Shown here piece by piece: positions 1-44,084 of a stretch of DNA of 44,084 nt (position 1 is its first letter; every line of letters begins with the position of its first letter). Where the stretch lies: positions 1-44,084 of the forward strand of contig JANQPV010000063.1 in assembly GCA_028285305.1 (NCBI GenBank), given 5' to 3'. Origin of the DNA: Alphaproteobacteria bacterium. Lineage in GTDB: Bacteria; Pseudomonadota; Alphaproteobacteria; SMXP01. The position numbers and the translations under genes are program-made. The notes beneath the pieces were generated by a model. That model searched no databases. It had not been told where the DNA came from and saw only the letters and a list, made by a program, of their open reading frames with translations.

Positions 1-42
1 AAGACGCAAGACATCCTCATCTGAATGACGCTTCCGGGCCAT
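1..42 (-). CDS. IS3-family transposase OrfA, N-terminal fragment (cut by window edge)
   Basis: Only the first 14 residues are present: MARKRHSDEDVLRL. This opening is characteristic of the small helix-turn-helix OrfA of IS3-group elements, which is normally about 90 residues and is followed by OrfB, a DDE integrase made by frameshifting. The start codon is the ATG read from position 42. An AGGAGGAG ribosome site lies about 6 bases upstream, which fixes the start. The rest of the gene lies to the left of the window. The family call rests on recognising this N-terminus and on the IS-like end next to it. Confidence 0.75.
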   Translation of the reverse strand, partial: MARKRHSDEDVLRL

Positions 43-97
43 AACCAACTCCTCCTGAACTAACTTAACTATGGCCCAGTTTTAGGGGGGAAGGACA
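1..97 (-). mobile_element. End of an IS3-family insertion sequence
   Basis: The window opens inside an insertion sequence that reads leftward. Seen: the first 14 codons of a transposase OrfA (positions 42 to 1) preceded by a strong ribosome site, and upstream of it a C-rich terminal sequence, TGTCCTTCCCCCCTAAAAC on the minus strand starting at about 97. IS3-family ends usually begin with TG, so I place the boundary near 97, though a few bases either way are possible. The element cuts into the reading frame of the neighbouring membrane-protein gene. The other end, OrfB and the target-site duplication lie outside the window. Confidence 0.7.
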
Positions 98-517
98 CAG
101 ATAAGCTTCTTTGTGGATGAGTGCCACGATGCTATCGCATCTGAACTTTCGACCGCCACTCAGCAGCTCACTCACAATGATCTGCTCACGGAGTGTTTTG
201 AAATAGACAATCGTCATCACAAACACAACAAGCAAGCCAACGCCAAGCGCTTTACCGAACGATGCAACAATCCAGATGAACAAGAACGCGACGATGCCAA
301 CGAACAATGCCGGCCGGAAGCTCTTCAGCAAATCCTCAATGGGATCACTCACAACCAACGGTGACTTTGTGAAATTGAATTTCTGAATGAGCGCTTGCTC
401 CTCCGCATCAAGCTCCAAAGTGGCATGCAATACAAACGTGACACCACTCCCAATTCGCAATGGAACCAAAGAAAAAAGCGCCGAACTAATTTGTTCGCGA
501 TCAAGCAGTAGCTGCAT
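65..517 (-). CDS. Two-helix membrane protein of unknown function, 3' end replaced by IS sequence
   Basis: A 150-residue protein of no family I recognise. Two adjacent hydrophobic segments (about residues 68-88 and 91-108, including LFVGIVAFLFIWIVASF) predict a membrane hairpin. A soluble, acidic N-terminal third precedes it and a basic tail follows. The start is the ATG at 517 with a G-rich stretch just upstream. The last 11 or so codons, beginning around CPSPLKLGHS, are read from the IS3 end, so the native C-terminus has been lost and the stop at 65 belongs to the insertion sequence. It may therefore be a truncated gene. It lies convergent to nothing and has no obvious operon partner. Confidence 0.55.
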   Translation of the reverse strand: MQLLLDREQISSALFSLVPLRIGSGVTFVLHATLELDAEEQALIQKFNFTKSPLVVSDPIEDLLKSFRPALFVGIVAFLFIWIVASFGKALGVGLLVVFVMTIVYFKTLREQIIVSELLSGGRKFRCDSIVALIHKEAYLCPSPLKLGHS

Positions 518-638
518 ATCGCCCCCATCATCACAAGAAACATTCTGTCTCTTGTGATTCCTACCAATAACATCAGGAAAATGGTATCTCTATACTTAGC
601 TATGAGCAAGTCTGTTCAATCAAATTTTGGAAATGGAA

Positions 639-655
639 GGGGATACCGTATCCCC
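639..655. repeat. Perfect 8-bp inverted repeat GGGGATAC-C-GTATCCCC
   Basis: Seen directly: GGGGATACCGTATCCCC, two perfect 8-base arms around one central base. A further TATCCCCC half-copy follows at about 663-670. A compact palindrome like this, downstream of an AlpA-type regulator in an integrated element, could be a protein-binding site, possibly for AlpA or for the integrase. Its arms resemble, but do not equal, the ATACCCC arm-site candidates at the other end of the same element. No function can be assigned from sequence alone. Confidence 0.45.
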
Positions 656-690
656 CAGCTTATCCCCCTGAATTGCATTTCAAACTAAAA

Positions 691-720
691 GAAAGCCAGC
701 GGTGATGCTGGCTTTCTTCG
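691..720 (-). terminator. Rho-independent terminator of the alpA-like gene
   Basis: GAAAGCCAGC and GCTGGCTTTC (691-700 and 707-716) form a perfect 10-bp stem around a 6-base loop. Read on the minus strand, the stem is followed by TTTTAG, a short uridine tail. It lies 18 bases beyond the stop codon of the minus-strand alpA-like gene, as expected for its terminator. The plus-strand tail is weaker. Confidence 0.75.
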
Positions 721-737
721 CTCTCAATTAAGGAGCT

Positions 738-926
738 TCAGTGAAGTTGATCGCGGGCATCAATACGTGATTGAAGCCAGTCCAACACTTCATCCTCAAT
801 CCATCCGACCCGGTTGCTGCCCAGTCTTACCCGCTTGGGGAATTGACCTGCAGCCTCCAGGCGCGCGATGTGTTGGGGGGAGTACAGAACCAGTTCCTTC
901 ACTTGCCGTTTGCTCAACATCTTCAT
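738..926 (-). CDS. AlpA-family transcriptional regulator / excisionase-like protein
   Basis: A 62-residue winged-helix protein of the AlpA type, a group of small MerR-like DNA-binding proteins that activate integrase genes or act as excisionases in P4-like elements. The diagnostic pattern is visible: a helix-turn-helix opening (VKELVLYSPQHIARLEAAGQ), the basic FPKRVRLGSNRVGW wing, and the WIEDEVLDWLQSR helix. I chose the ATG at 926 over an in-frame GTG one codon earlier because GAGGAG lies 8 bases upstream. It is a single gene closed by the hairpin at 691-720. Its probable partner is the P4-type integrase at 14513-15700, nearly 14 kb away at the other end of the element. Confidence 0.85.
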   Translation of the reverse strand: MKMLSKRQVKELVLYSPQHIARLEAAGQFPKRVRLGSNRVGWIEDEVLDWLQSRIDARDQLH

Positions 927-934
927 CACGATAT

Positions 935-951
935 CTCCTCAGTATGAGGAG
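935..951 (-). promoter_or_regulatory. Hairpin overlapping the ribosome-binding site of alpA
   Basis: On the minus strand CTCCTCA-TAC-TGAGGAG is a perfect 7-bp inverted repeat with a 3-base loop. The right arm contains the GAGGAG ribosome-binding site of the alpA-like gene, which starts at 926. In the messenger this hairpin would pair away the ribosome site; in DNA it would be a symmetric operator. Either would fit tight control of an excision or integration regulator. The structure is seen; the regulatory role is inferred. Confidence 0.45.
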
Positions 952-1685
952 CATCGCGATGCCCTCGGGTTGATGTGCCCTAGGGTGGCTATACACTAGC
1001 ACGATGTGAGTGTGACTCGAACGGAGGGTATGCAATCACCGCAGTGGCAAGTAAGCCACTTGCGCAATCGACTGAGGCTGGTGCTCGGTTCGGGGCAGAA
1101 GTGGACACACCCAACTCTTTGTGCGACCGAAGAAGTGGATGACTCATTGTGCGACCATTGGCGGCCCTTAGCGGATATTCAAGCTGGAACCGATCACTGC
1201 AGAGCAGCATCCCAAAAGCAGTCATTCGATCAAGCTGCTTGTAACTCCGAGGGCCGCAGTAAGATGTCTCGAATTCGCCTGAGCCGTGCCGCTCACTTAC
1301 GGGTGAAAATGACCCAACCCGGAAGTCGGGCAATCTACTCAGCAGTTCTGGAATGCGCTATTTCTGTCCGTGCCAAATTGGCTTGCGCCATGCCTGTTGC
1401 TGAGAGAACAGCGGAAATGCCCGTCTGAAACTGCACCAGGTTCACAACGCAGAAGCGCAAATTTCATACGTGATGCAAAAGCCCTAATTCCTGCACCAAA
1501 TAAGGTGGCTCATGCTCACAACAAAATATTGCTGCGCAGCAGAATTGCTTCTGCCTCACCCTTAAAAACGACCGCCATCTCAAGGGTACTTTCCTGTCGT
1601 ACATTGTTGCTGGTAGTATCGTGCGATTTTGATTGAAATTTTTCAAGTATTCAGTTAAAAATTACTATTAATGAAGGTGTGTTTC
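952..1685. other. 734-bp stretch without a convincing gene
   Basis: The stretch between the divergent alpA-like gene and the first protease gene contains only open frames with poor composition and no recognisable motif; the longest is about 140 codons at 1006-1428. It includes the short motif CGGCCCTTAGCGGA (1162-1175), which recurs with one change at 5728-5741 in another gene-poor gap. The part nearest the protease is AT-rich (about 1600-1670) and probably holds its promoter, but I see no clear -35/-10 pair. Confidence 0.5.
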
Positions 1686-3653
1686 ATGAGAATTTTTCAC
1701 AAAATTCCAGTTTGCAGAAAGCACTTCGCAATATCTGCTCTTGTGCTGAGTGTTTTGAGTGCGAATGTTCTCTCAGAGGGGGCAACCGCTAGTGAATTCC
1801 TCGTTGAGCGGAAATCTGCACCCAGCGCCAGATATATAGACAGTTTTGGTAAAGCGGTTGACTACTCGCTTGAACCGTTTGTCCACGCGGTCCCGCAAGC
1901 CGAAACTCCAGAACTTGTTGCCGGGGCCTCTGGGGGCGCAAGAACTGGCGTCCTGAACTTTGCGCCTCAGTGGCACAGTAATTTCTTGCCGGTAGACATG
2001 AACCGGGTACTTTTTGGACAAATTATAACTCGAAGATGGCAGCATGACTACGCTGCGGCCTGGTCGCTGCCGTGCGATCTGCAGACAAAGACACGAAAAC
2101 TCAGCATCCAACAGGAATGGCACATCGACATCGATCCGGAGATTGCGGAGAATAAACCCCTAACAAAATGGACGGAAAGCCTCAAACAAGGAAATGCTGC
2201 AGTCATTGCCTACACACGGTCCCGCCCCGGCATTACCTCCACCTTTGAAAATATCGAGAATATCTGGAATACAAATCCAGCCTTCAACAACGGATTTCAA
2301 TTCAAACCGTACGCTCAATACGACTGGAGTGCTGTAAAACAAATACAAAAGGCTTGGGAAGTCCACATTCCCAACAACACGTCGTTGTATGCAAGAAACA
2401 TTGCGCAGATGCCTGATCCTCAATGGAAACGCCTTTTCGACAAGAATAATTTGTTTGGCAAAACGGAAATTGTGAAAGGCGTCAAAACGAATTGGAACTT
2501 CAAGTCACTTAAGAATCACTACAATAATACCTATGGAGTTGATGAGAAATTTTTTGAAGACCAGTATGACAACATTATAAGGGACTTCGGCACAAATGTA
2601 CCCATCACCTCCAGACCCTTTCTGCCGTTTGGGGACCGCCTCCTCGAACACCAATCATGCGAAAAATCATGCCCTGGTTGCGCATGTGGCGGCAGTCCCG
2701 CTCCGGCCATCCCGCCGGTCAGCTGCGTTGGGCCCGGCCTGGCTGGTGGTGGTGTCGGCGGCGGCGGTAGCGCCAAGGAAGAGACCACGGCGCAAAAGAA
2801 CTGGGGGAAGTGCAAAAAGGCGAACGATGAGCTTGCCGCGAAGGGGATCAACAAGGTCCGCAACTGCTCGCTGATTTTGGAACCTAATTCTGCACCTAAT
2901 GCCGTCGCCATTATTGACCGCAATTCCAAAGTAACGTTTTGCACCGGTACCCTGATTGATGAAGAGAACCTCCTCACCGCCGCCCATTGTCTTTGCGGCA
3001 GCGAAAAGGCGGATTCGGCGTTCTTCGGCGAGAAGGCCTGGAACACCCCGAATGCGGTTCGCACCTCGGTCGACTTGAGTTCGTGGCGAAAAAAGAAGAA
3101 TTCCGACTTCTGCACACAGTACCGGGAATGGCAAGCCGACAAGTCACGACCCTATCCAGAGGACGACATTGCCATTCTCCGGCTGGCCAAATCGATTTCG
3201 TCGGAAAACATCAGAAACTCGGTGCTGCCGGTTCCGCAGTTCTGGAACGGCGAGGCGTACGTGCGCGCCTATGTAGCTGGCTTCGGTGCCTCAGATGAAT
3301 CAGATCAAACTGGCGTCAAGAACATCGTCAACCTCAAGATTGAGAAAGATGGTTGCGTCACGGATGGAGACGGGAAGCGCCGGTGTACGGCCGGCAAATC
3401 ATTCATTGCTGTGGCACCCAAGGACAACAAGGGCGCCGACTCCTGTTTCGGCGATTCCGGTGGTCCGCTCATGGTGGTTGACGAGCACGGCATCCACTAT
3501 CTCGCTGGCCTTGTGATCAAGGGGACCAAAGAGAATGAGAAAAACAAGTGTGGCAAGGGTGGAATTTATGCCGATCTGCGTGACAAAAGCATCAGAGAGT
3601 GGATCGTGAGTTCCACGAAAAAAGAGATCGTATCCTTGGTGGAAAAAGAATGA
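1686..3653 (+). CDS. Exported trypsin-like serine protease with a large unknown N-terminal domain
   Basis: A 655-residue S1 (chymotrypsin-family) protease. A signal peptide (basic RIFHK..., then hydrophobic FAISALVLSVLSANVLS) sends it across the inner membrane. Residues about 40-320 are an aromatic- and Asn-rich domain I do not recognise. A Cys- and Gly-rich linker follows (about 324-366, with CPGCACGG and GGGVGGGG). The protease domain fills the rest, with a complete triad: His434 in TAAHC, Asp494 in DDIAI, Ser591 in GDSGGP. I prefer the ATG at 1686 because AAGGTG lies just upstream of it; an in-frame ATG at 1671 would add five residues. The stop overlaps the start of the second protease by four bases, so the two are made together. 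The substrate is unknown. Confidence 0.85.
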   Translation: MRIFHKIPVCRKHFAISALVLSVLSANVLSEGATASEFLVERKSAPSARYIDSFGKAVDYSLEPFVHAVPQAETPELVAGASGGARTGVLNFAPQWHSNFLPVDMNRVLFGQIITRRWQHDYAAAWSLPCDLQTKTRKLSIQQEWHIDIDPEIAENKPLTKWTESLKQGNAAVIAYTRSRPGITSTFENIENIWNTNPAFNNGFQFKPYAQYDWSAVKQIQKAWEVHIPNNTSLYARNIAQMPDPQWKRLFDKNNLFGKTEIVKGVKTNWNFKSLKNHYNNTYGVDEKFFEDQYDNIIRDFGTNVPITSRPFLPFGDRLLEHQSCEKSCPGCACGGSPAPAIPPVSCVGPGLAGGGVGGGGSAKEETTAQKNWGKCKKANDELAAKGINKVRNCSLILEPNSAPNAVAIIDRNSKVTFCTGTLIDEENLLTAAHCLCGSEKADSAFFGEKAWNTPNAVRTSVDLSSWRKKKNSDFCTQYREWQADKSRPYPEDDIAILRLAKSISSENIRNSVLPVPQFWNGEAYVRAYVAGFGASDESDQTGVKNIVNLKIEKDGCVTDGDGKRRCTAGKSFIAVAPKDNKGADSCFGDSGGPLMVVDEHGIHYLAGLVIKGTKENEKNKCGKGGIYADLRDKSIREWIVSSTKKEIVSLVEKE

Positions 3654-5326
3654 TCAGAACATTCGAGCTTTCCTTGTCCAGCCGATTGGCCGTGGCATTC
3701 TTCATTTTAACCGCGATTCTTTTCAGCTCCGCAGGAGCCGCTCAGGCAGACGGCAGGGCGGCCATGAACGCCCGTGGCCAGGATCGAGTTCATGGCGGCG
3801 AACGGGTCCGGGAGACGCAAGCGCCATGGGCCGTGGTCCTGCTAAAGGATGGCAAGTTTTACTGCGGTGGCTCTTTGGTGGCACCGGAGGTTTTCGACGA
3901 CGAGTTCGTCAAGTGGGTCAGGGGCAGGAAAGATCCGCGCTGGGTTATCACGGCAGCTCATTGCCTGTACGACAATGTCCCGGGCAGCCCGCCACTGACG
4001 ATGAACCGGCTCAAGGTCCGCACAGCGACGCTCGATCGAACGGGCTCCCACCTATCTGAAGACATAGAACTTAAGGCTGTCATTGAGCACCCGCACTACA
4101 ACAAGACAACGCTCGAAAATGATATTGCTCTGTTGCTGCTCGAATCCCCAAAAAAGGACAGGGAAACGTCCCTGCGCGGTTCGATTGGGCTGCCGCGTGA
4201 AAACGAACTCGGCTGGATCAATGAACCCTACCTCCAGCTCTATGCCTTGGGCTGGGGCGCCACCGAGGCCACTAAAGCAGGAAGCGAAAAACTCCTTCAA
4301 GTGCGCATTCCTAGGTTTGACGATGATCTCTGCAGGAAGAACTACAAGAAGATCGGCGCCGATGTGTTGGACGGTATGATTTGTGCCGGTTATGCGCGCG
4401 GAGAGTTCGATTCCTGTCAGGGCGATAGCGGAGGCTCGCTCGTCTTCCGTCCATATTCTGGAGGCAAGCAGATCCATCATAAACAGCTCTTGGATCAAGC
4501 GGTCCTTGCCGGCGTGGTCAGCTGGGGAGAGGGATGTGCTCTTAAGAGTTTCCCTGGGATCTATTCTTCAATTACCTATTACCAGCGCTGGCTGGAAAAA
4601 TCGGTCATTGCATGCGAACGCAAGCATAAAGAAGGTTGCACACAACGGTCCACAGGCACTGGGCGGCCTTCCAACGTGGTGGCATTGGATCCCACCCGGC
4701 GCTTTGTGCCCATGATCAGTGGTGAGGTTCAACTTTATCCGGAAGGATGCCAGCAAAACGGCGAATGCAAACTCGGACAGCCGATCAGGTTTCAGCAATC
4801 TGTCAATGTAGCCTGGGAGAGTGACGCCTGGCCTGGAAGCGGACAGCAGTCAGGAACCACGGACGGAGCATCGATCCCGGGCTGGGCCCAGCCGTTCATC
4901 GGGGAGCCGTTCGAACAATCGTATCTGAAGGCTGCAATTCTGCACGATCACTACTGTTACAAGGAAAACAATGTCCGTCCCTGGAGAGATGTGCATCGCA
5001 TGTTCTATGACGCGTTGATCGCGAGCGGCGTGAATCGCGTCAAGGCGCGCATCATGTACCTTGCGGTGAGGACATTCGGACCCCGCTGGACGTGGCCAAA
5101 CAACATCCCGTTTGAACTCTGCGGGGCCGGCTGCATAAAGCAGAGCCGAAATGTCACCGCACAGCAAGTCGATCACAAATGGATCAAGCCGCGCTACGAT
5201 CACGCGCAAGCTGACGCGACAATCAACGCGTTCAAGGCCGTCGCAGAGCAGAACTTGTCGCTGGAGGAATTCGAGAAGATTGCCGACAAGAAGCGTGCCG
5301 ATCTTGGGATAGAGAACGCGGAGTGA
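3650..5326 (+). CDS. Exported trypsin-like serine protease fused to a C-terminal DUF1353 domain
   Basis: A 558-residue protein translated from ATGA at 3650, coupled to the preceding protease gene. An in-frame upstream codon at 3599 is less likely because GGTGGAAAAAGA provides a ribosome site for 3650. Order: signal peptide (LAVAFFILTAILFSSAGAAQA); S1 protease domain (about residues 45-320) with His104 in TAAHC, Asp158 in ENDIAL and Ser260 in GDSGGS; then a C-terminal segment (about 365-485) with the hallmarks of DUF1353: TDGASIPGW, AAILHDHYCY, a FYDALIASGV helix and YLAVRTFGPRW. DUF1353 is best known from phage and prophage proteins and its activity is not established. The fusion suggests that the protease and DUF1353 domains act on the same envelope or external target; that is inference. 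Confidence 0.85.
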   Translation: MIRTFELSLSSRLAVAFFILTAILFSSAGAAQADGRAAMNARGQDRVHGGERVRETQAPWAVVLLKDGKFYCGGSLVAPEVFDDEFVKWVRGRKDPRWVITAAHCLYDNVPGSPPLTMNRLKVRTATLDRTGSHLSEDIELKAVIEHPHYNKTTLENDIALLLLESPKKDRETSLRGSIGLPRENELGWINEPYLQLYALGWGATEATKAGSEKLLQVRIPRFDDDLCRKNYKKIGADVLDGMICAGYARGEFDSCQGDSGGSLVFRPYSGGKQIHHKQLLDQAVLAGVVSWGEGCALKSFPGIYSSITYYQRWLEKSVIACERKHKEGCTQRSTGTGRPSNVVALDPTRRFVPMISGEVQLYPEGCQQNGECKLGQPIRFQQSVNVAWESDAWPGSGQQSGTTDGASIPGWAQPFIGEPFEQSYLKAAILHDHYCYKENNVRPWRDVHRMFYDALIASGVNRVKARIMYLAVRTFGPRWTWPNNIPFELCGAGCIKQSRNVTAQQVDHKWIKPRYDHAQADATINAFKAVAEQNLSLEEFEKIADKKRADLGIENAE

Positions 5327-5978
5327 AAGTTTGATTTGGCCGCACCGGAACTCTAAGTTTGAGAGTGAATGCTGGCCCGGCTGCACGTGCTTGCATCGGC
5401 TTGTGCGGCAAGTTCAGCTTAAACTACGGGCGTGCGGAGTGTCATCTATACACGGTAGAAACCAGCGCTTAGGACTCATCGTCGGAGTGGTGCTTAACTC
5501 GTGAATAGTGCACCAGCGGCCCACGGCTTTGGATGTCTTTGCAGAGGGCAAGTTCGGGTGGGAAAACTTCCGCCAATGAGCGATGGAAGCTGCTTCTCTT
5601 GTGGGGCATTTGTTGCCTTGCTGGCGAATTGGCCACACGGAGATTTATGGCACAAAGTCTCCGTTCGACTACGTCCGTTTGCAACCAATCTTCAGACATG
5701 ACGATTAAACTGCGCGGAAGGAGTGATCGGCCCATAGCGGACGTTGGATCGCCCTTCTTTTGTTGCAGTGCGGCATCCAGAAGCTGAAATTCGCAGAAGC
5801 TAGTGAGCAACGCAACGTCGAGTGACAGCGGGTGACGCTTGAAAGCGCTCCAAGGCTGCCAACTGGCACAGACACGTCACTTGGCTCGATTAACGACAAA
5901 TCACCCTGGTCGCGATTCTAGAACACAACTCTAGGGAAACCTCTCGGTATGCTACTATTCCGGAAATTGAGGTGTGGT
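5327..5978. other. 650-bp stretch without a convincing gene
   Basis: Short overlapping frames on both strands, none with a family motif, a good ribosome site or sensible composition. It contains CGGCCCATAGCGGA (5728-5741), a near copy of the motif at 1162-1175, which may point to decayed dispersed repeats. The last 100 bases precede gajA and presumably carry its promoter. No terminator for the protease operon is obvious. Confidence 0.5.
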
Positions 5979-7763
5979 ATGACAGTTATTCGGGAAATTG
6001 CGATCTCAAACTTTCGTGGAGTTCATTCTCTCAAATGGCGGCCAAACCCGGGTATCAACTGTTTGATTGGGCCCGGTGATGGAGGGAAGTCGACAGTTCT
6101 GGATGCAATTGAGTTGACGCTGGGCACAAGACAAAGCTTCGGTTTCACCGACGCTGACTTCCACAGATGTCATGTCGATGTACCGATCATCATTGACGTG
6201 ACATTGGGTGCGCTTCCCGACGAGCTTAGAAATCTTGAGGCCTATGGTCATTTTTTACGTGGCTGGGATCAGCAGACTGGGGTTATTCACAACGAGACTT
6301 CGGCAGCCTTGGAAACGGTCCTGACTGTGAGGCTGATTGTTAGAGACGACTTGGAAGCGCAATGGCTTCTGTTTTCCGAAGGACCGTCCGCCGAAGGCCG
6401 CGAACGCAATCTCCAATGGAAACACCGTCAACTTGTCGCGCCAACTCGCCTTGGCACCGTAGCGTCACATCACATGGCATTAGGTCCAAGGTCCGTTTTG
6501 GGAAAACTATCGCTAGACAAAACGCAGGCTTCAACCGCATTGGCCGCTGCGTCAAGGCAGGCCCGGCAGGCATTCGCTGAACAGGGCTGCAATGGTGTGG
6601 ACGAAGTGCTGACTACCTCTAAGCGTATTGCCAATAGTATGGGCATCCCTGTGGAGCAACTGAATGCATTGCTTGATGTAAAGGGCGTCACATTTTCTGG
6701 GGGCGCTATCGCACTTCATGACGAAGACCAGGTGCCTCTGAAGAACCTTGGCTCTGGCTCTATGCGCTTGCTTGTCGCCGGACTCCAAAAAGCTGCCGGT
6801 CAATCAAGCATTTCCATTATCGATGAGGCAGAGTTCGGACTCGAACCATACCGCATCATTAGATTGCTCGACTCTCTCGGAGCAAAATCAAACGACACCT
6901 CTCAGCAAGTCTTCATGACCACGCACTCCCCCGTTGTATTACGAGAGCTTTCGTCAGTTCAACTACATGCAGTTCGAACAACCCGAACGACGACCCCAGC
7001 GGTTATAAATAACTGAGAAATCCTCCAGCCTGAAACAAAAGCAACTTCCAACACTATCATCCCTCTTGGCGCGTCAGCAGAAGCCCAAAAGGCTCTAAGA
7101 GCCTGTGCAGAGGCCTTTCTGGCGCCCAATGTCATTGTTTGCGAGGGCAAAACCGAAATCGGTGTGATTAGGGGGTTGGACCTATGGGGGCAAAGTCAAG
7201 ACCAGAAAAGCATCTTAGCAAATGGTTGCCACTGGGCTGATGGTGGTGGGTCGTCAATGATGGAACGTGCCAAGATCTTCTCACGCATGGGTTATCGAAC
7301 CGCCTTGTTTATGGATTCTGATGTTGCATACGATGCGGCGCTATACGCGGAATTAGCAACGCACGGTGTCTACGTGATTCGTTGGCAAGAAGGGTATTCG
7401 ACAGAAGCCGCGATCTTCGCCTCCGTTCCCGCGTTACACGTTTCTGATCTTCTTTCCATCGCCTGCGACTGGCGCTCAGAGGACTCAGTCGACGGAAAAA
7501 TCCGTCACGCCAGCAACGGTCAGTACAATCTGCAGCTCTGCAGGCATAACTTTGTCGACGCAATGCGGCCTGTGCTGGGACAATGTGCGGGTGAGGGCAA
7601 ATGGTTCAAAGACATCGAGCCAGCTGAGCGGGTAATGAAAGAAGTTATTGCGCCGTCCTGGCAAGGCGCCGATCAGATATTAACGGCGCCGCTGAACTTG
7701 CTGTGTCAGTGGATCAATACTTCGCCAACAGTCCAACCCGCTAATCCGGCTGGGCACCGCTAG
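5979..7763 (+). pseudogene. gajA: Gabija GajA: OLD-family ATPase/TOPRIM nuclease interrupted by an in-frame TGA
   Basis: Together the two halves make a 594-codon class 2 OLD nuclease, close to the usual GajA length (about 580). The first half (5979-7016) is the ABC-type ATPase: FRGV opening, Walker A GPGDGGKST (residues 31-39), Walker B IIDEAEFGLEP near 280, and the TTHSPVVL segment. Codon 346 (7014-7016) is TGA. The same frame then continues without a break into EILQPETK and the TOPRIM domain, with Glu389 in CEGKTE and Asp446/Asp448 in MDSD. The only plausible restart, GTG at 7164, lies after the catalytic glutamate, so the second half is unlikely to work alone. Start: ATG 5979 after GAGGTG, better than ATG 5949. 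GajA nicks phage DNA with GajB; here it is broken, read through, or a sequencing error. Confidence 0.85.
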
Positions 7764-7769
7764 GTTCCG

Positions 7770-9194
7770 ATGGTGGACATACCCGACATTCTTCGGGCTC
7801 AGCGCGGGCATGTCGTTGCTCCTGCCGGATGTGGCAAAACTGAGTTGATTGCCAAGACAATTGCTATGGCTAAAGGCAAGCCGATGCTGGTTCTTACCCA
7901 TACTACGGCTGGTGTTGCTGCTTTGAGGCAAAGGCTGAAACGAGATGGCGTTCCCCCCTCAAACTACCGGCTTAACACGATTGCAGGTTGGGCACTGAAC
8001 CTGATCTCAATGTTCCCGGAACGCGGTGGATACCTACACAATCCCTTGGACGCCCCAAATTACTTAGCTGTGCAAAACGCGATTGGGGCACTTTGCGCAT
8101 CTGGTGACATCAATCCAGAGATTAATGCCACTTACTCACGCGCTTTGGTAGATGAGTACCAAGACTGTTCAGCTAGCCAACACTTGATCATTTCTGGCCT
8201 CGCCAACGCAATTCCGACGGTCGTATTTGGCGATCCGATGCAGGCGATCTTTGGCTTTGGTGGTGACCCTCTTCCGGACTGGGCTACTCAGGTGGTCCCC
8301 ACTTTTCCGGAACTAGGGCGACTGGAAACCCCGTGGCGCTGGAACAATGCCGGGGCGCGCGATCTTGGGTCTTGGCTTCTTGCCATTCGAGATATGCTGG
8401 CGGCCAATCAGCGTATCGACATCCGCACGCTCCCTGCACGTGTGACTTGGCATTCGCTGGGTACGGATTACGCGGCGAATTCCGCGGCGCAGATATCGCT
8501 TCAATACGAAATTGCGAAAGCCTATCCCGACGAGACAATCCTAATAATAGGGGATTCCATTCAAGCCAATTCTAGGCACAGCTTTGCCAGTCGTGCAAAG
8601 GGCGTGGGCGTCGTAGAACCGGTCGATTTCCGTGATGTTGTACAATTTGCAAATCAGATGGACGGAAAAACAGGGCACGAGCTTTTTGAAGCATGCTTAG
8701 CGTTCCTGATTGCGGTCATGACAAACGTATATGGTGACAAGCTCAAAGCGCGCGTTCAGTCGATCCTGAGTAATCGAAACCGAACGCCTCCAAATGGTCC
8801 GGAGCTAGCGGCAATTTCGTTGGTTCAAGGTGGCGGCTATGTAGAGGCCGTTGACTTCCTGAAATCGATGGCATCGGACCGGGATAGGCGCGTATATCGC
8901 CACAGCGCCTTCAACATAACAGTTGAGGCGCTGCAAACTACGGCGGCAACGCAGGGTACTGATTTACCTTCGGTCATAGCCAGTCTTCGAGAGAAACGCC
9001 GGCACGCAGGACGCAGCATCCCGCCGAAAGCAGTGGGCTCAACCCTTTTGTTAAAGGGTTTAGAAGCCGATCACGTGGTGATCCTAGATGCAGATCGACC
9101 TGGTAATACGATGTCGAAAGAGCATCTCTACGTTGCACTCACGAGAGGGGCTAAGTCGGTGAGTGTGTTCTCAAGACGTCCGATACTGCCATGA
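7770..9194 (+). CDS. gajB: Gabija GajB: UvrD/Rep-like superfamily 1 helicase
   Basis: A 474-residue helicase beginning six bases after the gajA stop. Motifs in order: Walker A APAGCGKT (residues 17-24), motif II LVDEYQDC (about 126-133), motif III FGDPMQAIFGF, motif V LKGLEADHVVILDAD, and motif VI YVALTRGAKSV near the C-terminus. It is smaller than UvrD or Rep (about 700) and matches the size of GajB (about 490), which lacks much of the accessory 2B domain. In Gabija, GajB associates with a GajA tetramer and responds to DNA termini made by GajA. Here it is intact while gajA is interrupted. The frame ends 75 bases before the convergent carbamoyltransferase gene; only a weak hairpin is visible between them. 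Confidence 0.88.
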   Translation: MVDIPDILRAQRGHVVAPAGCGKTELIAKTIAMAKGKPMLVLTHTTAGVAALRQRLKRDGVPPSNYRLNTIAGWALNLISMFPERGGYLHNPLDAPNYLAVQNAIGALCASGDINPEINATYSRALVDEYQDCSASQHLIISGLANAIPTVVFGDPMQAIFGFGGDPLPDWATQVVPTFPELGRLETPWRWNNAGARDLGSWLLAIRDMLAANQRIDIRTLPARVTWHSLGTDYAANSAAQISLQYEIAKAYPDETILIIGDSIQANSRHSFASRAKGVGVVEPVDFRDVVQFANQMDGKTGHELFEACLAFLIAVMTNVYGDKLKARVQSILSNRNRTPPNGPELAAISLVQGGGYVEAVDFLKSMASDRDRRVYRHSAFNITVEALQTTAATQGTDLPSVIASLREKRRHAGRSIPPKAVGSTLLLKGLEADHVVILDADRPGNTMSKEHLYVALTRGAKSVSVFSRRPILP

Positions 9195-9269
9195 GGTGCC
9201 ATTGGCTGATGTTAAGCATTTTAGCCAAAGGAGAGGCGTTAAACGTCGGACAAAAGAACTCGGCCGGGC

Positions 9270-10874
9270 TCAACAGTTGTCACGCAGGTAGTTTTGGTAC
9301 CCAACCGACGTTTTCAGCATGTATATTCGTCCGTCGATCACAAACCCGTCAAGCCGATGCTGCAACGTGTAAGCCGAGAGATCAGATAGCGCGTTAATGA
9401 AACCCTTGTTTTTGAAATTCAAGGACGTGTTACACAACACTCCGTAACCTGTTAGCGATTTGAACTCAGTCAGTAACTCGAACAACGGAAGATTGCTGAG
9501 TGCAGACACCGTTTGAATGCGCGCAGTCTGATTGACATGGGTCACCGCTGCCAGCCTACTCGTGGACGCCCGATAGGTGTAAAGCATGAATAGGCTTGGA
9601 GAACTGCATCCAAACCATTTTTCAGCATCATCTTCCAAGCAGACAGGCGCGATCGGCCGAAACTGCTCCCGCTGTTTGATGATGTTCAGTCGCTCTCTGG
9701 TACTGGCTCTAAAAGGCGCCGCCAAGATAGAACGATTACCAAGAGCGCGCGGTCCAATTTCGTATCGGCCGCTTACCCACCCCAAGATCAGGTCGTTGGC
9801 CAGCATTGTCGCTACGGTCGTAGCACTTGGCTCCCATTCGTCAAACTGGGAGGTATCGACAGTTTCGTCAGACAAAAAATGCAGTCCGGAGTATACGTCC
9901 CACTTAATTTTTGGGTCACCGGTGAAATAGAACTGCGCGTCGATGGCTGTACCAATCGCGGAACCCGAATCGTTAGCGACGGGAGGAACGAACACATCGC
10001 TGAACAATCCTGAGTCTTTCCACTTTGTGTTCCAATCGCAGTTAAGCCCACAACCCCCCACTATCAACAAGGGTATTCCCCGTTTGAGATTAGTTTCGGC
10101 GAACCGATGAAAGCGTTCGAATAGACGATCACTGAAGATGCCGGCAAAGTTCCGAAATTCTTGATCTTCCAAGCCTACATTGTAGTGACGCAGGTCTTTC
10201 AGCGCCTCACAATCTCTGGGCTTAAGGTGCTTGCAATCTTGCAACAGGAAGGACGCAATCATCTCCTCCTCGGACGAAGCTTGACTTCTTTTTGAGAACG
10301 AGGCGAGCGCCATCAGTTTTCCAGCATCTGATAATCGGGAAAACTCCGCAGTGCTTTTGTCGAATGTGGGATCTGCTAGAGCGTAGAGCATGGCGTATCG
10401 ATGGCCGGGTTCTGGCATCACATCAGCTATCTTCACGGTATTCAGTTCTGCATCGATTTCGTAGAATGCACCGATAATGCCCTCCCAAATCAGCGCATAG
10501 CACGGAGTGCCCTTCGGCAGCTCGGACATCCCAAACGCGCACAGAAGGTGCGAGCGTTCATGGGACGAAGAGAAAAAGTCGATAGTCCTTCCTAAAAAGC
10601 GTTTTTTGCTGACAATCACCTGATCGCCATCATTGCCGCGGTAGCCAGCCACTACCTCTCCTCCGCGCGGAGAGTCGCCAGGCCACCAGCCCCCTTGGCA
10701 CAGCACGTCGGGAACTGCATGAAGTTCGGCAATGGCATCGAATGTATCGGGGACAGATATCGACGAGTGTCGGTACTTTGAGCTCTTCTCGGCCTCGATG
10801 GAAAAAACCAAGCAGCCGTCTTCGACATACGCAAATGCGCCATCATGGCCCGGGTTATAGGAAAGTATTTTCAT
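9270..10874 (-). CDS. NodU/TobZ-family O-carbamoyltransferase
   Basis: A 534-residue cytoplasmic enzyme that transfers a carbamoyl group from carbamoyl phosphate, through carbamoyl-adenylate, to a hydroxyl of a sugar or other acceptor. The N-terminal Kae1-like domain shows the SHERSH metal/ATP-binding segment (His105 and His109) and VGGCGLN (about 272-278). The C-terminal carbamoyl-phosphate domain shows GRYEIGPRALGNRS (369-382) and CNTSLNFK (481-488). The start at 10874 (MKILSYNPGHDG) overlaps the upstream stop by four bases (ATGA); longer in-frame extensions lack support. As last gene of a three-gene glycan operon, it most likely carbamoylates the polysaccharide or glycoconjugate built by the two upstream proteins. 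The acceptor cannot be told from sequence. Confidence 0.88.
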   Translation of the reverse strand: MKILSYNPGHDGAFAYVEDGCLVFSIEAEKSSKYRHSSISVPDTFDAIAELHAVPDVLCQGGWWPGDSPRGGEVVAGYRGNDGDQVIVSKKRFLGRTIDFFSSSHERSHLLCAFGMSELPKGTPCYALIWEGIIGAFYEIDAELNTVKIADVMPEPGHRYAMLYALADPTFDKSTAEFSRLSDAGKLMALASFSKRSQASSEEEMIASFLLQDCKHLKPRDCEALKDLRHYNVGLEDQEFRNFAGIFSDRLFERFHRFAETNLKRGIPLLIVGGCGLNCDWNTKWKDSGLFSDVFVPPVANDSGSAIGTAIDAQFYFTGDPKIKWDVYSGLHFLSDETVDTSQFDEWEPSATTVATMLANDLILGWVSGRYEIGPRALGNRSILAAPFRASTRERLNIIKQREQFRPIAPVCLEDDAEKWFGCSSPSLFMLYTYRASTSRLAAVTHVNQTARIQTVSALSNLPLFELLTEFKSLTGYGVLCNTSLNFKNKGFINALSDLSAYTLQHRLDGFVIDGRIYMLKTSVGYQNYLRDNC

Positions 10875-13099
10875 ATTGAGGGTTCGCAAAAACTTGACCC
10901 ATCCAAATCGATAGAAGCACTGGTCTCTCGCTCGGGTGCCGAAGGGCCGAGCGCAAGCGCTCGTATCGATTGGACGTGGACCTTGGCCGGAAGTCGGCGG
11001 GGACTGAGGCGCCCCGCAAGATGAGAAGAGCGAGAGGGCCAAGCGTTAAAATGCAGCTGCATAGGCAAATGCGGAATCGGGGTTGGATCCCAAAGCACGC
11101 GTCGATGGACCAGTAGGTCATCCACTAACCATCGGATCTCGCACGGAGTCCATTCGATAGCATACCGATGCATACCCCGCGAAGCATCGAAGCCCAGCTC
11201 GATGTGGCTTGGAGAACCGCGGTAACCGTAGTCGAATTGGGCACCGTGGTCACCCGGATTGTAGAAGACATTGACAAGCAGGCGATCCGTCAAATTGCCT
11301 GCAATTTCGATGTCAATCTCCTGATGTGGTGAGTTGCGGTGAAGAAAGAACCCAGTAATCACTCCTGGCACGTCAGACGCTCGGAAAGTTGCCTCGAACC
11401 TCCCAAAAAGATAGTCGGCATGATTGGTCAGGGCACCTGCACTATATTGTCGAACGCCCAGCTCCTCTTGTCGGACATGTAATACTGCACCCTCAACGTC
11501 GTCGAACTCGACGTTCAGTGGACGGAACAAAGCCAAGTTGCCGGTGAATGTATCGGACCGTACGGACCAACGCAACGGGTCGAGACCACCAGAGCTATCG
11601 TCGACATTTACCCAATTTGCTTCACCCTGAAGAGCCTGCGGTATGGCCCGAATGCCTACCCAAGTACGGTGATTTGACTCGACTACCCACGGGGACTGGT
11701 CCCGCTTAGGAGTTATGCGCTTGTGGGCGGTGACTGGCTGCCCGTGGGCTTCAACAATTTGCCGTTGCCCCAGATCTTCCAACCTTGGGAAGGGGCTGAT
11801 TGGAGGCACACACCTTAGGTGCTCGCAGATAGTTCGCCAAGCATTGGCGTTGTTAATATCAAGCACAATGAGATCAGCGCCCTGGAGTCTTGCTATAATG
11901 CCTTTGCCGACTTGGTTAGATGCACCGCTAGGAGGCACCGTTACGATAAACTTGGCTTGGGGAAAGCTGCGTTGAAGCTCCTCGACCATTGGTTCGAGGC
12001 ACCCGACATTGACATACGCACCAAAGACCCGATCTTCACTACCCTGACGAAGTCGCTTCAACTCGTGCAATGGCAACCGCTCCAGATCGCTGCAGCATCT
12101 GTACCCGAGCATGGACAACGCCATCGCAAGGGACGTCTGGCCTGAGTTGGCTGACCCAAAAGCAAACACAGGCAGCTGCGTCGGACGAACGTTGAATAAA
12201 GCTGCGCCCTCGCTGTCAATCGCACCGATCTTAGTGAGGGTAGGAAGAATCGAGTACGAGTTGGTTGAGGAGGCATCTCTTCTTTGGCGGACAATGAGGC
12301 GTCTTGTTGCAAATACGCTCAACGTGCTGAACTGGTGGTTGATCCAAAGATCGACCGGACCACGGCAGGGTAGTAAACGAAGAAGCTTCTCTGCACCTTT
12401 TTTGGAGAGGATGTATCCTGACAAATACCACAGTCCGCGCACCGGCCTGAACACATGGCTCGATATGAAGGATTTTGGAGCGCCGTGCGCAGCTTCCATG
12501 TATGAAACATAAAGGACATCGAAGCCGTCATGGTTTCCGCCTGTGACCGAGATGTCATTCCAAGCTTGGTCAAGATGACGGGCGAAACTGGGGTGAAACC
12601 ATATATCGTCCTCAAGAATGAGAACTTGCTCTTGCGTACCCTGCGCAATTCGCCTCCAAACCTCTATGTGTGATTTTGCAACAGCAACTTCAGCGCTACT
12701 CATTCGGATCGGTGCTTCAAGTTCAAACCTTGTCGGAAGTGTCCTAGGCTGGGGCTCGACAAAAAGTTGATCTGCCAACGTGTAAAAGGGATCCACGTCT
12801 GCATCTTTGGGCAGATCCTGCGGGATGCTCCTCGCATCCACAGCGGCATGCCGCTCCGTGAGGCCAAGGAGATCATCGCCGAATCTATCCCGAATACGTC
12901 TGAGCTCCCTCTTAACGCGGGACCATCGATCTTGCTCTCGATCAAGGTTGATTACGTAGATCTTTTCAATCGTCTGACAATCTGTACGCAGGCGCGGCCC
13001 GAACGCTCTTGAAGTCTGTTTAGGAAAAATTCTGCTTAGGTCGTATCCTATGCGAAGCGCCCAGCGAAGGATGGCCAAGGGTGTGCGGGCCAGATTCAT
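10871..13099 (-). CDS. Three-domain fusion: GT25 glycosyltransferase, sulfotransferase-like P-loop domain, GH16 glycosidase/transglycosylase
   Basis: A 742-residue protein with three recognisable parts. Residues about 45-290 match glycosyltransferase family 25 (as in LPS galactosyltransferases): KIYVINLDRE, AVAKSHIEVW, and the acidic ILEDDIWF (161-168). Residues about 308-445 form a P-loop domain (VFAFGSANSGQTSLAMAL, then LGYRC), closest by eye to bacterial sulfotransferases, though the Gln at the position normally basic or Thr is odd and activity is uncertain. Residues about 475-715 are GH16, with the catalytic signature EIDIE (Glu594, Asp596, Glu598) and the HFNAWP segment. No signal peptide is seen, which is surprising for GH16. 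Start and stop overlap both neighbours by four bases. The protein may build, modify and trim one glycan. I know of no described protein with this order. Confidence 0.82.
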   Translation of the reverse strand: MNLARTPLAILRWALRIGYDLSRIFPKQTSRAFGPRLRTDCQTIEKIYVINLDREQDRWSRVKRELRRIRDRFGDDLLGLTERHAAVDARSIPQDLPKDADVDPFYTLADQLFVEPQPRTLPTRFELEAPIRMSSAEVAVAKSHIEVWRRIAQGTQEQVLILEDDIWFHPSFARHLDQAWNDISVTGGNHDGFDVLYVSYMEAAHGAPKSFISSHVFRPVRGLWYLSGYILSKKGAEKLLRLLPCRGPVDLWINHQFSTLSVFATRRLIVRQRRDASSTNSYSILPTLTKIGAIDSEGAALFNVRPTQLPVFAFGSANSGQTSLAMALSMLGYRCCSDLERLPLHELKRLRQGSEDRVFGAYVNVGCLEPMVEELQRSFPQAKFIVTVPPSGASNQVGKGIIARLQGADLIVLDINNANAWRTICEHLRCVPPISPFPRLEDLGQRQIVEAHGQPVTAHKRITPKRDQSPWVVESNHRTWVGIRAIPQALQGEANWVNVDDSSGGLDPLRWSVRSDTFTGNLALFRPLNVEFDDVEGAVLHVRQEELGVRQYSAGALTNHADYLFGRFEATFRASDVPGVITGFFLHRNSPHQEIDIEIAGNLTDRLLVNVFYNPGDHGAQFDYGYRGSPSHIELGFDASRGMHRYAIEWTPCEIRWLVDDLLVHRRVLWDPTPIPHLPMQLHFNAWPSRSSHLAGRLSPRRLPAKVHVQSIRALALGPSAPERETSASIDLDGSSFCEPSI

Positions 13100-13968
13100 T
13101 GCGCTTCCGAGGCCGTGGGTGCGCGATACGCTTGCTGATTGGATAACCGCCAGTTCCTCGTGTCGTTGCGGTAACTAAGCGGCCACTGGCTGGTGGAGGT
13201 AAGCTCCCAATCATGGGCAACAACCATCGCATCTGATGAACATCCTTCGCCAATAACTTCGAATACCGATCGCGTGAGATTTCCTGGCCCAGTCGTAGCT
13301 TGGACCTCAGGCAACCCGTTCGCTCTATCGGCTTCCAAAGATGCCGTGGCGTTGAACAAGGCTCTTTCAACGATGGGGTGGTGGCGCGACGCGATCAGAG
13401 GCGTCGTATTGAAGTAAAAAATCCATTCCGGCCGATTAACTCCGGGCTCTGTAAATATCGATGGTGCTACCATCTGGGCAGTTGCTAGGTCGTAGCAGAA
13501 CGGTTGAAGCTTTAGCCGTCCATCCGCGAAAAGATGACCAATTGACGTGCCGTGGTAGACATCATCGGCATCTATGTAGAAACCACCCTCCACGAGCACG
13601 TACGAATAACGGAAGTAGTCCGACATCATCGAAGGATGGTAGCATCGGCTGAAAGCATCCTCGTAGCGACTCCCTAAGCGGGTTCGGATGAACGTACTCG
13701 CAGACTGCTTATCAAATACCTCTATCTCAAACCCCTGTCGTTCCAGCTGTCTCCAAGAATCCATGCAAACTTTGACGTCTTCAGGTAGTTGCTGGAGATC
13801 GTCCCAAAACTGCACGATGCGCTTTGGCGTCGGGCCGGGCCACGAAGATGAAGCGCAGGGAGAGCGATCACGCCGCTGCACTAATTCGCGCACGAAGTCA
13901 GAGCGCGCTCGTTCCGCAGGATTAAGTGGATCGGCCCCAACGGCTTGGTGCGCTCCTGGTTCGTTCAT
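13096..13968 (-). CDS. GT32-type glycosyltransferase with DXD motif
   Basis: A 290-residue glycosyltransferase of the DXD-containing GT32 group (Och1/capsular-polysaccharide type), which moves a sugar from a nucleotide donor to a growing glycan. Visible signatures: PKRIVQFWDD (48-57), GFEIEVFD, the helix SDYFRYSYVLVEGGFYIDAD with the metal-binding DADD (133-136), and a later HHPIVERAL segment. The first 45 residues are low-complexity and hydrophilic, so the true start could lie a little downstream, but no better in-frame ATG with a ribosome site is seen. It is the first gene of the operon and overlaps the GT25/GH16 fusion by four bases (ATGA at 13096-13099). Confidence 0.82.
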   Translation of the reverse strand: MNEPGAHQAVGADPLNPAERARSDFVRELVQRRDRSPCASSSWPGPTPKRIVQFWDDLQQLPEDVKVCMDSWRQLERQGFEIEVFDKQSASTFIRTRLGSRYEDAFSRCYHPSMMSDYFRYSYVLVEGGFYIDADDVYHGTSIGHLFADGRLKLQPFCYDLATAQMVAPSIFTEPGVNRPEWIFYFNTTPLIASRHHPIVERALFNATASLEADRANGLPEVQATTGPGNLTRSVFEVIGEGCSSDAMVVAHDWELTSTSQWPLSYRNDTRNWRLSNQQAYRAPTASEAQ

Positions 13969-14512
13969 TTGCGCTTTTCCAATTTTATTTGTCCATACTC
14001 ATCATAAGCAGTCTGTGAGTAATGCCTTAGATTGCGTGACGCCAAGATCTGACGACATCTAGTCTAGTAATATTGGAACGATGACTCCAACACTATTGAT
14101 GAAATTGACGCCTTGGGTATCGTTCGACAAATTGCTTTCGCCTTTGATCTTGAGTTAGATATTGACCGGCGCAGTGATGGGATTAAACACCATCGGGTTG
14201 GCGAGATCGAACCCTTCGTCCTGGCGGTAGCACTGGAGGACACTTTTGATTGGGTTGGGCGTCCGCGGGTGGGGCCGATACTTTGCTACCGGGCCCCGTA
14301 TTTCTCGGTGAAGTTGCCGATGCCCCTCCGCCGCGGGCTGGTCAAGCATGTAGGAAGCTGACAGTCTGTTCGAATCCCCAAAACAGACGTTCGCTTTTAC
14401 CGCAGCGAATGTCTGCAGTCCGCCCAAGTTTGACGTTCCGGAAAACGCAAGGGGCGATCGCTTCTCAGAACAAGCTCGTGTTGGCCTTAGGTCCGGTTGG
14501 ATGGTGCTCCAA
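13969..14512. other. 544-bp gene-poor stretch, probably decayed sequence
   Basis: It lies between the start of the glycan operon (which needs a promoter here, on the minus strand) and the end of the P4-type integrase gene. Open frames at 14113-14361 (+) and 14155-14427 (-) have no ribosome site and no family motif I can defend. A partly self-complementary segment around 14383-14424, with ACAGACGTTCGCT and AGCGAATGTCTG, can form an imperfect hairpin of about 12 bp. I see no intact gene. Confidence 0.45.
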
Positions 14513-15700
14513 CTAGCTCATCGATCGAAACTCGTCCAGCAAATCGGCCCAGTTCTGCATCAGTTTAACCCTTGGATCCCAATATTTTGCGCGGTTGTAA
14601 GTACGCCGAATTGAATTGCGATCTTGGTGCGCTAGGGCTGCTTCTATGACGTCTGGATCAAATCCGCGCTCATTCATGATCGTGCTGGCAGTCACACGGA
14701 ACCCGTGCGCAGTCACCTCATCCTTTGTGTAACCAATACGCCGCAATGCCGAATTGAAGGCGTTCTCAGAAAGTGGGCGCCGATTTGAGCGTATGGATGG
14801 AAATACCAACTCAGCATGTTCGGATAACGGCCAGACACTGTTTAGGATTTCGATGGCCTGCCGTGACAAAGGAACTTCGTGCGGCCTACGCATCTTCATC
14901 CGTTCCGCGGGAATGCGCCATAGCCGTTCGGCCAAAACGATCTCTGATCGAGTGGCACCTCGCACTTCACCCGGTCTGACACAAGTCAGAATCTGAAACT
15001 TCATGGCTGCCGATATGGTCGGCCAGCCGTCGTATTCGTCTAATGCGCACAGCAGCCTACCAAACTCCTTTTCATCCGTCAGGGCCGGTCTGCCTTTGAC
15101 GACCGGAGCTGTCAGCGCATCTCTGATCGGCATTGTGGGGTCAGTCTCTGCACGTAGTGTGGCAACAGCCAACCGAAAAACTGATCCCATCACACCGCGG
15201 AGACGTCGTGCGGTTTCTCGGCGACCGCTGCGTTCGATTCGTTTCAGCAAATCCAATAGTTCAATCGGACTAATCTCACCAATGGGGCGTTTGGCGATGG
15301 GAGCTGCCAATTTCTCAAGCATCCACCTCGTTTTCTTGATGGTTGCTGCTGCTGACCCTTTCGCCTCCATGTTCTGGATATACTCGGCAGCCACAAGCTC
15401 AAATGTGTTGTTGGCTGCCGTTTCGGCGTTGATCCGGTCGAGCTTTCTCCTCACGGAAGGATCGATCCCATCCAGTAATAGTTTCCGCCCTTCCATCTGT
15501 TTCTCTCGGGCCTCTACGAGCGAGATTAAGGGGTAGGGCCCATAGGAAAGCAGTCGCTCCTTTTTGGCGTATCTGTACTTCCAGCGCCAAAGCTTGGAGC
15601 CATTCGGCTGGATGTGGATGTACAAGCCATTGGAATCAAACAACTTGTAGGGTTTATCAGCTGGCTTGGCTTTCCGTATTTTCAGGTCTGTGAGCGCCAT
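14513..15700 (-). CDS. P4-type tyrosine recombinase (integrase)
   Basis: A 395-residue integrase of the bacteriophage P4 group, which inserts elements into tRNA 3' ends. The N-terminal DUF4102 arm-binding domain is clear (MALTDLKIRKAKPADK, LYIHIQPNGSKLWRWKYR, LLSYGPYPLISLVEAR). The catalytic set is complete: Arg242 in CVRPGEVRG, Lys near 269, HGFR (His332, Arg335), His358 in ALAHQ and Tyr368 in RRTYNR. The gene starts 166 bases from the tRNA-Phe 3' fragment, with five copies of an arm-site motif in between. This is the standard layout for the integrase end of such elements, and it assigns the enzyme to element A (the DNA to the left), not to element B. Confidence 0.93.
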   Translation of the reverse strand: MALTDLKIRKAKPADKPYKLFDSNGLYIHIQPNGSKLWRWKYRYAKKERLLSYGPYPLISLVEAREKQMEGRKLLLDGIDPSVRRKLDRINAETAANNTFELVAAEYIQNMEAKGSAAATIKKTRWMLEKLAAPIAKRPIGEISPIELLDLLKRIERSGRRETARRLRGVMGSVFRLAVATLRAETDPTMPIRDALTAPVVKGRPALTDEKEFGRLLCALDEYDGWPTISAAMKFQILTCVRPGEVRGATRSEIVLAERLWRIPAERMKMRRPHEVPLSRQAIEILNSVWPLSEHAELVFPSIRSNRRPLSENAFNSALRRIGYTKDEVTAHGFRVTASTIMNERGFDPDVIEAALAHQDRNSIRRTYNRAKYWDPRVKLMQNWADLLDEFRSMS

Positions 15701-15704
15701 CTTG

Positions 15705-15866
15705 GGGGTATGGTCCTGAGCTCATATGGACGATACCCCAACAGCATACCCCATTCCTAATGAGCTTCAAGAGCAAAGTATGTTCTTGTATGAGGCGCCC
15801 TATACCCCAGAAAATAGGGATTCCTCGCAAGAATGGGGCGCTATATTCAATGATGAGAAGGGGTAT
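15705..15866. repeat. Five copies of ATACCCC/GGGGTAT: candidate integrase arm-binding sites
   Basis: Seen directly: GGGGTAT at 15705-15711 and 15860-15866, ATACCCC at 15733-15739, 15746-15752 and 15802-15808. All lie between the integrase start and the att core, and the last one abuts the core. Clustered short repeats in both orientations next to the core are what P4/lambda-type integrases use as arm-type sites. The intact tRNA copy at 35454 lacks the abutting motif, consistent with these being part of element A. Confidence 0.6.
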
Positions 15867-15912
15867 TGGTGCCCAGGGGCGGAATCGAACCACCGACACG
15901 CGGATTTTCAGT
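15867..15912 (-). repeat. 46-bp att core: duplicated 3' part of tRNA-Phe
   Basis: The 46 bases are identical to 35454-35499, from the CCA end through the T arm to the anticodon loop of tRNA-Phe. The identity ends sharply (T here, C in the tRNA). The 5' half of the tRNA is absent, so this is not a functional tRNA but the duplicated target of an integrase. It separates element A (left) from element B (right). Confidence 0.9.
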
Positions 15913-16456
15913 TCTCGGTGAGTTCCTTCCCATCTCTCCCCGTTATCTCCTCTTGGGCTCATTGTGGCCCTTCACCAAGCCTCCCATGCGCCCGATCGGT
16001 CCCAAACCATCCCTGCGTTGCTCCGAACGATGGTACCATCGCGGTACTACGTCGTTGACCCAGCCTGTTGATCCGGACTGGTGCGGGGTATCGGGGCCAG
16101 TGCCTCCATCGTGAGCGTCATCACCAACACCACACCTTAGCCAGTCGTTGCAGATTGCCGCTTTGTTTGTTGCTTTCAACGTTTCCAATGTCGGCTTTGT
16201 TGGATTAAGCGTTTTTGGGGAATGAACAATGCAACATGCCCTCCGCGAAGGCCAAGGCAATTCTAAGAACGGGCAACATAGATACCTCCAAGTTGCAAGG
16301 GCTCAATTTCTCCGTCAGTGCTGATTCTTGGGAACAAAACGTCAGATCTGAAGGGAATACCCTATCCATTTCAATGTTGTTTGGCTGTTGCGCTCACTGG
16401 GAAGCAGCTTTTCGCGGCTAGTAAAACAACAATAAACGACGCTAAAAGCCTTTTGC
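15913..16456. other. 544-bp left end of island B, no gene seen
   Basis: Frames here are short and lack motifs. The frame running through the tRNA fragment (reading GGIEPPTRGFS) is the familiar artefact of translating a tRNA 3' end. The only structure I can point to is GATGGTACCATC (16029-16040), a perfect 12-bp palindrome shared with the other end of the island. The segment also holds the 3' flank of the leftward symporter gene; I see no strong terminator. Confidence 0.5.
16029..16040. promoter_or_regulatory. GATGGTACCATC palindrome near left end of island B
   Basis: A perfect 12-bp palindrome lying 117 bases inside the left att repeat. Its core ATGGTACCAT recurs at 35376-35385, 68 bases inside the right att repeat. 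Matching sites at both ends of an integrated element could bind a recombinase or excisionase. The match is seen; the role is inferred. Confidence 0.35.
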
Positions 16457-17902
16457 CTAACTGATCGTCATTCTACGTCTTAAGAACAGCCCTCTTGCAA
16501 AGACAACGATCGCTGGGGCAAATGCGATAACAGTCAAAATTGGCGTCAATGCCCCTTTTTCATTAATCAAATTTATCGACGAAAAAATTGTAATTATAAC
16601 AATAAACGCAAGAGCTAAAAAATCCAAATTACTGTCAGATTTACTCGATCCCTTGGTCAAGTTCAAAAAGATGCAAGATGCTATGTATGTTGCAATGGCA
16701 CCTAGTGGCGTCAATATCGTAAAAAGTGTCTGTAAAATACCTGTTTGAAGATAAAGAAGACCAAGTGCTAAAGGAGTAGCTACCAATCCTATCAAGCCAC
16801 AAAATATTCGCGGCCAAATCTCATCTTTCTCCGAATTTGGATCAAAACCGAAGCTGTCTCCAGTTAATTGACAAATTGCGACAATGGCAGTGTCAATTGT
16901 AGTGAATATTATTGAAGTGAATCCGAACAATATAATTGCACTCAAAAACATATTTGATAAACTTTGGGTTTGAGTTAATTTTCTCACGAACGAGTCCAAT
17001 CCATCGCTTCCATTTATAGTAAAAGAAAGGCCAATTATCACAATTATTGATATTAACAGGCTCTGACAAACGCCACTAATCCAAAAATTTTTCACGTTTT
17101 CTAGGCTCGTCCGAGTGCGCGATGAAACTGAATTTATAATGCTGTACAATTGTGTTGAAAATGCAGTAAGAAATACAGCGACCATGCCAATTAGAGATGT
17201 AAGTGATAGTTGAGGTGTAGAATTTAAAAATATTTTAAAAACTCCGTTCGACTCTGATTTGCCAATTCCGGCGAGGCTAAAATATCCTAATAGTAGTAGA
17301 AGCACAATTACTGATATACCTTGAATAATATCAGTTTTAAGGGCCGCTGGAAATCCGCCTATTACTGTATATATTGTCGCAATTCCACCTAGTATTAATG
17401 CAATAAAAAATACATCATAATGTGTATTATGTAAATTAAAAATTGCCGATATATATTGCGCTGAAACCCAAAGTTCAAATGCGATAAGCGCGGTAAATAC
17501 AATAACACGCACAATATTAAAAACTATTATTATTTTACTAAATTTAAAATTTCGATCAAAATAACTCGCATAGTTCAATTTTTTTGAGCTCGGAATTTTA
17601 CCACCTTTGGGCTCCTCTGACAGGCTTATCAGTTTTTCAAGGCGTGATAATGCCCAAAAACCTAGCAAAACCCCAGCAGGGCTTACGAATGCCCCAAAAC
17701 CGAATGTCGTGCCAGACGTACTTTGGTAGGCAAATCCTGTCCCCAGTGTCACGCCGCCAAATATGGCGGAGAACCTCATTCTCGTGTTGTCCGGAACGGT
17801 AAAGAACCCCGCAGGCGTGCTTGACTCTGTAAATGAAAAGATGGCGATGATGAGGTAGGCACTCAAGATCGCCAAAAACAGATACGTGAGCAATTCAACC
17901 AT
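16457..17902 (-). CDS. Sodium:solute symporter (SSS) family transporter
   Basis: A 481-residue, very hydrophobic inner-membrane protein with about 13 predicted helices. The opening helix, the GFFTVPDNTR loop, the GGVTLGTGFAYQ helix and the IYTVIGGFPAALKTDIIQG segment are typical of the SSS family, which couples Na+ entry to uptake of sugars, amino acids, choline or organic acids. The substrate is not readable. I start at ATG 17902 (MVELLTYL); the longer frame begins with CTG. Base use is far richer in A and T than in all neighbours except the next membrane gene, showing recent arrival from another source. It lies 142 bases downstream of the six-helix protein gene on the same strand, so they may be co-transcribed. 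Confidence 0.75.
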   Translation of the reverse strand: MVELLTYLFLAILSAYLIIAIFSFTESSTPAGFFTVPDNTRMRFSAIFGGVTLGTGFAYQSTSGTTFGFGAFVSPAGVLLGFWALSRLEKLISLSEEPKGGKIPSSKKLNYASYFDRNFKFSKIIIVFNIVRVIVFTALIAFELWVSAQYISAIFNLHNTHYDVFFIALILGGIATIYTVIGGFPAALKTDIIQGISVIVLLLLLGYFSLAGIGKSESNGVFKIFLNSTPQLSLTSLIGMVAVFLTAFSTQLYSIINSVSSRTRTSLENVKNFWISGVCQSLLISIIVIIGLSFTINGSDGLDSFVRKLTQTQSLSNMFLSAIILFGFTSIIFTTIDTAIVAICQLTGDSFGFDPNSEKDEIWPRIFCGLIGLVATPLALGLLYLQTGILQTLFTILTPLGAIATYIASCIFLNLTKGSSKSDSNLDFLALAFIVIITIFSSINLINEKGALTPILTVIAFAPAIVVFARGLFLRRRMTIS

Positions 17903-18044
17903 CGCCAATTCGCACCCATACGAGTTTGAATTCGCCTTCAGCAAAGGTGAGGAACAGTATTATTGTGAAATGCTCTTCCGCGAACCCTGCGCCCCCGGAT
18001 TTGAGTGGCTGTACTCCATCGCTGTAATTTCTGTTCATCGTCTT

Positions 18045-18746
18045 TCACCTGGTTCTTGGAGTGTGGACTTTTGGGCGCTCGGTAAGACACACCGCCATGT
18101 CCTTCAGTGTGCCCCAAGAGTATATCAGCCGAATTAGTGAGCACACAAAACATACTATCAAAAATAGAAAAAGCGCTACCATAGTTATTAATTTTATAAA
18201 TAAATACGGCCCAGAAGTGGCATTTATTAGAATTATCGAACAAAAAGAAAGAAATAGACAGTATACATCTGTGAATGGAAAAAATTTTATTTTTGCGTTA
18301 GCCCATCCACCTGATCGACGGATTACCTCAATCGTTTGACATCTTAAAATTTGTTCAGTTATCAATAATGAAGATATTGTTATCAAAAATAAAAGTATTG
18401 AATTAGCACTTGTTGGTAAAAAGATTTTAACGGAAAGAAGTGTTATAAGAATTAACCTTATGAATCTCGCAATCAATAACATTAGAATATTTGGCGAAAA
18501 TTCAAATAATACATTTTTAGATGTTGAATTTTCTAAAAAAATGTATGAAGAAAACACATACAAACAAAAAGATATTACTAGAAATTGTATAATGTAGGTA
18601 ACGAATTCCTGCGCGCTCTCTGAGAATAAACCGTCAAAAACGTTGAACGATTCAATATCAAAGCCGTCCCATATTTTGAACAATGATGCGACCAGTAGAA
18701 AAAAATAGGCAAATGAAAAAACGTTGTTTGGCCTGTATTCAAACAT
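18045..18746 (-). CDS. Six-helix membrane protein of unknown function
   Basis: A 233-residue protein with about six hydrophobic helices (for example FAYFFLLVASLFKIW near the N-terminus, LLIARFIRLILITLLSVKI mid-protein, and LFLIVCFVCSLIRLIYSW near the C-terminus). The C-terminal tail is basic and cytoplasmic in a positive-inside reading. I recognise no family. It shares the low GC of the downstream symporter and sits upstream of it on the same strand, so the two probably form one imported unit. It is too long and too hydrophobic to be a chance frame, and its neighbour in AT-rich DNA is clearly a gene. Confidence 0.6.
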   Translation of the reverse strand: MFEYRPNNVFSFAYFFLLVASLFKIWDGFDIESFNVFDGLFSESAQEFVTYIIQFLVISFCLYVFSSYIFLENSTSKNVLFEFSPNILMLLIARFIRLILITLLSVKIFLPTSANSILLFLITISSLLITEQILRCQTIEVIRRSGGWANAKIKFFPFTDVYCLFLSFCSIILINATSGPYLFIKLITMVALFLFLIVCFVCSLIRLIYSWGTLKDMAVCLTERPKVHTPRTR

Positions 18747-19015
18747 ATTCAGCCCCTAAATGGCGTGCCCATTCGCCAATAGTATCCAAAATTTAGAAAT
18801 CAGTTATAGCACGATTTGTCAACGGTTCAGATACTGGATGAAGTCAGTTTTGGTGTATTGCATGAGCCGTCTTCGTACTTAAGTTGACTTCTGGGGGCGC
18901 TATAGAATCCGATGCTGTTGCGCGGGACCTAAACAAATTTCAAGTGAAGCCAGGGCAGCGCGCGACGGGGCAAAAATCCTTCCGACACTGCGCGGTTTTT
19001 TTCAAATGAATGGCA

Positions 19016-22000
19016 TCATGGTTCAGCGTGCCTCAGCATGTCATCGACCGAGGTCGCCCGGATGTAGCGTGCCGGATCATCGCCTTCGGCAATCGCAGCG
19101 AAATGCTTTTCGCCACATTTGATCTTGGCCCCCTCGATGTGACGCAAGTCGTCCCACCAGGTGCTGCCCTTGGTCTCGATGACGAAGTAGAGCTTCTCGT
19201 GACCGTCCATTTCCACGAGCACAGCCCAGTCGGGATTGTATGAACCGAGCGGGGTCGGCACTTTGAACCATGCCGGAAGTTTCGCGTAGACCTTGACGGC
19301 TTCGTTCGCCTCAAGTTCTTCTGCGAACCGCTTCTCGATGCCAGCGGAATCGTAGACAACCTGCTCGTACACTGATTTTTGGGTGCTGAGCGTGTTCTTC
19401 ATGTAGCCCATGAGCTCTTCCTGCTCGAAAAGCTCCTGTGCGTAGTAGTGGCTGTCGCCGACACGCTGGTAGCGGATGCCGTCAACAAGCGCGAGGCGCT
19501 TGGTCCGGTTGACTGCCTCAGCGGCCAACTCAATGAACTCCTGCGGGTTCTTCCTGAAATCGTTGAGACGGCGGCATTCGGTGAGGATCGTAACAAGGCT
19601 ACGGCGTGTGAGCTGCGTCTTGTCCTGCAAGTCAGTGAGCAGGTCGGGCAGCTCGATGTCGCTTTCGGAGATTGACGTATAACCGGACGTGGATGTCTCG
19701 GTCGCAAGAACGCCGCCCTTGCCAATGGCGATATCGGCGCTTCGGAACTGCGCTCGCGTCCGAGTAATCGGCGGCGCGTCAAGGATGGCTTGCGCACAGT
19801 CCTTGATGAGTTTCGGATTGTCGAAATCGACCCGGTAAGTGGTCTTGTGCTTGATGCGATCCCAGAGCGCCTGAAACTCTTCGCTTTCCAGTACAGCGCG
19901 ACGGGTACGGACGGTCACGCGCTCGTCGGCATTCTTGATCTCTAGCTTGCCAGCCAGCTTCCGAAGTAGCTCTTTGATACCTTCTTCCTGTTCGGCAAAC
20001 TCCTCAGGAAGTTCAAGCGTGTCGTCCTTCAGGGCGGTGCGCAAGCTGTCCTGCACCTTGCCGCGATTGTCGATCAGCTTGTTCTTGCGGAGAAATTCCC
20101 AGACCTGTTCCGATTTCTGCACGCCGAGTGGCTGCGTCGTCCCGTCTTCCTCGGTGACAGCGAGAGCGGCGAACTGGTGCTTCTCGACGATGCCGAAACG
20201 AATGCCGGTATCTTCCTCTATCTCCTTCTGAAGATTCTCGGCGAACTGTTCATAGCTCTCGGTCGCAATGACCGTCAGTGTATTCACGTCGAAGCCGCGT
20301 AGCCGGTGCCCCTCCTGATTGACGCAGAGCCGGAGGCCCCGGCCGATTGTCTGCCGCCGCTCAAGCTCGGAGCCCATATCCCGCAATGCGCAAATCTGGA
20401 ACACGTTCGGATTGTCCCAGCCTTCCTTCAAGGCCGAATGCGAGAATATGAACTTCAGCTTCGACTCGAAGCTCAGAAGCTTCTCCTTGTCCTTCATGAT
20501 CAGGTTATAGGCGCGCTCGGCATTGTCGCGGTTTGTGGCGTTGTCGGCGATCTCGCCGTTTGCCTTGCGCGACGGCTCCTGGAACCGGCGGTTCTTGTCG
20601 ATTGAGAAATAGCCGTTGTGGACCTCATCGGCCTCAATATGGAGGTCCACCTTCTCGAACAGTGTCTGATAGTCCGGCTGCTTTGCAAGCCTTCGGTATT
20701 CTTCTTCGAACATCAGGGCGTATTTGCCCTTCACAGGGTTCCCGTCTTCGTCATACGAACGGTAGAACTCGACGCTGTCGATGAAGAACAGGCTCAGCAC
20801 CTTGACCTCGCGCTTCTGGGCGGCGAAGCGCATCTCCTTGTCGAGATGCTCCTTTATCGTGCGACGGATCATCAGGCGTTTAAGGTCATCGGGGTTGACG
20901 CCGCCGACTTCCTCGCCCGGACGCAAGGTGTACTCGCCGCCCGGCATGCTGATTTCCATCGACTGGTTGTCAGCGCCGCATGTGATCGTCCCGATGCGGA
21001 AATTCTCGTAGATCGCCCGCCCGGTTTCTTGTTCAAGATCGTCGCCGTCCTCAACGGTCATGACCTCCCGACGGACATTGTCGCCGCGCATCAAGTCCGC
21101 CTCGATCTTGGCCGTTATTGATCCCTGCCGGTTATGTGTCGAAACCAGCTTTACATACGGCTTGTTGTGGCCCCCCTCGACCTCCAGCGACGCGACCTCG
21201 ATCTGCTTGACCAGCTCACGCTCATAGGCATCTACCGCGTCGAGCCGATAAAGCATGTGGTGTTTATCCACATGCGTTGCGGAGTAGCGCAGCGTGCAAA
21301 GCGGGTTCATGGCGTCGAGGGCTTCCTTGCCCTTGCCGGTCAAGCCCCCGTCAACACTTTGGGGTTCATCGACGATGATAATCGGGTGCGTCGCTCGAAC
21401 GAGGTCGATAGGCTTTTCGCCGCCGGTCTTTTCGCTCTCTTTATAAAGATTGTTCACGTCCTTCTTGTTGATGGCGCCGACAGTCACAACCATGATCTGG
21501 ATGTTCGGACTGGTCGCGAAGTTGCGCACCTGGCCGAGCTTGTTTGAATCGTAAAGAAAGTACTCGTTACCCTTGGCTATCGGGTAAAGGTTCTCGAAAT
21601 GATCGCGGGTGATCTGAAGGGTCTTGTAGACGCCTTCCTTGATCGCGACTGACGGCACGACGATCACAAATTTCGTAAAGCCATAACGTTTGTTCAGCTC
21701 GAAGATGGTCCGGAGATAGACGTAGGTCTTGCCCGTCCCTGTCTCCATCTCGATGGTGAAGTCGCCACTGGCGAGCGACTCCGATGGGCGCAAACCATTG
21801 CGGAACTGAATTTCACGCAGGTTCTCCTGTATCTCGTCATCCAGCAACTGGAGCCGATTTCCGATGCCGAGTTCGTTCTCAGTGATACCCAACGAACCTT
21901 GTGGCCCATCCTCGGGCCGGTAGGTAACAGTGAACTCGGTCCGGCAAATATCCTGTCCGCCGAACAGGTCCGCAACGGCCTCAACAGCGGCGATCTGGTA

Positions 22001-22030
22001 ATCGAGATTGTCTTCAAAATGCAGCTTCAC
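19016..22030 (-). CDS. Type III restriction enzyme Res subunit (helicase-nuclease)
   Basis: A 1004-residue protein of the usual Res length. It is a superfamily 2 ATPase followed by a nuclease: motif I METGTGKTYVYL (about 95-106), motif II IIVDEPQSVDGG (about 217), SATH as motif III, SHSALKEGWDNPNV, and motif VI QTIGRGLRL (about 560). Near the C-terminus the PD-(D/E)XK site is visible as YNPDWAVLV (about 930) followed by VIETKG (about 953). With Mod it cuts DNA after ATP-driven communication between two unmodified sites. It starts 14 bases after the mod stop and is the last gene of the operon. No terminator stands out downstream. Confidence 0.93.
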   Translation of the reverse strand: MKLHFEDNLDYQIAAVEAVADLFGGQDICRTEFTVTYRPEDGPQGSLGITENELGIGNRLQLLDDEIQENLREIQFRNGLRPSESLASGDFTIEMETGTGKTYVYLRTIFELNKRYGFTKFVIVVPSVAIKEGVYKTLQITRDHFENLYPIAKGNEYFLYDSNKLGQVRNFATSPNIQIMVVTVGAINKKDVNNLYKESEKTGGEKPIDLVRATHPIIIVDEPQSVDGGLTGKGKEALDAMNPLCTLRYSATHVDKHHMLYRLDAVDAYERELVKQIEVASLEVEGGHNKPYVKLVSTHNRQGSITAKIEADLMRGDNVRREVMTVEDGDDLEQETGRAIYENFRIGTITCGADNQSMEISMPGGEYTLRPGEEVGGVNPDDLKRLMIRRTIKEHLDKEMRFAAQKREVKVLSLFFIDSVEFYRSYDEDGNPVKGKYALMFEEEYRRLAKQPDYQTLFEKVDLHIEADEVHNGYFSIDKNRRFQEPSRKANGEIADNATNRDNAERAYNLIMKDKEKLLSFESKLKFIFSHSALKEGWDNPNVFQICALRDMGSELERRQTIGRGLRLCVNQEGHRLRGFDVNTLTVIATESYEQFAENLQKEIEEDTGIRFGIVEKHQFAALAVTEEDGTTQPLGVQKSEQVWEFLRKNKLIDNRGKVQDSLRTALKDDTLELPEEFAEQEEGIKELLRKLAGKLEIKNADERVTVRTRRAVLESEEFQALWDRIKHKTTYRVDFDNPKLIKDCAQAILDAPPITRTRAQFRSADIAIGKGGVLATETSTSGYTSISESDIELPDLLTDLQDKTQLTRRSLVTILTECRRLNDFRKNPQEFIELAAEAVNRTKRLALVDGIRYQRVGDSHYYAQELFEQEELMGYMKNTLSTQKSVYEQVVYDSAGIEKRFAEELEANEAVKVYAKLPAWFKVPTPLGSYNPDWAVLVEMDGHEKLYFVIETKGSTWWDDLRHIEGAKIKCGEKHFAAIAEGDDPARYIRATSVDDMLRHAEP

Positions 22031-22044
22031 GGCGCGCCCTCCCC

Positions 22045-23901
22045 TTAAAGGCTGCGCACATGCGCGATGCCGTTCTGCTCGAGAATGGCGGTCATATTGG
22101 TCTTGGCGATATCGTCTGCAAAGGCACTGTCGCGGAACACCACCTGCGTGTCGCCGGCAGGTTCAAGCTCCGCGTGCCAATCGGTGATCCCCTGACCGAG
22201 CGCTTCGATCTCGGCTTTGTCGATGCTCTCATTGAGACATGCAAACAACACACCGTAGCCGATGCTGTAGACAGTTTTGCCCCCAATCTCCCGTTTCTCT
22301 ATCGGCACCGTTAGATCGACGCCACGCTTCAACAGAAGCTCATAAAGCACGTCCGGTTCGCTACGGCCCTCGACCAGATGCTCGGTGTAATCCAGTAGAG
22401 ACTTCTCTAGATTATCTGAGTCCGGGTTCCAGGAACGAATGTTACTGCTACTAAGTTTGAAGACCTTAAACCCAAGGTCCAAATTTTCATGTCCCGATGT
22501 CTTAAGCTCGCTACAGACGTTTCGCAGACGTGTTTTTGTCATCTCCGCAATAGTCTCATACTCGCCGTTTTCAATAACTTCTGGCAGTTGAACCAATGCG
22601 AACCTTCGCCTTACTCCGTCTTGGTTGTTTACAGCCCAAACTGCATGACCTATTGACCCGGAACCCGCAAAGAAATCGAGTATCAAATCATTTTCACGTG
22701 CGATCCATTTAATAATTCGAGATAGATAATTTATATGTTTTTCTGTATCAAAACCAATTTCATTTCCCTTTATCGACACATCCATCCAGTTATCGCTGAT
22801 CAATTTGTAATCTCTAGGAGGGACATAATACTGAACAACATTATCCTCATTTAGTCTTACGAAATTTAGTTTCACATTTGTGCTTTGAAGGTGCTCCAAG
22901 TAATAGTCATCCAATGACATCGATTCAGAAAATTCTGACAAGTAGGTTTTATAATTCTCTACGGCTTCGTTTGTACGATCTTCACTCCAACGCCATTGAC
23001 CAGTGTCTGGCTTTTGATCAAACAATTCATAGCGCATGGTTGGTCGATCAGTCCCTCGCCAAAACGTATCCCATTTGCCAGCTTGCGACTCTTCCACATC
23101 ATGTGAAAGTTTGGGGAAACGGACATCTGCATTCACGCTATAACAAAGCAAGTATTCATGCCCTGACGAGAGGTTCGAAATCGTTTCAAATTGTGACTGA
23201 ACATTCTTTACACCCCGTCTGACAACTATCATATTTCTGAAATTTTCTTCACCAAAAATTTCTGTACAAATAGATCGTAAATTACCGACCTCATGGTTAT
23301 CGATGGAAATGAATATGAACCCGTCATTGGACAGAAGCGACTTTGCAAGCTTCAGCCTTGGGTACATCATATTCAGCCATTTTGTATGATATCTACCTGA
23401 AGTCTCAGAATTACTAGATTTCTTAAAGCCGTTTTCGCCCTTCTGACCTGTGTAACGGAGGTATGTATCCAAATTATCTTGATAGTCATCCGGATAAATA
23501 AAGTCACCGCCTGTGTTATACGGCGGGTCAATATAAATGAGCTTTACCTTTCCCGCGTAGCTCTTCTGCAAGAGCTTCAGAACCTCTAGGTTGTCGCCTT
23601 CTACGAAAAAGTTTTGGGTCTTGCCCCAATCGATGCTTTCGTCAGGGCACGGCAGTAGAGTGCCGGTAGACGGGGTTAGTGCAATCTGCCGCGCCTTCTT
23701 TTTGCCAAACCAATTGAGGCCGAACTTTTCCTCGGCATCCGCAACGTCATCGCCCAGCAACTGTCGTAGCGTCTCGAACTCGATCCCGTCTTCCGTGATC
23801 GCTTCCGGGAAAAGCGCCTTCAGCGCGTCGATGTTCTCGCGTATGATATCAAGGCTCTCACCATCCTGCTCTTTCATCGGCTCCATAGTTTTCGTCCTCA
23901 C
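22045..23901 (-). CDS. Type III DNA methyltransferase Mod subunit (N6-adenine)
   Basis: A 618-residue beta-class adenine methyltransferase. The catalytic motif IV, DPPYNTGGDFIY (about 124-135), comes before the AdoMet-binding motif I, DFFAGSGSIGHAV (about 408-420), with the target-recognition region between them. It marks host DNA and gives Res its specificity. Start ATG 23901 overlaps the DUF4391 gene by four bases (ATGA). Positions about 22430-23560 are visibly richer in A and T than both ends of the gene and than the flanking genes. That span covers the target-recognition region and suggests it was exchanged by recombination. Confidence 0.93.
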   Translation of the reverse strand: MRTKTMEPMKEQDGESLDIIRENIDALKALFPEAITEDGIEFETLRQLLGDDVADAEEKFGLNWFGKKKARQIALTPSTGTLLPCPDESIDWGKTQNFFVEGDNLEVLKLLQKSYAGKVKLIYIDPPYNTGGDFIYPDDYQDNLDTYLRYTGQKGENGFKKSSNSETSGRYHTKWLNMMYPRLKLAKSLLSNDGFIFISIDNHEVGNLRSICTEIFGEENFRNMIVVRRGVKNVQSQFETISNLSSGHEYLLCYSVNADVRFPKLSHDVEESQAGKWDTFWRGTDRPTMRYELFDQKPDTGQWRWSEDRTNEAVENYKTYLSEFSESMSLDDYYLEHLQSTNVKLNFVRLNEDNVVQYYVPPRDYKLISDNWMDVSIKGNEIGFDTEKHINYLSRIIKWIARENDLILDFFAGSGSIGHAVWAVNNQDGVRRRFALVQLPEVIENGEYETIAEMTKTRLRNVCSELKTSGHENLDLGFKVFKLSSSNIRSWNPDSDNLEKSLLDYTEHLVEGRSEPDVLYELLLKRGVDLTVPIEKREIGGKTVYSIGYGVLFACLNESIDKAEIEALGQGITDWHAELEPAGDTQVVFRDSAFADDIAKTNMTAILEQNGIAHVRSL

Positions 23902-24671
23902 ATTGCTTGCTTGATCGCCTCGATACGATCACTGATTTCCTTGACACGGGTGTTGAGTTGCACCTGCGTCCCCATGTTCTTTTCTTTCTTCAGCTTGTTG
24001 CGGGTTTCAGTCTCTTCCCGCTGTAGCTGTTCGATTTGTTTTAGCGCCCGCAAACGATCCGTGGTGGACACAGTTTCGCCGGTGATAAGCTCGTACTGTT
24101 CGGTGTGAGCTGCGCAATTCAGCGCTACGATGCGCTGCACGATGTCACCGTAGAACGCGAGAAAGTCACGGTACGAAAAGTTCACGATCCGGAAGTCATC
24201 AAGGAACGCCGTCTGCCACGGCTCTGGCGAGGTAAGGTCGATCCAGCCAGTGTCATGACTCGACTTGACGACTATCCTGTTTGCGTCGGCGCGGTTGACG
24301 CGCTTTTCGGCGGTGTTGATCGCGATCCGTTCGCCAGACGCGAAGACGATTACTACCGGGTAGGGAATGGCCTTCTGCATAATCCCCGCGATCCGCTCAT
24401 GCCGGTTGGTCGCGTTGAGCCCGACTTGAAGGAGCGCGACCTCAAGGTACTCGCGCGTCTCGTCCTCGAACTTCGGGATGTTGATCGTGGAGGGTTTCAG
24501 CGTGTAGCGCCATTCGATGGAATCAATGTCCTCGGAGAACGCTTTCCGGTCGGTCGCGTTGAGCTGAGCATTTTCGTAAAACTGCTTCTTGAACAGGCGT
24601 TTTCCCAGCATGCATCTGCCCGGCACGGCGAGGTTTTCGTAGAATTGATCGAGCGTCGCCGGTGTCGTCAT
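23898..24671 (-). CDS. DUF4391-family protein of the type III restriction operon
   Basis: A 257-residue protein matching by eye the DUF4391 proteins found between a helicase and a Mod gene in similar operons: an N-terminal PGRCMLGKRLFKKQFYEN segment, a central KRVNRADANRIVV, and the ending region SYRDFLAFYGDIVQRIVAL. The last 50 residues are charged and form a predicted coiled coil (IEQLQREETETRNKLKKEKN onward). Its role is unknown; the coiled coil suggests assembly with the helicase or with Mod. It overlaps both neighbours by four bases (ATGA at 24668-24671 and 23898-23901), so all three are translationally coupled. Confidence 0.8.
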   Translation of the reverse strand: MTTPATLDQFYENLAVPGRCMLGKRLFKKQFYENAQLNATDRKAFSEDIDSIEWRYTLKPSTINIPKFEDETREYLEVALLQVGLNATNRHERIAGIMQKAIPYPVVIVFASGERIAINTAEKRVNRADANRIVVKSSHDTGWIDLTSPEPWQTAFLDDFRIVNFSYRDFLAFYGDIVQRIVALNCAAHTEQYELITGETVSTTDRLRALKQIEQLQREETETRNKLKKEKNMGTQVQLNTRVKEISDRIEAIKQAM

Positions 24672-27600
24672 GGCGGACTCACGATCATGTAACTGACGAC
24701 CTCGAAGTCGTTCATGCCTTGAAAGCTGTCGCGCGTCAGGTTTGTGCCGCCCCGATTGAATAGGCTTTCGACGCCCTTTTCCTCCGACTTGCCGACGATG
24801 CTGCTTACGGCCGTCTCGAGAAGCGCGCGGTAATGGCTCATGTCCCTGCCGTTACGCGTCTTGGCGTTCATCAGATCGACCGCCCTGGAATTCGGCTCCG
24901 AGCTTCCGAGGCCTTGGTTCTTGAGTATGTCGAGTATCTTCTTCGACTGGGTGTAACCGAGTTTCACCTGACCGGTGTCGCTGACATAGGCGAGGTAATA
25001 GGGTGCAAGCGCGTAGCCGTTCTCGTCTGCCAGCGGCTTGCCGATGTTTTTCAAGCAGAAGATCGCTCCCGGCTCAAGCCCGTCGTCTTCTAGCGCCGAA
25101 TTGATCGTCGACGAAGCGTACAGGCCGGTGGGTGACTGCTCCAATTCGCCGAGATGCTCCTTCATAAATGCCGAAAGATCCATGCGGAAGTCGTTCAGCG
25201 TAAGGTCGGTGATCGACACGCCGCCTGACATATCCTCCAGATCGACCACAGTTTCCTGAAGCTGCTGAAGTTGCTTCCGGCGATATTCCAGGTCGTTCAT
25301 CGTGCTGGTCTCATCCTGCTCGATGACGTTTTCCTCGCCGGTGGCGGAGATATCGAGCAGTACCATCCGGCCGCTGACGCGGGCTTCCAGATTGATGTAT
25401 TCGTCGAGCTCCAGGTTGGGCCAGAAATTGACGAGCTGGATTACCTCATTCTTTGAGCCCAGACGGTCGATGCGCCCAAAGCGCTGAATGATGCGAACAG
25501 GGTTCCAGTGAATGTCGTAGTTAATCAGGTAGTCGCAGTCCTGAAGGTTCTGGCCTTCCGAAATGCAGTCGGTCGCGATCAGCAGGTCAATCTCGTCCGT
25601 CGCATCCTCGTCGATCTTCTTGCGCTCTTTGGAGACAGGGGAGAAAGCTGCCAGTAATGAGTCGAAGTTGCTGCCCATACCCGGCTTGTTGGTCTTGTTC
25701 GTTCCGCTGCCGGTGATCTGCGCGGCGTGAATGCCGAGCGTATCCTTTGCCCATTCCGTGATATGTTCATAGAGATAGTTCGCCGTATCGGTGAAGGCGG
25801 TAAAGACGATGATCTTGCGGTTGCTGTCGTTGATCGGATTGCGGCATTTTTCGTCGATCATCGCCCGAAGGCGATGCAATTTGGCGTCCCGACCAGCGTC
25901 GATCTTCCGAGCTTCCGCCAGGAGATCGACCAGCTTGGCGCGATCCTCCTGAAGGTCCTGTTTCCAGCGGACCTCGTCGATGTCCTTGATAAGCACCTTG
26001 ACCTTGCGGCCGATCAGATAGGCTTCGAATTCGGGTTCATCGACCTCTATATCCTCGATGCCGAATTCTTCGATGTCCTCGCCGCTGTGTTGCTCAAGTT
26101 TCTCCAGCAGACTATCGACTTCCGCCAGAAGCTTCGCCACGGTCAGGGCAAAGGAATTGATCGAACTTTCCATGCGCTTCAGCAGATTGACGCGCATCAG
26201 GTGTATCAAGCTCTGTTCGCGGTCCACCTGCCGGAAAACAGACGTGCCGCCCTTGACCTGAATATCGTACTTCCGGCTGTACTCGTCCCGCTTGTCGGAC
26301 CGGACGTATTTGAGCGGGGAGTAGGCACTCAAATTCAGGCGGCGGATCGTTCGGTTGATCTCTCGCAGCGGCGGAAACTGGCCTTCCGTATCGATGTCTT
26401 CCTTGACGTTGATCGGCTTGAGGCGCTCGGGAAACGCGCCGATCTCTGCAATGTCGTAATATTTCTCGATGTGCTTACGCGAGCGCGCAATCGTCAGCAT
26501 GTCGAGCAGCTTGAAATAGTCGAAGTTCATGCTGTCGAGCAGTCCTTCGACCGTCCGGTCGGAGTCAGGGAGTTTGAGCCACTGGTTGAATCGCGCCTGC
26601 GCCTTTCGGAGCGTTTCCTCGATGCTGGCGATGCCGAAGTCGGCATAGGCGTAGTCCATGCCCTCGGTGATGAACGCGACTTGGTTCTTAAGGTCGTTCA
26701 TTCGGTTGTTTACCGGAGTGGCAGAGAGCATCAGCACCTTTGTCTTCACGCCGGACCTGATGATCTCGTCCATAAGGCGGGAATAGCGGGTCAGACCCTC
26801 TTTCGCTGAATTGGCGTTGCGGAAGTTGTGCGACTCGTCGATTACAATGAGGTCGTAGTTGCCCCAGTTCAGCGTCTCTAGATTGATTTCTCCGGAGCGG
26901 CCTTGCAGGCGCGTCAGGTCGGTGTGGTTTAATACGTCGTAGTTGAAGCGATCCGCAGCGAGCAGGTTCCGCTTGTCGTTGATCGTGTAGACCGTCCAGT
27001 TGTCGCGGAGCTTCTTAGGGCACAGAACCAGCACCCGGTCGTTGCGCAGTTCGTAGTATTTGATGACCGAAAGCGCTTCGAAGGTTTTGCCAAGGCCGAC
27101 GCTATCGGCAATGATGCAGCCGTTATACTTTTCAAGCTTGTCGATGGCTCCCAGCACGCCGTCGCGTTGGAACTTATAGAGCTTGTTCCAGACTATCGTG
27201 TCCTTGAAGCCCGTTTTCGTCTTGATGATGTTTTCTTCATCGATCTCTTCGAGGAAGTCCTTGAAGATGTTGAAGAGCGTCAGGAAGTAGATGAACTCGG
27301 GCGATTGATCCTTAATCAGGTTGTCGAGCTGCCGGAGCAGAATCTGCTTGGCGTCGTGCACGGCGGCCGGATCGTTCCAGATCGTCTCGAACCATTCCAG
27401 AAGCGCCGCCGTGCTCGGTGCGTCTGTCGTGCTCATGTTCATGTGGTAGAGGTCGGACTCAACGTCGCCGAGCCCTGTGGCGGATAAGCCCGAACTCCCT
27501 TGAACCGCCACGGCGGTTCCGTCCGCACCCTGAACATGGAACATGTTTTGGCTGAGCGCCGTCGGGTTCGCGGCAGAGCGAATCTCGGCTTTGTCTCTTA

Positions 27601-27889
27601 TCCAGCGAGCGCACTCCTTGGCGATCTGCGCCTGGTTGAGCTGGTTCTTTAGACGCAGTTCGAAATTGTCTCCCGCCAAAAAATTAAAGCCTGCACCTGG
27701 CCTGTTGCTGTTGACGGGGTCCTGCGCGAGCACAAGTCGTAGGCTCTTTATTTGCCGCAGTTCCTTTTTTAGTGCGTCAAATCCGTAGATCGAGAAAAGC
27801 CCGGAAATGACTGACAGCTTCGAGCCGGCCTCCATATGCCGTCGAAGTTCATCGCCAACCTTTCCGTTCTTTTTGTTATCCAACAGCAT
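24668..27889 (-). CDS. SNF2/RapA-like helicase with PLD-like N-terminal domain
   Basis: A 1073-residue superfamily 2 translocase. The first 170 residues resemble the phospholipase-D-like domain seen at the front of such helicases (LRRHMEAGSKLSVISGLFSI, then GSSGLSATGLG). The catalytic HxK appears degenerate here: the His in MFHVQ is followed by Gln instead of Lys. The motor follows: ADSVGLGKTFEAL (about 265), VIDESHNFRN (about 351), LSATPVNNR, IVFTAFTDT, ATDCISEGQNLQ and IIQRFGRIDRLGS (about 806). RapA-like motors move on double-stranded DNA. It starts 20 bases after the antitoxin-like gene and overlaps the DUF4391 gene. It is not part of classical type III systems, so it marks an extended version. 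Confidence 0.88.
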   Translation of the reverse strand: MLLDNKKNGKVGDELRRHMEAGSKLSVISGLFSIYGFDALKKELRQIKSLRLVLAQDPVNSNRPGAGFNFLAGDNFELRLKNQLNQAQIAKECARWIRDKAEIRSAANPTALSQNMFHVQGADGTAVAVQGSSGLSATGLGDVESDLYHMNMSTTDAPSTAALLEWFETIWNDPAAVHDAKQILLRQLDNLIKDQSPEFIYFLTLFNIFKDFLEEIDEENIIKTKTGFKDTIVWNKLYKFQRDGVLGAIDKLEKYNGCIIADSVGLGKTFEALSVIKYYELRNDRVLVLCPKKLRDNWTVYTINDKRNLLAADRFNYDVLNHTDLTRLQGRSGEINLETLNWGNYDLIVIDESHNFRNANSAKEGLTRYSRLMDEIIRSGVKTKVLMLSATPVNNRMNDLKNQVAFITEGMDYAYADFGIASIEETLRKAQARFNQWLKLPDSDRTVEGLLDSMNFDYFKLLDMLTIARSRKHIEKYYDIAEIGAFPERLKPINVKEDIDTEGQFPPLREINRTIRRLNLSAYSPLKYVRSDKRDEYSRKYDIQVKGGTSVFRQVDREQSLIHLMRVNLLKRMESSINSFALTVAKLLAEVDSLLEKLEQHSGEDIEEFGIEDIEVDEPEFEAYLIGRKVKVLIKDIDEVRWKQDLQEDRAKLVDLLAEARKIDAGRDAKLHRLRAMIDEKCRNPINDSNRKIIVFTAFTDTANYLYEHITEWAKDTLGIHAAQITGSGTNKTNKPGMGSNFDSLLAAFSPVSKERKKIDEDATDEIDLLIATDCISEGQNLQDCDYLINYDIHWNPVRIIQRFGRIDRLGSKNEVIQLVNFWPNLELDEYINLEARVSGRMVLLDISATGEENVIEQDETSTMNDLEYRRKQLQQLQETVVDLEDMSGGVSITDLTLNDFRMDLSAFMKEHLGELEQSPTGLYASSTINSALEDDGLEPGAIFCLKNIGKPLADENGYALAPYYLAYVSDTGQVKLGYTQSKKILDILKNQGLGSSEPNSRAVDLMNAKTRNGRDMSHYRALLETAVSSIVGKSEEKGVESLFNRGGTNLTRDSFQGMNDFEVVSYMIVSPP

Positions 27890-27909
27890 GTTGGTGTAGC
27901 CCGGCCTTC

Positions 27910-28125
27910 CTATTTATCGGATTGCATCTTCAGAATATCCGGCTCGTCCGCGTTTCGCCGTTTCTGCTTGGAGTTCGCTTGATTGACGAACCGTTCGTAT
28001 TTTTCGGTAGAGAGAACGACGACCATTGGGCGACCGTGCTTCTCTAAGGTCACAGGCTCTGCCCTTGCGGTATCCAAGAGCAAGCCGAAGCCATCCTTGG
28101 CTTTCTTGGCAGACATCGATTTCAT
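27910..28125 (-). CDS. Phd/YefM-type antitoxin-like regulator without a toxin
   Basis: A 71-residue protein with the Phd/YefM pattern: an N-terminal AKKAKDGFGLLLDTARAEPV, then the strand VTLEKHGRPMVVVLS and the helix TEKYERFV. Such proteins bind operators through the N-terminal half and neutralise a toxin through the C-terminal half. I start at ATG 28125 (AGGA nine bases upstream); an earlier in-frame codon at 28182 adds 19 residues without Phd-like features. No Doc, RelE or YoeB partner lies next to it; the next gene, 20 bases on, is the helicase. It probably represses or times the restriction operon, which must be delayed until host DNA is methylated. That role is inference. Confidence 0.8.
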   Translation of the reverse strand: MKSMSAKKAKDGFGLLLDTARAEPVTLEKHGRPMVVVLSTEKYERFVNQANSKQKRRNADEPDILKMQSDK

Positions 28126-28372
28126 GCGCGAATCCTGAAGAGCCATTTGAGCTATTTTGGCCACTGTAGCGATATCTCGCAAGGATAGACGTTGGCGCGA
28201 TCATGTAGCTTCTTCAACAATGTTCTTGGCTTGCCAGCCCCTCGCCGATCATGCCCACCAGCCTAATTCGGAGGGCCGCTGAAGGTTCAATCGCCATCGT
28301 GCAAAGTCAATCTGTAGATCGCGTGAGCGAGAGTAGAAACTCGCAGCCAGCTAGCCTTTATGAGTACACGGC

Positions 28373-29578
28373 CTAGGGCTTGCTCAGCTGCCGTGTTTGT
28401 GGTGAATCTTCCAACCTGACGATATTGTCGCTCGGTTTTAGAACTGGGACTGGCAAAGCTTCAACGGCGGCGACTTTCGACGCATCTGCTGCATGGGAAT
28501 AGCGGTGCAACATAACATGCGTTTTGTGCCCCGTGATCGCCATGATGGTGGAATCGGAAACCCCGGCCGCCTGTAACTGGCTGGTGAAGTTGTGCCTCAA
28601 GTCATGCGGCTTGAAGTTGGACACTTGCGCCTCTCCGCACAAGCGAAGCCACCCCTTGCGTATGCTCTGCATTGGTTTCGAAGCATCATAACGTGCCGGG
28701 AACAGCCACTGGCTGCCGCTTGTTCGAGGCTGCCAGCGAATAAGTTCGCCCTGAAGCACATCGCGCAACGGAACTTTGCGACCTTCTCCTGACTTTGAGC
28801 GACGAATAACTATCCTAGCATGCTCCGTTTCGATGTCAGACCATTGCAGTGCCAGTGCCTCTCCAAGTCGCATGCCTGTATGATAAAGGACGTGAAAGAG
28901 CGGTCGGACGAAGTCAGGAAACTCCATTGCCGCTGCGAATAGGCGCGCTGCTTCGTCTGAGGACAAGAGCCGGTCACGCACATTGTTTGGGTTTTGCAGT
29001 TTGATCCCCCGGACCGGATTGACGGTTACGATGCCGACTTTGACAACCTCGCTAAAGAATGACTTCAAACAAGCTAGTTCGCCGTTCACCGTTGAGATGG
29101 CGGCGTCAGTATCAAGTCGTTGGTTGTAATAGGCGATGACGTCCTGGCCACCAATGGCTTCAAGTTGCTTATTTCCAAAATGGGGAATGATGTGCTGGTT
29201 CAACTGCTGGCGATACTTCTTTACGGTACGCAGGTGCCTCTTCGTGTCCAGGAACTGTGGGGCAAAACTTGATAAGGTGTTCGGTTCCGCGCGCTTCTTG
29301 GGTTGGTAGGTGCCTTCGAAGATTGCCGCCTTCCTAGCCATGAGAACGCCCTCGGCTTGGGACTTGTTCCGGCAATTCGGAAGTCGTTCCTTAACCTGCT
29401 TCATCGGTGGTGAGATGTTAGCCGCGTAGTGCCCGGGAATTGGAGCCCGGTACTTAATGTACCAAGTGCCACCGTTGCCAGTGTTGTGGCGCCGATATCC
29501 CACGCCTCTATCCCAGACCCAACATCCAGGCGCCAGCGTGGAGATTGAGTTCGGGTTCAATGTCTGTTTTTTGCTCAT
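28373..29578 (-). CDS. Tyrosine recombinase / phage-type integrase
   Basis: A 401-residue site-specific recombinase with a complete catalytic set: Arg237 in TGMRLGEAL, Lys262 in RRSKSGEGRKVPL, HDLR (His325, Arg328), His351 in TGHKTH and Tyr360 in HRYSH. An N-terminal arm-type region (WYIKYRAPIPGHY) and a SAM-like core-binding domain (about 100-195) precede it. GAGGT lies just before ATG 29578, and the RHH-domain gene ends eight bases upstream, so they form one unit. It is a candidate to move island B, but it lies 5.9 kb from the tRNA and in the middle of the island, so it may instead be left from an earlier insertion. Confidence 0.92.
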   Translation of the reverse strand: MSKKQTLNPNSISTLAPGCWVWDRGVGYRRHNTGNGGTWYIKYRAPIPGHYAANISPPMKQVKERLPNCRNKSQAEGVLMARKAAIFEGTYQPKKRAEPNTLSSFAPQFLDTKRHLRTVKKYRQQLNQHIIPHFGNKQLEAIGGQDVIAYYNQRLDTDAAISTVNGELACLKSFFSEVVKVGIVTVNPVRGIKLQNPNNVRDRLLSSDEAARLFAAAMEFPDFVRPLFHVLYHTGMRLGEALALQWSDIETEHARIVIRRSKSGEGRKVPLRDVLQGELIRWQPRTSGSQWLFPARYDASKPMQSIRKGWLRLCGEAQVSNFKPHDLRHNFTSQLQAAGVSDSTIMAITGHKTHVMLHRYSHAADASKVAAVEALPVPVLKPSDNIVRLEDSPQTRQLSKP

Positions 29579-29586
29579 TTCGACCT

Positions 29587-30156
29587 CTAGAACGGCACCT
29601 CATCATCCAGATCCTTGGAGAAATCTCTAGAAGGAGAACCGAAGCTAGTTGGCCAATGTGGGGGGCTCAAACCTGCAGCTGCCAAGTCTTCGACCATAAG
29701 TTTTCCACAAGCCCAATAGTCCGTTGATTTTGTCTCGCGCCACAGTTCCAGATACTTGTCGATCTTTGGCCACAACACGTTTGTCGAAGCCTTTTGGGGC
29801 GTGTGACCGTTTTCGCTGGTGTAGAAGAATTCGTGATGCACGAGTGTGAATGCTCTCAGCTCGTCCTCTTCGAATGTGGTTGGATATGATTCACTTGCCA
29901 GGAGGTTTAGTGCCCGCACGCCTTCGTCGGGATCCCAGAAATTCTGCCATGTAGCAGGTTGAAACTGGCTGCCTTGTTCATGCCAAACTTCCCCTGCGCT
30001 AACTTCGCTGGAGGCGTCCTTTATCGCCCGTTCTACGACCGTCGTGATGCTCTGACCGCGTATCCTGGAGACAAACTCAAGGACGAATCGGGTCTTCGGG
30101 TCGAGCCGCAAAGACAGCGTCTGTGTCTTTGCCCGGGTCGATCTTTCTGGTGCCAT
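29587..30156 (-). CDS. Ribbon-helix-helix DNA-binding protein, integrase partner
   Basis: A 189-residue protein. The first 50 residues look like a ribbon-helix-helix fold: a strand with alternating residues (TQTLSLRLDPKTRFVLEFVS), then SITTVVERAIKDAS, as in CopG/Arc-type regulators. The rest (about 55-189) is an aromatic, acidic domain I do not recognise (VHHEFFYTSENGHTPQKAST, then WPKIDKYLELW). It sits eight bases ahead of the integrase gene and probably controls it, or helps it bind. Start ATG 30156 is supported by the GGGAGAA upstream. Its promoter faces the divergent small HTH gene at 30299. Confidence 0.7.
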   Translation of the reverse strand: MAPERSTRAKTQTLSLRLDPKTRFVLEFVSRIRGQSITTVVERAIKDASSEVSAGEVWHEQGSQFQPATWQNFWDPDEGVRALNLLASESYPTTFEEDELRAFTLVHHEFFYTSENGHTPQKASTNVLWPKIDKYLELWRETKSTDYWACGKLMVEDLAAAGLSPPHWPTSFGSPSRDFSKDLDDEVPF

Positions 30157-30179
30157 ATGCCTACTTTCTCCCGTGTTGT

Positions 30180-30200
30180 CCCGTACTGTACATGTATGGC
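30180..30200. promoter_or_regulatory. Possible operator in the divergent regulator region
   Basis: The 142-base gap between the divergent RHH and small HTH genes contains GTACTGTACATGTAT. This holds the perfect palindrome TACATGTA (30189-30196) and closely spaced GTAC repeats. RHH proteins bind short repeated or palindromic sites near their own promoters, so this is the natural candidate. I cannot confirm it from sequence. Confidence 0.3.
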
Positions 30201-30298
30201 CATTGCGTTACAACAGGAATCTACGATACAATAAGTGCATTGGCGGGACTTTGCGTGACCTGTCATTACAATTCTCACTTTGTTCCAAGGCGTAAACA

Positions 30299-30484
30299 AT
30301 GAACGAGCAACTGATTGATATTAACGATCTGGCGTCCATTCTGAAGGTGCCGGCGAAAACAATTCGCAACAAACTCAGCAACGGCACATGGCCGATTTTG
30401 CCCATCAAGATCGGGAAGGCGCTCCGGTGGCGCCCGTCAGATATCGACATGTATCTGAGCGAGCAGCAGAGCCACAATTCTTAG
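30299..30484 (+). CDS. Small helix-turn-helix protein (AlpA/excisionase-like)
   Basis: A 61-residue DNA-binding protein. IDINDLASILKVPAKTIRNK is a MerR-type helix-turn-helix and WPILPIKIGKALRWRPSDID is the wing and second helix seen in AlpA and excisionase-like proteins. AAGG lies about eight bases ahead of ATG 30299. It is divergent from the RHH/integrase unit and precedes the larger HTH protein and the second recombinase on the same strand. It is probably a directionality or transcription factor for one of the two recombinases. Confidence 0.75.
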   Translation: MNEQLIDINDLASILKVPAKTIRNKLSNGTWPILPIKIGKALRWRPSDIDMYLSEQQSHNS

Positions 30485-30543
30485 GCTTTGCCTTCGGCGG
30501 AAGCGGACGCTTCTCCATGAGCGTCAGATTTGGATGACTCGCA

Positions 30544-30990
30544 ATGCCCTCAGCGACAGGACGGCGGACGCATAATGTTCGCTTGATCAAGACCGATTGG
30601 ACGTACACAGTGGATGAGATCTCTCAGCTGTTCTCTGTCCATCCCAACGCGGTCCGGCGCTGGATTAAGGCGGGCTTAGAGACCATTGACACATCGCGTC
30701 CGATACTGATCCACGGGAGTGACCTTCGTGCCTTTGTGACCAATCGGCAAAAGGCGCGGAAGCAAAAGTGTTCGGAGGGTGAGTTCTATTGTTGCCGTTG
30801 CAGGGCACCGCGCCGGCCTTGGGAAAACCTTGTTGACCTGGTTCCTGTGCCGCCTAGTAAGGTCATGTTGAAGGCTATTTGCTCTGAGTGCAGCACGAAA
30901 ATGCATCGAGCGGGAACGCTACGCAAACGCCCCGAGTATGAGCGTGTCTTTGATATCCAAACGGGTCTGGAAGAACGCCTAATTGAGTGA
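30544..30990 (+). CDS. Helix-turn-helix protein with four-cysteine zinc-ribbon-like region
   Basis: A 148-residue protein. Residues about 18-45 form a MerR-like helix-turn-helix (YTVDEISQLFSVHPNAVRRW), followed by ILIHGSDLRAFV. The second half holds a CCRC pair and a CSEC pair about 34 residues apart, which could bind one zinc ion. The basic tail includes RKRPEYERVF. I know no characterised homologue. It lies 45 bases ahead of the tyrosine recombinase at 31036, so the two probably work as a unit, with this protein recruiting or regulating the recombinase. The start at 30544 lacks a strong ribosome site. Confidence 0.7.
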   Translation: MPSATGRRTHNVRLIKTDWTYTVDEISQLFSVHPNAVRRWIKAGLETIDTSRPILIHGSDLRAFVTNRQKARKQKCSEGEFYCCRCRAPRRPWENLVDLVPVPPSKVMLKAICSECSTKMHRAGTLRKRPEYERVFDIQTGLEERLIE

Positions 30991-31035
30991 GTCAAACCTA
31001 TCGTTAAGTGTCACTTCTAAGGACGAGCCGAACAC

Positions 31036-32139
31036 ATGGCGAAATACAACCCAAAAAACGAGCGTATCAAGCGTGCCTATTTCCAACTACTGGAACAGGC
31101 AGATCAGAAGAGCCCAACGACCATCAACCAGATCCGCAAAGCAATCCATCGCTTCGAGAGCCACACTGATTTCGCCGATTTCGCTGGTTTCAACAAGCAG
31201 CAGGCGATGGCCTTCAAGAAGCATATGCTCACCACAAAGAAAACCGGGTCAGATCGTCCGCTCAGTCGGGCAACTGTTCATACGACGATGCGATCTCTAC
31301 AGGATTTTCTGCGCTGGCTCTCAAGGGAAGCGGGATACAGATCCAAGATTGACCCACAGGACATCAGGTATCTCAATCTTTCAAGAAATGACATTGCCGT
31401 CGCGCAGATGACAGGTACCCGCAAAGTGCCGACTTTGGAGCAGATCAAAGCGGCCTTGTACGCGATGCCGGCTGACAGTGAAGTGGAGTGTCGGGACCGA
31501 GCGATCTTTTCATTTGCCATCCTAACGGGCGTGCGGGACAGCGCTTTGATTTCATTAAAACTCAAGCACTTGGATCTTGCTGCCCGGTTGGTGACCCAGG
31601 ATCCCTCAGAGGTCCGAACGAAGTTCTCGAAGAAAATCGAAACATACTTCTTCCCGGTAGGCACCGAGTTCGAGCAAGTCTTCGCCGCCTGGGTTCGTTA
31701 TCTGCGCGAAGACAAGCTGTATGGCGACGACGACCCTCTGTTTCCCCAGACGCGCATAGCGGTGGGTGCTGACCAGGTCTTTGCTGTGGATGGACTTGAA
31801 CCAAAGTGCTGGTCAACGGCGGAGCCGGTTAGAAAGATCTTCCGCAGGGCCTTCGCGCTCGCTGGTCTTCCGTATTTCACTCCCCACAGCCTTCGCTCCA
31901 CGTTGACGCTGCTGGGGGAGCGGATTTGTAAGACGCCGGAGGAATTTAAAGCTTGGTCGCAGAATCTGGGGCACGAGAGTCCGCTCACAACATTCACAAG
32001 CTACGGACAGGTGCCGGCGCACCGCCAGGGGGAGCTTGTGTTGAACGCCGGCCGTGCTGATCCCGATGAGGGCAAAATCGACCGGATCATGGAGATCGTT
32101 CAGCGCATTGATATGAATCCGAATTGGCGGAGTTCTTAG
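31036..32139 (+). CDS. Second tyrosine recombinase, paired with the HTH/zinc protein
   Basis: A 367-residue tyrosine recombinase of a different group from the two other integrases here. It has no arm-binding domain and starts directly with a core-binding region (NPKNERIKRAYFQLLEQAD, HRFESHTDF). The catalytic set is present: Arg167 in TGVRDSAL, Lys near 196-200 in RTKFSKKIET, HSLR (His284, Arg287), His313 in LGHESP and Tyr323 in FTSYGQ. AAGGACGAG upstream supports ATG 31036. Its close pairing with the preceding HTH gene and its convergent position against the nuclease cassette (10 bases apart) suggest a mobile module of its own. Confidence 0.88.
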   Translation: MAKYNPKNERIKRAYFQLLEQADQKSPTTINQIRKAIHRFESHTDFADFAGFNKQQAMAFKKHMLTTKKTGSDRPLSRATVHTTMRSLQDFLRWLSREAGYRSKIDPQDIRYLNLSRNDIAVAQMTGTRKVPTLEQIKAALYAMPADSEVECRDRAIFSFAILTGVRDSALISLKLKHLDLAARLVTQDPSEVRTKFSKKIETYFFPVGTEFEQVFAAWVRYLREDKLYGDDDPLFPQTRIAVGADQVFAVDGLEPKCWSTAEPVRKIFRRAFALAGLPYFTPHSLRSTLTLLGERICKTPEEFKAWSQNLGHESPLTTFTSYGQVPAHRQGELVLNAGRADPDEGKIDRIMEIVQRIDMNPNWRSS

Positions 32140-32149
32140 TGGCCCTCTG

Positions 32150-33139
32150 TCACGGCTGCTGGTTCACGGGATTCAATTCCTTAACGCGCTGGGAGAACAC
32201 CCGGTGCATTTCGTTCAGTCGCTCTGCCATCCAAGCGTGCTGTCTTGGCCAGTCGTTTTCGTCCTCAGGATCAACATCATCGAGATAGCGGGCAATTCGC
32301 GCATCCTGGCCGTCGGGTAATTCTTCCCATTCGAGGGAGGATCCTATCTCTGTTTCGATTTCAGTCTTTTGCCTCTGCAATAAGAAGAAGAACGCCTTTG
32401 CATGTGCGCCGGTCAGATACACCCCCGTCTGAACTCTGCGCTTCGGTCTCGCCATCGATACACCCAAAGTCACATTGCTGCGACCCAGACTGTAACTCAT
32501 CCACGATTGTGGCTGCGCTTTCCGATTTCCCGAGACCGGACCATCTGCTGAGTCGAGAGCCTGATGAAGCCCTTCCCAATATCGTCTTTGCATTAGCTTG
32601 AGATCGGTTAGCTCCGCGTCGTCAATCGCCTTGGCCGCCCTAGCCACGGATCGAGACCAGTTATTGGGTTTGGAGATGACGTTAAACTTTGGCGCAGCGG
32701 GAGAATCTCCAATGCGCCACAGTTCGACTTCAAGTCCAAAGAAACGAAAGCTCTCGTCCGTGATTTTGTTCAGCCAATCGAGTGTCGCGCGATGTTCTTC
32801 GGTGAATCTGGCTGCAATCCAGACGATTGTAACTGCCTGAAGACCGGACGCGTATGTCAGCAGTTGGCCGAGATGCGTGTGGTCGGTTCGTTCGAGCTGG
32901 TTTTCGATCAAAACCCATGTGTCCGTGCCCATATCTTTGCAGAGAATGTCGGCTCGGAAGGGACCCACCGCTTGTTCCTGAGCTTCGAACTCTAGGTCGA
33001 TGTTTAATGTCTCGCCGAGGACTGAGAGGTTCTCCACTCGGGAGAGCCATGGTGTGAACTCGCTCGCTTCGCTGGCCCAAATGTCGCGTAGGTCAACGCG
33101 TTTGAGTCTGCCAAGTTGGCTTTCGCCTGTAAGCGTCAT
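32150..33139 (-). CDS. DUF4268-type protein with PD-(D/E)XK-like nuclease domain
   Basis: A 329-residue protein. The N-terminal half resembles a restriction-endonuclease fold: GPFRADILCKD (Asp64), then VLIENQ (Glu79, with Gln81 at the position usually Lys), then the helix HLGQLLTYASGL. The C-terminal part (about 170-320: MQRRYWEGLHQAL, then TGVYLTGAHAKAFFFLL, then LPDGQDARIARYL) matches DUF4268 by eye. Such proteins occur in defence islands and are predicted nucleases without a known target. It starts 10 bases after the DUF6998 gene and is the last gene of the four-gene cassette. GAGGGGGAA precedes its ATG. Confidence 0.75.
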   Translation of the reverse strand: MTLTGESQLGRLKRVDLRDIWASEASEFTPWLSRVENLSVLGETLNIDLEFEAQEQAVGPFRADILCKDMGTDTWVLIENQLERTDHTHLGQLLTYASGLQAVTIVWIAARFTEEHRATLDWLNKITDESFRFFGLEVELWRIGDSPAAPKFNVISKPNNWSRSVARAAKAIDDAELTDLKLMQRRYWEGLHQALDSADGPVSGNRKAQPQSWMSYSLGRSNVTLGVSMARPKRRVQTGVYLTGAHAKAFFFLLQRQKTEIETEIGSSLEWEELPDGQDARIARYLDDVDPEDENDWPRQHAWMAERLNEMHRVFSQRVKELNPVNQQP

Positions 33140-33149
33140 TGATTCCCCC

Positions 33150-33647
33150 TCAGACGGGTGCTGCTCGCATCTGCACTAATCTTTCATCCTCTCGGACTCG
33201 TTTATCTAGCTCCAAAAGCTTGCTGACAGATATAGGCCGCTGTCCGTTACTTTGCATTCGGCCTGCGTGCTGCCAGGCGACTGAGCCCGGGCCGTTGAAT
33301 ACTATCCGGCAAGACCCACTTTTGGGTCTCTGGAGCACGATGAGATGGTCTGGCTCATGCCGGATCGCAATTGCTCTACCTTGCGTGAACTTCACCTCGA
33401 CGTCGCGTCCATCTCGGGCAACAGCGTCGTGACCAAGAGTGGACGCCGGATTAAGTTTTAGATCAAACATGTGGGCGGCCATGACCTCTCCGGTGCTGCC
33501 TACGAGGTGACCATCCAATGTGAACTTGCGACCTGGAAGTGTCTGCTCAAGACGACTTGAAGATTGATAGAGCGCATTCAGCAACTCAGCCACTTCATCC
33601 CAGTCCGCTTCATGCACAGTCTCTGTGCGATCTCCCGGTTGGATCAT
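33150..33647 (-). CDS. DUF6998-like predicted nuclease
   Basis: A 165-residue protein resembling the DUF6998 group, by the segments DGHLVGSTGEVMAA, LNPASTLGHDAV and DHLIVLQRPKSG. A restriction-type active site can be traced as Glu54, Asp74 in GHDAV, and Glu84/Lys86 in VEVKFTQG, so it may be a small PD-(D/E)XK nuclease. Its ATG overlaps the stop of the HNH gene by four bases (33644-33647). Homologues often lie next to restriction genes; no activity is established. Confidence 0.65.
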   Translation of the reverse strand: MIQPGDRTETVHEADWDEVAELLNALYQSSSRLEQTLPGRKFTLDGHLVGSTGEVMAAHMFDLKLNPASTLGHDAVARDGRDVEVKFTQGRAIAIRHEPDHLIVLQRPKSGSCRIVFNGPGSVAWQHAGRMQSNGQRPISVSKLLELDKRVREDERLVQMRAAPV

Positions 33648-34786
33648 TCTTCAATGCCCCGAACACACATGAGCAGCCGCTTGAATTCCTCGTTGTCCGC
33701 GTCTTGTTTCCAGAAGTTTATGAAGCGGCAGACAATTTGGAGATTGCCAGCCTCATAATGACCGCTGCTGTCGATACGGTCTAAGGAGGGGAGCATGTTC
33801 TCATCTTCATGCGTTCCCCTGAATTGAAACGGCAACCCGGTCAGGGCGCATCGGTCTTCTTGTTGGGTCATGAGATGCCGCAAAAGGCCCTCCAACTGCT
33901 CTTCGGTCATCCGAAGCTCTTTGACCTTTGTGGACTGTTCGCGCGTGCGACCAGTTGCCCGCTTCACGGTCTGAAGGGTCGAGTATTTCATCTCCAGGAT
34001 CGATTTGTCCCGGCTGCCGAGAATTCGTCCAGGATCAGTGCTTTGGCTGGCGGTGCTTTCAGAGGCGTTCTCGACCATTGGCTCCAGGCGAATGAGCAAC
34101 CAGCAGAATGAATGGGCGTCGATCAGTCGGACGTTTGGAACTCCGGCGATCTCTTCCAGGGCGCGCCGGACGCTCAAGAGGGCTGAGTTGTATTGGGAGT
34201 AATTGGCCCACGAGCACTGCCGAACCGTAACTAGATCGATCCTCAAGTCATTGAACGCCTGATCGAATGCTGTGGGTCGAATCTGCATGAAGCGGTCCAT
34301 GTCCTTGAGAAAGTAGAGATACCCGACCAAAGGGTACTTTTTGTGGGTCAGTTCGGCCAGATCGTCAAAGATCACGCCTTCATCTGCTTCGGTTCGGAAC
34401 AAAGCGAACAGCAACTCTTCCAGCTTGCGGCAAAGTTGGCTGTCGGCGCGTGCCTCCAGAAGACCGCGATGGTCCCGGTTTGCATGGCCCCAAAGGTTCT
34501 GCCAGAGCACCAGATTGTTGTTCAGATTTTTCTTTCGGTCGTCGATCTCAATGGATGCGATTGCGCTTTCAATGATCGTGCCCGAACCAACATCGTCTGC
34601 TTTCCAGGACGAATAATCCAGCAGTTCGAGGGCGTGGGACCTTACGCGCGGCTTGTAACCTTCCATCGCCGCCGCTACGCCTTCTGTGAAATCGACGAAC
34701 TCGTGCCCCTTGCCGTTGCTGGCGATCAGCGCTTTGAAGCGTTCGAACTGTTGCTTGAAAATCTGCGGCTGGATCTCAAAGCTCAT
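33644..34786 (-). CDS. HNH endonuclease with a large unknown N-terminal domain
   Basis: A 380-residue protein. The last 70 residues carry an HNH/treble-clef nuclease: CALTGLPF, then PSLDRIDSSGHYEAGNLQIV with the catalytic-type Asp-Arg-Ile-Asp and the GNL segment, then FINFWKQDA. Residues 1-300 form an alpha-helical region I do not recognise (for example YLYFLKDMDRFMQIRPTAFD and CSWANYSQYNSALLSVRRAL), perhaps for target or partner binding. AGGAGG lies eight bases before ATG 34786, inside the end of the HsdR-like gene, which it overlaps by 11 bases. It is part of the nuclease cassette. Confidence 0.78.
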   Translation of the reverse strand: MSFEIQPQIFKQQFERFKALIASNGKGHEFVDFTEGVAAAMEGYKPRVRSHALELLDYSSWKADDVGSGTIIESAIASIEIDDRKKNLNNNLVLWQNLWGHANRDHRGLLEARADSQLCRKLEELLFALFRTEADEGVIFDDLAELTHKKYPLVGYLYFLKDMDRFMQIRPTAFDQAFNDLRIDLVTVRQCSWANYSQYNSALLSVRRALEEIAGVPNVRLIDAHSFCWLLIRLEPMVENASESTASQSTDPGRILGSRDKSILEMKYSTLQTVKRATGRTREQSTKVKELRMTEEQLEGLLRHLMTQQEDRCALTGLPFQFRGTHEDENMLPSLDRIDSSGHYEAGNLQIVCRFINFWKQDADNEEFKRLLMCVRGIEE

Positions 34787-35228
34787 TCCGCCGCCTCCTG
34801 ATCCTGAAGGGCTGGGTTGAAGGTTTCGTGGAGGAGGCGTTTGTTTGGGTGAGGGCGGTCTCCAGCCGATCGCAAAAGGTCATGCCCGTGCAGTCATGAA
34901 AGATGAACCCGTCGCCGTTTGATGAAAATGCAAATGGGGGATTCAGCATCTCGGCATAGTTCAACGCCTGTTGAACGTCGGCCCCGATGCTGTGCTTGTT
35001 GTCTTTTGCCTCAATGACTGCAACAGGCCGGTTCGGAAGATAGTTCAACACGTAGTCAGCACGTTTGGATTTCCCCCGGAACATCAGCTTGCCCCGTACG
35101 ACAATCCGCCCATCTGTGATGGACACCTCTTCGCGAATTTGATGTATGTCGTCCCAGCCGGCTCGTTCGATAGCCGGCTTTAAGAATTTGGAACGAATAT
35201 CAGCCTCTGTGAGGTCTTTCTTGTCCAT
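34776..35228 (-). CDS. Stand-alone HsdR N-terminal (type I restriction) nuclease domain, probably truncated
   Basis: A 150-residue protein matching only the first domain of type I restriction HsdR subunits (normally about 800 residues): EADIRSKFLKPAIERAGWD, the active site RADYV (Asp58) with VIEAKD (Glu73, Lys75), the QQALNYAE motif (87-94), and FSSNGDGFIFHD. The helicase part is missing. The last 35 residues (TFCDRLETALTQ onward) look unlike HsdR. One of the other frames over the same bases instead ends in a TGA that overlaps the HNH start as ATGA, which suggests a frameshift or deletion scar. It could be a remnant, or a minimal nuclease subunit of the cassette. It is the first gene of that operon. 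Confidence 0.65.
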   Translation of the reverse strand: MDKKDLTEADIRSKFLKPAIERAGWDDIHQIREEVSITDGRIVVRGKLMFRGKSKRADYVLNYLPNRPVAVIEAKDNKHSIGADVQQALNYAEMLNPPFAFSSNGDGFIFHDCTGMTFCDRLETALTQTNASSTKPSTQPFRIRRRRNEL

Positions 35229-35365
35229 CAGCCCCCGTGCGTTGCTACTTCAATGCGTGGCGTTGCTGGCTACTGGTCTCAAGCTAACTCAATTAGTGGT
35301 AGTGGGCAAACTCGGGATACAACAGGGCTCAAAAGCCCCAAATGTGAGGTCAAATCTCGCGCAGT

Positions 35366-35385
35366 TGGTACCACTATGGTACCAT
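35366..35385. promoter_or_regulatory. Two TGGTACCA palindromes near right end of island B
   Basis: TGGTACCA at 35366-35373 and ATGGTACCAT at 35376-35385, ten bases (one helical turn) apart and 68 bases inside the right att repeat. The same 10-mer is found near the left end of the island (16030-16039). They could be recombinase or excisionase sites, or an operator of the nuclease cassette, whose first gene starts 138 bases away. Role inferred. Confidence 0.35.
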
Positions 35386-35453
35386 GCGTAAAGTCGCGAT
35401 CCTGATGCGAATGAGCTTTTAGCGCCAACTCGTTGATTTGTCGGAAACGTTTA

Positions 35454-35529
<76 letters not shown>

Positions 35530-35638
35530 TTGCTAAGATCTCCGCCAGCCGTTTCCAGCCAGCGTTCATGAAGCGGCGCGTTTATAGGGTTTTGTAGTGC
35601 ATCTGTCCAGCCGTGGCGCCACCCGTTCACGGAAATAT

Positions 35639-35866
35639 TTATTGCGGGCCCTCCGTCTCCAGCGGGCCGGTGGTCTCCTCGAAATCCGGCGGGTCCTCCG
35701 CCGGGATGGCATAGGCCCCGCCAAGCCAGCGGTGAAGATCCACATCCGCACACCTGGCAGAGCAAAATGGATGGTACTTCTGCTTCGACGGTGCCTGGCA
35801 AATCGGGCACGCGCGCCGGGGTCTCAGCCGGATCGGTTCGGCGCTGCCGGTGGGCTCTGAAGACAT
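35639..35866 (-). CDS. yacG: YacG/DUF329 zinc-binding protein (DNA gyrase inhibitor family)
   Basis: A 75-residue protein with a four-cysteine zinc finger, CPIC (Cys20, Cys23) and FCSARC (Cys35, Cys39), followed by [13 protein letters not shown], the fixed signature of YacG. In E. coli YacG binds GyrB and inhibits gyrase. ATG 35866 has GGGAG eight bases upstream; an upstream in-frame start at 35893 is possible but would overlap maf. The C-terminal acidic tail is typical. Its position next to maf is usual in Hyphomicrobiales. Confidence 0.88.
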
Positions 35867-35879
35867 CAAACCATCTCCC

Positions 35880-36509
35880 TCAATCGCCGGCATTCAGCCA
35901 GGAGAAATAAACCGGATAGCCATTGCCCTGCAGCAGCGCAATGGTCTCATACACCGGGAGACCCACCACATTGGAATAGGACCCGTTGATCATGCGCACA
36001 AAGGCTTCCGCGCGGCCCTGGATGGCATAACCGCCCGCCTTGCCGCGCCACTCATCGCTCATCAGATAGGTCTCAATGTCGTCCCGGCTGAGCCGTTTGA
36101 ACCGCACCTTGGTCTCCACCAGCCGGCTGCGCATCTGGTCCTGCGGGGCGATCAGGCAAATGCCGGTGATCACCTTGTGGGCGCGGCCGGAGAGCAGGCG
36201 CAGGCCCGCTGCGGCCTCTTCAATCCGGTCCGGCTTGGGGATCACGCGCCGGCCCACAGAGACCACGGTGTCGGCGGCCAGAATGAACGTGTTGGGGCCC
36301 AGTTCGCGCACCTGGGTGGCCTTGGCCGCCGCTTCGGCTTTTGCCTTGGCCAGGCGAAGCGCCAGGGCGCGCGGGGTCTCGCGCTTCTTGGGCTCTTCAT
36401 CAATGTCCGTTGGATGCATCAGATCAGGGGCAAGATCCACCTGATCCAATAGCGCCAGCCGGCGCGGGGAGGCGCTGGCGAGGACAAGTTTGACGCGCAC
36501 GTCATTCAT
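35880..36509 (-). CDS. maf: Maf-family nucleoside triphosphate pyrophosphatase
   Basis: A 209-residue Maf protein, which hydrolyses non-canonical or pyrimidine nucleoside triphosphates to monophosphates and pyrophosphate and affects septum formation when overproduced. Signatures: LASASPRR (10-17), FILAADTVV, the [23 protein letters not shown] block, and [11 protein letters not shown] begin at ATG 36509; the longer frame begins with TTG at 36551. The stop lies just upstream of yacG. In related genomes infA commonly lies between this gene and the phosphatase gene, but the 107-base gap here is too small for it. Confidence 0.92.
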
Positions 36510-36616
36510 GAACGACTCAATACCTTTTCGGGGAACAACAACGGCGGACAATGCTGAACCGCGCAGAGAAAATCAAGGGACCGGGGTGTCACAGAGTGCA
36601 TAACCTTAAGGCCCCT

Positions 36617-37063
36617 CTACACAACAGGTGCCGAAATCTGGCCAAAGCGCTGGCGGATCCGCTGCAAAATCCCGTCGCGGGTGGAGCGGTAGCTGTCGAT
36701 GATCTGCTCGCGGCTGCCCGTTACGAACGTGGGATCGAGCGTCGGCCAATACTCCACATCACACGCCATGGTGCGGGTCAGCTCCACCGCCTTGTGCTGG
36801 GCTTCGGGCGAAAGCGAGATGATGATGTCGAACGAGGTGTCCTCCAAATCATCAAAGCTGGTGGGCCGGTGGCCGGAAATGTCGATGCCCAGTTCCTCCA
36901 TCACCGCCACGGCAAAACCGTCCAGCTCGCCGGTCATTGCGCCCACGGATGCGGTGAAGACCCGGTGGCCATAGAAATGGCGCATCAGGCCCTCGGCCAT
37001 GGGCGAGCGGATGGCGTTTTGCGTGCAGGCAAAGAGCACGGCGGAGGGGAGGTCTTGCGCCAT
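36617..37063 (-). CDS. Low-molecular-weight protein-tyrosine-phosphatase family protein
   Basis: A 148-residue phosphatase-fold protein with the P-loop CTQNAIRS (nucleophile Cys13, Arg19) near the N-terminus, the MAEGLMRHF helix, and LDPTFVTGS supplying the likely general acid. The family removes phosphate from tyrosine or, in ArsC variants, reduces arsenate; the motif here is nearer the phosphatase type but lacks the usual Gly-rich CLGNICRS pattern, so the activity is open. ATG 37063 is preferred over a TTG at 37099, which would overlap the UPF0262 gene. The gene lies 11 bases downstream of that gene. Confidence 0.8.
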   Translation of the reverse strand: MAQDLPSAVLFACTQNAIRSPMAEGLMRHFYGHRVFTASVGAMTGELDGFAVAVMEELGIDISGHRPTSFDDLEDTSFDIIISLSPEAQHKAVELTRTMACDVEYWPTLDPTFVTGSREQIIDSYRSTRDGILQRIRQRFGQISAPVV

Positions 37064-37074
37064 GGGGCGGCCGG

Positions 37075-37572
37075 TTAGCCGCGCCAATGCAGGACGCAAA
37101 TCAGCGTGAACAGCCTGCGCGCAGTGTCAAAATCAACCTCAATCTTTCCGGCCAGGCGCGCCTGAAGAATCTCGCTGCCGTCATTGTGCAAGCCGCGCCG
37201 GCCCATATCGATGGCCTCGATCTGGCTCGGAGTGGCGGTCTTGATGGCCTGGAAATAGCTGTCGCAGATCATGAAGTAATCTTTGACGATGCGCCGGAAC
37301 GGCGACATGGACAGCCCAAACACCGCGCACTGGCGCTCCTGGTGGTCGGCAATGTCGAACACCAGCCGGTTGTCTGCGATGGATAAGGTCAGATGGAACG
37401 GGCCTTCCGCCGCCTTGCTCTCGTCGACCACGGCAAACTCGTTCTCTTCCAGCAAATCGAAGATGGCGACCTTGCGCTCATGATCGATGTCGGGAGAGGG
37501 GTTGGAAAACGCGCTTTCGTCCAGGTCAATGGCCACCAGCCGGTTCTTTGAGGGAGCTTCGGTCATGGCCAT
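37075..37572 (-). CDS. UPF0262 family protein
   Basis: A 165-residue conserved alphaproteobacterial protein of unknown function. The family pattern is plain: [32 protein letters not shown], the block [20 protein letters not shown], and [13 protein letters not shown]. It starts two bases before the end region of hisD (ATG AGC TGA C ATG), so it is translationally coupled to histidine biosynthesis. No signal peptide or membrane helix is seen, so it is probably cytoplasmic. Its fixed place between hisD and the phosphatase gene is a good marker of the bacterial group. Confidence 0.9.
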
Positions 37573-37573
37573 G

Positions 37574-38869
37574 TCAGCTCATGTTGAGCCGGAGCGCCAC
37601 GGACCGGGCGTGGGCCTCCAGGCCTTCCGCCCGGCCGAGAGTGACGGCGGCCGGCCCGATTTCGCGCAAGGCATCGGCCGAGCAGCGTAAAATCGAGGTG
37701 CGCTTCATAAAGTCCAAGACCCCGAGGCCGGAGGAAAACCGGGCCGAGCGCGCCGTGGGCAAAACGTGATTGGGCCCGCCCACATAGTCGCCCACCGCTT
37801 CGGGCGTGTGGGGCCCAAGGAAGATGGCGCCCGCGTTGCGCACCGCGGCGGGCAGCTCTGCTTCGATAGTTGCTGAAATCTCCAAATGTTCCGGAGCGAT
37901 CCGGTCCACCAGGCTGACCGCCTCTTTCAGCGAGGGCACTTCAATGATGACCCCATTGTCCTGCCAGCTTTGGCCGGCAATGTCGGCCCGGGGCAGGGTC
38001 TTCAGTTGGCCCTCCACGGCGATTTCCACATCATCGGCAAGGGCTGCGCTGTCGGTGATCAGGATCGACTGAGCCGAGATGTCGTGTTCGGCCTGGGCCA
38101 GAAGATCGGCGGCGATCCAGTCGGCGCTGTTCTCACCGTCGGCAAGGATCAGCACCTCAGAGGGGCCGGCGATCATGTCGATGCCCACCGTGCCGAACAC
38201 CTGGCGCTTGGCGGCGGCCACGTAAGCGTTGCCGGGGCCAACGATCTTGGCCACCGGGTGGACCGTCTGGGTGCCGTAGGCCAGCGCCCCCACGGCTTGA
38301 GCCCCGCCGATGCGGTAAATCTCGTCCACGCCCGCAATGGCCGCGGCGGCGAGAACCTGGTCGTTGGTGACGCCGTCGGGGGTTGGCACCACCATGCACA
38401 GGCGCTCAACGCCGGCGGCCTTTGCCGGCACCGCGTTCATCAAAACCGAAGACGGGTAAGCCGCCGTTCCGCCCGGCACGTAGAGGCCGGCCGCGTCCAC
38501 CGGCGTCCAGCGCTGGCCAAGCTCCACGCCGGCGTCGTCGGTATACTGAATGGCCTCCGGGCGCTGTTTGTCGTGGAAGGCCCGGATGCGCTCATGGGCT
38601 AATAAAAGCGCGTCATAGACCTCAGGAGGGCAGCGCTTAACCGCCGCAGACACTTCGTCCGCGGTGATGGTCAGGCCCAGATCAGTAACGGCAAAACGGT
38701 CAAACCGTTCGGTATAGTCAATCACGGCCTCATCGCCGCGTGCGCGCACATCGGCCAGGATGGCGGCCACGGCCGCGTTCACATCCTCGGCCTCCTCGCG
38801 TTTAGCGCCGAGCATGGCGGAAAATTGCGTATCGAAGCCAGAATCGGCGCTGTTCAGTCGGATGGCCAT
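37574..38869 (-). CDS. hisD: Histidinol dehydrogenase
   Basis: A 431-residue zinc enzyme that catalyses the last two steps of histidine synthesis, oxidising L-histidinol to histidine with two NAD+. Length is typical. Signatures: [62 protein letters not shown] with a zinc-ligand His, [20 protein letters not shown], and [13 protein letters not shown]. The start at 38869 follows the DUF2948 stop by 12 bases. It is unlinked to other his genes here, as is usual in these bacteria. Confidence 0.97.
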
Positions 38870-38881
38870 GATGGGTTTGCC

Positions 38882-39328
38882 CTAACCTGGTTCTGCATCA
38901 AGGTCGTGCTCAGGCCTGCGCGAGGCGCCCCATTCAGAGCCTTGATCGGCGAGCCAGGCGTCCAGACATTCCACCTCAAGCTCGATAATGCCGCCACCGG
39001 CAAAGTCCAGCCGCACCTTGCCGGAAGGCGGATCGGTCTCTTCGAAATTGATGGCCAGGAGCTCCAGGATCGCATCGTCAGCCGTGTGCTTGATCCGCGA
39101 CGAGCGCACCGCCTTCACCGTGTTGAAATGCACCCCTGTGCGCCGGCGGGTGAACTCACCGCGCTTACCGGCAGCATCTGCCCAGTTGAACCGGTTCGCG
39201 AGCAACGCAAAGCGCTGTGCGCCGGCCAGAAATTTAATGTCGCCAACGCGCACCAGAGCATCCTGCATGTGCGCGGAAATAACCTTAAGATCGTCCGCGT
39301 CAAGCGCACCGAGCTTTAGTAAATCCAT
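38882..39328 (-). CDS. DUF2948 family protein
   Basis: A 148-residue conserved alphaproteobacterial protein of unknown function. The pattern LGALDADDLKVISAHMQDAL, then DIKFLAGAQRFALLANRFNW and HFNTVKAVRSSRI, matches DUF2948, which lies between murA and hisD across the group. The protein is soluble, without a signal peptide. It follows murA by 39 bases and precedes hisD by 12, so it is part of the same transcription unit. Confidence 0.9.
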   Translation of the reverse strand: MDLLKLGALDADDLKVISAHMQDALVRVGDIKFLAGAQRFALLANRFNWADAAGKRGEFTRRRTGVHFNTVKAVRSSRIKHTADDAILELLAINFEETDPPSGKVRLDFAGGGIIELEVECLDAWLADQGSEWGASRRPEHDLDAEPG

Positions 39329-39367
39329 TGCCGCCAGCCCTAAACCAGAGCCGGGCCCCAGGGCCTA

Positions 39368-40657
39368 TCAGGCACTGACCCGCTCAATATCCGCCCCGCA
39401 GGCAGACAGTTTCTTCTCAAGTTGCTCAAAGCCACGATCCAGGTGATAGACGCGATTGACAAACGTGTCACCCTCTGCGGCGAGGCCGGCGATGACCAGC
39501 GAGACGGACGCCCTGAGGTCCGTCGCCATCACCTGCGCGCCCTGCAGACGCTCCACGCCCGTCACCAGGGCCGTGTCCCCATCCAGGCTGATGTCCGCGC
39601 CCAGGCGCACCAGCTCCTGCACGTGCATGAACCTGTTCTCAAAAATGGTCTCGCGGATGCGCGAGGTGCCTTGCGCTTTGGTCATGAGCCCCATGAGCTG
39701 AGCTTGCAGATCGGTGGGGAAGCCGGGATAGGGGCTGGTGTCCACATCCACGGGCGAAATGCCCTGGCCGTTGCGCGAAACGGAAATGCCTTGGTTCGTC
39801 GTGGTCATCTTGGCGCCGGCCTTTTCCATCACCGGAAACAGGCACTCCAGCAAATCGCCGCGGGCGCCGGTCAGCATCACATCGCCGCCGGTCATGGCCA
39901 CGGCCATGGCATAGGTGCCGGTTTCAATCCGGTCCGGCAGAACTTCATGGGTGGCGCCGTTGAGCCGGCTGACCCCCTCAATGGTCAGGGTTGAGGTTCC
40001 GATGCCGCTGATCTTGGCGCCCATCTTGTTGAGGCATTCCGCCACATCGCCGATCTCCGGCTCCATGGCCGCGTTTTCCAGAATGGTTTGGCCCTTGGCC
40101 AGAACCGAAGCCATGAGCACGTTGTGGGTGGCCCCAACGGAAACTTTCGGAAAGATGATGTGGGCGCCGGTGAGCCCGCTTGGCGCGCTTGCGACCACAT
40201 AGCCGCCCACCACATCGATGTTGGCGCCAAGCGCTTCCAGGCCCATCAGGTGCAGGTCCACGGGCCGTGTGCCGATGGCGCAGCCACCGGGGAGCGAGAC
40301 TTTGGCTTCGCCGCAGCGGGCCACAAGGGGTCCCAGCACCCAGAAGCTGGCGCGCATTTTCGAGACCAGCTCGTAAGGCGCCGTGGTGTCAACGATTTGC
40401 CGGGCGGTCAGATGCACCGTGTCGCCGGACAGGCCGCACTTGCCGGGGCGCTTGCCGTCCACGCTCATATCCACCCCATGGTTGCCCAGGATGCGGTTGA
40501 GGAGCTGAACATCGGCCAGCCGCGGCACATTGCGCAAGGTGAGGGTTTCATCCGACAACAAACTGGCAATCATGAGGGGAAGGGTGGCGTTCTTGGCCCC
40601 GGAAATCGGGATTTCCCCTGTCAACGTGTTGCCGCCTCGAATGCGGATCTTGTCCAT
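39368..40657 (-). CDS. murA: UDP-N-acetylglucosamine 1-carboxyvinyltransferase
   Basis: A 429-residue MurA, the first committed enzyme of peptidoglycan synthesis, which adds enolpyruvate from PEP to UDP-GlcNAc in the cytoplasm. Signatures: [20 protein letters not shown] at the start, [16 protein letters not shown] with the catalytic, fosfomycin-sensitive Cys126, and the late [17 protein letters not shown] block. ATG 40657 gives the standard N-terminus; a frame 54 codons longer has no support. It heads the murA, DUF2948, hisD, UPF0262, phosphatase unit. Confidence 0.97.
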
Positions 40658-40836
40658 GTGTTTTATCTGTCCTGCTCTAAATGTGCGCGGCCGTTGCCAG
40701 GTGTGATGTGGCCCAAAGAGGCCGCCTAAACTGCGTGATGCAAATCTCAGACCCCGCCGGCGCTGACACGTGGTGCCGTTCGTTGTCCCTAACAAGCACA
40801 AACGGCGCTTTTCGGGCAAGTGCGCTTTGTCACATT

Positions 40837-40890
40837 CTAGAGCAACTTATCCCCGATCAGACGATTCAGTCTGATCGTGGGCTGCTCTAG
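40837..40890. repeat. Nested inverted repeat (REP-like palindromic element)
   Basis: Outer arms CTAGAGCA (40837-40844) and TGCTCTAG (40883-40890) enclose inner arms GATCAGAC (40855-40862) and GTCTGATC (40869-40876); both pairs are perfect. This resembles the intergenic palindromes scattered through Hyphomicrobiales genomes. It sits just beyond the stop of the minus-strand 49-residue gene and might also end its transcript, though no uridine run follows. Confidence 0.55.
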
Positions 40891-40893
40891 CGC

Positions 40894-41043
40894 TTAATCA
40901 GCTTTCGGCGGCTCAGGTTTGCGGTCTTGCTGCTGCTTCAGCCGGGATTGCTGCTTGCGGCGCTTCAAATTGGCGCGAAGGGCCTGCTTCAGGCGCTCGT
41001 CGCGCGCATCTTTCGCCGATTTGTCTGGCCCGGATTCGCTCAT
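40894..41043 (-). CDS. Small basic conserved protein upstream of murA
   Basis: A 49-residue, highly charged protein (SAKDARDERLKQALRANLKR, then repeated Arg/Lys/Gln and a PEPPKAD tail). Similar short proteins with an ALRANLKRRK core lie next to murA in related genomes; the function is unknown. The start is ATG 41043, since the longer frame covers the poorly coding gap after the upstream gene. It is predicted to be one long helix with a disordered tail and is probably a nucleic-acid or ribosome binder, but that is a guess from charge alone. Confidence 0.65.
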   Translation of the reverse strand: MSESGPDKSAKDARDERLKQALRANLKRRKQQSRLKQQQDRKPEPPKAD

Positions 41044-41083
41044 GGCCAGCTTGTAGCATCCTTGAGACCGAAATTTCAAAACC

Positions 41084-42289
41084 TCAAGCGGCAAGTGGCG
41101 ACGGGTTGGCGGTGGCCGGCCAGGCGGCCGCGTGGGGCGACACGGTGCCGGTGGTCAGGAACTGGGCAATGATGTCGGCCCCGCGGGAGCTGGCTTGGCG
41201 CGCACCAAAATCGGCAAAGGTGTAGGCGAACCGTGCCTGTTGAATGGGGCCGAACTGCTCAGGCCGGGAGCGCGCATGGCTGAGGGCCTGGCCTAAGGTG
41301 GCCACATCGTCCACCACAGGTCCGAAGGCCCAGCTGGCATAGGAGGGATCGCGCCGGTAGTCGGCCTCGTGGGCGTTGAGGAAGACGCATGGGCGCGGGG
41401 TGCGGATAAACTCGTAAACCTGCGAGGACACATCGCCCAGATAAAGATCGGCGGCATCCAGATAGCTCATGTCGCACGAGGCTTTGCTGCCTGCATCAAT
41501 AAGCACGTTGGGCGCGTTCTTGTAGCGCCTGGGCAGCCGCGCACCCTTGCCCCAGGGGCGTTTGAACAAAAGCACATGGGGCGCGAATATGAGGTTGTAG
41601 TCCGGGGAGTTGTAGAAGAAGTCCAGAACCTGGCGGCCCATCCGCCACCAGGAAGACAGATCGCGCCGGTGATGCGGATTGTAGACCACGACCGGCCGGT
41701 CGTTCTGGAAGTGGTCCCGGGCGCTTATGGTTCGGGCAGGGGGCTTGAGCTCAAACTTGGTGTAGCCGGAGATGGCAAACCGGTTTGGCTCCAAATGTCC
41801 ATCGGCCACCAGTTCCTTGGCATATTTTTGGCCCGGCACCAGCACTAGGTCGAACTCCTTCATCCGGTTGTCGAACGAGCCGAGGCCGCGCTGGTCACCG
41901 GCCCCATGGCAGACCCGGATCAGTTTCACATGCTCAAGTTCCGGTCTCCGGCGCAGTTGTGCCGTGGTGGTCTCAGGCACCACCAGGGCGTCGAAGCCAC
42001 TCCACAGAGCGGTGTTCTCAACAAGGGTCATGACCTTGCGGGCGAAGACGAACTTGGAGGCCAACGGTTCGGCCATGCGGGCCAGCGCGGAGGCCTGAAG
42101 CTTGACCAGTTTCACCGTGTGACCTGGATGGGCGCGGCCGATCTGCGCGGCAAAGTTCAACTGATCGTCGGCGGGGGAGAGAATCTGCACCTTGAATGCG
42201 GGGTGGCGCATGGAGAGTTCAAAGGCGTAAGGCACCACGTGGGGCACCTGGTGGACGTCATAGTGATTAAGCAGAAACGCGATTTTCAT
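41084..42289 (-). CDS. CDP-glycerol glycerophosphotransferase-like (TagB/TagF-type) family protein
   Basis: A 401-residue protein with the fold pattern of the CDP-glycerol:poly(glycerophosphate) group, which moves glycerol-phosphate or related units to cell-surface polymers. Visible: the start MKIAFLLNHYDVHQVPHVVP, LIRVCHGAG in the middle, RPVVVYNPHHRRDLSSWWR, the FAPHVLLFKRPWG segment, and the late DLYLGDVSSQVYEFI motif that is most telling. It has no signal peptide or helix and is cytoplasmic or peripheral. It is a single gene 40 bases before the 49-residue gene. The donor and acceptor are not known; a general GT-B glycosyltransferase is the alternative. Confidence 0.7.
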   Translation of the reverse strand: MKIAFLLNHYDVHQVPHVVPYAFELSMRHPAFKVQILSPADDQLNFAAQIGRAHPGHTVKLVKLQASALARMAEPLASKFVFARKVMTLVENTALWSGFDALVVPETTTAQLRRRPELEHVKLIRVCHGAGDQRGLGSFDNRMKEFDLVLVPGQKYAKELVADGHLEPNRFAISGYTKFELKPPARTISARDHFQNDRPVVVYNPHHRRDLSSWWRMGRQVLDFFYNSPDYNLIFAPHVLLFKRPWGKGARLPRRYKNAPNVLIDAGSKASCDMSYLDAADLYLGDVSSQVYEFIRTPRPCVFLNAHEADYRRDPSYASWAFGPVVDDVATLGQALSHARSRPEQFGPIQQARFAYTFADFGARQASSRGADIIAQFLTTGTVSPHAAAWPATANPSPLAA

Positions 42290-42564
42290 ATTTCGATCCC
42301 GAAACTCATGACAAGGCGCATGAGGTCGGTCTCAAAACGCCGGACCGCGCATTTGGGGACCAAATGTGTTCGCACAACGTGCGTGCGTCACAACTCATAT
42401 GACAATAATGTTACACTTTGAGAGGCAATGACGGGCGCTCAAAAAATGCCCTATCCGTGCCCAAGTCTTGCCGCGAATCTGATGTCTAAGGCGCACAACG
42501 ATATGGAGCCGCCTTTGAAACATTAGACGTTGGGGCGGTATCTCTTTCTGTAAGGACAAAAAGA

Positions 42565-43044
42565 ATGAAACTGGGTCGCGTGACCGGGTACGCCCTGCTT
42601 GTGGCAGGCGTGCTCTTGACCGCCGTAGGGTCGGCGAAGGCCGACATCAAGGTGGGCCTTTTGAAATGTCAGATTGAGTCTGGCTTTGGCTACATTATCG
42701 GCTCTTCGAAAGAGCTTTCCTGCCGGTTTGAGCGGGCAGGAGGGCTGAGTGAGCATTATGCCGGCAAGATCATCAAGATCGGTGCCGATGTGGGATATGC
42801 CGGCAAGGGCAATCTCGTTTGGGCCGTGTTTGCGCCTTCACACGATGTTGATTACGGCGCACTGAGTGGCACCTATGTGGGCGCTGCGGCAGAAGCGTCT
42901 GCGGGCGTGGGCTTGGGCGCCAACGTGTTGATCGGCGGCTGGCAGCGTTCGGTGAACCTGCAGCCGGTCAGCGTTTCGGCGCACACGGGCTTCAATGCGG
43001 CCGGCGGTCTTGGCGCGATTATGCTGACCGGGATCGGCAAGTAG
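42565..43044 (+). CDS. DUF992 family secreted protein
   Basis: A 159-residue exported protein. A clear signal peptide (MKLGRVTGYALLVAGVLLTA, cut after AKA) is followed by the DUF992 pattern: KVGLLKCQIESGFGYIIGSS, LSCRFER, YAGKIIKIGADVGYAGKG, LVWAVFAPSHDV, then glycine- and alanine-rich strands ending GGLGAIMLTGIGK. The family is restricted mainly to Hyphomicrobiales and its role is unknown; it is probably periplasmic. AAGGA lies about seven bases before ATG 42565. It is transcribed divergently from the TagB/TagF-like gene across a 275-base gap that should hold both promoters. Confidence 0.88.
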   Translation: MKLGRVTGYALLVAGVLLTAVGSAKADIKVGLLKCQIESGFGYIIGSSKELSCRFERAGGLSEHYAGKIIKIGADVGYAGKGNLVWAVFAPSHDVDYGALSGTYVGAAAEASAGVGLGANVLIGGWQRSVNLQPVSVSAHTGFNAAGGLGAIMLTGIGK

Positions 43045-43196
43045 AGGCGCCCCGCGCCCACCGGGATGCGAGGGTAATGCCACCTTTTGGTTTACTTTCT
43101 TGGCCACTTATTGGTGCAGTATCCGAACGAACCCATTTTCGCGTAAGCCTCTGACGGAAAAGCGAAATCCGGGCTATTTGGCCTTGATGGTTGAGT

Positions 43197-44084
43197 TCAC
43201 CCCTTGAGCCGCTCATTTCGGGGATCATAGGGCGCCTCGGCCAGCACCCGGACCGGCACCTTGCGGCCCAAGACTCGTGCTGAAAGGGACGCTCCAGCGG
43301 CCTGACCTGCCGGCTTCAGATAGGCCAGCGCGAGGGTTCTGCCTGTGCGATGACCGAAAGCTCCCGACGTGATCAGACCGGCAACCTCGCCCCCGGCAAA
43401 CACCGGGTGCAGGGCGAAGGGATCAGGTCCGCCATCCTCCAACTCCAGCAGCTTCATGGAAAAAGCGCCTTCGCGCTCCAGGGCTTTGCGAGCGTCCGGT
43501 GCCACAAGGTGCCCTAGCCCAGCCTCCAAGGGCGTGCGCTCTGTGGAGAGATCCATGCCCCAGGCCCGGTAGCCCTTTTCAAGGCGCATGGCATTCAGCG
43601 CGAAGGCGCCGAAGTGGGCCAGATCCAAGGGGCGGCCAGCGGCCACCAGAGCGTCGTAGAGCGGCTTCATCCGATCCATGGGCACATGGAGCTCCCAGCC
43701 CAATTCGCCCGCGTAGGAGACCCTGAGAGCTGTGAGGGCGATGCCAGCCACCTGGATTTGCTGCGCGCTGAGCCAGGGGAATGCGGTTGAGCTGAGAGCC
43801 TGGTCGGTGAGCGGCTGGAGGAGGGTGCGGGACTCAGGGCCCATCACGGCCAGAATACCGGTCTTCTCGGTGACGTCGCTGACCGTTACGGCTTCGTGGG
43901 TTTTGGCATGGGCCGTCAACAGGGCTGCGTCCTGGCGCCGGGCGGCTGCGGCGCTGGTGAGCAAGACATGGTCCGCAGCCAGGCGGCACACTGTGAATTC
44001 TGAGAACACTCCGCCGGATGGGGTGAGGGCATGGGTGAGGCCGATGCGGCCGTCCTTGGCTGGTGCGCGGTTGGCGCCCAAGGT
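43197..44084 (-). CDS. GcvT-like C-terminal part of a dimethylglycine/sarcosine dehydrogenase-type enzyme (cut by window edge)
   Basis: The 3' end of a gene that continues past the right edge. The visible 294 or so residues are a GcvT-type folate-binding domain: the opening GRIGLTHALTPSGGVFSEFT, GILAVMGPESRTLLQ, RVSYAGELGWELHVP, the block FGAFALNAMRLEKGYRAWGM, TPLEAGLGHLV, and a C-terminal barrel with TSGAFGHRTGRTLALAYL. The wording is that of FAD-linked dimethylglycine or sarcosine dehydrogenases, where this domain passes a one-carbon unit to tetrahydrofolate; free GcvT differs at the start. The FAD domain would lie outside the window. Confidence 0.82.
   Translation of the reverse strand, partial: TLGANRAPAKDGRIGLTHALTPSGGVFSEFTVCRLAADHVLLTSAAAARRQDAALLTAHAKTHEAVTVSDVTEKTGILAVMGPESRTLLQPLTDQALSSTAFPWLSAQQIQVAGIALTALRVSYAGELGWELHVPMDRMKPLYDALVAAGRPLDLAHFGAFALNAMRLEKGYRAWGMDLSTERTPLEAGLGHLVAPDARKALEREGAFSMKLLELEDGGPDPFALHPVFAGGEVAGLITSGAFGHRTGRTLALAYLKPAGQAAGASLSARVLGRKVPVRVLAEAPYDPRNERLKG

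Follow-up and report, generated by a model that had tools for sequence, protein, structure and literature searches.

The window analysed here, a stretch of 44,084 nucleotides (contig JANQPV010000063.1, assembly GCA_028285305.1) from an Alphaproteobacteria bacterium of lineage SMXP01, carries on its minus strand three genes in the order GT32, fusion, NodU-like, whose Pfam matches each exceed the family's own cut-off:

13096-13968, minus strand: GT32-type glycosyltransferase, 290 residues (PF04488, E 3.1e-7)
10871-13099, minus strand: fusion protein, 742 residues, with an N-terminal amphipathic helix, a GT25 domain, a degenerate sulfotransferase-like domain and a GH16 domain
9270-10874, minus strand: NodU/TobZ-type O-carbamoyltransferase, 534 residues (PF02543, E 3e-22; PF16861, E 6.9e-51)

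Both junctions are 4-bp ATGA overlaps (13096-13099 for GT32/fusion and 10871-10874 for fusion/NodU), bearing out the initial annotation's description of a tight operon with GT32 upstream and the carbamoyltransferase downstream; the span that it gave, 10871-13968, correctly covers the GT32 and fusion reading frames and omits the NodU gene at 9270-10874. Within the fusion the following parts can be distinguished:

13025-13090, minus strand: cationic amphipathic helix, residues 4-25, a putative membrane attachment conserved in homologues
12350-12967, minus strand: GT25 domain, residues 45-250 (PF01755, E 1.2e-13)
11810-12178, minus strand: P-loop/sulfotransferase-like alpha/beta domain, residues 308-430, with PAPS-binding residues missing
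10949-11614, minus strand: GH16 lichenase-type domain, residues 496-717 (PF00722, E 2.3e-26 at 544-692)

Pfam searches with the fusion matched GT25, Sulfotransfer_4 and GH16 in that order. The first belongs to its family at 51.9 bits against a PF01755 cut-off of 24, contains the acidic motif LEDD at residues 162-165 (codons of E163-D164-D165 at 12605-12613) and, by sequence comparison alone, matches procollagen galactosyltransferase among PDB proteins. Profile (PF00722, 92.8 bits), fold and ExDxE residues likewise place the last in GH16, with a QEIDIE motif at residues 593-598 and the catalytic EIDIE encoded at 11306-11320. Both motifs are under strong constraint, E163, D164 and D165 as well as Q593, E594, D596 and E598 being invariant in 45 aligned fusion homologues. 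With both domains matched and their catalytic motifs intact, the proposed GT25-GH16 fusion stands. Lichenases are the best solved-structure fits for the GH16 domain (3i4i: VIA-align Z 26.9, rmsd 1.6 over 204 residues), and its scores fall below the cut-offs of the secreted depolymerase classes (ExoK 49 against 350 bits, BglS 83 against 300). When the whole fusion served as query for a structure search, all matches were to GH16, so that the GT25 and middle domains lie outside the fold comparison, and the domain arrangement in the AF2 model (pLDDT 75, pTM 0.56) is unreliable at these values. The order GT25-(P-loop)-GH16 is nevertheless repeated full-length in homologues, indicating that the fusion is not a chance one; a chance or chimeric reading frame is ruled out by such full-length homologues across phyla, down to 36% identity.

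No transmembrane segment was found in the fusion, GT32 or NodU, and the fusion shows neither a signal peptide nor a hydrophobic N-terminal segment, in agreement with the earlier statement that its GH16 domain lacks an export signal. The helix at residues 4-25 has, over 40 homologues, a mean hydrophobic moment of 0.60 and a mean charge of +4.3, and in 67% of sequences its amphipathicity beats 90% of the sequence's own shuffles; the AF2 model also has a helix here, at residues 5-24, with low pLDDT.

The description of the middle domain as a sulfotransferase-like P-loop holds for its fold and fails for its active site. The P-loop-like alpha/beta core of sulfotransferases is kept, according to profile alignment and an AF2 model with pLDDT mostly about 90 in this region, and a partial Sulfotransfer_4 match (PF17784, E 6.9e-6, residues 311-388) lies above the Pfam cut-off; the W..LC..L and FP motifs are further points of likeness to PAPS-dependent sulfotransferases of that family. 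Unlike in those enzymes, the basic residue of the 5'-phosphosulfate loop (R/K-S/T-G-T) is absent, the P-loop consensus of 45 aligned homologues being SGxSSL, and the motif is lost altogether in two loci, L054 and the divergent L045. Profile alignments to solved sulfotransferases, themselves weak (E 0.01-0.03), also lack the VRDP Arg, which binds the 3'-phosphate, and about 60 residues between conserved blocks. The expected PAPS-binding residues are thus absent from the alignments, the domain falls outside the PAPS-dependent sulfotransferases, and a working sulfotransferase is ruled out by loss of the P-loop basic residue and the VRDP Arg. Of seven homologues scanned against Pfam, six have either no listed match or a score under the sulfotransferase cut-off; L045 lies above it. 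These features are consistent with derivation by decay of a full sulfotransferase, and we read the domain as a probable scaffold, a dead sulfotransferase.

In the upstream partner, D133 and D135 of a DXD-type motif are invariant among 48 homologues. Its AF2 model (pLDDT 84) finds its best PDB matches in YeGT, PaToxG and Och1 and is also close to SetA, all four being enzymes that act on proteins. The downstream partner belongs to the NodU/TobZ O-carbamoyltransferases, having Carbam_trans_N and Carbam_trans_C domains, the ATP/carbamoyl-phosphate site ExGPRALGNRSIL and matches to solved carbamoyltransferases including TobZ and GdmN. The pairing of this family with a sulfotransferase-like element recalls Nod-factor decoration genes (nodU with nodH); here, however, there is no nodABC, and NodU scores 256.4 bits against a cut-off of 1000 for the nodulation NodU equivalog (NCBIfam NF041651); Nod-factor genes are ruled out. 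Since small molecules, too, are carbamoylated by members of this family (TobZ, GdmN, novobiocin), the product might instead be small and diffusible or exported, such as a carbamoylated oligosaccharide acting as an antibiotic-like or signal molecule, but no exporter, resistance gene or regulator is conserved with the cassette and we regard this as very improbable.

Related cassettes are widely scattered. A scan of 84,980 species genomes recovered 46 loci (best-segment identity 37-72%), a lower bound as the scan needs exact short peptides, and the cassette is spread over about ten phyla. A profile search of 398 genomes of the window's own phylum found two carriers, one of them the window's genome; E. 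coli has four chromosomal copies among 5,426 genomes, and plasmid copies occur in Citrobacter, Klebsiella, Aliarcobacter, Rhizobium, Rhizorhabdus and Sphingobium. One Methylomirabilota MAG contig (L005), 99.97% identical to a Burkholderiaceae locus (L017) and likely misbinned, was excluded. Where enough upstream sequence is available, GT32 lies directly upstream of the fusion (48 of 49 loci), within 150 bp in 47 of the 49 and within 310 bp in L035; only L049, itself degraded, departs from this. Of 50 informative loci, 40 have a linked NodU gene, mostly downstream; in L054 and L055 it lies upstream and in L035 it is divergent, while the other 10 lack it. Domain order and gene linkage, which the initial annotation proposed to check, thus recur across genomes, with GT32 and the GT25-GH16 fusion as the core and NodU often present as a third gene. 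Mirror trees give r 0.91 for fusion and GT32 and r 0.75 for fusion and NodU, the latter to be compared with r of at most 0.38 in 2000 permutations.

Cassette DNA is 82-92% identical between hosts, with edges generally within about 120 bp of the genes. Cross-phylum copies, e.g. in Methylobacter, Scalindua, Chloroflexi and Omnitrophota MAGs, are 82-89% identical in DNA, and the Rheinheimera and Citrobacter plasmid copies 92%. The flanking genes are unrelated between hosts and no further family recurs at more than seven loci. Such sharp identity edges and unrelated neighbours indicate that the cassette moves as a unit, all three genes travelling together, sharply bounded, among distant bacteria. 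No dedicated mobile element was seen around it, the identity edges lying close to the genes; conjugative plasmids carry it, and the E. coli chromosomal copies lie beside T4SS genes. Several copies are broken (L019, L026, L048, L049 and L051), from which we conclude that turnover is high. On Rhizorhabdus wittichii plasmid pSWIT02 (L051, 12220-14781) NodU is interrupted by an IS4-family transposase, and in a decayed Thermoleophilia locus (L048, 8001-13157) the fusion is broken into two frames and an interruption of about 1.3 kb lies in NodU. To judge from record titles the hosts are nearly all diderm, the sole actinobacterial copy being the one split into two frames. A prophage gene is ruled out by the lack of any match in 50,697 phage records; one copy on an IMG/VR contig (L003) is of the same lineage as the Sphingomonas copy. 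Taken together, the three genes very probably form a mobile cassette for glycan modification, carried mainly by diderm bacteria.

In the window the cassette lies between an integrase and a defence system:

14513-15700, minus strand: tyrosine integrase of the cassette-bearing element (PF00589, PF22022, PF13356)
15867-15891, minus strand: att-like copy of the tRNA-Phe 3' end (exact 25-bp repeat, second copy at 35454-35478)
5949-9194, plus strand: Gabija system (PADLOC GajA, E 1.5e-143 and 2.4e-44; GajB, E 2.9e-169)

The exact 25-bp repeat (15867-15891 and 35454-35478), of which none is expected by chance and no third copy exists in the assembly, marks two elements in tandem at tRNA-Phe, parted by the copy at 15867-15891. 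The first (15.9-35.5 kb) holds a type III restriction-modification system; at 19016-27889 an EcoP15I-like Res and Mod pair forms one run with a SNF2/RapA-like helicase (1073 residues) and a 257-residue gene. The second runs from the integrase through the cassette to Gabija and on past the window start. With integrase, att-like repeat and Gabija only 75 bp from the cassette, tail to tail, the placing of the operon in an integrated element beside a defence locus is supported. The gajA gene (5949-7763) has a single in-frame stop after residue 355, and gajB is intact. Also beside Gabija, at 1671-5326, are two overlapping trypsin-like protease genes, the second fused to DUF1353, a possible defence or effector pair.

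At the other loci the sample comprised, on either side of the cassette, the closest one or two genes of larger size, giving 142 flank proteins. PADLOC matched among these Gabija, Septu PtuA, SIR2-HerA, Lamassu/ABC-3C, Qat, Wadjet JetA/B, Dpd, type IIG restriction-modification and several candidate systems, and Pfam matched GmrSD and a D12 methyltransferase. The E. coli copies occupy an island with an ABC-3C system in addition to the T4SS genes, and an Aliarcobacter plasmid copy is near a Shedu gene. By the Sphingobium cassette (L055, 1962-7204) are multiubiquitin and ThiF-like genes together with RES/Xre genes, making up a locus for ubiquitin-like conjugation and a toxin-antitoxin pair. In comparison, a control set of 72 proteins, drawn from 18 of these contigs, matches only seven PADLOC models. 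PADLOC output listed models rather than proteins, and the counts are accordingly bounds: at least 22 of 142 in the flanks (a hand-counted lower bound) against at most 4 of 72 in the controls (an upper bound, with an RtcR-type regulator left out), for a one-sided Fisher p of about 0.03, or 0.08 with 18 flank proteins accepted. By count the association with defence genes is suggestive, and it is stronger through the several recognised multi-gene systems. Up to E 0.1, no PADLOC v2 model matched GT32, the fusion or NodU; the cassette thus resembles Gabija, Lamassu and other known PADLOC systems in genomic habitat and modular mobility, but none of its three proteins matches any of their models.

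GT25-type transferases act on envelope glycans (LPS core). Our leading, tentative reading is that the cassette is a mobile defence-island module which alters a membrane-linked or envelope glycan and so blocks or masks phage receptors; we infer both the substrate and the anti-phage activity. The cationic amphipathic helix at its N-terminus would dock the fusion at the inner face of the cytoplasmic membrane, where GT32 and GT25 would add sugars from common nucleotide-sugars onto a membrane-linked acceptor, GH16 would trim or transglycosylate the resulting chain and NodU would cap it with a carbamoyl group, the degenerate sulfotransferase-like domain serving as a scaffold or acceptor-binding part. 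Receptors for phages, or for a tailocin or competitor, might in this way be blocked or masked on the altered envelope glycan. That common donors and three soluble enzymes suffice across phyla argues for a glycan writer that is self-contained. An acceptor on the inner side of the membrane, and hence a change of the envelope, is favoured by the membrane-type helix, the habits of the GT25 family, the almost exclusively diderm hosts and the precedent of WapO, a putative Pseudomonas carbamoyltransferase whose target is heptose of the LPS core (PMC8005017). Gene linkage, mirror trees, sharp-edged mobility, plasmid carriage and flanks that hold several known defence systems are further points in support, and the suggestion in the initial annotation of a surface-glycan change against phages is plausible from this genomic association. 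Against it, the cassette brings along no membrane protein, be it a flippase, polymerase, ligase or another, the carriers' envelopes differ greatly, NodU is missing at 10 of 50 loci, and the defence enrichment is a hand-made lower bound with p of about 0.03 or 0.08.

The neighbouring defence systems are, moreover, mostly intracellular, and the nearest folds of GT32 include cytosolic protein-glycosylating enzymes. Together with the lack of a membrane partner, these points favour a cytosolic target, and in a somewhat less likely model GT32 and GT25 would act inside the cytosol of the infected cell, adding sugars to a protein of phage or host or to nucleic acid, with NodU capping the chain and GH16 erasing it or editing its length. 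The absence of signal peptide and transmembrane segments, sugar donors that are likely universal, the nearness of the GT32 model to YeGT, PaToxG, Och1 and SetA and the match of GT25 to procollagen galactosyltransferase would all suit such a target. In PHROGs, the GT25 part matches a glucosyltransferase family of phages and NodU a family of phage carbamoyltransferases, leaving nucleic-acid modification as a possible activity; neither a hydroxymethylase nor a nuclease accompanies the cassette as a conserved neighbour. A cytosolic target accords poorly, however, with the conserved membrane-type helix, the near absence from monoderm hosts and an endo-acting lichenase-type GH16, which implies a polymer or oligomer that would be unusual on cytosolic proteins.

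The envelope or exopolysaccharide might also be modified without any role in defence, in biofilm formation, conjugation or habitat fitness, defence islands being places where mobile genes collect. In marine alphaproteobacterial polysaccharide regions the GH16 relatives stand as genes of their own, one of which encodes a signal peptide; they adjoin glycosyltransferase and sulfotransferase genes and in one case a flippase. Rhodobacteraceae S2214 (L078, 7665-11589), for example, has an operon-like set in which a secreted GH16 is joined by two glycosyltransferase genes and one for a sulfotransferase. These separate genes suggest an origin for the parts of the fusion, and conjugative plasmids carry the cassette beside resistance genes. 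We nevertheless think a role outside defence rather unlikely, as the three genes form a sharp unit without any other polysaccharide gene and are repeatedly adjacent to known defence systems, to Gabija twice.

Of known arrangements, the gtr serotype-conversion cassettes of temperate phages (GtrA, GtrB and a type-specific Gtr) need a flippase and a polytopic transferase. Like them the present cassette is mobile, has few genes and might modify a surface glycan and keep phages out, but it has no transmembrane segment, no further conserved gene and no family in common with them, and it is not a gtr cassette. Secreted ExoK-like GH16 endoglycanases of exopolysaccharide clusters share the GH16 fold and EIDxE motif, but are stand-alone and carry a signal peptide, whereas the present domain is fused to GT25 and has none. 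Pseudomonas LPS-core modification has in WapO a putative carbamoyltransferase of the NodU family that works on envelope glycans (PMC8005017); there the genes are fixed core-LPS genes, here they form a mobile unit with GT32 and the GT25-GH16 fusion. No description of the cassette was found in the open-access literature (PMC) or PADLOC, in line with the view that no such system has been described; by these searches it is new in make-up, and it has a function that we infer.

The chances are roughly balanced that the cassette represents an as yet undescribed immunity class composed purely of carbohydrate-active enzymes, a mobile module of two or three genes that would write, edit and carbamoyl-cap a glycan from inside the cell against phages, its transferase and endoglycanase sharing one polypeptide and the dead sulfotransferase acting as a scaffold. 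If the defence reading is true, it adds glycan writing, trimming and carbamoylation, absent in such form from the PADLOC catalogue, as a small module portable across phyla and already present on Citrobacter and Klebsiella plasmids and E. coli chromosomes. Even outside defence, the conserved joining of a transferase to an endoglycanase in a single polypeptide that has no export signal is an unusual architecture, and since the version in E. coli (L057, 18066-21077) and Klebsiella consists of only two genes, its substrate is directly testable.
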